A stretch of 64,000 nt of DNA from the NCBI GenBank assembly GCA_963971305.1, contig OZ020306.1, forward strand, positions 2,720,842 to 2,784,841, given 5' to 3'. Origin of the DNA: Arcuatula senhousia. Lineage: Eukaryota; Mollusca; Bivalvia; Mytilida; Mytilidae. The notes below the pieces were generated by a model. It was given only the letters and a program-made list of their open reading frames with translations. It did not search any database and was not told the DNA's origin. Shown one piece after another: positions 1 to 64,000 of this stretch (position 1 is the stretch's first letter; each line of letters starts with the position of its first letter). A program made the position numbers and the translations under genes.

Positions 1-1930
1 TATTCACCTCGCCCTTCGGGCTCAGTGAATATCTGTTTTTTCAAAAGTCAATAACACTGCACATTTACCTCAACAGAAGACAGTACTTGTATACTATTAG
101 AAAATTAATTCTTAAACTTGTTTAATTGTTAAAGCTTTATTTGTGTGGGTGGTAAATATCTAGTTAAAACAAGCCCTGTTCGCGATCCTCCTATAATATT
201 CTCATAGTAAATCTCCTTAGCCTTGTTGTTTGGCAGATTTACGAAGGCAATAACGAACTTTGCTCTTATTCACTTTGTTTTTGCTAAGGACTTTTTCATT
301 CTTATCTTAAATTATACAGAATGTTTTTGGTTTTTTTTTTGTTCAGAACCACATTATTATGCCGATTATGTAAATCTACAGGTAAAAGAGAAGGGAAAAA
401 AAAGCAATCGTATCTTTCAAATCCAGAAACAATGACAAAATTTTAGTATTTTCTCTTGAGCAATTGTACATTAAGTTTTGCCTGCAAATCCCGGAACCGA
501 AACCCTTTGATCCTATGGAAAACATTTGCTTATGCAAAATATATGGAGCAAAATTCTTCTCTTCAGAACTTTAAAATAATCACTCATGGTGATAAAAAAA
601 ATCTAATTTTTCGTAGCAGAGGAAACCAAAAAACGCCCCGAAAGCTTAATTTGACTTGATCATGATTGGTTAATGCAGTGTGCCGCTTAATTATTTCTCT
701 GTACAAATTAATACTTTTTTGTTAGAAATTGAAACAAATACGATTTTTTGACATCATTTTTCACAACTATACTATTTGCAAAAGCAACCATTTTAAATTT
801 GAGAAAACCATGTTGTAAACATTATAAGATACAGATATGTGCTGAAATGTTCTATGTTTAAATTTTGGAGAAAGTTTTTTGTTTCCCTGGAAGTTTTGTT
901 GACAAAATCTTTATCCAAAATTTAAACATAGATCATTTCAAATTGCAACAGCATAACAAAAGATAAATGAACCTAAAATGTTCCTTGATGTTTTGGTGCT
1001 AACATTTTCAGAATCGGTTCTTGAATTACTTTAAATTTTTTTCTCTCGAATTTTTGTATATAGAATCTAATAAGAAAATTTGGTGTGATCAAATACTTTT
1101 GACACATATCTTTGTAAAATAAAAGAAACTTGCGAATGTGTAGTGAAAAAAAACCCCAAACAAATCTGAAAATCAAAATAATATACTGCAGTTAATTAAA
1201 ATAATAATCTATTATGTTAGCTAACCTTTGTCCATCTTGATCCCGTGATAGTCCTAACGTTAAATCCAGGGGACTTGTTTTACCTCCTCCATAAATATTT
1301 ATGAGCACGTCCGAGGACAATGTACTAGGTGTTCTTCAGATAATTTATGACACATTCTTTTTCCCCTGGTCTACCCCGGTACGTGGAAAAGTACTGCTTT
1401 CCATCATCTGAGTGGGAGAATCGGAATTGTATGCAAATCATAATTTTTTCAATTTTTTTTTTTTTAGTCTTTTTTGTTATGTTAAATGTAATGCTAAGTG
1501 ATTGTTTTGATTAGTGTTTGGCTGGTTGTTGTACTGAGATGATCACCTCAATATCCCTATTATGTCTTTACAACCGTCCTGTGTATTACGTTGCTACCCG
1601 ATCCTTAGATCGCAATGGAAGAGGGAGGTTTGGTGCGCCATTAACCAACCATTTCTTTTGAAATACCTCTACCAAGTCAGAACCATTGCGATCTTCATTT
1701 TTTTCGGTATGTCTTCCTTGTCGGACATTGAGATTGGTATATCAAGATCTGTAATTTTTGTTATTACCTGTTTTTGGCTATATCTTATTTATAGGAATTT
1801 GCTTTTATTTCCACTGACCCCAATACATTATTATGTATACGTGTGATACAAGTATAATGTTTGAACGCTTTTTTTAATTTTATAAATTTTATTTAAAAAA
1901 GAGGGAACTCCTTATCTTTCCAATCAATTT
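1..1930. other. AT-rich non-coding flank
   Basis: No convincing gene was found. Open frames here are short and lack coding texture. About 1225-1340 on the minus strand there is a short open stretch ending in a GT-like donor (reading ...INIYGGGKTSPLDLTLG...) that could be a lone exon, but the acceptor is weak and no partner exon was found. Part of 1560-1745 resembles 21955-22100 (shared words around taccaagtcag), which suggests a dispersed repeat. Confidence 0.5.
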
Positions 1931-2562
1931 TTACCTGCGTCGCCGAAGGCGAAAGCAGGTCTAGTAGTCGGGTCACTCCGTCCGTCCGTCTGTCCGTCCA
2001 TCGCGCTATGGGGTGCCTGTCTTGTGTAATCTGAATCTCAAAAACCAAACGCTACATCTTTCTGAAATTTTACACAGTGATAACATATATATTAAAGATG
2101 TGTACCTCCCCTTTTGGAGTCATTTTATAATATCGTTTAGAAATTAGGGGCCCAAAAGGGGTAAAAAAAGCGACTGTTATTTGTTTTGGGTGGCCAAATG
2201 CTATGAAACTTTACAGTAATGTTACTTACCATAAAAGGAAGGGTGGGGCTGATTTAGGGTGTCCCTTCTTTTTTTGTTTAGGAATGAGGAGCCCAAAAGG
2301 GGCAAAAATGTTACTTTTTTTATTTACGGTGCAATTTTGAATTATTTTTTACAAGTTGAGGGGAAAACAGAAATTTATTTTTTTATATATATTTTTAACA
2401 AATATGCTTTTATTCTTTAATGTTGGTTGTGTCGCTTACACTTATTCCACATCTCTCTATCGTCTATTTGTAAGTCCACCATAGGATGCAAGTGTCAAAA
2501 ATTATTGACTGTCCATATTGGGCCTAGAACGTACATGGTTCAACGTTTTGCCGTGCGACACA
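1931..2562 (+). repeat. Interspersed repeat with gccgaaggcgaaagc start
   Basis: Starts with a short hairpin (cctgcg...cgaaagcagg), then a run of gtccgtccgtctgtccgtcc, then loosely repeated blocks containing 'gggcccaaaaggggtaaaaa'. It ends with 'catattgggcctagaacgta'. The same internal words and ending occur at 26291-27640, so the two are diverged copies of one family. No protein is encoded. The internal ~100-bp blocks look like degenerate tandem units. Confidence 0.65.
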
Positions 2563-2987
2563 GGGCCAGACATCGATTGGTCTTGTTCTTTATGACTAAG
2601 GGATAAGAGACAGACACCAAGGAGATACAACTTGCTGAGTGTTGTTTTTATAGTCAATGGTTTCTTCCTGATTGGTGAAGTAACTGCTCGAAATTTATCG
2701 GTAATTATTACATTTTCCTTTGATGGTTACCGCTGATAAACCCTGTAATATGACCACCGAATCTATCGGTTCAGTAGGTCACGTAGCACATGTTTCATCA
2801 GCGAGCACACAAAATAGTTCCTTATAAAAATCATTAAAAAAATAAACGAAAAAAATCACATTGTGTCGCTCGGGGATTACCGAAAAAGAGAATAAAGGAC
2901 TTTTTAAATCTTGAGACCCTGTATGGAGATTCTACGGGTTCTGCTCTTATTAAGATCTACAGCGGTATAATTTTTCAACACAGTGCA

Positions 2988-3215
2988 CCACTATGGTTTG
3001 CGGTCAGGTTTTCCGCATCATAGCCTGATGAACCCGGCATGCATTATGACAGGACTCTCCCATTCAACCAACTAAGGCACACATCCCAGTCGCTTTGTGG
3101 GCCGCCAAGCAGCTTACCCGATGTCAGGTTTCTGAGCGCCCTAAAGTGGATTTTTAATGACAGGTTTAGTGCTGTTATGGATCTATACGCCATCCGGAAC
3201 CTTCACCGTTATTCA
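2988..3215 (+). repeat. Dispersed repeat copy A (pair with 22622-22860)
   Basis: About 230 bp aligns by eye with 22622-22860. Both contain a 'ggtttgcggt.aggttttcc' start, a 'cagtcgctttgt' core and a 'cccgatgtcaggtttc.gagcgc' block. The copies differ at many positions, so the insertion is old. The short open frame here is a by-product of the repeat. Confidence 0.6.
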
Positions 3216-4255
3216 ACATACATAAACTGAAATGTTTACCGTTTAGCAGAATTATTTTTCAGATATAATAAGATATAGAAAACAAGTTTGTTTGAAAGTG
3301 AATGTATGACAAACATCAGTTGAGACATTTTTTTAAACAGCTAGCGGTGATTGATCTATTGAGTTTTACGTTTTGTCAAGTGAAACAAGCAATTTGTGTC
3401 CATTGCGGCCCTGTCACACTAAAACGTTTCTGCCAACGTGTGCTGACGTTCGGATAAACTTTCAAAAACGTTGACACGCGTTGGCAGTCGTTAGAAAAAG
3501 TTTTTACAAAGTCTCAAGATGACCGAGTCTATTGAGTTTGTTTTATTCATTATTTTGCGGAACATCATATGTTTTCTCTTTCATATTTGAATTCTTATCT
3601 GAGGTTTTGGGATAGACTTTCCTTTGTATTTCATTGCTATTTTTAAAATTCGGGGATTGATAGGCTAACCGTTTGTTCTTTACGCTCTGCTTACGTTTGA
3701 AACACGTTCTGTAGGTTTCTTTGTCGTTAGACTTGCGCTAGACGTGCTGATCCGTTATCGTGATAAAATTATTTTAAGACGTTGGTCGTATGCGCTATAT
3801 TGTGACAGCTCGCCTTTAGCGTGTTAACCTTTTCTAATTTCGATTTGTATTTCAGAAAACCTTAATGGAAAGTCTATATTCCAATGTCTACTTGTATGTA
3901 TTTCGTTCGTTTCACGTTCGTTTGGTATTACTTTATTTTTTTTTATTTAAATGTTTTAAGAACTTGAATTTTAAATTATAAATATTAACTTTATTAAATG
4001 TAGACAAGAAATAAAGTATATATTTTGTTACTTGTAGGTTATGTCATGAATATATTGCACACATCAATTACAATTTGAATTGATAAATAAAGTTAATCAT
4101 ACAAAGTAATTGTAATGTTATGCACTAAAGTTGATTAAAATAAAATAAATGGAGAAACGTCTTGTTACATGAGTTATTTGTCAGTACATATGCCTATTCA
4201 CATTCAATACAGAATTTTCCCACTGTCTGTGTCGGGTCTTATTTCCTGAGGTAAT
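3216..4255. other. 3' flank of the CoA ligase gene
   Basis: AT-rich DNA downstream of the minus-strand ligase gene. About 3400-3510 holds a short dispersed motif with repeated 'aacgt.tgctgacgtt' words. No coding exon was found. The ligase 3' UTR probably lies here. Confidence 0.5.
3990..3995 (-). terminator. Putative poly(A) signal of the CoA ligase gene
   Basis: TTTATT on the plus strand is AATAAA on the gene strand, about 260 bp past the stop codon. In AT-rich DNA this hexamer is common, so the assignment is weak. Confidence 0.3.
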
Positions 4256-7200
4256 TCATTGTTCTCTTAAGATCCGGCGGAGAATTTTTCCACTCGGGGT
4301 TTTGGGTATGGTATCCACGATTTGAACACCCCCACGTATCTGTTTAAATTCAGCAACTTTATCTGAAATGATACACGTAGTAACATCAATGTTATGTTGG
4401 TTATAAATTTTCAAGAACCATTCGGTTGGTATAATATTTCTCTTAACTACTAAATTTACTCGTTGATTCAATGCTCTTAATTGGTGGATCTCTGAGCTCC
4501 ATGGCTTTCGATAGTTTATTTAGTTAAGTTTTTTTGGACCTAGTGGCGTAGAAGTTCTGCCAATTCTTTAGTACGCCAGACCAGTGATGATTATTAAAGA
4601 AATATGCTTTAATATAAAAATTACCTTTCATGAACTGTGAAATATCATTTTCATTTAATTTCTTGTTAGTTTTAGGTACAATGAACGCCTTCGGCACTTC
4701 TCCGGCTCTTTCGTCAGGAACACCGATGACAGCCACATCTTGAATGCCCGGGTGTTTCAGTAAAACATTTTCTATCTCGGCTGGTGCAATCTGAAAAGAA
4801 CCAGAAGTTAGTGTTGATGTATTATACAGTGTGGTTAAAGGGTCGAAATGTATTTATGTTCATGAAATATTCAGAGTTAAAAAATCATATAAGAACTAAA
4901 GTTGACTATACGAGTAAATAACATAAAGTCTCTCATAGAACATGATTTAGGGTTATTAATACTAAATATACCGGATTTGACTTATCCTTAACGAATCACT
5001 GGCAGCATAACAGACGTCTTGCCACAAACAGGAACTACTTATCCATCCAGAACACAGAGTTCAGTGACGTTTTACGGGAGTTCGCGTTTCTATGGTTTTA
5101 TTTTGTATACACTAGGTTTAGTGGACCTTAGCTGTCTCGGGTTCTCTTTCTCGCAATATTGTTGTCTTAAGCGTCTATTGGGTGTTTTGTTTTTAAACGG
5201 ACTTTGAGATTTGAATTCCCCGTAAGCATTTCTTTGATATAATTTATATAAAAAATATCAAAAAGGGAAGATAAAAACAAAACCTGACCAGCAACACTAT
5301 TATCATGAATATTTGGCAAATAAAGGTAATAACAAAATTACCGAGCTTGGAGAATCAATCTCAATGTCCAAAATAATTTTAGGCAAACCCCGGAAGAAAT
5401 TTTGAAGACCGTAATGGTCCTGAAATTAAGAAGGTTGGCCTAAAAACCCTATTTAACCCGGCCAAATTCTATATGTCCCTGTCATAAGCCTGGAACATCT
5501 GTCTACCCTTATGTTTGTACTCGCTGGCTTTATATGTTAGGTGTTCTATATCCAGAAGAGGGTGTTTCTTCGACATTTTTGGGATTGGCTTGGAATCCTA
5601 TGCATTCTAATTTTATCCTTTTGCCAATTGCAAAACATCGAGCAGCAACCACTGGTCACGTTGAAGTCTGATTGCTGTTTTCCAATTGCATTTTATATAT
5701 ATATGAAGGATATGTCGAGTACCCTTATTCCACATCTTCATCTTATTTTCCTCTAACAGTAGAATCATAGTCCAAAATTTGTTTCATACCTGGAAAGCTT
5801 TATATTTGATCAGATCCTTGACTCTATCGGTGATGACAACATTACCATCTGGTCTAACGTACCCTACGTCTCCTGGAAACACAATACAGTGTAATTTGTC
5901 TAGCCTTGGTTTATTTGTGTTCCCGGGTTTGTTTTATGCCCGTTTTCACCTTGAATTTTTCATTGGTATTTTGATGGTTCTTTACATTAACCTCAACATA
6001 TATTAATCAAAGTACCAAGACTACCGGTAGCGCAGGAATCTGTCATACCAATGTTTTATTAACCTGTATTTACATGATCAGTTTCTATGCAACTTTCTGT
6101 GCAGATAGTAAAGCGCATTGAAGCTCCATCGTATTTTTATTTTATTTTCAAATTTCCATATTTTTTTTTAATTTGATAATGAAAATCAAGACCAAACACT
6201 CAATATTTAACGACTAGTAATGTCGTTTTGATGTTCTCACAGTATTTGAAATAGAGAGCATCATTCAATATTCGATATTAAAAACGAAAGAATATGGAAT
6301 ATGTGTCATGTCAGACGATCATTTTAAGTTTTTTGCTAGATGAAAAAAAAGAAAACACTGATTTGTTATGTGTATTTATACCAACCAGGTCACGTAACAA
6401 TCTAGTTATTATTTGATACACGAATTACCTGTATGCATCCATCCGTCTATTATAGCAGCTTCTGTAGCCTGCCGATTCTTATAGTACCCCTTCATTATCT
6501 GAGGACCCTTTAAACATATTTCTCCTGTGTTCCCGACCTCCTGGACTAAGTCATTGGTTCCCGGATGTACAACCTAAAGGGAAATGACAAAACAACACAT
6601 TACCGAAAAGAAAGCCTTCGATACCAAACTATGCTTTATGACGGCTATAAGCTTCTGCTTGTCTCATGACTCGCGAATATTTCAAATAGATAATAACGTA
6701 CAGGAAATAAACAACTGGGGCAAATTAAAGGACACGAAGACATCACAGATTTTTGACCTGATTTAAATTCTCTAAATTTATATATAAAGACACCAATGCG
6801 CAATAAATTTTGCGCTTGGGACTTTGTTGGATTCTATTTTGAATCACCTGGATAGTTAAGCTCTGCTGGAGGAGAGTCCCCCCCACCCCCAATGATCTAT
6901 GGCATTTAGCATTACCTTGACCTTAGTGTTAGGCATGACCTTGCCGACCGTCCCCGGAGTAGGAGGTAAAGTATCTATGATACACCCTGGGCCGCATTCT
7001 GTCATACCGTAACCTGAAAGGTAGAAATAGAATTTATAAAACTTTTACACAAGCTATATAGACCAGGGTTACTAGTATACCAAAGTACCTCTTATAAACC
7101 ATCTTTTCTTTAACGTTAGGTTAACAGTTACTGACTTGTAAGCTTTTGTGAGGCAAAGCGAAGATTCTGCAGATTATGGATAATCCCAATAATCAAAGGA

Positions 7201-10200
7201 AAACACAGAGTCGTGCATGAGTTAACTGAGGGTGTAAGAGTATATCTTGAAAAATACAAAACAATAAATGGATTTATATCTAGTAAAATATACTTAGAAA
7301 TGAAACTGAAAAGAAGCTAGAACTTTTACACACACACATATATACAAAAAAAAAGAAAAAGAAAAAAAAAAGAGCCAAACAAGACACGTGGTTTACATGA
7401 AAGATCTCGCATATTTTGACAAAATTAATCAACCAAAACTAGCCTTGGAAGAGTGGAGACTTGAACCTGTCCATGTATTCTTCTGTCAGAGTGTCTCCCA
7501 CTGGTGCAGCACCACAAAGAGTACATCTAAGGGCAGACAAATCATAGCTACTAACCATCGGATGCTTGGCCATGAAGAGGGCCATAGGAGGAACCGACTG
7601 TAGGTACGATATCTGAAATCAAAATGAATTTGCACAAAGTTTAACGCCAATTCAAGTACCGTTAATTAAAACTGTGTTTAAGACTCATCAGAGACCCCAG
7701 GTGAAAAGTTTTAAGGCAGATATGGACTAGGAATACATTAGATGATGAAGGGAACACTAACCTTAGACATTTAGCAATTTCAACAAAAAATTCAGACTTT
7801 GATGAATCTCAAACATAAAAGTGTTACCTTAGGGGTTGTTGATTTAGTGTTTCCTTAAGGGTTCTTGATTTGTATACTTTTTTAATCAAAAGTTGTTGTT
7901 GTTTTTTTTCAGCCGAGGAAATATAGAGCAGACAAACAAAGACATACTTTAGTATATATCTTTCAATAAATTCAATGCTCCAATTCATCATATTTTATAG
8001 GTGGCAACCATTAACGTTTGGTGTGTTGCAGAAGCGTTTCATCTTCCTTAAATACATGAGTCCACGTTCGCAGGAGTTCGCATTAGTGTATGCTTGCAGT
8101 AAAATAGTTGTTTTTAAGCGGTCTTCAATCTTTGATAAATGAACTTCGAGATTCCAAATGACATAAATGATAAAAATACATTTTGGTATTTTTTTGTTAT
8201 CCATTTCCATGACAATAAAAAAAAAATGAGAAACGTATTCTTACGGTACCTTATGATTTTGTAGCGTCTTGAGGTAGAGTTCTGGTTCAAATTTCGGTAG
8301 TGTGACCACTTTATGACCACTTTGAAGAGCAAAGTAAACGATAACTCCCAATCCATATAAATGAAAGAATGGTAAAAGTCCTAGAAGACTGTCATCTGGT
8401 ATGGTGTTCAAACTAACGCTGGAATATTATGACAAGTCTTTTTGATTTATTCCATTTATTTGTCTTATCCGTTTTAGTAGATATCTTATAAAATTGACAC
8501 TTGATAAGATATCTTGTAAAATATGGAAGATATCTTATGCAGTTATCTTGAAAGAGGAATAGATAATAAATAAAAAGCTACACCGAGCGCAGCATGATAC
8601 GACAGCAAAATGTTGAACCCTGCAAGTTTGCAGCCCAACATGGATTGTCAAATGCTTTGGACACATGCAGACTATGGTGGACTAGCAAAGCTTTTTGACA
8701 CGTGCATTCTTTGGTGAATTTTCAATGCATATTTGAATTGTTTTATACATTAATTAATTCCAACCTTCAAGGAAAACTAATAAGGTGCTTTTGGCCACTT
8801 TAATCCCTAATTTCCCCAAAATGGTTGGATCTGATATTGCAAAACTGTTTGAAAAACGCAGACAAGGATTCCAATAAAATAAAAAGATTTTGAAAATCGG
8901 AATTTTAAAATTAAATAAAAGTAGATTTTTTGGGGTGTGGTCCCTTTTTGACCCTTGTAGCAATGAGATGGTGTAAGATACTTCAAAACTGTTAATGAAT
9001 TTTGTTGACAGAATCTACTAAGGAATACAATGGAAAAAATGAACAAAATCACTTGAAAAATAAATTTTCTACAGCACCCATTTTACCATTTTGGTTCTTA
9101 TGTCTCTGAAACAGTAGGGGCCACAATCCTATCATGCATGCTGAAACTTTCTATAGTGGTTAGAAACAGTGTAACAATTTGTCAGCCCACTAAAACTAAA
9201 ATCTTTGAATAGGGTTAGGGTTGGGGTTAGGTAATTAGCGTTTTTGGCCCCTTTGACCCAAAAATTCCCGAAACGGTTAGTAGAAATTGCAAATCTGGTT
9301 GAAAGATGCAGGCAGGAATTTTTACAAGTATTCCAATGAAAAAAAAGATTTTGAAAATCGGACCTCAAATAAAAAAGTTGACTTTTTGGGTGTGGCCCCA
9401 TTTTGACCCCTCATAGCAATGTAACGGTGCAAGAAACATCAAAACTGTTGTTACATTTTTTTGATAGAATTTATTAAGAAATAAAATTACAAAAAAAGAA
9501 CAAAATCGGATGAAAATTTAACATTGTACAGACAATTTGTCAATACACTTATTTTAGCCATTTTTGGCCTTTTTTTCTGAAATAGAAGGGCCAGAAACCC
9601 CAAATGCAATACCAACCTTTCTTTAGTGCTTAAAAACGTCAAATCAAAATTGTATAACAATTGGTTCACTATAACTGAAGTTATCGCACGGAAAACAAAG
9701 TGTCTATCGACGACAACGCCAACGACGATGACGACGACGACATTGCCTTAGCAAAAAATTGCGGTCGTATAAAAACAGAGTTACGTAGAATATCACCAAG
9801 ATTAACAAAACAGACATTGACTCTTGCATTAGAATATTTAATTGTATAGTTTTTTTCTTTAAAAGCAGGGATCGATCACGAAAACTAGAAAAAAAAGTGC
9901 CCTTCTGTTTGTGTCCTTATTTGTTTTTAAAGGTGGATTTTATAATTTCTTTTTCCTATAAATTTGTTTTTAGACAATCTTTGAACGTTAGCCCGGCCGC
10001 TTAACCCAAAATATCACAAGAATCGTTCATTTTATGATACAAGCATCAAGTTTGGCATGGATCAACTCCTTTGACATAAAAGCACATTAGCCGATCAAAA
10101 TATTCAAAATGGCGGTCATTTTTCAAGATGGCGAACAGTAACATACATTTTAAGATTTTCATCAAGTAAATTTAAATAAACTGCACAAGTTGTCAGAAAA

Positions 10201-13200
10201 TCGGCAAATTAAAGATATTCTATCTTAATTGACTTTATTTGCACAGATAAATTATAGGCAACGAAATAAACCATTGGTAGTCATTATTATTTTTCAATAT
10301 TGCCGACAAAAACCATAGTTGCAAGAGAAACGAGAAATGTTCTTGCACAAATATATTTTGACGCATTCCGATCGAATTTTAAAGAAAACTATTCGTCCAA
10401 TACTTTTTATTATGAGTATTGACAACAATATCACGCATATTTGTTAGGAAAAAAAATTGTTAGAGAGTTAGGACTAAAAGCGAAAGGAAACAATGATACT
10501 TAACGCATTTTTTAGGGGTAGAGGACTTTTTTCGTTATTTGTTTTGTTTTCTGTTTTTGTTTGCTGATGTTTTCAAACCATTCTGGCATGAATTTATGTA
10601 TGGGGTTTGAGAAAAAAAACTTTTTTGTTTGATTATTCTCGGTAATACTTAAACGATTCTTTATTAGTAGTAATGTGGATCACTCGAAGTCCAAATGTGT
10701 ACGTTACACTACTTTGTAAAGACAGGGGTAAGAATAAAATTGTTTGTGATTTTTTTTCTGGTTCCGAAAAAAAAAATAGAATTAGGAAAATAATATTACC
10801 TCAGCTGTTGAATATTAGAAACTAGGGATCTATGGTTCAACATGACGGCTTTAGGGAATCCTGTTGTTCCACTGGAGAACGGTAACACTAGAAGGTCATT
10901 CTCAAAGTCAAGCTTCAGATTTGATGGAAAGGCACTCCCATCATCTTCCATCAAAGACTGGAACGACCTGTATCCATCTGCTTCACCAATCGTTATAATT
11001 TGCTACAGTAACGGCATAAAGTGAGTAAATAAAGATAATATGAATACAAACAACTTTCGATCAATCTCACATGTCCAAGAAGAAAAGAGACAGACTGTAA
11101 AAATAAAATGGCACCAAAACATTTTACTGATTTTACTCAAGATCTTGCCCAAGTAGATTTCGATCAGATCCTAGACTGTGACAATGTTAATACAGCCTAT
11201 AATAAATTTAGCGACAAAGTGACCGAAATAGCGAATAAGCATGCCCCACACAAAGAAAGACGGGTACGTCAAGATCGGGTGCCTTATATGAACGCTACAC
11301 TTAGAAAAGAGATCTATAAAAAGAGAATGGTTTTCCACAAATATCAGAAATTTCCAACATCCCAGAACTGGAAAACGTATACTAAACAAAGAAACTATGT
11401 CACCAAACTGAAACGTAAATCTATGAATCAGTATGTTGTAGAACGATGTGTAGGGGGACCAAAGTCCAAGGACTTTTGGCCGACTATAAAACCCTTTCTT
11501 TCAAATAAAGGATGTAACATTTCAAAAGACACCATCATATCTGAAAACGACAATCTAGTTACTGACCAAAAAGAAGTGTGTGAAATTTTTAACAATTATT
11601 TCGTAAACGTAGCCAAAGATATTGGTTATTCAAATATAGTTATAGACAAAAACCATCCTAGTATTATTAAGATAGATGATATAATGACAAACAAAAGTGT
11701 AGAAAAACTAGAATTTAAACCTATAGATGAAGATTTTGTAACTAAATATAAGCACATAAATAGTATTAGTGTTAAAAAGGCTGTAGGTATGGACAATATT
11801 TCTCCACTTTTACTTAAATGTGCGTCGCCTATCATTGTAAAACCTATTACTAGGCTTATTAATATGTCACTCTCTTCTTCTGTTTTTCCAGATAATCTAA
11901 AGACAGCCAAGGTTTGCCCAATCTATAAGAAAAATAGTCTCTTGGATAAAGGTAACTATCGTCCTGTAAGCGTTTTGCCTGCAACTTCAAAATTGTTTGA
12001 ACGCGCTATCCATGTCCAGTTAACAGAACATTTTGACAAAATTTTCAACCCTTTCTTAGCTGCGTTCAGGGCAGGCTTTGGGTGTCAATTCACTCTCCAT
12101 TGAGTTGTGGAGGACTGGAAACAGGCGTTCGATGATGGCAAGTACGTGGGAGCCATACTGATGGACCTGTCGAAAGCTTTCGACTGCCTCCCCCACGACT
12201 TGTTATTATTGAAAATCCAGCACTATGAAGCTAGTGACAGTTCACTTCAACTCTTGGGTAGCTATCTGGAGAACAAAAGACAATGCGTCAAGGTGGGACA
12301 AGAATCTAGTTCTTATCAACATATTTTTAAAGGTGTACCACAGGGTTCAATACTTGGTCCCGTTAAGTTTAATATTTTTTCTTAACGACATTTTTTGTTT
12401 TGTAAATCAGTCATCTCTTTATAACTATGCTGATGATAATACTGTGTCTTATGCCAACAAAAACCCTGATGTCTTAAAATCTGTTTTAGAAGATGACAGC
12501 AAGTCACTTATTAGATGGTTTCATGATAATAAAATGAAGGCAAATCCTGATAAGTTTCAGGTCATATCACTTGGTACAAAAACAAATAAGCTGGAATTGA
12601 ACTTTGATCTAGGAGGTACTGTTATTAAATGTGAAAAAGAGGTTAAATTATTAGGAGTGACCATAGACTTTATGTTAGATTTCAACAGTCAAGTTACGAA
12701 TGCGTGTAGAAAAGCTGCTAGACAAATGAACGTTCTCAAGCGTATAGGCTGCCATTTAAACCGTCTGAGCAAAATTACAATCTATTATTCATTCATATTG
12801 TCCAATTTTAGCTTTTGTCCACTTACTTGGCATTTCTGCTCAGAGGCAAATACAACAAAAATTGAGAAAATTCAACAGCGCGCTTTGCGCTTTATTTACG
12901 AAGACAAAAACTCCTCCTATGAAAATTTGTTAGAAAAATCAAAGTTGCCATCCCTGAGAATACGACGCTTGAGAACGATTGCCATAGAGACTTTCAAAAT
13001 TGTAAACAATGAAAGTCCAGTGTTTTTACAAGATCTTGTAACACTAAAAAATAATGTTTATAACTTTAGGTATACCAACACAGCAGATGTGCCAAGAGTT
13101 CGGACCACCAGGTATGGACTGAAATCTTTTAGATATTCAGCCCCTAAGATATTGAACAGCCTCCCACAGGAGTTACGGAATCAGTCTAGCCTTGATCAGT

Positions 13201-15231
13201 TTAAGACCTTGATCAATACATGGACAGGCCCATCATGTTCATGTATGGTCTGTAAATCTTAGGGACTGAATATCTACATGTGTTTTTTTGTTTTCTTTTG
13301 TTATATGCTTATTAGTGCTTCTGCTTTGTGCTGGTTTTTAGCTGCTTATGTAAAACTATTTATTTTAGTGTGCTGCATGTTGCTTATTTGCATGATACTT
13401 TGTGGTTTTATCATTTGTATGTGCATGTCTTAATATTGTTATTTGTTTATACTGTAAGTCGGTATAAAAGCTCTTCAGAGCAGATGTTTTCTGTTTGTAT
13501 GTATGTACACAACCCGACTATAAATAAAGTTTTCTTTACTTTACTTTAACAAAATGGCGGAATCGGAAGCACAATGACCAAGATGGCCGCCGGAAGCGGA
13601 TATGACGCCAACAAGCATGCGAAGAAGCCCCTTATCCACCAATCCACCCGAACAACGATAAATGAACACCATATGTATACTACTCACTGGTAGAAAAATT
13701 TCAAAATTATGTCAAAGTGATAAATTGATGCAAAATAATGTCTCATACCTTCATTTCTTTTCGTAGGACTTCACTAGACCTGACAGCTTTGTTGACTATA
13801 GGTAGGAGTCCAGGGATAGTGACAATACAGGAGGGTCTGCTGATGTTATAACAACCAGCTATCTCATCTAAGAAAAAAAAACAAAATTACAAAAAGACAC
13901 AAACCCACACAGGTCAAAGAAATTTGTTATCCAGCATTCAAGAAACTAACAAATAAAAACAAAGTTCCAACCTTTCTACAATGTTAGATGCAAATACGGT
14001 TTTGGAATCGTCATATCGCACATAAAGCGCGATTTTTTGAAATATAATTGGATATTAAAAGAGTAAAAAAATACTGGTGTATGATATTTAAGAATGAAGA
14101 GGACAATAGAAGAAAATGGTAGATAACTGCATGGTTAGGATAAGGCTGCTGTTTACCATTTTATCTCATTGCCCCTTTCTTTGTTTAGAAAGTCATACAC
14201 AAATTAATAATTTGAATTTCAGATTTCCATTATTGATAATAGCCAGTGAAACCCCATTGAAAACTTTGTCACAAAATAGTAGCATTCAAACTTACCCGGA
14301 GTAAAGGCTGGGTTTGTAGTAGTCATGACGATCCCAGCAGCTGGTAGAGCTAAGAGGAGGATGACGTATTCTGGACTGTTGGTAGCATGTATACCTATGA
14401 CATCGCCTTTCTTGTACCCTAGTTTCATTAGAGCACTGGCAACTTTGATACTACATTGCTTGATTTGAGAAAATGAATACTTCTGACCAGTTATTCCGTC
14501 CACCTATTCAAATTATAAAACATTTATTGTTTCTAGGTGATTTCTTCCAGGTCAGGGTTATAAAATGGCGAATGTCGGGCGGCGGGCGGGGTGCAGGGAA
14601 GAAATTTTCGTCACAGTTTTCTCAACCACTACTAATCACAACCACACACACACCAAATATTTTATAAACAGCATTCCATAACGAGGGATTCGATTTCAGA
14701 TCTGTCTCTCACCTACTCGGCATTTTTTTACTTGCAATTTCAATTAAGTTAAGCTTAATAACTCACTTTCATGCACACACGAAATCCAAGCGAAGGACAT
14801 TATTTGATTCAAAGATTATTAGTTAATCAAAATTAACTTGAACAACATCATAGATTTAAAAGTGTTTTCCAGCATCAGTTTATCGATCATTTAGCTCTAT
14901 TTTGCACTATGAAATGACGCTTCCAATCGATTTTCATAAGTTTTCAACCTGTTTGCTAGTACTTTACCGGTTATAATGAGATTATTTTGTACAGAAAAAA
15001 AAAATACCAGTAACATATATATATACATACCACAGCTGTCTTATCGCCATGCTGTTCTAGCTTGTCAAACAAATATATCGGAAGTGGTTTCTGAACAAGA
15101 TCCAAGGCTGTATGTGGACTGTCGTATATATTTCCTGCTGCAGTTGACAGACTGCATGTAAATCCATGTGTCCCAAAATGCCCATATCTAAATATTGACA
15201 ACAGTCTGTTGCAAATAGATCGGGACGACAT
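4256..15231 (-). CDS. 4-coumarate:CoA ligase-like acyl-CoA synthetase (11 exons, 555 aa)
   Basis: Adenylate-forming enzyme expected to activate a carboxylate with ATP and CoA; the substrate cannot be read. Exons (gene order): 15231-15031, 14503-14296, 13867-13749, 11002-10800, 8418-8250, 7612-7444, 7013-6916, 6573-6429, 5872-5790, 4790-4625, 4362-4256; every junction keeps frame. Motifs: P-loop [11 protein letters not shown] (219-229), GYGMTE (357-362), GWMHTGD (433-439), hinge region [13 protein letters not shown] (453-465) and C-terminal PKTPSGK with the expected catalytic Lys546. Length fits the family (~550). Start: first ATG in the open frame (15231); the first ~35 residues are Arg/Ser-rich with no acidic residue, suggesting a mitochondrial presequence (inference). 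Oddities: intron 6 needs a GC donor, and the usual hinge Gly of KYKGFQ is Ala463. A retrotransposon sits antisense in intron 3. Confidence 0.92.
5453..5745 (+). repeat. SINE-like dispersed repeat, copy 1
   Basis: Diverged copy of the sequence at 20041-20345: both run from a 'taacccgcca' type start through 'atgt.cctgtc.taagcc.gga' and 'gttgaag..tg' to 'cttattccacatctt'. It lies in intron 9 of the CoA ligase gene. No coding capacity. Confidence 0.55.
7442..7444 (-). other. Non-canonical GC splice donor, CoA ligase intron 6
   Basis: Exon 6 must end ...CTTCCAAG at 7444 to join the next exon (GTTACGGTATG...) and give ...FQGYGMTE, which the family requires. The intron then begins GCTAGT rather than GT. 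A nearby GTTCAA would be a GT donor but would throw the GYGMTE motif out of frame. Confidence 0.7.
8757..9770 (+). repeat. Interspersed element with internal ~480-bp duplication, gcggtcgtata end
   Basis: Two blocks (about 8757-9040 and 9230-9490) share 'aagattttgaaaatcgga', 'tttttgacccttgtagcaat'-type words and spacing, so the element is internally duplicated. It closes with acgacgacgacat and 'ttgcggtcgtata', matching in inverted form the start of the element at 26291. Non-coding, in intron 4 of the CoA ligase gene. Confidence 0.6.
9771..10799. other. Intron 4 of CoA ligase, no gene seen
   Basis: AT-rich intronic sequence. A 'caaaatggcggtcatttttc' stretch near 10110 looks like old repeat DNA. 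No exon or RNA gene was found. Confidence 0.5.
11045..13549 (+). mobile_element. 5'-truncated non-LTR retrotransposon (CR1/jockey type), antisense in intron 3
   Basis: Carries reverse-transcriptase blocks in order: a linker region, [16 protein letters not shown], a 'FR.G.GCQ' block, [28 protein letters not shown], and the catalytic box YADDN, followed by a typical C-terminal thumb/tail region. No endonuclease domain precedes it, so the 5' end is missing. The 3' end shows AATAAA followed by short ctttactttacttt repeats, as in elements that end in microsatellites rather than poly(A). It starts only about 40 bp beyond exon 4 of the host gene and runs opposite to it. Exact ends are uncertain by tens of bases. 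Confidence 0.85.
11108..13262 (+). pseudogene. Reverse transcriptase ORF of the non-LTR element, broken
   Basis: The coding region is interrupted twice. An in-frame TGA at 12101-12103 splits the palm after the GCQ block; the reading frame continues directly after it (DLSKAFD). A one-base gain in the T run near 12376-12384 then shifts the frame just after GSILGPV, so the YADDN box is read in another frame up to the stop at 13260-13262. The element therefore cannot make a working enzyme as it stands. Confidence 0.85.
13550..13748. other. Intron 3 remnant beside the retrotransposon
   Basis: Short unique-looking sequence with 'aaatggcgg' and 'aagatggccgccgg' words between the element's 3' end and exon 3. 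Nothing else was recognised. Confidence 0.4.
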
Positions 15232-17629
15232 TATAAGCTTTTTCTCTAATTGCAATAGTATTCTATTTTTATAACACAAGAAATTCGATATGAAAACAAA
15301 CTATAATATAGGTCGAGTAAAACTATAAGCGACACGACCTACATATGTAGTTAGAAGTCAGCAAGTAGCAGTGGTCGCTGCTCTTCGTTTTGAATTGACC
15401 AAAGATTTATAATATATCACACGGGACGTAGTGGAACTCTTGAGAACACTCGCTGTTACTGACAGCCCGGACAGACAGCTAGCTAAGAGGCATCTATACA
15501 ATGATGTAAAAAATGAAATACACGATCCGATACAACACTTCAAACAACTAAAGATATAGTGTTATAAGTTATCTTGCTGTTATTCGTGTCATTGCCAAAT
15601 GTTCAAGATGGAAAATAAAAAATATCATTAGGCAAGCAAAAAAGTTCTTGACAGACAAAAGTTCAAATCCTACATCGAACTCACGTAAAAAGAGGATGGA
15701 TCAATGTTAAAGTACTTAAAGGTAGTTTGTCCTTATATATATTTGAGATATTTGATTTTTCTGATTATTTTGATTTCGTTCGTTTTTTTCATTTTCCAAC
15801 ACTTTTTTTTTTGAATGGTGATTTCCAATGTTTGGGTTCTAGTGCTGCTGATGAGGAATAAAATTCCAAAATGGCCATACAGCTCTTAAAAATTCTTTGC
15901 TGTTGGAGTTAACACCTAATTAAATTAAATTTGCACCCCCCTTTGAAAAGCCCTGGCTATACTTAACAAGAAGGGATATGGTTAAAACCATATCCATTGG
16001 TACTCGAGTTACATATATGGCACAGTTAGGCTCCTGAAATATGCATAATGCATTTAGCATCATAGTAATACCTACCTTACTAGAATGAAAGATAAGGTTG
16101 AAGGTATTCATTCATTGTTATAAGCATCATTTGAACAAACCGTACCAATATGTTTTTATGGCACTTTCTAGCTATAAAACAATATGGGAATTGAATAATT
16201 CTTTTGTAGGTGGTCATTCGTCTGGAAGAACAGGTTACAGTTAATTTCGAAGCATACGATTGCTTAGTATCATAAGGTGCACCTACTACTGGTTTTTGGC
16301 ATTGCAAACTGACAAAATGTTGATAGGACAGGCCACCCAGCTAAGCTCAAAAGGGCCTTGAAAGCCTTTTATAATTTTTAACGTTTGGCTTCCCACGACT
16401 CTGTGGATCTGAAAAAGTCCAAATGAAAAAAATCCCAGAAAGACCTGATTATTATCTGGACTAAAAATAATCCTCGTTCAACAAGTCGTTGCTCAAAAGT
16501 TTGTTTTGAGAAATTTTAACTGTCTGTAGTAGGGGGGGGTTAACTTCAATTATAAAGGTATACGTGCGGCCCAAAAGGGTCTACTTTAGAAGTTCAGTGG
16601 AAATTTCAATGTTGTATATATGAAAAGGTATACTTTTCACAAATGTCATATATCAATAGGAAAAGAGTGACTGAGCATCCTCATTTTGCTTCCTTGTAAC
16701 CTTAACTGTACAGGCATGATAACTTTTCCCATTCAAACTTTAATTTTAATAAATCTATAAAACATGTAAAGTTTAAACATATTCTGTGTAATTTCAAATG
16801 CATTAAAAATATATGAATGGGTTTCTTTTTTTAGCAGGCCAATATATGAATAGGGTGGGTATAGAAGAAGAAGAAGAATATTTTATAAAACTTCTGGGCC
16901 GCACATATCTGAGTTACCCCCCCCCCAAGGTGGTCTGTAGTGTAGGGTATTCCGGACAACAGAATTTTTTAGTAGTTAAATTATCTCGTTGAGCCTCAAG
17001 TCAAAGTATTACTGATGTCTCTCAAACATGTTGTGTACATGCACATGAAACTAAGAACGAATTGATCCACAATGATCCAGCCATCTTGTTTTCATAAAAT
17101 AACATCACGAGTCCAATGCCTTATTGATAACTTTAAAACAATTACACGTGAAATTATATCATTAAGATCACAAAATGTTTGCATGGTTCATAAATACATA
17201 AGTAGAGAGTTGCCAAAACGATAAAACGATGAAAAAATTAACATATCTTGAAAAGTTCAATCTGGCTACTGAGATAAAAATAGTTCGCGCAGTAATATAA
17301 GAAATTTAACTGCTTATAGCGCGATAATGCACCGAATGGTGACTTTTCGGTATTTTATTTTTTAATTGATCATTGATAAAATTTTACACATACTCTAATT
17401 TATTCACAAACTGGCATTAAAATCAATAATCATGACGAACTATTTTACATCCTATTATGCAACATACGAATCGTTATGCAATCGACAACAGGGTGAATCT
17501 AAGTATACATCTAGAATAGATATTCGAGAATAAGTCTCTCGTATGAAAAGATCAATAAAAGTCACCAAAATAATCAGAAAAGGTAACGCCGCCGCTGCAC
17601 AGTATACAATGTTTTACGTAAAAGACTTA
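15232..17629. other. Upstream flank of the CoA ligase and intergenic DNA
   Basis: The ligase promoter should lie just above 15231, but no reliable TATA or initiator could be singled out. Plus-strand 15414-15560 is an open stretch of about 48 codons (reading ...RDVVELLRTLAVTDSPDRQLAKRHLYND... in part) that ends at TAG; it has some coding texture and could be a gene or transposon fragment. The rest is AT-rich with no recognised gene. Confidence 0.4.
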
Positions 17630-18155
17630 TTTATTGCCATCATTAAACTACAAGTATTTAAGGTGTTTTTGTCTGCAAGACACAGATGATGCACCCCGCG
17701 AAGTACGAACAAAATGACTCAAAATTGTAGATAAAAAATCCCGGAAAGTGTCATTATCATAAAAAAAAATAGTCCAAGGGCCATAGTTTTGGTGAAAATA
17801 AAAGGACCAGAAAGAAATTCATCATGATAGAGTCACATACCAAACAATGCAAGCAATATTTAACTTCAAAGACTTATTCATCACAACCATTAAACGACAG
17901 GTAGCTAATGTGTTTGTGTCTGTAAGAAAAATTCCTAAAAACTGTTATTTTCAGAAAATTTTCGAAGTCCAAGGACCATCATTTCGGTGAAAATCAACGG
18001 ACCAGATCGAAATGCGAACTTGATGATAGACACACAGACCAAAAATCAAATCAATATTTGTAAGCATGTCAAAATAAACTCCGGAAAGTTTGCGGGACGG
18101 ACGGATGGACAAGGGTAAAACAATATACCCCCAACTATATTTGCAAGGGCATAAA
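17630..18155 (+). repeat. Dispersed repeat, two ~235-bp units, ending in ggacggatggacaagg
   Basis: Two tandem blocks share 'gacttatt.at..c..cattaaac' and 'aaaat...ggaccaga..gaaat' words in the same order. The second ends with 'gacggacggatggacaaggg' and 'tgcaagggcataaaaa'. This ending also terminates the array at 32180-32936. Non-coding. Confidence 0.5.
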
Positions 18156-18514
18156 AATACGTTTCTTGATACCAAATTCTCGGCAGTACTGGAGTGTTTC
18201 TCAGAACAAGCTCGCAAACCACACATTTATGCATCCGAGATATTTATTTTGTATTCTCATTATGCTTCGCATGGCTTATGAAATAGTTTTAACATATGAT
18301 AAAATATTTCCAAAAATATTATATGCTAACTTACAATCATGACAGTTCTTCATTGCTTTAATTAAACGTTATTCATAAAAATAGTAACGTGATCTATATG
18401 ATAAAAGTACTACTTAGACCAAAGGAATTGTTATTTACTTCCTTGATTGCCGACAGGTAGGTTTTTAATTTATTTAATTTTCTCTCTTATATTTAAATAA
18501 AATGCGCATTTTTA

Positions 18515-18530
18515 CCCCCCCCCCCCCCCC
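18515..18530 (+). repeat. Poly(C) run of 16
   Basis: Uninterrupted run of C in AT-rich DNA; a likely site of length variation or assembly error. Confidence 0.85.
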
Positions 18531-19310
18531 AATCTTGGTAATCCGCGAGTTCTGGATCTGTACAAAATGTCAAAGGCAAGGGACATACATGGGTTTTTCA
18601 AAGATTTTGCAACCACTGCTTTCGTTTTTTACTTGAATACTATGGTTCATTTCGTTCTCCGTGATCGCAGATTTTTTATTTCCCGTGTTTCGTTATCCAT
18701 TTCTTTAATTTGTCGTGAAACATCCGTGTATCGTTCTTAGCCAAAGTAATTTTCTGTTCTTCGTGTTTGAAAAAATGCTCTGAGTTTTTGGTTGCAACAT
18801 AAAATTTTCCTGGCGAATTTTTACACAGTCTGAAAGTAGTTGAAAAACCCCATATTTATTTATCCTGGATTGGGAAAAAAGCTTGATATGCTTATGTGAA
18901 TGCCTTTACAGCTTAAGTTTGCGAGTGTGGCATTTGTAGTGACATGATTGAGCATACTCTTATCGAACTCTACAAGCGTATCATTGTCTACGGAAATCAC
19001 ATTTTATTTTCGTGCCCAATTGTTTGTGTCATTTAGACCAAAATGTAGTAAAAGTAAAATTAGAATACACATTAATCACCAAATTTGCGTAAAACTTTTT
19101 TTATTTTGCCCAAAATCATTCAACCATGTTGATTGATTCGTGAGGACAATTATATTTTTTTTTGTAAATATATACGGACATCAAGTTGGATCTCGAATGT
19201 TTTGTTCCCGAAGACTTTGATTTAGAGAAAAAATAAACTCAATGCGAACTATCTAAACCATCTTTATTTAATACTAAATACGGGCCTTTTTTATGGAAGG
19301 CCATAGCTGC

Positions 19311-19450
19311 CTTATGATGATGTTTTTCGTTATATGATGATACTTTTTCATTATGGGACGATACCTCTTTATAATGTGATGATCCGTTTTCATTATGTGA
19401 TGATATTTCTTCATAATGTGGTGATGTTTTGTCATTAAATGGTGATCATA
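19311..19450 (+). repeat. Degenerate ~24-bp minisatellite
   Basis: About six units of a 24-bp motif resembling 'ttatgtgatgat..ttttca'. On the minus strand it is open and would read as a His/Lys/Met-rich repeat (units like KKYHHIM), but there is no sign of a gene around it. Confidence 0.7.
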
Positions 19451-19868
19451 ACATAATGTAGAAGTATCATGCATCATCATATAATTTCTTCACGAGCTAA
19501 AATTATTGGCCGCATGTATGATCCACTCCAGTTAATGAATAAAAATATATATAGTACGCATGCTTAAGGAGGGATTAGAGTTCATGAATATGATTTTTTT
19601 AAAGCTTAGTGATAAATGTATTTCGATTTTTAGATTAAAAGGGTACACAAACTATATTTCTTTTGTTGATATGTTAAAAAATAGACAAACCAAAAAGTCT
19701 GTAATTTTTTCTATTATACATTTTTTTTTCGTACACAATGTGCCTTTAACGTGGATGTGGTATGGTGCATGTGACAATCTTTCTTCGTCCCTTACAAAGG
19801 ACAAACATCGCATTTTGAGACCATCCTCTCCAATGGTGTCAAGAGAGAAAATTGGTTCATTATCTTTT

Positions 19869-19937
19869 CACCCCTGACGAGGATCAAACTACCCACCTCT
19901 GTGGTAGTAGCCAGACTCTCAACCTCCGGCTCTCTGA
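19869..19937 (-). repeat. tRNA-like sequence, possible SINE head
   Basis: On the minus strand the sequence GAGAGCCGGAGGTTGAGAG is followed about 30 bp later by GGTAGTTTGATCC, which resembles a polymerase III B box (GGTTCGATCC) with mismatches. No intact cloverleaf was built, so this is at best a SINE remnant. Confidence 0.3.
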
Positions 19938-20040
19938 AAGAATGATATAATTGATGGGATTTCGTCAATTTTAGACAAACTTGACATCGGTCACTTTCTT
20001 GAGATGTCCTTAATGTTTGCCGTTAGTTTTGTTTTTGTTT

Positions 20041-20345
20041 AACCCCGCCACATATTACATGTGCCTGTCCTAAGCCAGGAATCTTTGACAAAGCTTTCGT
20101 TTGTACTTGTCTTTTTGATGTTTTCTGTTCCTTGTTTAAGAAGTGGGTCTATCTGTGACTATTTCAGGGATGGATTTTAATTATATGCATCTTATTTAGA
20201 CCATGGGCCAATTGCAGAACCGCGAGCAGTGCCAAATGGCCTCGTTGAAGGCTGCTGGCGGTTGTCCATTGTGGTTTTTCTGAATTGCCGTTTAATTGTG
20301 GGCTGTGTCGCGTACATTTATTCCACATCTCTTTATTTTCGATTG
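20041..20345 (+). repeat. SINE-like dispersed repeat, copy 2
   Basis: About 300 bp beginning 'aaccccgccacat', with 'gtgcctgtcctaagccagga', then 'ggttgtccattgtggttttt' and ending 'acatttattccacatctc'. Copies or pieces occur at 5453-5745, 2405-2460 and 41290-41395. I recall sequences of this kind as common in mussel DNA; this needs a repeat search to confirm. Confidence 0.6.
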
Positions 20346-21028
20346 TTTTTTTTATTTATTTATTTTTTTTTTTTTTGCACTGGGAGTATAGAGATATTTG
20401 CCACAGATAATAGCTTGTTTCGTATTGTCCGTCACCATCACTTGATCACTACAGACCATGTACTAGTATCTAGACAAAATACGTGGTACTTTCAATATTT
20501 TATAAACGAATATGAGAGTAAATGAACATGAGGCCATAACACATATTTAAACTCCAGCTGCAATTATTTTTTATCAGCTGTATGGCCATTACCAGCAGCA
20601 CTAGTTCTTGTATTCTTGTTTAAAGAATTAGTTTTATTTTTCGTGAACTGTGTTTGTCAAAATAATTTTTCCGTTCATTGTGATTGGCCCAAAACATTAT
20701 TCGGGCTTTGAGATGAGACCCTCGCCCCATCCCCCGCCTTATCAATACCCTCTAATTATAAACGTTCAATGAAAAAAAAAACATTTTCATATAAGGAAAA
20801 TAAAATTATAGAAAACTGAAATTCAGAAATGCTTGAGTACAGTGGTTTTGTTTGCAGTATGGTCTGAGAATTAATATTTGGTTTATTTTTATTCTATTTT
20901 TCATGGAACTGTTTTGGAAATTACTTTCAAAATCCTGATTTATTTTTTTTTTCCTTTGTAGCGCTTTTTGTATGATTCTGCATATTTTTTTAATGATAGT
21001 GAGTTGGTGTTTTACACCCTTGCAATGC
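20346..21028. other. Intergenic AT-rich DNA
   Basis: Contains T-rich runs and no recognisable gene or RNA. Ends in a (TA)n stretch at about 21029-21045 that abuts the TIR element. Confidence 0.5.
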
Positions 21029-21040
21029 TATATATATATA

Positions 21041-21212
21041 TATATGTTGTGTACAAGTTGTAATTTTGTACAAGTTATAACATGTACAAAATATTTGTAC
21101 ATGTTATAACTTGTACGGACCAAAAATACAAGTTATAACATGTACAATTTTAGCCTGTACATGTTATAACTTGTACAAAATAATGCAAAAAATCGGGTTT
21201 AACTTGTACAAC
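21041..21212 (+). repeat. Left terminal inverted repeat
   Basis: Runs from 'tatatgttgtgtacaagttg' to 'gtttaacttgtaca'. Holds four to five copies of the GTACAAGTTATAAC-type unit in alternating orientation, so it can fold on itself as well as pair with the right arm. Confidence 0.8.
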
Positions 21213-22217
21213 ATTTATTTCAAAAGTAGCTACATGAAATAATTATCATTTTAAATAAAAGAAAATCAATATTGATCAATGTTAACACTTATTAACAAAG
21301 TGAATATTTTTTGTTTTGTTTTGACATATCAAATAAACCAAAATTAAAGGAATAAAAGATTTTTGGTTTTTTTTCTAATTTTTTTTTCTGCAATAAAGTT
21401 GAATCTGATGCATATTTTTTTAAATGTAACTGTTTACAACTACAAGTTTTGACAACATGTTTGGTACATGTCATTCAATTTTTAGAAAAAAATTAAGAAT
21501 AAATAAGTTTTTACAGACCATACTGATAGTACGTTGTTATAAAGGCAACAATTATAAGTATATGACCAGAAAATGTCAATACATGTAGTCCAATTCTGAT
21601 CTGATATTATTTCCTTTAAGTCGATCTCTGGATTGCAACAAGAAATATAAAACATTACATGTACATCCCAAATCTGTTGAATATGGTTTATGAAATATCT
21701 AAATAGGCATTTACATGTTTATGTTAAAATCTAACAAAAATATGAACGCAAGAACTTCTTTTTATAATAACTAATATTTAACCTCTGGTACTAAACAAAT
21801 GATTTTTATGACTTGCTTTTTCAGGTCGGTCCACTATTGTGTCCTTTTTTCCTCTATTTTTTTAAGTAAGTTTTCTTTGTGGGTTTCTTAATAAAGTCTC
21901 CTTTACTGCTCAACTTGGTTTGGCTTTATGTCACATTAGTTTCCCGATTCGCAATTAATGGAAGATGATAGTTTTGTGCTGAAAAACCTGCTTTCATCCA
22001 ACCCCCATTCCTTTTGAAATGTCCATACCAAGTCAGGGTCATTATGAATCTACAACAGATTCATTTTCCCTAGTATGTCTGACATTTGGTATTGATCATC
22101 TTTGTTCTCTAATATTGTTTTAAGTACTTTAATTCCTTAAAATAATGTTTTGAATAAGGTTTTAAATCCTTATTTTAGTCAAAAGTGTTAGTATTTTAAA
22201 AATATTTGTATTAATAT

Positions 22218-22400
22218 ATTTTGTACAAGTTAAACCTCATTTTTGTCATTATTTTGTACAAGTTATAACATGTACATGTACAGGCTAAAATTGTACATGT
22301 TATAACTTGTATTTTTGGTCCGTACAAGTTATAACTTGTACAAATATTTTGTACATGTTATAACTTGTACAAAATTACAACTTGTACACAACATATATAT
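22218..22400 (-). repeat. Right terminal inverted repeat
   Basis: Inverted partner of 21041-21212, ending 'acttgtacacaacatatata'. One palindrome has an extra 'tacatg' step relative to the left arm, showing independent small changes since insertion. Confidence 0.8.
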
Positions 22401-22621
22401 AGGTTATTTAAAGGCGATGAACATTAAATGGATGATAAAATGAACATGAAATCATGATGAGAAACGAAATATGTGGATGGGATGGTTAACAAAGGAACAG
22501 TAAAATTTTAAGACCACATGAAGAGGGGAGAGGTGGGTAGGGGCAGAAAATTTAGCCTTTGGCGGCTCACAAAGTTGACTTTTATACGTGCACAAAGCGT
22601 GGCACTCTTCACACACGTTGG

Positions 22622-22860
22622 TCCACTAGGGTTTGCGGTTAGGTTTTCCACATTATCGCCTGACGACGCGGGCATTCATTTTGACAAGGGCTAACCTATT
22701 CAACCACCTTGGGCACACACCCCAGTCGCTTTGTTGGCTAAGCGGCTTGACCCGATGTCAGGTTTCCGAGCGCTCTTTAGAGACCTTTACCGACAAGCTA
22801 AGCGCTACTGCGGGCCTATTCGACTCCCGGGCCCTGTATGGGAATTCCATGATAGTGGGG
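22622..22860 (+). repeat. Dispersed repeat copy B (pair with 2988-3215)
   Basis: Shares with 2988-3215 the 'ggtttgcggttaggttttcc' start, 'ccccagtcgctttgt' and 'gacccgatgtcaggtttccg'. An open frame of about 96 codons crosses it, but no independent evidence supports it as a gene. Confidence 0.6.
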
Positions 22861-23162
22861 ATGCTTGATATTGTTAACCATATGACGCCATCCTATCTTT
22901 ATATTTTTCAATTTCACCAGTAAATTTGTACCAATGAAGTTTACCATCAGTTGGTTCGTATATATGCGTACGTGTTTGCATTAGTTCTTGTCTGTTACTA
23001 TAACCATTCATAATGTTAATGTGTAAACATATTTGCTTTTGTTATATTCTATATTTTTGTCGTTTATTCATTTTTTATCAAAATTCAGCTTATCAGTCTC
23101 GCTTGTATTCTTTTTAGGCTCAACACCATTGCTTTTAATGGTGGATCCCGACGAAAGCAAAA

Positions 23163-25908
23163 ATGTCTTGGGACAAATATATGTTGGTAGCGGCTTTAGA
23201 TTTCGGTACGACATATTCTGGGTATGCCTTCTCATTGAAACATAACTACAATAAAGATCCCCTGAAGATCCATTCCAACCAGGCATGGAACGCTGGTGGC
23301 AGACAGCTAATGTCATTGAAAACTCCCACGTGTCTTCTGCTGGACAACTCCAAACAGTTCCTGTCGTTTGGTTACGAGGCGGAGAATGACTATGCAAACA
23401 TCGCTATGGATGGAGAGCAGAAAAACCATTACTACTTTTATAGATTTAAGATGAAACTCCATAACAACAGGGTAAACCATACATATAAATCCTATTTTGG
23501 TGAAAAAGAATTGTCAAAATTGATAGAAAGAAACATTTAAGATGAACTCTAAAAATTAAACTGGGTCAACTACTCTCGAAAAGGCCATTAAATTGCAATT
23601 AAACAACAAATAATATAATATTTTAATTGGAAACTTATCCGTTTCAGCAAATAACAAAAGACATGCTTCTTGAAGACATAACAGGACGGGCTATGCCAGC
23701 TCTTGACGTTTTCTCACTGTCCATCCGGGCACTAAAGGATCATCTCCTACAGGAGTTAGAGAAACAAGGAACAGGAATGAAGGCTGACGAGATTAAATGG
23801 GTTTTAACGGTACCAGCTATTTGGTCAGACTCTGCCAAACAGTTCATGAGAGCCAGTGCTGAAAAGGTAAGAGTTATGCTGCAACCAGACTCGGGTAAAC
23901 AGTTCATGAGAGCCAGTGCTGAAAAGGTAAGACTTATGCTGCATTAAGTTTTGACTTAACAGGTCTTCGTATCCAGTAACGAAAAGGTAAGTCCTATGCT
24001 AAAGAGTTCATGAGAACCAGGACCATAAAGGTAAATCTATGCTTCAGCTGGACTCGCCAAAACAGTTCGCGAGAGCGAGTGCTGAAAAAGGTATTAAAGA
24101 CTTATGCTGCAGCTAGACTCGCGTAAGCATAAGCAGTTCATGGCTGTCAGAACTGAAAATGTTTGTTTTATAACTCTTTCTTTTTCATGTTAGTGGAAAG
24201 TTATTACATAAACAACACTACGTGTATTTATTAATGTACAGACATGTAATCTAGTTTTGTCGCCATTATAAATTTTAATCTGACAAACTAGGAGTTCGCT
24301 AGTTTGCTCATTGTTTATTCTAAAGAACAACGTCAACGTTTTCATTGTAAAAAGCTAACATTATGCTGTTTGTCATTTTTTTTTCTTTTCTGTAAATTTT
24401 GCTGTTCTGAATTTCAGGCTGACATACCAGGAGATCGTTTGCTTATTGCACTGGAACCGGAAGCTGCGTCAATTTATTGTCAGTATTTACCAATAGAAAA
24501 ACTTCAAGGAGCTGGCCAGGGATTTACCATGTCTAGAAAAGGGACTAAATTCATGGTGATTGATTTAGGAGGTATGATAAATTAAATACTAAGTATACCC
24601 CCTAAGCAATAATGGTCAGATACCCGGGTCAGTCACATAAGCTGCCAAATACTTGAGTAACTAATTGTATTTGTCATCCATTATCTCACGAACTTTTACA
24701 TTAAACTTAGAATCTTTTACAAGCGAATTTGTGCCACAGTTATCTTCAGAACAAAATGGACATCGTTTAACCTCAGCCTTACAAATGTGACTTTTCCGAA
24801 TCCAGAAAAAATCAAAAATTAAAAGGTTTTTTTGCATTTTATCTTTTGCATAGGAGGTACTGCAGACATCACTCTACACGAGAGGCAAGATGGCAGTAAA
24901 TTAAAAGAACTGTGTAAAGCTTCCGGTGACGCATGCGGAGGAACGTCCGTCGACAATGCGTTTTATCAAACGTTTGTCAAAATTTTAGGGGGTCCAGTAA
25001 TGAATACTCTGAGAACAGAATATACGTCGTCATACATGGATCTTTTCAGAGAGTTCGAAACAGTTAAAAGAACTATCAAATCAAACACATCCGGGAAAGT
25101 TAACTTAACCGTTCCGTTCGTTGTTTTAGATGAAATATGCAAGAAAGAACTAGGCGAAGATTTTCCATCGACACTTAAGTCCTCAACAATATCCGAAAAA
25201 GTATCACGGCTTGGTGACAAGCTTCGGTTCGAAGCAGAGTTTATGAGGTCACTTTTTAAAACCACCATCGAAAATATTGTTGGTCATGTGAGGGACATTA
25301 TGCGAAAGCCGGAAGCAGGCGACGTGAAGATATTTCTTCTAGTTGGTGGCTTTTCAGAATCACCATTGGTACAAGAAGCTATCAGAAAATTATTTCCAAA
25401 CCAGAGAGTTATCGTCCCTGAAGATTCGGGCTTGTCTGTTCTGAAAGGGGCGGTGCTTTTTGGACACAACCCGGATTTTATTTCTTCGCGGGTTGTACGA
25501 TGTACCTATGGAGTCAAAATTGCTCCAAAGTTTGATTCTGATAAGCACGATGAAAGAAAGCGCTACAAAATGGGTAATCAATCTTTTTGTAACGACATTT
25601 TCAGTAGCTTTGTGAAAGCAGATGATTCGATGTTGGCTGGACAAAAGATTCTACAAGTATATTCTACTACAAGACCATTTCAGGACCAAATGGATCTAAA
25701 AGTGTACGTTTCAACAGAATGTGAACCAAAATACGTTGATGATGGCGATTGTAGCTTCCTTGGCGAGCTTGATGTTTCGGTCCCAGAGCCTTCAGCTGAC
25801 GAACACCAACTAGCTGTGGAATTTCAATTTGGAAACACGGAACTGAATGTCACCGCTGTGGAAGTACCGTCCTTAAAGCCATGCAAGGCATCATTCAAAC
25901 TTATATAG
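23163..25908 (+). CDS. HSPA12-like HSP70 family protein, copy 1 (4 exons, 578 aa)
   Basis: Actin/HSP70-fold ATPase of the HSPA12 type, expected to be cytosolic; the client is unknown. Exons: 23163-23471, 23648-23866, 24418-24571, 24854-25908; all phases agree. Nucleotide-binding motifs are present: phosphate-1 DFGTTYSG (residues 13-20), phosphate-2 DLGGGTAD (225-232) and the adenosine motif IFLLVGGFSES (about 387-397). There is no classical HSP70 peptide-binding domain, as usual for HSPA12. ATG 23163 is chosen because it sits just before the phosphate-1 motif; an acceptor (ctttttag) at about 23119 suggests an upstream 5' UTR exon. The exon 2 donor is followed by a few decayed copies of itself. 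A perfect 48-bp duplication spans the stop. A paralogue lies at 31804-38694. Confidence 0.93.
23829..24170 (+). repeat. Relic exon-end/5' splice-site repeat in copy 1
   Basis: The end of exon 2 plus donor (AGTTCATGAGAGCCAGTG...GAAAAGGTAAG) is repeated once almost perfectly (60 bp, 23867-23926) and then as about four degraded units with 'gaaaaggtaag', 'cataaaggtaaa', 'gaaaaaggtatt' and 'gaaaatgtttg' in donor position. Use of the second donor would add 20 residues in frame. It is the short counterpart of the large array at 33556-36210. Confidence 0.85.
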
Positions 25909-25968
25909 CTACAAGATCATTTAAAGCCATGCAAGGCATCATTCAAACTTATATAGCTACAAGATCAT
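25873..25968 (+). repeat. Perfect 48-bp tandem duplication across the stop codon
   Basis: 25873-25920 and 25921-25968 are identical. The unit starts with the last 11 codons, includes the TAG and 12 bases beyond it. The duplicated part lies in the 3' UTR, so the protein is not changed. The paralogue at 38694 lacks it. Confidence 0.92.
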
Positions 25969-26161
25969 TTAGAAAGGATGTTGATGTATATAGTATAAAT
26001 CGATTTATCCCAGTACATATTTGTCCTCTTTTTTTAAACAGTTGACATGAGTATGACTGAAAAATCTCAAAGTTTGTCGAGGGAAATGATAGGTCTGATA
26101 TTGTTTGGTCAAAGACCTGAAAGATAGTCAGTGAAGTAGTTTTAATGTATTGTTAAATTGA

Positions 26162-26167
26162 AATAAA
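26162..26167 (+). terminator. Putative poly(A) signal, HSPA12-like copy 1
   Basis: AATAAA about 250 bp after the stop codon, the first clear hexamer downstream. Plausible but not proven. Confidence 0.45.
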
Positions 26168-26290
26168 ATGCTCTAAAATCATTTTTAGCCACATTTGAAA
26201 ATCAATTAGTTGAAAAATGATTAAGGTTTATACTAGATTTTATACCAACTCCGTCGATTTGTCTAATTTGTTTGAATTTAATGAGTACTT

Positions 26291-27640
26291 TTTATACGAC
26301 CGCAAAAAAAAATGCGGACGTATAATGGTATGATGCTGTGGTCGTCGTCTGCGTCTGCGTTGTCTGTTAACTTTAGTGTTCCCACAATAACTTTAGTTCT
26401 AGTGTTCGGATTGCTATGAAATTTGACAATGATGTTAAGGATGGATGGGATTGATTTTGGGGGTTCACCTTTATTCGTTTAGAAAGTAGGGACCAGACCA
26501 GAAAGGGGCCAAAAATGCTATTTCTTTGTTTGTTGCCACGATAACTTCAGTTTTAGTTCTCTGATTGCTTTGTAATTTGGTAGTAATGTTCCTTACCATA
26601 ACAAAAATTGATGGGATTATTTTGGGGGTCCCCCTTTTTTCTTAGGAGTTAGGGGGCCAAAAGGGGCAAAATATTCAAATATTTTATTTGTTCCTGCAGT
26701 AACTTTAGTCCTAGTTTAGTCAATTAGTATGAAATTTGTCAAGGATGTTCCTTACCATGATAGAATCGGCCTGATTGAAATTTGTGCCCCACCCCTTTTT
26801 CCCCCATTATGTAATTAGGGGCCGAAATTAAAACTTTTTATTTTTGGTCCGATTTTGAAATTTTTTTTTTGCAAGTTTACTCTTGTCAAGTAGCGAATCC
26901 AAATTTGAGAATACATTTTTGTGACTATCCCCATTTTCACCTGTTACGTAATTAAGGGCCAAATGGGGCCGTAATCTAAACTTTTTTATTTCTGGTCCGA
27001 TTTTGACATTTTTTTTTTTGCAAGTTTATTTTTGTAAAGTAACGAATCCAATTTTGAGAAATATTTTTTGTGACCCCTCCCTTTTTCACCTGTTACGCAA
27101 TTAGGGGGCAAAGGGGACCGTCAAAACTTTTTTATTTCTGGTCCGATTTTGACATTTTTTTGCAAGTTTAATCTTGTCAAGTAGCAGATATATTTTTGTG
27201 TCCCCTATTTACTGCTATGTTATTATGGACCAAAAGGGGCAAAAATTGTAACTTTTTTATTTCTGGTCCGATTAAAAAAATTGTTTTGCAAGTTCATCAT
27301 TGCCAAGAATTGATTCCAAATTTGAGAATTAATTTTTGGTACCCCTACTTTTTCGCTCATTACCTAAGGGGCCGTAATCATATTTTTTTTATATTTCTGG
27401 TTCGGTTTTTATTTTTTTTACCCAAACATTATTCTTTTCAAGAGTAGAATACAAAATTGAAAATTCATATTTTTACTCCCTGAGTCAAAAGTTCATCAGA
27501 GAAGCATGTGTCAAAAACCTTTGTCAGTCCACCATGAGCTGCGTGTGTCCAGAGCAATAGACTATCCATATTGGGCCTAAAACGTACAGGGTTCGACATG
27601 TTGCGGTCGTATCATGATGCGCTCGGCGAAGCTTTTTGTT
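26291..27640 (+). repeat. ~1.35-kb interspersed element bounded by tatacgaccgc / gcggtcgtat
   Basis: Starts 'tatacgaccgcaaaaaaa' and ends 'gcggtcgtatcatgatgcgc', so short inverted ends are visible. The interior has about six degenerate ~110-bp blocks with 'ggggccaaaaggggcaaaa', 'tttatttctggtccgatttt' and 'gcaagttta'. Near the right end it carries 'catattgggcctaaaacgta', shared with 1931-2562. No transposase or RT is encoded. Confidence 0.7.
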
Positions 27641-28920
27641 CAAATCCTATTTTCCATGCGATAGATAGTATTTCAAATTTAGCATTACATGGTTTATATT
27701 AACACCGGTCCCTTTTTAATGAACATATAAGAAATGAAACCCCACCGTAAAAGATGTTCAATAAAAGCCTCTATCTATCGCTGAAAATATTAATTGTTAC
27801 TTTGTATTCACTGGAATAGATAATATAGATAATTTGGTTTTATTTGTATATTTTCAGATGAATCCATTCTTCACTTGTATGAATTGTTCTTTATTTCTAT
27901 TTTTTTAAAGGGACCGATCATTTAATTTTAACAGGAGGGGGGCTTGGTGTTTTCAACAAACATCGAAATATCAAAAACTAAAAGTTTGAAATAAAATTAC
28001 TCTTACCCAAAACAGGAAGCCAAAACCACCACCAAAGATAGCAACCATGTGCAGTACAGTAAAAAAAACATTGCCTTTACAACAAGTTTAAATTTAGATA
28101 ATATTCAGAAATTTCAAAAGTTTCAAGTTTGAATACATTTTACTGCCAACATGAATTTTGTATAAAACAAAACACAGGAAATATCTTGGAAGTCATCTCC
28201 AAAATACATTTTTACATTAGAAATACATGAAGTTCATATGTACATGTATAAACATCTTTGACAAAATATGGGAAATGCAAATATGTCAAACTACTCATAG
28301 TTCCCGTCCGCTACGGCCCGCGTACACTTATCCGGACCATTTTTTTTTTATCAGGAAAGGTAAGTTAACTGCGAAGGTGTGAGAACTATGTTTCATATAG
28401 GCTGTGAGGGCTTATTTTATAATTCATTTTTCCAGTAAGATCTGCTACCATGTGAAAATAATCGTATTCTACAAAATGAATATGATGTTAACTTCAAAAG
28501 AAAATAACTTATAAGTTTATGTAACTAGAAGATAAGAAAGGGTAGAAACTAATTTTGAAGGCCATTGAATGTCATAATTGATGATAACTCCCTATAAAGT
28601 TTAAATAAATCAGGCAATTACACATGCAATCGATATAAATTTAAACTCTTTTCTTTTTGTATTTTATTTTTAAAAAAAACACTCTCTGGATTTCCCTTAC
28701 CAGAGGTCCACGAAGCCCGATCGTCGTACTTGTTTGTCAACTCATAAACTTTACCCATGAATGTTTTTGGAAATATTCCGATTGTCTTTAAAATTCGTAT
28801 TAAAATACAAGGTTTCTTTCCTTGTACTGCATATAATATCCTCGGTTCCTTTTTTAGCTTATTAGAGACAAGTATTTTTGTATTCGGCTAATCAGTGTTT
28901 TGATTCTTAAAATGCTACTG
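27641..28920. other. Intergenic DNA between the HSPA12-like copies
   Basis: AT-rich with no recognised exon. It may contain an upstream non-coding exon of the second HSPA12-like gene, but none could be assigned. Confidence 0.4.
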
Positions 28921-28924
28921 ATGA

Positions 28925-29130
28925 GTTAACAATTTGTAGCTCTATCAAGGAAGTCGTTGCACTCCCCATATGCTCTGGAATAACGAATCAATTGATATAC
29001 GTAACTCCATATACTGGAGCGGACGGAATGTTGCTACACAGAAAGGCAAGTTGAAGTCATCACGTTTGTCACAGAGCTTTGTACAAAGCCTTCCTAGTGT
29101 TTCAATTTCGAGAAATAGATGAAAATATGA
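28925..29130 (+). repeat. Dispersed repeat (pair with 37125-37340)
   Basis: Shares with 37125-37340 the words 'gctctggaataacgaatcaa', 'actccata.actggagcgga', 'gaatgttgctaca' and 'gttgaagtcatcac', in the same order. A fragment in inverted orientation is at 44398-44430. Non-coding. Confidence 0.6.
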
Positions 29131-29755
29131 AGCGGACCTTACTTACATAACAAATATGATACTAGCTTTGGTTGTTATCATTTATAGATTTTTTTAACGC
29201 TAAGATTTTTTAAACGTCCCAACGACATGTATTGCAACCCCCTGCCGAATACAACGTTGCTACTGCTTTGCTGTAAGCTAGAACTTTACGCCACTGTTAG
29301 ACACACAATTCTTTGAAACCAGTTTTGTTTGTTCAAAACTTTAACGACATTTAAACGTACACACCACCGAATTTAAGGTAGACATTTTTTATCTATTATC
29401 AATAGGTCGAACAGTTTAAAAGAAAGAAGGACACTGGGACATTTAATTTATCTCGGGTGTAATTTACTTCCTTCATCGACATTGCAAGCGAGTAAGTAAC
29501 TAAATTTACATGTTTTTCCCCATATTAGATTAAATTTCATAAATCAAACCTATATTCATTATAATCATCTTCCAATTGTCATAAAGATGTAGATATTAAC
29601 AAATTTGAAAAAAAATACTTTCGTTTTAAAACAAAAGGTGATCTGCCATATTGTCACATTTACTTTAATAAAGTTTCCATTTGGGGAGCGACCATTTGAT
29701 TTTTATTTGGGGGGCTATCGTGAAATTTGAAATAAAAAGGCAGGATGCAAACATC
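29131..29755. other. Intergenic AT-rich DNA
   Basis: No gene, RNA or clear repeat was recognised. The reading frames are short. Confidence 0.4.
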
Positions 29756-31345
29756 AGGAAACAAGAGGCTCCTAGGAGCTTGAATCGCTCATCTGATCTT
29801 GATGTCGATCCTATAAAGACTTTTGTAGAGCTAAATAAGCTGAACATTTAAGCTAGCAACAGCTTTTCTCTATCTACTTTAGTTTTCATTCAGTAGGTCC
29901 TAGCATAAACAAGAGGCTCCCAGGAGCCTGAATCGCTCACCTGATCTCTAATGCTAAAACTTCTTACCTAGTGTGCAACATGGTCTACATGTACTTGGTA
30001 AGAAACATAAAAGAAACTAGTTAGGATAGAAAACACTCTTAAAATCAAAAATACAAAGTAACAAAGCTTTCCATTTGAAAAAAAAAAACAAGTTAAAATT
30101 GATTGAAAACAGTTAAAGGAGGATAACTCTTAAAAGGTTGATCTGACAATTTTGACCCTGAATTCACTTTCATAGATCTCAATGAGCTGAACAATTTTGC
30201 AATGCTAACTTTTCCTCTAGCACAAAGATAAAGCCCAAAAACTGTGAAAATGGTCAATTTTGACGATTAAAAGGAAATAACTCCTATAAGAGTCGTCCTA
30301 CAACTTCCACTCAATGGAGAGTTTTGTAGAGCTTTTGATGCTGAAGAAGATCGGTTGCTTCGGATTTTCTCTATCTCTTATACCTTTCGAGCTACTAGTA
30401 TAAGCTAAAAACTATGGTCTGACCCCCCTGGTATTTTTAGCAACGGCGGCCATGTTGGTTGGTCAGTGTGCACAAATTTCCCAAACTTGGTAGAGGACAT
30501 CCTAAAGATCAAGTGTACAAAGTTTGAAAGTAATCCCTTCAGTAGTTTCATAGAAGAAGACCTTTGAAGAAAAGTTAACGGACGGACGGACGACGGACGC
30601 TAAACGATGACAATAGCTCACCTGGTGAGCTAAAAACGTTATTTTATGGGCCATAACCCCTATAAGGGGTCTTCTGAAAACTTAAACCCTATGAAGACTT
30701 TTTTAGAGCTAAATGAGCTGAATGTTTAGGCAAGCAACAGCTTTTCTCTATCTGCAACAGTTTTCATTCTATAAGCCTAAAACACCATTTTTCACCTTTA
30801 AGAGGCTGTAACCTCTATAGGGGTCATTTGCCAACTTCCACCCTTTAAAGACTTTTGTAGAGCTAAATGAGCTAAACATTTAAGCAAGCAACAGCTTTTC
30901 TCTATATGCAATAGTTTTCATACTATAGTGCAGAAACATGAAAAAAACTTTTTTTCCAACCTTTAAGGGACTGGAGCCCCAATAAGAGGTCATCTGGCAA
31001 CTTCGACCAAATGGAGACTTTTGTAGAACTTTTGATTCTGAAGCAGTAAGGTGGCATCAGATTTCATCTATTTCTTATACTTTTTGATTTTCAAGCCAAA
31101 CACAGTAGTCTGACCTCCCTGGTCTATTTTTAAGTAACGGCTGCCATGTTTTTGACGGATCAAAAATCGAAACACAAGTTTGGTGCCGGACACCCTAAGG
31201 ACCATTCATACAAAGTTTCATTAAATTCTGTTCAGTAGTTTCAGAGGAGATGAATTTTGAAAAATTGTTAACAGACGACGACAGACGATGACGGACGCCA
31301 AGTGATAGCAATAGGTCACCTCGACCTACGGTCCAGGTGAGATAA
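29756..31345 (+). repeat. Nested pair of 'aagaggct...gctcacctg' dispersed repeats
   Basis: A full copy at about 29910-30635 starts 'aacaagaggctcccaggagc' and ends with gacggacg runs and 'agctcacctggtgagctaaa'. It appears to lie inside an older copy whose left part is 29756-29909 ('acaagaggctcctaggagct') and whose right part is 30636-31345 (ending 'cctacggtccaggtgagata'). Both share 'gacttttgtagagcta..tga' and 'agcaacagcttttctctat'. Inverted relatives are at 57531-59040 and 61655-62540. Non-coding. Confidence 0.65.
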
Positions 31346-31803
31346 TTAAAAGGCAGGTAAAAGAATTGTTTTAAAAAAAAGGCAGGTTGCAGTTTTTGAC
31401 TTTTAAAAAAAATATGGTTAAGCAAACAAAAAATCCAGGTTCCGATTTTTCGGAAAAGAATAATGCAGGATAAAAAAAATATCCATACTTCCTACATGTC
31501 CTATAAAAATTGAATGGTCGCTCCCCTATAAAAGACAAAGCGGTAAAATGAAACATCCCGAATTTTCAAGAAAATGTCTTCCCTACATGGTATATTAATT
31601 TCAACATTTTAGCCGGGTAAAATTTAAACGCGTCAATGAAAAACTTCAAGCTGACCCCCTCTGAAAGTGTGACTGATACTCAACTATTCCATGCAAATGT
31701 TTTGTTTAGTATAATTACATGTGTAGCATTGTATTATTTTTAGGTGTTAAAAATACAACAACAAGAAACACTAAGCAAATGGTGGATCACGTCCAACCCA
31801 AAC

Positions 31804-34800
31804 ATGTCTTGTGACAAATACATGTTGGTAGCGGCCTTAGATTTCGGAACGACATATTCTGGTTATGCCTTCTCATTAAAACATACATACAATAAAGATC
31901 CCCTTAAGATCCACGCCAACCAGGCATGGAACGCTGGCGGCAGACAGCTAATGTCATTGAAAACTCCCACGTGTCTTCTGCTGGACAACTCCAAACAGTT
32001 CCTGTCGTTTGGTTACGAGGCGGAGAATGACTATGCAAACATCGCTATGGATGGGGAGCAGAAAAACCATTACTACTTTTATAGATTTAAGATGAAACTC
32101 CATAACAACAGGGTAAACCATAACTATATATAAATTTCATTATTTGTTAAAAAAAATGGCAATATTCATAACTAGAAAATGTGCATATAAGCCACAGGAT
32201 GGCTCACCTGTTCTTGAAATATCATTGACCCCCAAAGTGTATAACCTGGGATATGGACCTTTACCATTAAAATAATCAAAAGTGTTCATGCGTAAAATAT
32301 AGGTCTCAGTGACCTAATATCTTGTGGGTTGTGCCGTGCTACCAAGACTCATCTAGTCGTGAAATATCATTGACCTCTTATATGAATATCCTGGTATGAA
32401 CCTATAACAAGAACTTAACCAAAGTCGTTCATGCATAAAATATAGGTCACAGTGACCAAATTTCTATTGATTGGTGTCATGTTAGTTACCCAAGACACAT
32501 CTAGTGGTGAAATACCATTGACCCGCCCCCCTCCCAAGATGACATAGTAGTATTCGAGATATGGACCTTAACCAAAGTCATTCATGTGTTGAATATAGGT
32601 CGCAGTGACCTAATTTCAAGTGGGTGGTGTCACCTTACCCATGACACATCTAGTGGTGAAAAATCATTGACCCATACCATCTAGTATCCAACTTATGGAC
32701 CTTAACCATCAACTTAACCAAAGACGTTAATGCATGACATATATGTCATAGTGACCCAATTTCTACTTGGCGGTGTAGCCCTATCCAAGACCCATCAAGT
32801 GGTGAAATATCATTGACCCCCAACATCTAGTATCTGAGTAATGGACTTTAACCAAGAACTAAACAAAAGTGTTACGAACGGACGGACAAGGGTAAAACTA
32901 TATGGCCGATCTACACACGTGGTCGGGCCATAAAAAGAAACATTTAAGATGAACTCTTGAAGAATATGCAAGCTGCAAGACACCATATATTGTCTTTGGA
33001 AAAAAGAAAATTCTACAAAACTAGTTAAAAGTCTGTTGTCAAAAAGCATTTCATTTCTTTCAATTTTGTTGTTGAGTTATTCTAGCAACCTCGGGCGATT
33101 AAATTAGCTCTGTAAAGAAGCCTGATATATTGTAGGGACTCGAACCGGTAGAAGCATTTATAAATCCATCCCAGCAATGCAATGCACTAAGCTGTTCCGA
33201 TAGGCGTTTCCATAGCAACGCTATTACGGTTATTCATGTTATTGGGCATGCGATTACAGACAAACAAACTATTCAACACAAAGACAAATTAAAAGTGCCC
33301 CATTTTAAGTGATAAAGTCTTTGTCCGATTTTAGGCTAAAGCTTACTCCATATCCGGAAACTTATCTGTTTCAGCAAATAACAAAAGACATGCTTCTAGA
33401 AGACATAACAGGACGGGCTATGCCAGCTCTAGACGTTTTCTCACTGTCCATCCGGGCACTAAAGGATCATCTCCTACAGGAGTTAGAGAAACAAGGAACA
33501 GGAATGAAGGCTGACGAGATTAAATGGGTTTTAACGGTACCAGCTATCTGGTCAGACTCTGCAAAACAGTTCATGAGAGCCAGTGCTGAAAAGGTAAGAG
33601 TTATGCTGAACCAGACTCGGGTAAACAGTTCATGAGAGCCAGTGCTGAAAAGGTAAGAGTTATGCTGCAACCAGACTCAGGTAAACAGTTCATGAGAGCT
33701 AGTGCTGAAAAGGTAAGACTTATGCTGCAACCAGACTCGGGTAAACAGTTCATGAGAGCTAGTGCTGAAAAGGTAAGGGTTATGCTGCAACCAGACTCGG
33801 GTAAACAGTTCATGAGAGCTAGTGCTGAAAAGGTAAGGGTTATGCTGCAACCATACTCGGGTTAACAATTCATGAGAGCCAGTGCTGAAAAGGTAAGAGT
33901 TATGCTGCAACCAGACTCGGGTAAACTGTTCATGAGAACCAGTGCTTAAAAGGTAAGGGTTATGCTGCAACCAGACTTGGGTTAACTCTTTATGAGAGCC
34001 AGTGCTGAAACGGTAAGAGATGCTGCAACCAAACTCGGGTTAACTGTTCATGAGAGCCAGTGCTGAAAAGGTAAGAGATGCTGCAACCAAACTCGGGTTA
34101 AGTGTTCATGAGAGCCAGTGCCGAAAAGGTAAGAGATGCTGCAACCAGACTCGGCAAAACAGTTCATGAGAGCTAGTGCTGAAAATGTAAGGGATGCTGC
34201 AATCAGACTCGGGTTAACTCTTCATGAGAGCAAGTGCTGAAAAGGTAAGAGATGCTGCAATCAGACTCGGGTAAACTGTTCATGAGAGCCAGTGCTGAAA
34301 AGGTAAGAGATGCTGCAATCAGACTCGGGTTAACTCTTCATGAGAGCCAGTGCTAAAAAGGTAAGAGGTGCTGCAACCAGACTCGGGTTAACTGTTCATG
34401 AGAGCCAGTGCTGAAAAGGTAAGAGATGCTGCAACCAGACTCGGCAAAACAGTTCGAAAAGGTAAGGGATGCTGCAACCAGACTCGGGTAAAACTGTTAA
34501 TGAGAGCCAGTGCTGAAAAGGTAAGACTTATGCTGCAACCAGACTCGGGTAAACTGTTCATGAGAGCCAGTGTCAAAAAGGTAAGAGATGCTGCAATCAG
34601 ACTCGGGTAAACAGTTCATGAGAGCTAGTGCTGAAAAGGTAAGACTTATGCTGCAACCAGACTCGGGTAAACTGTTCATGAGAGCCAGTGTCAAAAAGGT
34701 AAGAGATGCTGCAATCAGACTCGGGTAAACAGTTAATGAGAGCTAGTTCTGAAAAGGTAAGAGATGCTGCAACCAGACTCGGGTAAACAGTTCATGAGAG

Positions 34801-37800
34801 CCAGTGCTGAAAAGGTAAGAGTTATGCTGCAACCAGACTCAGGTAAACAGTTCATGAGAGCTAGTGCTGAAAAGGTAAGACTTATGCTGCAACCAGACTC
34901 GGGTAAACAGTTCATGAGAGCTAGTGCTGAAAAGGTAAGGGTTATGCTGCAACCAGACTCGGGTAAACAGTTCATGAGAGCTAGTGCTGAAAAGGTAAGG
35001 GTTATGCTGCAACCATACTCGGGTTAACAATTCATGAGAGCCAGTGCTGAAAAGGTAAGAGTTATGCTGCAACCAGACTCGGGTAAACTGTTCATGAGAA
35101 CCAGTGCTTAAAAGGTAAGGGTTATGCTGCAACCAGACTTGGGTTAACTCTTCATGAGAGCCAGTGCTGAAACGGTAAGAGATGCTGCAACCAAACTCGG
35201 GTTAACTGTTCATGAGAGCCAGTGCTGAAAAGGTAAGAGATGCTGCAACCAAACTCGGGTTAAGTGTTCATGAGAGCCAGTGCCGAAAAGGTAAGAGATG
35301 CTGCAACCAGACTCGGCAAAACAGTTCATGAGAGCTAGTGCTGAAAATGTAAGGGATGCTGCAATCAGACTCGGGTTAACTCTTCATGAGAGCAAGTGCT
35401 GAAAAGGTAAGAGATGCTGCAATCAGACTCGGGTAAACTGTTCATGAGAGCCAGTGCTGAAAAGGTAAGAGATGCTGCAATCAGACTCGGGTTAACTCTT
35501 CATGAGAGCCAGTGCTAAAAAGGTAAGAGGTGCTGCAACCAGACTCGGGTTAACTGTTCATGAGAGCCAGTGCTGAAAAGGTAAGAGATGCTGCAACCAG
35601 ACTCGGCAAAACAGTTCGAAAAGGTAAGGGATGCTGCAACCAGACTCGGGTAAAACTGTTAATGAGAGCCAGTGCTGAAAAGGTAAGACTTATGCTGCAA
35701 CCAGACTCGGGTAAACTGTTCATGAGAGCCAGTGTCAAAAAGGTAAGAGATGCTGCAATCAGACTCGGGTAAACAGTTCATGAGAGCTAGTGCTGAAAAG
35801 GTAAGACTTATGCTGCAACCAGACTCGGGTAAACTGTTCATGAGAGCCAGTGTCAAAAAGGTAAGAGATGCTGCAATCAGACTCGGGTAAACAGTTAATG
35901 AGAGCTAGTTCTGAAAAGGTAAGAGATGCTGCAACCAGACTCGGGTAAACTGTTCATGAGAGCCAGTGCCGAAAAGGTAAGACTTATGCTGCAAGCAGAC
36001 TCGGGTAAACTGTTTATGAGAGCCAGTGCAGAAAAGGTATTTATATAGAGTTATGCTGCAACCAGACTCGGCAAAACAATTCATGAGAGCCAGTGCAGAA
36101 AAGGTAATGGTTGAGGGTGATGCTGCAGCAGGACTCATACATTCACATAGTTTACGTCAGCCAGCACCGAAAGAGTAAGACTATTGATAAAAACAGACTC
36201 AGATAAACAGTTTATAACAGCTATAGGGCTGGGACGTTTACTCCTGTTGAAAAATGCAATACGTTTTCCAAAAGTTTTTTTTATGTTGGATATAAGTTTC
36301 TATTATATTTCAAATTTTCATATTAATGAAACCTACAAAACCATGTTAATTGTAGATTCTCTGTAGAACATTTTCATGTATTACTGTATTGTTTATCAAC
36401 TCTTCAGAAACACTGAAACATACGGTCCAGGTGAGCTAAAAGAAGTTTGTGGCTAGCTAGTTGCCTTGGAAACATCTTTAAAATGCTTAAGAATACCCTG
36501 AAAATTGACTTTATTTCAATTACAGGCCGGAATACCAGGAGATCGTCTGCTTATTGCACTAGAACCGGAAGCAGCGTCAATATATTGTCAATATCTACCT
36601 ATTGAGAAATTACAAGGAGCTGGTCAAGGATTTACCATGTCTAGAAAAGGGACAAAACTTATGGTTATTGATTTGGGAGGTAAATTAAATAATAACGCTT
36701 TCACTTGATTTGCAATATTCATTAATTTTGCGCCGTAAAAAGATAAACTTTGATTGTAAAGAAGCAAAGAGGCGCCAATGGGGAGGGGCATACGTTCGAG
36801 TGTCAAAAGTCCGAGAGGGCAACGACAAAATAAGTAAACATGAACGAGAACGGCACGAAGAAACACAAAACAAAAACAAAAAGCACAATATAAACCGAAA
36901 AGAAATCAACAACGCGAACCAAACTTTTAACGAGAGAAAAACTCAGTTGCTATAGTCTAAAATCCGTTTAAGGAAGACAAAACAAAACCCTATTACAAAA
37001 CAACATATGAACCCATCTGAGAGATAGAAATCCTATATTTGTCTACGAGCGCACGATGTCGTCCGTAAAATTTCTTGAGTGAAGACAGCAACCGAGAAGC
37101 AACATAACCTCGTGTTAGCAATTTTTTTTTGTAAGACGTGACGCTCTACCAAGGAAATCGATGCAAGTCCCGCAAGCTCTGGAGTAACGAATCAATTGTG
37201 AAAAGTCAACTCCATAAGCTGGAGCGGAGTGGGACGGAATGTTGCTATACAAGAAGGAAGTTGACGATTGGAAAGTTGAAGTCATCACGATTGCCATAGA
37301 GCTTTGTGGAAAGTCTTCCTTGAGAGTCTATTTCGAGATGTATATCCAAATATGAGGCAGACTTCCTAGAATCGGTTTTGTCCGTTATCTCAAGTTACTA
37401 AGGATATAACAGATGGATAAAGTCACCAAGTCGAGAATTGTTAAGCGAAAGGACATCATCAATATTACGGAATTAAAGTTTAAAAAGAGAGCTAGTGGGG
37501 TCTACGATCTGTTAATCCACTAAAAATGAGCATATATATATACCTATATAGAAAGATGAAATATAAATAAAAAAATGAAAACCTATGAGCTTCAGAAAAA
37601 AATTGGAGTGATATTTCTAATTCTTCTTCATTTTTTGTACAGGGGGCACAGCAGATATCACTGTTCACGAGAGGCAAGATGGTAGTAAATTAAAAGAACT
37701 ATGCAAGGCTTCCGGTGACGCATGCGGAGGAACATCCGTCGATAATGCGTTTTATCAAACTTTTATCAAAATTTTAGGGGGTCCAGTAATGAACACTCTG

Positions 37801-38694
37801 AGAACAGAATATACGTCAGCATATATGGATCTTTTCAGAGAATTTGAAACCGTTAAAAGAACTGTTAAATCAAACTCATCTGGAAAAGTAAACCTAACCG
37901 TTCCGTTCGTTGTTTTAGATGAAATTTGCAAGAAAGAGCTGGGCGAAGACTTCCCTTCGACTTTAAAGTCCTCAACAATAGCTGATAAATTATCTCATAT
38001 CGGTGATAAACTTCGGTTTGAAGCTGAATTTATGAAGTCACTTTTTAAAACCACCATTGAAAGTATAATTGGTCATGTGAGGGATATCATGCGAAAGCCC
38101 GAAGCAAGTGACGTGAAGATATTTCTTCTAGTTGGCGGGTTTTCTGAATCTCCATTGGTACAAGAGGCTATCAGAAAATCGTTTCCAAACCAGAGAGTTA
38201 TCGTCCCTGAAGATTCAGGCTTGTCTGTTCTGAAAGGGGCAGTGCTTTTTGGACACAAGCCGGATTTTATATCTTCGCGGGTGTCACGGTGTACCTATGG
38301 CGTCAAGGTTATTAAAAAGTTTGATTCTGACACGCATGACGAAAGAAGGCGTTTTAAAATGTGCGGCGAAGATTATTGCAACGACGTCTTCAGCAGTTTT
38401 GTTAAAGCAGATGACTCGATGTTGGCGGGACAAAAAATATTGCAGGTTTATAATACCACATCGCCATTTCAAACCCAGATGGGATTAAAAGTGTACGTTT
38501 CAGATGCTGATCCTAATTACGTTGACGATGACAGTTGTAACTTTCTTGGTGAGCTTGATGTAACAGTACCAGAGCCGTCCGCTGATGAACATCAACTGGC
38601 CGTGGAATTTCATTTCGGAAATACAGAACTTAATGTCACAGCTGTAGAAATTCCGTCTGTGACACCATGCAAGGCAACATTTAAACTTATTTAG
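31804..38694 (+). CDS. HSPA12-like HSP70 family protein, copy 2 (4 exons, 577 aa)
   Basis: Paralogue of the gene at 23163-25908 with the same exon plan: 31804-32112, 33375-33593, 36526-36679, 37643-38694; all phases agree. It keeps DFGTTYSG, DLGGGTAD and IFLLVGGFSES, so the ATPase core looks intact. Exon 2 encodes the same 73 residues as copy 1; exons 1 and 3 differ at two or three residues; the last third of exon 4 is clearly diverged (for example KKFDSDTHDERRRFKM against PKFDSDKHDERKRYKM). Intron 2 has swollen to 2.9 kb because the exon 2 end and donor are repeated about 43 times. Intron 1 carries an extra repeat insertion. The frame is open back to an acceptor at 31743, so a few more N-terminal codons cannot be excluded, but the ATG at 31804 matches copy 1. 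Confidence 0.93.
32180..32936 (+). repeat. Inserted ~147-bp x 5 tandem repeat in intron 1 of copy 2
   Basis: Five diverged units each carry 'gtgaaatatcattgaccc', 'atatggacctt', 'aatataggtc.cagtgacc' and 'ac.catctagt'. The array ends 'cgaacggacggacaagggta' and 'cgggccataaaaa'. Copy 1 has uninterrupted sequence here ('gatagaaagaaacatttaag' at 23521-23540), which resumes in copy 2 at 'gaaacatttaagatgaactc'. The block therefore looks inserted after the gene duplication. Confidence 0.75.
33130..33205 (-). repeat. tRNA-like sequence, possible SINE head
   Basis: On the minus strand CAGCTTAGTGCATTG resembles a polymerase III A box, and GGTTCGAGTCCC (33134-33145) is a close B box match, about 40 bp further on. 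The intervening arms do not form a convincing functional tRNA. A tRNA-derived SINE fragment is the best reading. Confidence 0.4.
33610..34771 (+). repeat. Higher-order block 1 (20 units, 1162 bp)
   Basis: This block recurs at 34772-35933 with a fixed offset of 1162 bp, including the rare 36-bp deleted unit and single-base variants such as 'accatactcgggttaacaat'. By eye I found a single difference (ctcttta at about 33989 against ctcttca). Confidence 0.92.
34772..35933 (+). repeat. Higher-order block 2 (20 units, 1162 bp)
   Basis: Near-identical copy of 33610-34771. Identity continues a few bases past the end, to about 35950, where the next unit begins 'aaactg' instead of 'aaacag'. This level of identity implies a recent duplication or an assembly duplication. 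Confidence 0.92.
36211..36525. other. Remainder of intron 2, copy 2
   Basis: AT-rich intron with a fragment 'acggtccaggtgagctaaaa' (36422-36441) from the dispersed repeat family seen at 29756-31345. The exon 3 acceptor (caattacag) ends at 36525. Confidence 0.6.
36680..37124. other. Intron 3 of copy 2, left part
   Basis: A-rich stretch with short open frames rich in Lys/Asn and no coding texture. Copy 1 has only a 282-bp intron here, so most of this is added sequence. Confidence 0.5.
37125..37340 (+). repeat. Dispersed repeat in intron 3 (pair with 28925-29130)
   Basis: Diverged copy of 28925-29130, sharing 'ctctggagtaacgaatcaat' with one base change and 'gttgaagtcatcacg'. It contributes to the intron growth relative to copy 1. 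Confidence 0.6.
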
Positions 38695-39540
38695 AAATAC
38701 ATTTCTGCTTGATAAAGTATTAAGAAAACCCAAAAGGCTTCCGTTTAAGCGGTTTTTTTTAGGGGGGGTATATATCTATCACAAGAAAACTATCCGTTTT
38801 GTTCATCATTTATCATGTTTTGTGGAGTAGCAGCAGACAGTCATTCAAACCATCTTTACGATGTAACTAGAGTAACACGCGAAGAAATACTTGTAAACAC
38901 TTTATTTGCGTGTACACTGTTTTACCATTCCTAATATTCAAGTTTAATTACTAGGTTTACTAAAATCTTATGCTTATGTGTAAACATAATTTAAACTTTT
39001 ATATTTCTTAGTTTTATCACTTTTCCTTGTATTTGTTGAAAAGCTAACCAGAGCTTTAACTTCGAGCAACTGGAAGTTTTACAAGCAGATCATGTTTGAT
39101 TTTTCTTACCCCTATTTATTTTGATTTTACTGTAATTTTATGAACTGTTTTGTTCATGTAGAACAAATTTATGTTTAGAGATTTTACTGCATTGTCCTCT
39201 TGTAATTTGCTGTGGTTACGTGGTACCGGGATAAAGAAAAACACGAAAGTCTGATCCTTTGCTATTGATTATTTAATTTAATATTTTAATATTTGATTTG
39301 TACAAAATAAAATTACAAACATGAAAGACATCAAATGGCATGTACATGTATCTGTATGATGATTAAAATATATTATTTAAGTTCAATATTTTACATTTTT
39401 ATAAAACACAAGAGTTAACACAAAAGTATGTCTCGCCTGCCGGCACCATCAGAAACAATAATTCTTTCTTACTTCCACTATATTTTGCAATTCTACGGAT
39501 TTTCAGTTTCTCAGATCAAAAGACGTTTATAGAACTTTAA
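38695..39540. other. 3' flank of HSPA12-like copy 2
   Basis: Presumed 3' UTR and AT-rich flank with no further gene. Confidence 0.5.
39306..39311 (+). terminator. Putative poly(A) signal, HSPA12-like copy 2
   Basis: AATAAA about 610 bp after the stop. It is one of few hexamers downstream, but AT-rich context makes chance likely. Confidence 0.3.
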
Positions 39541-39544
39541 ACAT

Positions 39545-39880
39545 TGCTAATACGTGCAATAAAAAAAATCAAAGTCACTCAACCAGAAAATCAAAGTCAA
39601 GGTCTAAAGATGGGGATGCAACTGTGCTAAGCTACTACTGGGGCTTATGTATACCAAGTTTCATCAACCTAAGATATATATTTCTTGAGACATGCTCACA
39701 AAACCTAAACATTGCAATTATATGTATTGAAAATTGTCAAAGTCACTCAACCAGAAAATCAAGGTCAATGTCAAAAGATGGGGATGCAACTGTGCTAAGC
39801 TACTACTAGGGCATATGCATACCAAGTTTCATCAACCTAAGACCTATAGTTCTTGAGATATGGAGGTGCTCATAAAACCT
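39545..39880 (+). repeat. Two-unit ~167-bp tandem repeat
   Basis: Two consecutive units share 'caaagtcactcaaccagaaa', 'atggggatgcaactgtgcta' and 'ccaagtttcatcaacctaag'. Close similarity suggests a recent tandem duplication within a dispersed repeat. Confidence 0.8.
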
Positions 39881-40033
39881 TACCCAAAAATTAACGCTGC
39901 CGCCGTTAAAGTAACACTTATGCCACTCTGCTTCACAGGCGAGACAAAAACAGTAGTAACTCACAATTTTGTAACAAACAAAAAAAACAATACTATCCAG
40001 TCTGTTCACAGCCTTAAAAATATAACACATATT

Positions 40034-41790
40034 TCATGCTCTGGAATATAAAATTGCAAAGATTCCTGCAAACCAGATCAAGCACCCGAGTACAACTGTC
40101 ACTTGTAAAACAAATCTCGTCCTTTCAGAAGCCTTTCCAGCTCCCTGAAGGTCACCTCTCATGTATAACGTGTTTACCTGTAAAACAAATGTCAATGGGG
40201 GCTTATTAGACTAGAAATAACAACTCGCTCTAAACGAAGCGGGTTAAAATGGTTGAAATAAATGAGAAGGTAGACAAAATTAAATAAACGTTAGGGGTTT
40301 AAGAAAAATCACTTATAAAGAGTTTACGTTAACAAAAAATTTATATTTCTTTATTACTTTTGAAAAGTTATTATAGCTTTAACTTTTGAGTACCTGTATT
40401 CTTTTCTTTCCAAAAAAAATTGCAAAAATCTAATTTCAGTGAGAAACTGCCTCACTTGCCTCAATGGTAGCTACGGCCATGTTAAATATTTCAGAGGTCT
40501 TTCAAAAGAAAGGGTTGTTTGTAGCCAAACCTTATTAATATAACAAACATGTCAATACTGAATATTTGTTAAAAGAAACATAAATCATTTTGAATTATTA
40601 ACGTAATGAAGTTAATAGAAATTAATGACGAGTTTATAAAATGAGATTTGACTCAAAAACAGTACAGATTAAGTGCTCATTATTCCCTATTTTCGTAAAT
40701 GGTGAGTTATCTCCTATTTACAAGAGTTGTCCTCCATTACGGTAGATATATTACATTGCAATGAATGGGAAAAATAAGGTTTTTATTTTTTTCTAAATTA
40801 TTCAGAGGGCTTAGCGGATTCAGGTTATGAAAACATTTTAAATATATTTTTAAAAATAATTATATCTAACTTTTAGAATTTTTTTTGACAAAATAAAAAA
40901 TATTTGCAAAAAAATCCTTTTATTTCTACACAGAAATACCTTCTGGAAAGAGAAGACAAGGGTTAGGCTATGGTATTCGTATAACTTACCATATACGAAA
41001 ATATGGAATAACGCTTATGAATTTATCTACAACAGTTCTACATAAACTATCTGAAAACATCTGTGATCCATCAGATTTTACTATGTACATTGTAATATAC
41101 GTACCCTATACGAGAAATACAAAGCAAGTAGACCCAGTGGAAAGAAACAGAAAACAGATGCTAATATAGTTCCTACACGATAGTCCCTCGGCTGTCTTCT
41201 AATAAATGCTACGGTAGGTGCCAAACCTGTCTGTGAGAAATAGAGAGACTTAGTGAGTAAAGATTCACAGCTTTAATGCAGTTTGCTAATGAAGCAACAG
41301 GATGCTGTCTGTTTTCCGGTGTGGATTTTTTAAATTGTCGTTAATATTGTCGGTTGTGTTGCGTACACTTAATCCACATCTAATACTTCTATTATCTTGA
41401 AAATTCTGCGTTAGTGCAAGTCAAGCTATCTTATTTTGTGGACTTTATTTTTCTATTTTCTCGCTATATTTGACGAAGATTCATGCGACTGCGCTGGTAT
41501 CAGTAAAGCAACAGATGTTTGCATTATATTGGTAAATCCAAAATATAAATGTCTGGGGTTTACTTAGAATATGCCGTTGTCATTCATGAATGTTTCTTTT
41601 GGCGGTTCCTTGCTTATTTTCTTTTAGGCAGGAGGATTTGCGTTTCTTTACCTTTTGATTTTCCTGGTCTGTCATAGACCCATAGCCTTGGTTCCTCATT
41701 GTTGACCAGATCTTTAGATTGAGAATTCAGTTGTCCAACAAAACATAGAGCAGTGAGAGACGTCAAGCCTACATTGCTTTTGTCAAGTAT
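40034..41790 (-). CDS. CD225/dispanin-family membrane protein, 3' exons only
   Basis: Three joined exons in gene order, 41790-41652, 41226-41105, 40177-40034 (TGA), read ...PGKSKGLAPTVAFIRRQ..., then a hydrophobic helix FCFFPLGLLALYFSY, a loop RVNTLYMRGDLQGAGKASER and a second helix VLQVTVVLGCLIWFAGIFAI. This order (FC..PLG helix, then V/SxxY..GDxxGAxxAS, then a transmembrane helix) is the CD225/dispanin (IFITM-like) signature. Such proteins sit in plasma or endosomal membranes; the role here is unknown. The acceptor for the middle exon is the second AG (acag|GTTTGG), chosen because it alone keeps frame. No start Met lies in these exons, so one or more 5' exons lie above 41790. The next gene on the other side is divergent. 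Confidence 0.78.
41227..41651. repeat. Fragment of SINE-like repeat in the CD225 gene intron
   Basis: About 41290-41395 matches the right end of the repeat at 20041-20345 ('gttttccggtgtggattttt', 'gcgtacacttaatccacatc'). The rest of the intron shows nothing further. Confidence 0.45.
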
Positions 41791-44594
41791 CTGGAAAAAA
41801 ACAATGTGTCAAAACATCTTTGTTTTATTCCCTTTGAAAAAAATATATATACCCTTTTTTGACGACTCGTCAGAGGCGCTCTACCAAAAGATTGGAAAAT
41901 GCCAAACACTGTAAAAATATCAATAGCATAGAACCATAAACCAATTTGATTCGAATCGTGTTATGTTTGCCTTAAAGTTTTTTTCGTTCCACAGCAAAAC
42001 TACCCGGGAAAACCGCATAGTCTATCATATATTTATATTAACCCATATTATGTCCCAACCCTTGAATCACAAGCGTTTGGGTCCGGGATTTTATTTTTCT
42101 TATTGTGTGTATATTAAAAAATGTGACCCTCGCTAGACATGTATTATGAACATTTTTATATACACGTTATTTATAAAATATAGATGGAGCCTTCCATGGG
42201 AGCCTTCTATTGTTCTATTGTTCTATTGTAAACAGAAAGTAGACGAGTTGTGGGCATAAAAACGCTTTAAGCAATAAAGATGCTGACCTGTATCATTTAG
42301 ATATATAGAATGATGTTTGCTTATTTTAACCCCATTAGAGACTAAATTGATCACACTATTTCAGAGACACAGTAAAAATTACATACCACATTGCGAGTGA
42401 CCCCCCTCCCCCCAACCGGATGTGGTTGCCTGGAAAACGCCGCAGGACAAGTACCAAAGCAACCTATATGTCGCTTCTGCAACACATTGCAGGCGTCATA
42501 ATAAAAAAAGAAAATCCAGGATCCAAACGCCTAGGTAGATTAATGAGTAATCATAATGTTCAAGTATACATTTACAATAAAGCAAAAGAATGTTATTTGT
42601 GTGTAATTATCATAAGCGCAAAACTAAACTTTTAAATAACTGACAGACCTCTATAACAGAGAAGTAATCATATTTAATTAAGAGATTATCAGGGCTGTCA
42701 AGTTTTTATGAGCTGCATGCGTGAGATTTGACGAAAAATTGTAAGATCAAAGGAAAAAAAAAAGATCAAAGGCATTTGCCGCTAAATTGCTGACTAGATG
42801 CGTGAGTCTCACGCAAGTTGCGTGACACTTGACAGGTCTGGATTATGTAAGTGTAATTTAAAATAACACGGAAGAGATATTAAGACTGTATCTTCGACTG
42901 AGAAGGAAGCATCAATAGATATAAAATAAGAGGAAACCAGTCATATGTAAACAAACTGGTTATCTAATATACAGGATCAGTTTTCCGTGTTTAAAAGGTA
43001 TGTAATCCCGACCACGAACCCATTCATAAAATAGATAGATTATTGTGTATTACAAATACCTCACGATTCTTATTCCTAATAAGTTGTGTTTTTACTATAT
43101 GCACTTTTACTTGGGGTCACTTCATATAAAAACTGAAACGAGAGTGTGGCTGTAATTTTCGTTAGAAACCCTGCCCATTCACACTCACCATCAGGTATAG
43201 CTGATAGACTGAAATCCATACGTATTCATATACTAGAGTTATGAACTCATATATTTTGATTTAGAAAAAAGAAATAAAATAAAAAAACACACAAAAAAAA
43301 AAACAATAAAAAAAAATACCTTTAAAACAGAAAAAGAGACCTATTTCAGTCGCACGTCCATATATACAAATCATTACCCCCGTCCCGGTTTGTACCCTTT
43401 CTTTAATACTTGTACCTTTAAATTAGAATTACAACAAAGTTCCACACAGTATTTTTTTCTACGACTGACCGGCGTTTCGTCTATTCAAGACTCATTAGAG
43501 GTGCTCCACTTATTGACTAATAAGATCAACCTATGTCTGCATGGGGTAGACAGAACCTATGAATGAACATGCTCCTTTTTTAAATTCAAACTAAACAATT
43601 TTAATGATTTTTTATACAATGTTTACCTAACAAATTCAGATTAAACCACTGTATTCAATTGAAGTGATCAGCTTTCCTAAAATTAATATAAATATTGCAA
43701 ATAAAAAAAAATCCAACTGTAGAACATATCATGGTAAGACGGCATCCAATTTTGCAAATATTCATGAAATGTGTAAAAATAATTAGGAACAACGTTGCTT
43801 AATGGCTGCTCGAATTTAGACGAATGACCGCGGGTTTAAATAGAGTTGTTTATTAACTAAAAATGTCCATGCGTTCCGGCATTTGTGTTTATTTGTCAAA
43901 ATGGTTTTTTATCATCTGTTGAACTTTTTGTCAGATGTTGTGGCGGATCCAGAAATTTTCAAACGCCAGGGCGCACAATGAAAAAAATCTTCTGTTACCT
44001 CTTGTTTCATTCAGTTCCTAACCAAATTTTCCTGAAAAACGAGACGGCGCGCCCGGCACGTCGGTACTAAACCCGCCTTTGGTTCCTCCGGGTTCAACGT
44101 GTCCAAATACCCGCGACATGATCATCAAGTATTCAAACAGATTCCTTGCAATAATCATTTGATTATTATTTTATTACCAATAGAGTCTTCCATGGAAATG
44201 TTTGTCGCTTTTCGTTCAAATATAAACAGGATGAAGATGACCCACGGGAAAGCTGCACCAGAGAGCTGCATGCAAAGTTAAAGATGCTGCTATATATAGT
44301 TAACAGAAGTACTGAATTTTGAATAAAAACCATTATCCATAAGATTTAAAGTTTTGGGTTAGCAGGTAGTTGATGAGTAACGGACTTTATTCCTTTTCAC
44401 AATTGATTCGTTATTCCAGAGCCTGTTGGACTATAACATGTATAACACCGATTTCCTTGACAGAGTGTCATGCCTGACACAAAAGAAAGTTTTACAGTGG
44501 GCATCATCCGCTCATATACAAATTTTGGATTGTGCAGATGTTGGTTTGTCATATATATATTTTTTTGTATTTCTCGGAATAAAAATCCGACATT
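41791..44594. other. Region that should hold upstream CD225-gene exons
   Basis: No exon was assigned with confidence. A minus-strand stretch at 42395-42466 between an AG and a GT is open and phase-compatible, but it contains a 'gcgacatatagg' palindrome shared with 62058-62092, so it is probably repeat DNA. A fragment of the 28925-29130 repeat is inverted at 44398-44430. A/T-rich simple sequence is at 43270-43320. Confidence 0.4.
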
Positions 44595-44780
44595 AATTGG
44601 CAAATGGTCTTTTGACGGTTGACAGCGACGGGTGTGCTATTTGGAAGCAGGAACTGCTTACACTTCCGGTGCACCTGAGTTCACTCGCACTGTTCACCTT
44701 GTCAGTATTTTGTATTTCTGTGTTTTATGTTGTTAGATTCGGACTTTTGACATTCGGATCCCCATTGGTACATCACTGCT
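44595..44780 (+). repeat. Dispersed repeat with ggaagcaggaactgcttacac
   Basis: A short conserved-looking block with 'gacagcgacgggtgtgctat' and 'acttccggtgcacctgagtt'. I recall similar sequence as common in mussel transcripts and genomes; its short open frame is not treated as a gene. This assignment rests on memory, with no second copy in the window. Confidence 0.4.
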
Positions 44781-45305
44781 ACTAACACACCATATTCTAA
44801 TGTACTAGATTAAAACTGCAAGATTAAAAAATAAATCAGCTTAAATGTCGAGAAACTTTGAACCGTGTGTAGTTTCCATGAAAATTGTGACTATTAATGC
44901 AAAGTGATACATATTTGTCGCTTTGCATCAGATTGAAACTAGGCGACATAATCTTAATTTTATGTGATGTTTTTGTTTGTTGCATCTTCTTAGCAAATGC
45001 CGTAGCATGTTATCGGTATTATGCTGTTATTATTTATAGTTTTAATATTATACATAATGTTTATTACTAATCCTATTATACACTTATGATTGCTTTCAAT
45101 CTCTATGAGGTACTGTTTGTCTAAGATTGAAGTGTAATCACTCAAAGTTTCTCTGAAGTGCATAACAATTATATTAACTTCTGCTGATGATACAAAACAC
45201 ACTTTATAATTACGTCTGTTGTTGCTAAGGAATCGGTTAAGTATCCATGCAAACTTTACATCAAAAGAGATATCTGAACACGAATTGCTTCACTCTCCAT
45301 TTTAG
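44781..45305. other. Intergenic region upstream of the 968-aa gene
   Basis: AT-rich. Contains the probable divergent promoter area of two genes, but no specific element could be recognised. Confidence 0.4.
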
Positions 45306-45355
45306 GCAGGAACAGGCGTTTGCGAATCTTTCTTAGGCGAGTCTATTTGCGAGGG
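45306..45355 (+). other. Possible upstream exon of the 968-aa gene
   Basis: A 50-bp segment lies between a good acceptor (ctccattttag) and a strong donor (GAGGG|GTAAGT). Joined to the exon at 46397 it is open in the frame of the ATG at 46427, giving an Arg-rich lead (RNRRLRIFLRRVYLRG). It is either a 5' UTR exon or an N-terminal extension. Confidence 0.4.
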
Positions 45356-46426
45356 GTAAGTTTTGAAAATATTAAATGACAAAATTTTAGCTTTAAATAG
45401 GAAGATACCCGATAATTAAGCATTGTGTTCTATTTCCAATTTAATATTTATGTCACTTGAACCGAAGTTTGTTTTCTATTCTTTGTTTTTTCACCACAAA
45501 ATAACCTCTTGAAACTAATAATAAATCAATATTTTTAAAACCGGAACACCCCCTGGAATAATTAAAAGGAACCACCCTGATATTACTTGGTTACTCAGTG
45601 CAGTCTCCTTGTAGCATCTGTCCCTGGTTTTGACGCTCTTTATGATTTTGTAACTCCAGTTTTTGTTTCGTTTTCGGTTTTATTTCTGAAAGTAAGTGCG
45701 CTTTTGTGTGTCTGTGTGTGAAATGCATTTTTAAAAACCACTTATTCAAATTCACTTTGTGTAAATATTTATTTGTTGCTAAGGGAGTTACTTTTAAGTG
45801 CACCAGAGTCAATGTTTACATCAAATATCATAATCAACAAAAACAAAATCTTTGACAGTTGAAATTTTTCATCCAAGATATTAATCTCTCATCAGCAGTA
45901 AGACATTTTCTCGCTTTGCTATTCGTCATCCTCACCTGCCCACGTGCATCAGCGCGTGTTTTTCTTGATAAAAGATGATGTGATAGAATGTTAATACTAC
46001 ACAAGCATTCTTCAGTGTGTATTGCGCACACCTTATAAAGATCACAAGTCGGAGGCAGTATGGAACAATAACATAAAAGTTTAGCTGGAGTGACAGTTCT
46101 CCTCTCGCTCTTTTGTGTGGACTGTGAAATTACTTCTTGCTTTTGGGATCTAGTTTAGAGGAACATTATCATATCATACTTTTGAAACTTTATAAACAGG
46201 AAATATGCTTTATCCAACAAATTCTAGATGGAACCGATTTCTGGTATGTTGATTTTTTGGTTTTCTTTACTTCCGGAAGTTTGGAGTTGGCCATTATTTT
46301 AGGAGTTTTCTATTTTACAATAGCAAAAGTATTTATGAATTCATCATTTTAATAATTGTCTTTATTAATGGATAAAATTAATTTCTTTATTAAAAGGTAC
46401 CGGGAGTCGCTGATCGATCAAGCGAA

Positions 46427-49400
46427 ATGACAATTAGGAGAAGCCGGTTCTCATCCGTACCCCCTCCAGGCTACTTTTCCGTGAGTATTTATGTCATTTG
46501 TAAAATTTAGTTTGTAATATTCTATAGATATTATTTGCAAAATCTAGCATATCAATACGTGGAACCTGTCAGAAATTAGTCAGATTTTGCCATAAAGTAA
46601 AAAGAAAAGAAAGAAAAGAAAAAAAGATCACATTTTGTATTTTGGGTATCACCAATGATTTTATTAACAAACTTTTTTCCATGTCAGTTCAATACAATGT
46701 ACTAATTACCGTTTAATATGGATTAATCAGGAATGTTTTCTTATCATTAATCGTTTATTGATATATATTTGATTATCCTAATGAATGTTTGGATACAAGT
46801 ACAAGATAAGCAAACAGATAAACAATCATACGCATTACTTAATTGATAGATAATAAATAGATTAATTGAATTACTTCTTCCATGTTAATTGTTCTATCCC
46901 TCCCCCAGATAGAGGGGGTCCCAATCACTTGTAACCTGGTATCGGATTACCCCTTTCTATATGTAGAAGCAACCTGTGCCAAGTTTTCCAAGGTTAACAC
47001 ATCCCACTTTATAATTAGACAGATTCCTGATAAGTGTGTAATGATGCAGACATGACAGAAATAGGATTTATGATAGATGAATACTGTATATGCTGCAGTA
47101 TTCTTGATTGTTAATTAGCAAAATGACAAATGATATAGGATATGAACATGCAAACCAGATATAGATGCAGATCTTAATTATTATTTTCGTCATACATGCC
47201 ATACTTATGTCATTGATTTTAGGTTTAAAATATTTCTTTAATAAAACTAGAAAAAAAATATTGTTTTTTTATTTGTGGAATGACCTCCCACTTAACATAC
47301 ATTCATTTTTTAGGCTTGCAATGTACTCACATGGACCGACTGACTATTTAACTGGATTTTCCAAAAATAATAATAACCTGATTTGTTATGAGCTATATAT
47401 TCTGGAATCATAGGTTAAAAAAGAAAAATATTCTGAGGAAGGATTTCTGTTATAATATAAAATCACTTGTATAAAATAGTGCTGATAGTGAAGAAAAAAT
47501 ATGTTGTCGCGTAAAATCAAGCCCCGTTCAAGTCAAATAGTCGGTCCCTTATATTCTAGGTCTTTTGATTTTAGACAAACTTGATTCTTGTAGGTTTTCG
47601 TCTTTCTCTCTATTATAATCTTCTTTCTACACATTTGAAATTTTATCATTTCTTTATATCGAACATACAACCTAAAATGTTGACATCTGCCGATCGTATG
47701 AGATTTCATAAAAGTAAAACTTAAACTTCGTTTCAAATTCTTTTCCTAATGTTAATAACGTGGAACCCTGTATACGTCATTTTCGCAATTCTACAGCTGA
47801 ACCAAAACTACTGATAAACCTTCCTGATTTACTAACGCAAAAATGACCGCTTTCAAACATTATTGCATTGACTCTCAGTTGAAGTTATCTGTTATTGTCA
47901 TGTCGTTATTTAATTTGACCAATGGAGTTAGTACTGGATAGAATAGTGTTAAAAAGGTACTCTTGTCTGACTTGTCTAAAATGTCTGATACGTTTCTGAA
48001 GTTTGTGCTAATAAATGTCCTCATTCGTTTGGCGGATTTTCATAACTTGGATGAGATATCTCTTCTCTCATTGATTCGATTCTGTACAAGAAAGATTGTT
48101 TCCTTCAGATTATATTTTTATTATTTTTGTTAATGATTTCTCATTGCATGTGTCCAGGGCATGTCTGTCTCCATCAAATTCGATTAATTTTTATCTAGAG
48201 CACAAAAGGACATTCTGCCATCAGAAAATGGTCCAACTATCCACCATCAAGGTCCGCCCTCTATGCAGATGACATTTACTACCCTGAATACAGACCAAGA
48301 TCTTATTTTGGTAAGGAAACTTTGCATATAAAAAACATATATCCTTCCCTGAATACAGAAAATATGAATTAAGCTCGCATATTAACATTTATTATACACA
48401 TATAGTTTGAAATAAAAAAAGGTTTGAACATTTTTATTAGCTAAGATCTATGTAACACTTTGTATTTACCTGGAATCAAATTGCTTTGATGACTTAACTG
48501 ACATTTCTTTTATTTTCCTGAACTTTGTGATCAGCCAGACAAAGGAACGCTGGTTACATCCATTTGATATTATACACATCTATTTTTGTTGATGTTGGTA
48601 GAAAATAACAATTCCCCATACTGACTTCCGCTTTGATCCACGTTTTAGATTCAACAAGAGAGGAGAACGAGATAAGACGAGATGTAAATAGTGAGTTGTT
48701 GTACACCACAAACCTAATGGACGATACGTATGACCTTGCTGCCAGGTCACGAAACAGAGATCAGTCCTTACTGAGAGATGCTACAAGGGCACTCGTAAGT
48801 ATAATCTTCATTGACATCATTACATTTGTAAGATAAATATTGGTCATGTTGGTAGATTTCTTTTCACAGTTTTCCTCATATTAACGCACCACATGGTACG
48901 TTCCATTGTCATATTTTTAACGTAAAAAGAAAAGAGGAAATCATAAGTATGATTACTTCACACAATAAAATCGTAGAACATTTGTTTTAGTTTTCTTTCC
49001 TCCTTTAACCTATATCTTAATTATAAATATTATATCACATAGCATGAAATCAGGAATCAGTGAAAATAGATATTTATTATCCCTTAATCTTAAACCCTTT
49101 CCACAAATTAGTTCTATTGGCAGGTCAAACTATGAACTTCATGGACCCAGAACACACCTCTTTATTTTAGTTTCTTTCCAAGTTTTAGAGTATTTTCTGT
49201 AATATAAAAAAAATATAAGTATTAGCTTGTCATGAAAAGGTAGCCACCGTTCAAATAGATTTAGACAGCAATTCATTGTTTAATATTGCGCAGAAATGAG
49301 ATTGAAAAATACGTTGACTACTATTACCCATACATTTAGAATTTACTAACATATTATGAAAAAAGTAATATTTTATACTCTATGTCATAAGATTCAAATA

Positions 49401-52400
49401 TTTTTCATTGTTAAGTTTAAATGTATTCTCGTAGAGTTTTCGCTTACTAGTATAAGTCAAGAAGGATGCTACCTTTTCATGTCTCGAAATATCATTAAAT
49501 CGTGTCAAATGTTAAAATGACACAATATCAATACCATATTCATGCAGCCCTCATCGACGCCTGTCGGAGATCAGAAAACATCAAAGTACACTCCAGCTAG
49601 GCATTTTCCCAGACCCCACTTGCCGTCATCTCTGATCCCGAAAAGTATTTCAAATTATCCTAAGCTCACACCACCATTATATAGAGGAACGACTAATGTC
49701 CAACCTTTGGGCATTCTCACATCCCTAGACTGGACATCTCCTCTACGGAAATATCAACTTGGTGCAAGTCTTCCTGAAATAGAAAATGGTGATGATTACT
49801 CGGAGATTTCAGCTTATGAAACACCGACGGAAAGCGCTCGGTCATCTCCGGAACGAGATCTTGTAAGTGTACCTAAACGCAGACGACGACCAAGAAGAAA
49901 ACTGCGAACATACTACAAGCGACTTCCCCGACGCTCTAGAAATGTAAAATATTATCCAAGTTTAGACAACGAATCAATAGCGTCCGATGACGTCACATAC
50001 GGTGAGTATGACGATGAATATCATGATGTAGGTGACGGAGAATATTACGTTGTTGACAGAGATCGATCTCCATCTCCCGAGGAATATATTCCGTTTGCTC
50101 CTCGTCACAAAATCAACCTTGATGATGACGAATATAGGTGCCATGTCCCAAGTGTTTCAGAAATGGCTGTATCTCATTCAGCTCCACCGAAGACAGACTT
50201 AGAATTAGGGGCAGAAAAGTCTCAAATTACAAGTGATGTATTGTTTCATGATGTTGTTGCCCAAACTGCGGCAAAGGCAAGAAGTGCACTCAAAAATGTA
50301 GATTTAGACGAGTACGATTCTGCTAGTTTGGTAATCAGTGTTGAAGGAGAGTACAAAGATCCAGTACGAGGAGAAAACATGGGATTTCACTACATAGCTC
50401 GTCCACTAGCTCTTAAGGGACCAATGCTTGCCGGTCCGGCAGTTTATGCCTCCACTGCATCTGATTCTGCTTTCAGTAGGTATATGGATGATATGAGAGA
50501 ATTCCGAGCTCAAATAAGAAACAGACTAGAGACTGGTTATAAAACTCTCAGTGACGTAACCTCTAAATATCAAAGTCATTCTTATCCTATACTTGCCACA
50601 TCATACAGAAGTAGGTTACGTGCATTGTCACCCCCTAGAACCTCATCGACCGTGAGGGAAGTGAGGGCAGTATCTCCCGTCCGTTCTGGATACAAAGCTA
50701 TGTCATTACCGGTGAGCAACCTCCGTAAGCGATTGGAAGAAATAGAGAACAAATATAAATCGTATGGGTCAGGAAAATGCCTAGATGTTCCCGATCGTCT
50801 GGTTGTGTACCCTGTATCAGAAAGGTCAACCATTAAACCATTGACTGCCACAGAACTTTTACCTGGCAACACAAAGACACTTGATTTGTACGAAGGAAGT
50901 GCAAAGGGCAATGAACTTTCAACTCTAGAAAAAATCAACATCAAGGTAACAGGTTGTCCGGACCTATGCCGAATGTATTTGCATTTTATACTAGTAATAG
51001 TGTAAAGCACGATTTGTATAATAATCAGATTTGAGTGTTTTACTCCACCTCATAGAGCACGTCAACCTCGACCCCACCTAAAGATATTTCCCCACTACGT
51101 CACCGTGGCCACTAGACTCATATATGATATGTTTCCCTTTGATCTTAATAAACCAATAAACCCATGTATTCACTTAGAGAGTACCTTTATCAGCCAGTGC
51201 CCTGTGATTTAGAAGTCAAACACTACGATGTATGTGTAAATAGTGTGTTTTCGTGCTGCTTATTCTAATTCGGAAATTGAGGGTTGCTTGAATAAGCAAG
51301 AAACAAGAGCCCATGAGAATGAACAAAACATTAACTGAAAGAACGGTTGACTGGGTCCGTGAAGCCTGCCTTTCTTTCTATATTTCTCTTTCCCACATAA
51401 TAATTGTATTTCAGCATTTTTATTTTTATCTTTTCCCTGGTGACAGGTTGACACAGAGATGTACTCCTCACCTAGATCCTCAGTGGCCTCAAGGCGTATT
51501 CGCCAAACTTCGGTCGTAAGAACACCCGCTCCAACACCTTCAAGGGCGATGTCTTGCCCACCTGTATCTCGAGGTTCCAACCAGGTAGTTGTAATTCTAA
51601 CTAGTCCTGCTTTTAAAGGCGGCTCCCGTGTCTTCTCTGCCAAGTCGGCGGCCATGGCTGTTCGGGAGCGATCTTTACCGCCCATTCCTTTAAGGAGAAT
51701 TGAAACAGAGTATCCATCACTCCATTCCTCAGATATACTAGCAAGTCGTATCGGAGCTAGGAGAGTCATAAATACGTCTATTGGTTGCTTCTTGGCTCCT
51801 ATGTACCATCCTTACCTGTCAAGAAACCAGCCTTATACTTCCATGTATAGACCGCTTTATTATCGTCGCTACTTGGCTACTATAAGAGATGTTCCTAGCA
51901 GACCAAGAGTAGCAGTTTTGGCTCAACCTTTAAGACGTAAAATATACCGAAAGGTGACAAAAAATTCACCTGCATTTCTATGTTTGGAATTTTGATTCAT
52001 GTCGACGTTAATCCAAGTAAGGGTGGACTTGACTTGTAAGTTTGATACTGGGGCAAGTCAAACCCGCCTTTTTCCAGATCTGCAGACCCATTCAGCCGTG
52101 GCTTTCTGGCTTTCAATGTTTAGCAATTTGTTAATGTAATGTGAATTCAGAAATAATTCTGTCTTTTTTGTCAAATGCTTTAAACGTTTTTGCTATAGTT
52201 GATTCTCATGGGAAAGACATGCGCGCGTGATGTGCATTGCTTATTCAAGCTAACTAACTCATCAGTTTCATTTTCAGATACGCATGCTTGTTGTAACACT
52301 TGATGCATGAGGATCACGCAGCGGTGACGTTCTGTGCTTCCGGTATGGCATGTAAATTTAACGCATGCGTTTTATATTTTCTGTCCAATCTGTCTGTCTC

Positions 52401-55400
52401 ACTGTTTAATTTCTGATTAATTTCTAAGTTGATGTTAAATTTTCTTGTAAGAAATAATGATAACAAAATCGTTTAAAGTTTAATGAATGAATTTTAATTA
52501 AGTGTTTTTCCATTACTTGTGAAAAAGGTTTTCTACCACATTCAAGTTTTATGAAACTAACAAATGCTTACAAGTTTAAAATTAAAGGTAAAAGAAGTGA
52601 GATGACAGAGACAACCCAAAGTCTTTCCCTTCCCTTATATTTATATCATTCTAAACAGGCTGCCCTCGTTGGAAACAAAGTTGAAGTAGTTACTCCACAC
52701 AGAAGAAGGCCAAAGTCCACCTATGCTGCAAATAAAATGAGAGAACTTAAGAGAGACGAACGTGAAATGGAGGTAAATTATCTCTCCAATCAAATATTGT
52801 TTTGCACACGCAAAACAGCTCAGCACCATATTCGCAGTGTAACGTTTAGCACAATTATTTCTTCATGGGGGAGGTTGAAATAAAGTGTAAGATTTAGTAT
52901 AATGCTCATATGGTTTGCTTTGACCGAAAGGTGAAAAAAAACATTTATAGTAAAATTTGATAATGATGCAAAGACATATGTTTCAACTGTTAAAATCCTT
53001 TTTGAAATTCAAAAACGTCAATGGTACAAAATATAAAAATATCTTTTTCAAGAAATTTTATTTCTACACAACGAATAGGGTAGTGTATGAATCCTAATAC
53101 AATATTTCTGTGATAACCCTGCATCACAAGTTTTTTTTGAAATAAAGTTAATAATAACGCACTCCATCATTTTTTATTTTTATCTTCCTTTTAGATTAGC
53201 CTTATAGTTCACCTATAGTATTTGCAACACTGATTTTTTTAAAAACCCTTGTTTAACAACTTCTTATGATTAAAAAAATATATATCTGCACGTCAATTGG
53301 TATATCTTATAGAATAACAAAATTATCTTAGAAGTCAAAACAAGTTTTACCAATAATACATTTTGTAATAAGTGTGCGCTGTAGGAATTATTAAGTCAAA
53401 TTGGATATGATATTCCATTAATGATGATTCATACGTCAAATGACATTCATGATAAATCATCAAATTTTGTAACTATTACAGAAAATTTGATTGTCAAATA
53501 ACAACGAAAACAAAATAAAAATATGGCACTATCAAGCTTCAACTTTTAACAACTATTGTAAAATGAATACTTTAAATACATGTTCTTATTATCTTTGTTT
53601 CAATTCATTGTGTCATTCAAACCTGAGACAATAATTAAAATTCGATATGATTTTCTCAGTTCGAACCTATCTTTTACCAAACAAATACTAACTTAAATTG
53701 TCAGAGTGTAAATTCTATATTTTAACTACACTAATTAAGCCCTTTTCAAAAGTACTTTATTTAAAATTTTATTTTTTTTTTTAGTTTAAGACTATTTTTG
53801 TAGTAGGAGTAATATGATGTAAATATCACGGTAGTTAAATTAACTTTTAATTCTGTACCTAAATTGGTTTTATTTAACTTGCAACAAAATATGAAGTAAG
53901 TTTGCCAAGGAACACGCATGGTGTTATTTTGTTATGCTATACATACCATAATTTCTAAACGAATAAAGGCGTTCAACAGGGTTATCCATTGACACATCAT
54001 TTGTTTGTCGTAGAAAAGATTGATTATAGATTAGTAAAGATCATAGTAACTGGAGGAACACATTTTTCAGGTAGAAGCTATTCCAATCCAAAGCACAACA
54101 AGCTTAAAAGCATCCAGTGTATCAGTGAGTATGCCACTTATTGTCATCTCCTGGAGGAAAGTCAGAATATTGCAAAATATTTTAAGGGCTAAAAGTAGAA
54201 AAATATGATTATGAAAAAAGTCATATTATTTGATGTTTTTTGTTAGAATCTTTTTTAGATATTATTATAAGTATTTACTTATAATTTCTTATTAGTTCCT
54301 TTGTTGGTTATGATTCTGAAAAGTATTCGGTACATTGTACTATGTTTTATTGAAATGATTTAATATAGTACGAAATTATATTTGTATTTGCAATTTGTCT
54401 GACTTTTGATATGTCTTCATCACACATTATATTATCATCATCCAGTGTACAATTCATAGTAGAAACGAAAGCACTTGTTCGTGTCGAATTGCATGGCTTA
54501 GCGATTAATGGCCTTGGTAACCATGGTAACGTAGTAGTTTACGTTACCGAATCCCATGAGATGCGCTTTTGGTTGCGACTGTCTTTCCACATGATTTTGT
54601 TAAATGACACGGGGGCAAAGCTCATTGAATTAATGTATGCACTGTCTTGCTTATTTGCCTTTTTGCTTATGCTGCAAATCAACTGCAATCAGGAATTTTT
54701 GCAGTGTTACGTTATAACTCCAAATGTTTCAGCCGAATTTAAGTGGTGGAAAGATGCATTGGGATGAGGATGGAAACCTTACACAGCCTAGAAATCTCAT
54801 GTCTTGGCAGGTTGGTACCACGACGTTTGTCTTATATTATTAGCTGATAAGCTGTTTGCAATTAGCGTATGTAGTAACTCTCAATAGACGCAATGCTTAA
54901 ATATATCTGTTAAAAAAAAATTTTTTTCTAAACTAAAGTTGTTCCCTTTTAAATTGACATTTTTGCTTATCTATTTGAAAAGAAAATTAAATATAAGTCA
55001 TTTGTGATTCGTGAAATTACGCTTAATTGTATAAAATGCTATGCTTTGCTTAAAAAATATATGTAGTGGTTTCAAACTTTGATTATTATTTTTTTCGCGT
55101 AGAAAAATAAAAAAAAACAATAAAGTATTTTTTCTATAGATTTTCTATAGAACGTAATTTAATTTCTCTGGTAATGCATGTTGTTAATTTTTCAACCCTT
55201 TCTTACTTATCTAAACTTTATTTTTCTTTACATTTCCCTTTAAACATAAAGAAATATAACTACCTTCATGACCTTCAGTAAGACATTTTGGTCAATTGTT
55301 TTTTTTTCAAAGCTCTTTAAAAAGTACTACAAAATTGCCTTTATGTGGGGTAATCTTCATAAAATTTGCTTAAAAGAATCAATTACATTTTACAAGGACA

Positions 55401-58400
55401 TGTATTTTTGTAACTTTATTTTTTCTATCATTTTTTCGTAAAGCATATTTCTTATAACAAATAAATGAAATAAAAATTTTGAATAGAATTTAAACAAGTA
55501 GGTCTTATATTTAATTTCTATGTTACAAGATTTTCTTTCCAACCTATCCATTTGCTTTTACACACTTTACAAAGCATGTTTTTTACCCATGACTCCAGCG
55601 CCCTTTCCTTTTTTGTGAAGAATTTGTTTCACTTGCTATCTATATTTCTTCAATTTAAATAATTTCCATATAGACAACGCATTTTAAAGTAAATCTTATT
55701 TTCTTCAACCTATAGTTTTTTAATTTGAAAAACAAACAAAAATTCTGTAAACGGCTAGTTACAACGAACTTTCAAATTTGTTTATAATTAATCATGTTTG
55801 ATTTTCAAAACTTTGTGTTAATTATTTAATTTCCAAAATATTTTGAATTGAATTAAGATATAATATCATATCATTTTATTCGCTCTTTACCAATTTTGAA
55901 AATGATATACACCATAAGGCATGCTGACATGGCTTTGTTCAATGTTTCCAGTATCGTATTGAATCCCGAGTCCCCCCTGGCGACTACTTCTTCCCCGTCA
56001 AGACCATTGGCCATGTAAGAGACAAGCTCCTCCACATCAAGGAGGGGATGGACCGTCACAAACAACTCATGGATAGATATCTTCCTGATGAAGATTCAAA
56101 GACAGATGTTAAAACACAAATAATGAATAAAATAGTTGACATGGAAGTTAAAAACCCATAGTAAGTCGGCACCTCTGGTGCTACTTTGAGTGCTGGCGTG
56201 AAGCGTAGCTAGACTTGTGTGCACTTTGTGTTTTGGTCTCCCATTTTTGCATTTTATTGCTATGCTTTTGGCTTTGTAGATGCTAGCTCTGTTTATTTAC
56301 TTCATAGCATTTATAAATTATAGGAGAAACCTAAAATAAAGAAGCGAGTAAGGTTCAGGTAGGGTAGCCTATTTGGTTTATCCCCCACTATCATCATATT
56401 AACCACGAAAAAGTATAAACTTTTATCCTTACCGATTCAATAAATCCTGATTATCAAAAAAATACACCAACCCCAACCTTTGTTGAGTAGAACATTCTTC
56501 CGTTTACCTGAAATGTTACAACTTTAAAGTATCGGTGTATATTAATAATTTTTATGATTTAAAATGATATGAAGCCCATTCTTAACCTTAAACCTGCATC
56601 TATTTTTTTTCAAAAATTTATTCTCCGTTTGTGTCAATGTTTTTTAGAACACCTAAATTTTGAACCTGTAATTCCTACGGTAGTTTAGATTTGAATGCAT
56701 AGAGTAGATTTTGTTTCTTCTCATTTTATTTTACTTAATTTTACAATAGTAGTTTTCTATTAATTTTTTTTTAATTTTTTTTTATTTTATATACCTTATT
56801 TCTTCATGTTTCACCATAATGTCCTGGCTCATACTACATTACAAAAGAGTTTCCAAACATGGTTCTGTTTTAATAATGGTTTGTCAATTTAATTCAAATA
56901 TGCTTAAATTTTCGATAATTTTCCTCAAAATAATGCATATCTAATCATGCATTTAGCTTTTTGCATGGCATTTAATGTGTTTTTCTTGGTGTGTAGTCTT
57001 TTCAGAAAACGGGAAGATTTATTAACAACCACCTCATCAGATAACTCACCAAGTGTCAGAGCGCTGACTCCTTCACCGACCTCTCATCGGTGTCCGACTC
57101 CTCGACGGGCCGCCGTAAGTTCAATGTTTCCATGTAGTAATGAATGTTGATAGATCGGTCAGGCTGACTGGAATTCTTCTTTAATGATTAGAAATTAGAT
57201 TATTCTCTAAATATCACTTTTTCTTAAGCCTTAGAAACCGCCTTGTAACATTTGCATGATTATACTGCTTTTTATACAGGTAAGATTAATGCGCACATAT
57301 ATTTGCAACGTCACAGATACAAGTGCTTTCGTCATAAAGATGAAATATACACTCATATCATCAATCATTTTATGTGTTTTATGTAATGAGCTTATGTTTT
57401 GTTGTGCTGGAAAAATTATATGCTGATATTTTTATGGAGCAGACCATTTAAGTTGAAAAGTGGTTATTAATATTAGAATTTTAACTCTTTATCAATTCTC
57501 ACGGTTTTCCTACCGTAAAAATGCTGTGCTTTCTTAGCTCAGACTGACCGGAAGGGCCAAGTGAGCTATTGTCATCACTAGGTGCCCGTCGTCCGTCTGT
57601 CGTCTGTTTAACCTGGGATCCTGGGTAAAAATCTTCATATTCTATAAACGTCGGCTGGAAGCCAAGGCCGCAAAATCTTCATATCTTCATATTCTATAAA
57701 CGTCGGCTTGAAGCCAAGGCCGCAAAATTTTCATATCTTCATATTCTATATACGTCGGCTGGAAGCCAAGGCCGCTTAGGATATTGACCAGGATGCCAGG
57801 TTATCGACTGTGTATTTTTCTAAATAAACACCGAAGGAAATTCTTTTATTCAGATATCTTCTCTAAAAATTGCTTGATTGATTTGTCAAGAAACATTGGC
57901 CGTCGTTACTTAAAATATAACATACTAAGTGTAAGCCGTATAACTCTAAAATTAGAACAGATAGAATAAATATAAAGGATTTTACAAGCTTTTCAATATC
58001 AAAAACCATACAAAAGTCTCCAATGGGTCGAAGTTGTCAGATCTTCCATTGATTTACCCGTTTAAATAGAGGTCTCATGTTTTTTGGGGGAAATAGAATG
58101 GAAACTATAACAGATAAAGGAGAGGTGTTGTTTGCTTTTCCCTTCAATTCTCTATCGGTGGAAGTGATCAAAGAACCCCTTGTAGGAGTTTTGACCCTTT
58201 CATATAATTGGCCTATAGCATTAAAACTATGTAATAGAGAAAAGCTATACTTGTTTTCACCTTCAGCTCATTAAGCTCTACAAATCCATCATTGGGTCGA
58301 AATGATCAGATGACCCTTTACATGGATTTTGCTCTTAAAGGATCAAAAATTGCTTTTATCCATGGGTTTGGCATATAGAATGAAAACTATATGAGATAGA

Positions 58401-59307
58401 GAAAAGGTATTGTTTGCTTAAACATTCAGCGTATTGAGCTCTGCGAAAGTCTCCATTGGGTCGAAGTAGTCAAATGATCCATATAAGAGTAATGGCCTCT
58501 TATTTTTAAAATTGTTCGTTTTTATACCCCGCAACAGGAAGTGGCGAGGTAGTATGTGAAACCCTCCGTTTCGGTCGGTGTCTGTCCGTCCCCCGAATGT
58601 TTCCAAATATAATTGAAAACGCATCAATGAATTTAAATGATGTTTGCATAGCTTCTTGATACAATAAAATGCAGGTCAAGTTCAATTTTTAGGATAGTCC
58701 GATTTTGTCCCTAATCTAAGAAAGATAACTCATTCATTCTAAAGAAAGATAAGTCATTTCTCTCTATATACCTGAAATGTATACAGACCATGGCGTGGTA
58801 TCATTTAATGTCTCATTAGATTCCCTATGTTTTGTTTTCTACATTGAAAACCGGTAACGATCAACTTAATATAATGTGCAACTAAATGAGCGCTAAGAAA
58901 GCTTCTAAAGATTGGAGTTGTAAAATGAATCTTTTTGTGTTTTTTTTTACCTAAAATGTTGTAAAAATTGGTAAATAATCATATTGATTCTATTGATTAT
59001 TAAATGAGGTGAGTGGTTCCGGCTCCTGGGAGCTCTTGTAATAATATGATAAAGGCGTGTTTATCTCGACTCATTTTGAAAGCATGCCCACTTTTCAAGT
59101 CAAATGGTCAACTTTTATGTTGTTTCCAATTATTTTAAAAAACGGATATAAAGCAAGGCTATTCATTTTGTAATAACAATTCTTTTAAAGCAAACCGCAG
59201 TAAGTTCCAAATCTGAAGATTATAAACCCATGTCGGACGCCCGCAGACGGGCTAGGAGAGCTATTTGTAAAAGTAGAGGAAACCCACGCTATTTCAAGAC
59301 GGACTAG
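46427..59307 (+). CDS. Unrecognised 968-aa disordered Arg/Ser/Pro/Tyr-rich protein (11 exons)
   Basis: Exons: 46427-46480, 48199-48310, 48649-48794, 49548-50945, 51447-51953, 52659-52772, 54071-54124, 54733-54810, 55952-56160, 56997-57114, 59191-59307 (TAG); all phases agree and acceptors have clear pyrimidine tracts. I recognise no domain. The 466-codon exon 4 has a basic cluster (PKRRRRPRRKLR), an acidic Tyr/Asp stretch (EYDDEYHDVGDGEYYVVDRD), SPxR/SPPR motifs and a short helical segment (SNLRKRLEEIENKYKSYG). Exon 5 is Tyr/Arg-rich; the C-terminal exons hold a charged, possibly helical part (VRDKLLHIKEGMDRHKQLMD) and a basic tail. No signal peptide or membrane helix is seen. The composition would fit a cytoskeletal, myofibrillar or RNA-associated protein; this is a guess. 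The N-terminus may extend upstream through 45306-45355. Confidence 0.78.
49548..50945 (+). CDS. Large central exon of the 968-aa gene
   Basis: A 1398-bp exon (466 codons), phase 0 at both ends, so it could be skipped without a frameshift. It follows 'accatattcatgcag' and ends AACATCAAG|GTAACA. The ATG just before it (49542) is in the acceptor and is not a start. It carries most of the low-complexity sequence of the protein. Confidence 0.8.
57531..59040 (-). repeat. Inverted copy of the 'gctcacctg...aagagct' dispersed repeat, in intron 10
   Basis: Begins 'ttagctcagactgaccggaa' with gtccgtctgtcgtctgttta and ends 'tccggctcctgggagctctt', the complement of the 29910-30635 element. Internally it has 'agctctacaaa.tc..c.ttgggtcgaa' blocks repeated about three times. 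A second, unrelated repeat ('accccgcaacaggaagtggc') lies inside near 58527-58610. Confidence 0.6.
57630..57776 (+). repeat. Three-unit ~50-bp minisatellite in intron 10
   Basis: Three units of 'cttcatattctataaacgtc' plus 'ggctggaagccaaggccgc', with one- to two-base differences. It lies inside the dispersed repeat. Confidence 0.85.
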
Positions 59308-60900
59308 GCATGTGGTACGGGTGCCATTGATTTCTATATGCACCTGTAGTGTGTAGATTCACTTATATCCACGTGTATTTATTAATACCTAACATTCACT
59401 TTGACTGTTCTATATTATCCCAATTTCTTGATCTCCAGAGTTTACCATTTCAATTCCAATTCTTTGATTTTTTTTTAATTGCCCCCACGAGTGTAATCCT
59501 TTACTGAGCCCTCCTGGTTTTAATCAAGAAATTACGGTTAAGATCATAATCCATCCACATACCTGTTTATTAATTACCAAAAGTGAGTATATTCAATTCT
59601 TGCATGATGATCTATATTTCCCAACCCAAACGACTTCTTCACAAGTTTCCAAGTCCAATCACTTCAGAAATGATCCCTCTCTTCTGAATCTCTTTGGGGT
59701 GTCTTCCTGTGTTAATAGATAACAAAATCTTCTATTAAGAAATAAAATATATCAGCCGTATTAGAATGAATAGGATTTAGATTGTACGGTAATAAGTATA
59801 AAGTCAGTCTAGCAGTAGCCATAAAGAAAACATTTAAAGACGTGTTGATGCCATAGAATTTTGTTTTGTTTCTTTACCATCTTTATATTATTTTAGTTTT
59901 ATTGCATTCAAAATAGTCGTTGTACATGTAACTGTTAGCAAAATGCACATATCTATTTAAAAAAGGAAATAATTGTAAGTTTCTATTAATTTGAATTGAT
60001 TTATTTTTGCTTTAAATTTCAATGTTTTATATATAATACTTTACCTTATAAAGCATTATTTATGTATTGTTGTTTGAAATCAAATTATGTGCTTGCTTTG
60101 CTTAAAAATGATGTGTCATGTCTTAAACTAGCTGGTTTGTTTATATCATTATAATTCATAAATATCTAATTATACATTTTTTTTTCAATTTACAGAGTGT
60201 ACGTTACTAAACAGAGAAATGAATTCAACATTTTCGATACCGAAGGATGAAAGCTGATCATCTTAAGACATTTCATTCACACATTGCAGCGAAACGTTAC
60301 TATGACACTTGGATGTAATTTATTTGTGCTTTTTCTGTATTGACCTGTCTTTTGTTCAACATGTGTGCTTACGTTCAACCACTAAACTTAAATTCACAAA
60401 TAATTGTAAACAACGACACATTTCGACTTGAGACGGGGGTAACGTAATTTAGGTTATTCATGGACGTGAAATTCGTTACTTTTAAAGTAAAGCTAGGTCA
60501 CTAATTAACGAAAGCTACGTTACTTGTAATGTTAAGCTACTTTATATATCACTGTAAGCTTTGTTACTTATCTTATCAATTACTTAACGATGTAATCTAA
60601 TGTAATTTACGTTACTAGATAACAAAGTCAACACAATGAAGTGACAGCTACACTTTTACCTCTATTAAGTGGGATATAGGGGACACCTTTCATTTCTATA
60701 TTTTTATAAGATTAGCAATATATAACTGTATATATTTATAAATGTGTATAATATGTGAATTCTATTGACATAATTTATTTATTTTAAAAGTTCTGTGATA
60801 ACGTAATGGAAACGGTTTGTTGGTCACGTGACAACCATTGTAAGAATGCTATTATATAAAACAATTCTTGCGTATTTTTATGTTTGTTTGTCTCTTTTCG
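59308..60900. other. 3' flank of the 968-aa gene
   Basis: Likely 3' UTR and flank. An acceptor-like 'tttcaatttacag' ends at 60195; spliced from exon 10 (phase 0) it would give an alternative end reading SVRY and stop. This is the only hint of an alternative last exon. Stretches at 60440-60620 repeat 'cgttact' words. Confidence 0.35.
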
Positions 60901-61048
60901 TCTGCAATTCCTCAAATGCTTCCTATAGAATTAAACAAGAAGGAATATATGTTCATGACACAAAATCGTCGTCTGTAATTCCTCAAATGCTCCCTATAGA
61001 ATTAAACACATGAAGGAATATATATGCTCATGACACTAAATCACATTA
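60901..61048 (+). repeat. Two-unit 71-bp tandem repeat
   Basis: 'tctgcaattcctcaaatgct' at 60901 recurs with small changes at 60972, and each unit continues through 'ctatagaattaaaca' and 'gaaggaatatat'. Non-coding. Confidence 0.85.
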
Positions 61049-61654
61049 TCAATATTAAAATAAATAATAAAAAAAACCAAAGGAACAGTGCTTTCATTTC
61101 TATTCTTCATCCTAAAGTCACATGAAGTCCCTCTATATAAAACAACCTTACTACAAGTTTAGGACGACTCCTAGCACAGATTTCAGTGTAAATTTTTCCT
61201 AAAGGTCGATAAGCCCACACATATATATATATTGAAGTTCACAAGAGTTGGGTAATGAACATGGCAAAGAACTCCAACAAATACTTTTATATGTTGCCCA
61301 GCAAGTTTATGCTGAATTGACATCCAAATAATACAAACAAAACTGATAAGGCCTATCAAGTTATTAGCTTAACCCCTAACCCCCCTAAAAAAACAACAAC
61401 AAAAACAACATAAATTAATATGATTGAGTTTTAATTCCCCTCTCCTCCGCATAAAAAAGAACTTGAAGGAAAGTTTGCACTGTATAACGCCTAAAAGGTG
61501 TAAAAGCAGCAGCACCACTGGTATTAACGAACATAAAGGTAAATAAACTAATGTGACCCGAAAGAGAATGCTAGTTACAACGTACTTATTATGAATCTTT
61601 ACACAGCTGATCAATCTAAATAACTTAAGTTCAGGTGCAGAACTCAAACAATCC
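61049..61654. other. AT-rich intergenic DNA
   Basis: AATAAA-type hexamers near 61055 could end the upstream gene's transcript. No gene is seen; the minus-strand open frame at 61369-61752 overlaps repeat DNA and has no coding texture. Confidence 0.35.
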
Positions 61655-62540
61655 TTTAAGCTCACCTGGCCAAAGACAATGTGAGCTATTGCAGTCGTCT
61701 GTCGTTCTTCCATCCACTCAACTTTAAAAAAAAACAGCTTGAAAAGGTGCAACCAAACTTGGTACTATTGTAATTTGTGGTACAACACATGGTCGCTGTT
61801 TTTAAAAATAGAAAATAAGTGTAAAATCACCTTGAAAGCCTAATAATACAAAAAAACCGCACAAAATATATAACAAATAAAACCAACCTGATGGATCGTT
61901 GGCACTTTAAAATCTAAAGCTCTACAAAGGTCTTCATCGTGTCAAAGTTGTCAGATGATCACTTTAAGGTGTAATGGCAATTTTAGGTTAAAATCCCGTT
62001 TTTCACGTATTGCGCCTTATGTATTGGAAGTTATTGCAGACAGAAAAAAGCTTTTTATGTCGCCTGCAACGTGTTGCAAAGCGACATATAGGAGTCACTT
62101 TGACACTATCCATCGTCTTTCGTCGTCCTGGAAGACCGCCATTCTAGTGTTTGCTAAATATGATCAAGCTCTTCAAAATTGTCCATTACGTCGAAGTTTG
62201 CAGATGGTCCCTTTTTATATAATAGGTGTTAGGGTCCTGTAAAGGGAAAAAATGGCTTATAAAATGAAAACAATTGCAGATAGAGAAATGTTCTGGTTTA
62301 CTCTGGTGGAGGATGATCACTTTTTGCTTGCTCAAACGTTTATCTGAAAAAGTTTTATTTAAGTGTTGTTTGAGTCAAAGTTGTCAGATGACCCTTTTAA
62401 AAATTATGGCTCTGATAATGTTAAACATTTATGTTTTCATTTAAATTCAATTTTAGCCTAATTGCTGCAAAAGACTTTTAATTGTAAGGATCATAAGTAT
62501 CATTAAAGACCAGGTGGGTGATTCAGGCTTCTCGGAGCCT
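61655..62540 (-). repeat. Second inverted copy of the 'gctcacctgg...' dispersed repeat
   Basis: Begins 'aagctcacctggccaaagac' with 'gtgagctattgcagtcgtct' and ends 'caggtgggtgattcaggctt' plus ctcggagcctgt. It holds 'tctacaaaggtcttcatcgt' and 'gtcagatgatcac' blocks like those in 57531-59040. A hairpin 'tatgtcgcctgcaacgtgtt' / gcaaagcgacata lies at 62058-62092. Confidence 0.55.
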
Positions 62541-62599
62541 GTAGTGTGTAGAAAACAAGAGTTTCCACACTTACTAATTTGACGTTAAGATCGGGCCTG

Positions 62600-62744
62600 G
62601 GCGCCACAAAACCTAAAAAATACTAAAGTCTGAGAATATTCTTATTTTTCATAGCAACTCCAATCAAAACTTTATAATTTGATGACGTCATAATGAGTTG
62701 AGAATATTCTCAGACTTAAGTATTTTTTTAAGTTTTGTGGCGCC
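62600..62744. repeat. 145-bp foldback (MITE-like) element
   Basis: Arms 62600-62642 and 62700-62744 are inverted copies: 'ggcgccacaaaacctaaaaa' pairs with the closing 'ttttaagttttgtggcgcc', and 'gtctgagaatattct' with 'agaatattctcagac'. The spacer is about 57 bp. Four or so mismatches separate the arms. No coding capacity. Confidence 0.8.
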
Positions 62745-63564
62745 GGAGCCTGGTTTATCTGCACCGTGTTCACCGGGGACTGGCAAACTAGTTTTGTGTT
62801 TACTGTTTTCTTTATATTGGTCAAACTCTTTCAGTATGCCAGATTCTTGTCATTCAATTGTTCAACAAAAATTCCAAACTCCTCATAGTTCCTCACTGCA
62901 CCAGTATTTCTGGACCTATTTTGATCCTTGCTCTCTTAATTTTCAAACCATGAAAAGTACTCACAAACAATGCATTGCGCAACTATGTCGCTTTTTTACC
63001 TTAAATACGTCAAGTACCATTCTCTCAAAAATAGTGCTTATTCGCTTGAACCAGTCAGTTTTACAACAAATCTAACCTAATTTTACTTAGAAAAAAATTT
63101 ATTGGTCATAAAACTGGTATTTTGATAAACAATGAAAACATTTTGACAATTAATTGAAATTAAAAATTTCGACAGGAATTTTGTCAAAATTATTGAAAGC
63201 CTCCAGCAGTGGGATTATCTGCTACTAATTTTAGTCGGAATGGATAAGCCAACCGCGAGGGAGCTTGTAAAAAATCAGCAGAGGATTTAATGAAACGGTT
63301 TCGTTTTCGAAAAACATTTTAAAACCATAACATTTAACACCATGCCATACAGAGTGTGTATGAATGGATGTCTTCTTTTTGCACAGTTTTTAAGTTCATG
63401 CATACAAATATTCACGAAGATGCATCGAATATATTTTTCTGAAATTGAATGCAAATGATTAATCAGGCTGCGACGTATAAGAACATTGTAGTGTCTTAAA
63501 AGAATGGCTGAGTTGATAAGATTTATAGAATAAGAATTGTTCGTTGAAATTCCAGGTACCTGTT
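62745..63564. other. AT-rich DNA with an unsupported 125-codon open frame
   Basis: The open frame at 62698-63075 starts inside the foldback element and shows no recognisable domain or splice context. Nothing else was identified. Confidence 0.35.
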
Positions 63565-63650
63565 ACACGAGTGTCTCGGATGCTTATAACCATTTCCTTC
63601 CGGCCTTCAAGATTTTCGTAATCGCCAATGGGTTTACATTATTCCAGAGT
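63556..63650 (-). other. Possible exon on the minus strand
   Basis: Between ctttcag-like acceptor DNA and a GTACCT donor, the minus strand reads GDYENLEGRKEMVISIRDTR, which has the look of a coding segment (a DYE motif as in cadherin repeats). However, the same frame has a TAA close after the AG, and no closer acceptor was found. Either a first coding exon, a pseudo-exon or chance. Confidence 0.25.
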
Positions 63651-63890
63651 CTGAAAAGAACAAAGTATAAATCAGAATATTAGAATTGTAATACCATTAT
63701 ATTTACAAAAGATATTCATCTTGGCATAATAAAGAGACATAAAGATTAAACTTTGTTAAAACAGGCAGAAGCACTGAGAAACTTCAAACGATAAGATGAT
63801 ACATAGACAAAAATAAAGATAAATAATTACAATCACATGATCCATCTATTGCACAATGTCTCTGTAGATTAACATCAAATATATCTGCAG

Positions 63891-64000
63891 AACATACAAT
63901 GTTGGAACACCACCGAGTTCATGTAACAGCCATGGCAGTGGTGGATGATAAAGAAATGTACATCCCTCCATCGTTTCGGTTGTTGGGGTTAGTTGAGGAA
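63891..64000 (+). other. Open stretch running off the right edge
   Basis: After an acceptor-like 'atatctgcag', the plus strand is open from an ATG at 63899 to the window end. The opposite strand is open too in one frame, so direction is uncertain. Sequence beyond the window is needed to decide. Confidence 0.25.

Follow-up and report, generated by a model that had tools for sequence, protein, structure and literature searches.

A large, well-formed minisatellite spans an exon/intron border of an apparently working HSPA12-like gene of a mytilid-like genome, here called g2, and places 45 near-identical 5′ splice donors in front of a single acceptor. The array is real, and it adds a mollusc to a class of border-spanning repeats already described. 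We consider it likely that it belongs to the type described as mirages, that the first donor is used and that the later copies are removed with the intron. The window, the whole 64-kb stretch of DNA that was analysed (C4:2720842-2784841 of the assembly), also holds a tandem paralog, g1, with a short array at the same border.

The gene and its array

Judged by frame and homology, g2 is an intact four-exon HSPA12-like gene and g1 its tandem paralog, both on the + strand of the window. The features are as follows, with a slash marking exon/intron borders and the basis of each assignment in brackets.

23163..23471, + strand: g1 exon 1, tandem paralog (frame, homology)
23648..23866, + strand: g1 exon 2 (frame, homology)
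23826..24165, + strand: g1 array at the same border as in g2, with three exact AAAAG/GTAAG donors (23867, 23927, 23987) and about three decayed copies (TRF, border splitting)
24418..24571, + strand: g1 exon 3 (frame, homology)
24854..25908, + strand: g1 exon 4 with stop (frame, homology)
31804..32112, + strand: g2 exon 1, HSPA12-like (ORF, donor AGG/GTAAAC, homology)
33375..33593, + strand: g2 exon 2, the last 41 nt of which seed the repeat (open, phase 0; acceptor TTTCAG; authentic donor 33594)
33553..36174, + strand: border-spanning tandem array of g2, 45 donor-type junctions (TRF, border splitting)
33609..34788, + strand: higher-order block, the first of two copies, the second lying 1162 nt downstream and differing at one position (sequence comparison)
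35977..36220, + strand: older, decayed 3′ edge of the g2 array (units 43-45 and tail)
36526..36679, + strand: g2 exon 3, acceptor immediately before 36526 (frame, homology)
37643..38694, + strand: g2 exon 4 with stop (frame, homology)

Exon 2 of g2, its donor at 33594 and the acceptor before 36526 are predicted from homology and frame. The reading frames of g1 and g2 are intact (578 and 577 residues), their GT/AG borders are canonical, and both products show full-length similarity to HSPA12A/B-like proteins. Their closest database proteins, at 75-77%, are P0001, the product of a 2042-nt contig, and P0002, an HSPA12B-like protein of Mytilus galloprovincialis. A 598-residue g1 query with one repeat unit inserted matches P0002 at 75% over 100%, and g2 matches it at 77%; both database proteins read SAEK/A at the border, without an insert. 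The Pfam HSP70 model scored 18.3 bits on g1 exon 4 alone, slightly under the curated cut-off of 20.6, and g1 exons 1 and 2 alone gave no Pfam match.

Within g2, TRF reports an array at 33553-36107 with a period of 58 and 43.8 copies, and splitting the units at the border yields 45 exon/intron-type junctions in 33553-36174, the authentic donor included, with donors running from 33594 to 36175. Each unit consists of the final 41 nt of exon 2 and about 19 nt of intron; most are 58-60 nt long, with a few of 43, 67 and 71. The exact AAAAG/GTAAG stands in 38 of the 45 junctions, and GTAAG is intact in 43. These counts bear out the initial annotation, which had described an exon followed by about 43 tandem copies of its own 5′ splice site, a unit made of exon end, donor and a little intron, the retention of AAAAG/GTAAG in nearly all units, and dozens of near-identical donors ahead of one acceptor, at 36526. 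Outside the g2 array, the 10-mer AAAAGGTAAG occurs three times in the window, and all three occurrences lie within the homologous array of g1, which excludes chance. A 205-nt piece of the g2 array, searched against the whole assembly (1.036 Gb, 1803 contigs), gave 23 matches, in g1 and g2 alone (two candidate places, both scored).

About half of the g2 array, some 20 units, is a second copy of the first 20 units: the block 33609-34788 recurs at +1162 with a single mismatch (at 33991) in 1180 positions. This copy either arose very recently or is a fault of the assembly, and the true copy number, read here from one haplotype in one assembly, depends on the duplication being real. At their 3′ ends the units are decayed in both g2 and g1.

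Constraint on g2 and the fate of its later donors

The ratio dN/dS between g1 and g2 is 0.099, and at sites where two mussel-like outgroup proteins agree, each gene carries 12 unique amino-acid changes. By these measures the large array appears not to have visibly relaxed g2, and with the protein under such constraint the first donor is presumably chosen often enough to serve the gene; g2 could in principle have lost its function too recently for this to show. Synonymous divergence between the two genes is 0.18 in exon 1 and 0.09 in exon 2, against 0.82 in exon 3 and 0.71 in exon 4 (Fisher p = 2e-10 on rounded synonymous counts), and therefore g1 and g2 would have been homogenised in their 5′ halves as far as the array, most simply by gene conversion.

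The later donors of g2 all have the same consequence for the reading frame. The first g2 repeat unit is 59 nt long, one short of 60, and splicing from any of the 44 later donors would run into the same in-frame TGA, 39 nt past the border, where it forms the 14th codon beyond it. The first g1 unit, at 60 nt, is open, and its donor at 23927 would add 20 in-frame residues, while the next exact g1 donor, at 23987, leads to a stop.

We therefore picture the following history for g2, in which a border-spanning minisatellite is tolerated. A 60-nt tandem duplication would have copied the end of exon 2, the donor and the start of intron 2 of an HSPA12-like gene, and slippage or unequal exchange would then have expanded the array, the doubling of the 1162-nt block being the latest step, as the inner units were homogenised and the 3′ edge decayed. 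The gene would stay functional since the first donor keeps its place next to the real exon in a duplication of this sort: most productive mRNA would join donor 33594 to exon 3 at 36526, and the exon-like copies would be removed together with the intron. Use of a later donor would give a transcript with a premature stop, probably degraded by nonsense-mediated decay (NMD). The simplest reading is thus a common neutral minisatellite process, although when equal donors are duplicated the intron-proximal copy is often favoured, which would predict the use of late donors in g2. A search for a spliced retrocopy of the g2 exon 2-exon 3 junction (a 35-letter query, at most 3 mismatches) found none. Recursive splicing within the units was set aside on the sequence, with no pyrimidine tract before AG/GT.

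Arrays at other HSPA12 borders and alternative readings

The genome lists 84 exon 2-like and 88 exon 1-like places, and in these HSPA12 paralogs only, we looked downstream of the borders for a further copy of exon end plus donor. Donor arrays were present at 6 of the 194 donors tested. At exon 2 these were g1, g2 and g3, or 3 of 83 informative donors (84 tested, L048 having only 24 nt downstream; L085, with z 5.1 and score 30, is left out of the count). At exon 1 they were g3 and g4, or 2 of 60, a set composed of 42 donors plus 18 of 20 (two without a donor found) and with no one-to-one matching to the 88 exon 1-like places. At exon 3 only g4 carried one (1 of 51). No array was seen at the 84 exon 2 acceptors; at exon 3, 2 of 55 acceptors exceeded z 6, of which L009 is weak with a score of 39. 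Among the tested places, some look like mutual duplicates (L024/L025 and L031/L032). The arrays of g3 and g4 are these:

C10: g3 (L059, the gene lying at C10:48864 onward) exon 1 donor array, 48 nt x13
C10: g3 (L059) exon 2 donor array, 4 junctions
C10: g3 (L059) exon 3 acceptor array, degenerate, 49 nt x2.8
C6, minus strand: g4 exon 3 donor array, 12 units spaced exactly 67 nt apart
C6, minus strand: g4 exon 1 donor array, 37 nt, 90 junctions counted within about 5.1 kb, in the portions read on either side of C6:61376901-61377699 and C6:61378301-61379099

At least four HSPA12 paralogs of this genome, g1 to g4, thus carry donor arrays. The g4 frame is open in the exons seen, which do not include the last. 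In its exon 1 array, AGGTAA stands in 78 of the 90 sampled junctions, and if unbroken the array perhaps comprises about 138, so that the g2 array probably has a larger counterpart within the same genome. Searched genome-wide, the g3 exon 1 array matches itself alone, and since the units differ between borders the arrays would have separate origins, the genome-wide searches being those with the g2 array piece and the g3 exon 1 array.

No enrichment of tandem copies at borders was found: in raw counts, 6 of 194 donors compare with 97 of 1500 random 60-mers that were drawn away from borders in the same HSPA12 loci and are strongly matched again further downstream, these positives coming from 24 of the 84 loci. 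This control used 12 shuffles against 40-60, its draws may hit one array more than once, and it leaves out 150 nt around borders but keeps array-bearing loci (18 of the 97 positives lie in L009, L010, L059 and L069). With so many random 60-mers duplicated, tandem duplication appears to be common here and simply to include the borders. Conservation within the units gives a mixed picture. The donor 10-mer of g2 is the most conserved window of its unit, ranking first of 58 whether 21 or 43 units are used; its diversity is 0.019, where the mean is 0.139. Plain neutrality would not lead one to expect this. The 7-mer donor core of g4, by contrast, ranks 7 of 20, as measured on the 68 units that are exactly 37 nt long, 13 cut pieces of different length having been dropped. 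GT is intact in all 68 g4 units, but many other columns are invariant too, and in the 12 units of g3 the donor core shows no variation and most other columns likewise. There is therefore no consistent sign of copies being kept as donors.

These observations bear on the idea that the array is a poison-donor rheostat, in which equal donors compete, a share of transcripts is diverted to premature stops and NMD, and the output of the gene depends on how long the array is. The single premature stop behind all later donors, the conserved donor core of g2 and the presence of donor arrays in several paralogs fit this idea, but the ordinary conservation of the g4 core and the absence of border enrichment do not, and we regard it as unlikely. 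An artefact of size is a rather improbable alternative: the real array would hold about 23-25 units, inflated by a mis-assembled 1162-nt duplicate, as the near identity of the two blocks might suggest. The assembly may indeed hold duplicate places, the exon 2 borders at C10 and C153 (L024, L025) reading alike; yet recent block duplication is ordinary for minisatellites, and the assembly holds other arrays, with 12, with 13 and with at least 90 junctions, so a large size is not odd here. A wider view would be that arrays of tens to perhaps more than 100 equal donors arose repeatedly in HSPA12 stress-chaperone genes of this mollusc lineage and act as length-tunable poison-donor rheostats. The share of transcripts ending in premature stops would then follow from array length, a heritable and fast-mutating form of expression control; this seems to us very improbable.

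U1 snRNP acts in transcription and in blocking early polyadenylation, and the 43 intact GTAAG sites within one intron of g2 might accordingly form a platform where unspliced donors recruit it, raising transcription or preventing early polyadenylation; the sister gene g1 has no long array and donor-core conservation is not consistent between arrays, and we give this little credence. The initial annotation had also raised variable-length proteins through donor choice, for which donor 23927 of g1 and the first three donors of g3 exon 1, open with +0, +16 and +32 residues, would offer some room, but in g2 none of the 44 later donors is open, so the claim falls for g2 as assembled and hardly merits belief in general. 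Protein searches point the same way, though weakly: another ORF of the window, taken as a coverage control, has a best match of only 69% in the protein set, and the species therefore seems absent from it. With that limit, junction-type peptide repeats were absent from the best 120 of 3023 HSPA12 hits, and the repeat ORF 33590-33862 had no candidate homolog in the protein set. Among the same best 120 hits, P0062 and P0070 carry an unrelated 22-residue repeat.

Relation to known border minisatellites

In amphioxus, mirages are described as minisatellite-like duplications of exon/intron borders with units of 10 to 160 bp, showing length instability and concerted evolution inside a cluster while regular splicing is undisturbed, and they are proposed as a source of new introns (PMC3087553). 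Their hosts are Adh3 and the globins BflGb6 and BflGb9, to which TnC and PGBD5 were added (PMC3087553, PMC3902484). The g2 array resembles them in a unit that spans the exon/intron border, and in near-identical inner blocks with decayed 3′ units in g2 and g1 (seen in one haplotype). The g2 frame is intact and constrained, and regular splicing of the gene is presumed. The array differs in that mirages are known from amphioxus, whereas the present arrays lie in mollusc HSPA12 genes, at several paralogs and borders within one family, and in size: g2 holds 45 junctions and g4 a projected 138 or so, where the two BflGb6 haplotypes, the mirages whose copy numbers were compared, have 6 and 3 units. 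They thus extend mirage minisatellites, known here from chordates, to a mollusc, at sizes far above the BflGb6 case.

Related chaperone genes, their frames open in the exons seen, offer natural series of 12, 13, 45 and perhaps 138 near-identical donors on which a question of long standing can be tested directly: among many equal 5′ splice sites, is the exon-anchored first or the acceptor-nearest one chosen? For gene finders they are a warning that exon-like intronic repeats can be silent.

A second relative is the human IFI6 gene (6-16, G1P3; Turri et al. 1995, cited in PMC4526556), where a minisatellite is said to offer multiple splice donors, two downstream repeat units being used to give three mRNA species. 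As in g2, repeat units at an exon/intron border carry donor sites, but the alternative IFI6 donors are said in that citing text to give protein isoforms, while the later g2 donors, none of them open, all lead to a stop. The initial annotation knew of no described case of such size; in kind this does not hold, given mirages, IFI6 and the seemingly larger g4 array of the same genome. No described case with as many copies was found, the copy numbers for comparison coming from one globin gene only, and the open-access literature yielded no such array in HSPA12 or in a bivalve, a weak negative. A search for border minisatellites in bivalves gave one paper, on an abalone kinase. Human segmental duplications likewise hold minisatellites at gene borders in young paralogs, namely internal tandem repeats at exon-intron boundaries with units of 30 bp in four copies on average (PMC2812944); half of these are reported to fall within coding exons and can be retained or removed by splicing.

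Divergence between g1 and g2

Between the tandem HSPA12-like genes g1 and g2, dS is 0.09-0.18 in exons 1 and 2 and 0.7-0.8 in exons 3 and 4. Because the first two exons are far more alike than the last two, the comparison points to gene conversion between the genes, with an end that would lie close to the array, the tandem repeat spanning the g2 exon 2/intron 2 border.

Window 23163-23926, + strand: 5' region of high likeness, g1
Window 31804-33800, + strand: 5' region of high likeness, g2

Border repeats at other sites

The g1 stop codon is spanned by a 48-nt tandem duplication (window 25873-25971), an exact repeat made up of the last coding nucleotides together with 12 nt of 3' UTR; this is a border duplication of the same kind as the splice-border arrays, here at a stop codon. 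In the paralog g3, exon 3 is preceded by a border repeat on the acceptor side (L059 1907-2044, contig C10), and repeats therefore stand at both ends of one g3 intron. A 37-nt array of exon-end/donor units takes up much of intron 1 of the paralog g4, with 90 junctions counted in the sampled parts and about 138 by projection.

C6:61371400-61380384, minus strand: g4 region that holds the intron 1 array (pieces L069, L097, L114, L118-L120)

Other features of the window

Minus-strand ORFs at 4256-15300 resemble the exons of a gene for an acyl-CoA synthetase of the AMP-binding type, the PF13193 C-terminal domain lying at 4527-4853 and all the rest being assigned by eye. Two overlapping ORFs at 11039-13262 resemble reverse transcriptase (PF00078, score below cut-off) and are probably a broken LINE-type element. 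An inverted repeat at 21037-22401, with 128-nt arms that are 99% complementary and spaced 1109 nt apart, is possibly a foldback or MITE-like element.
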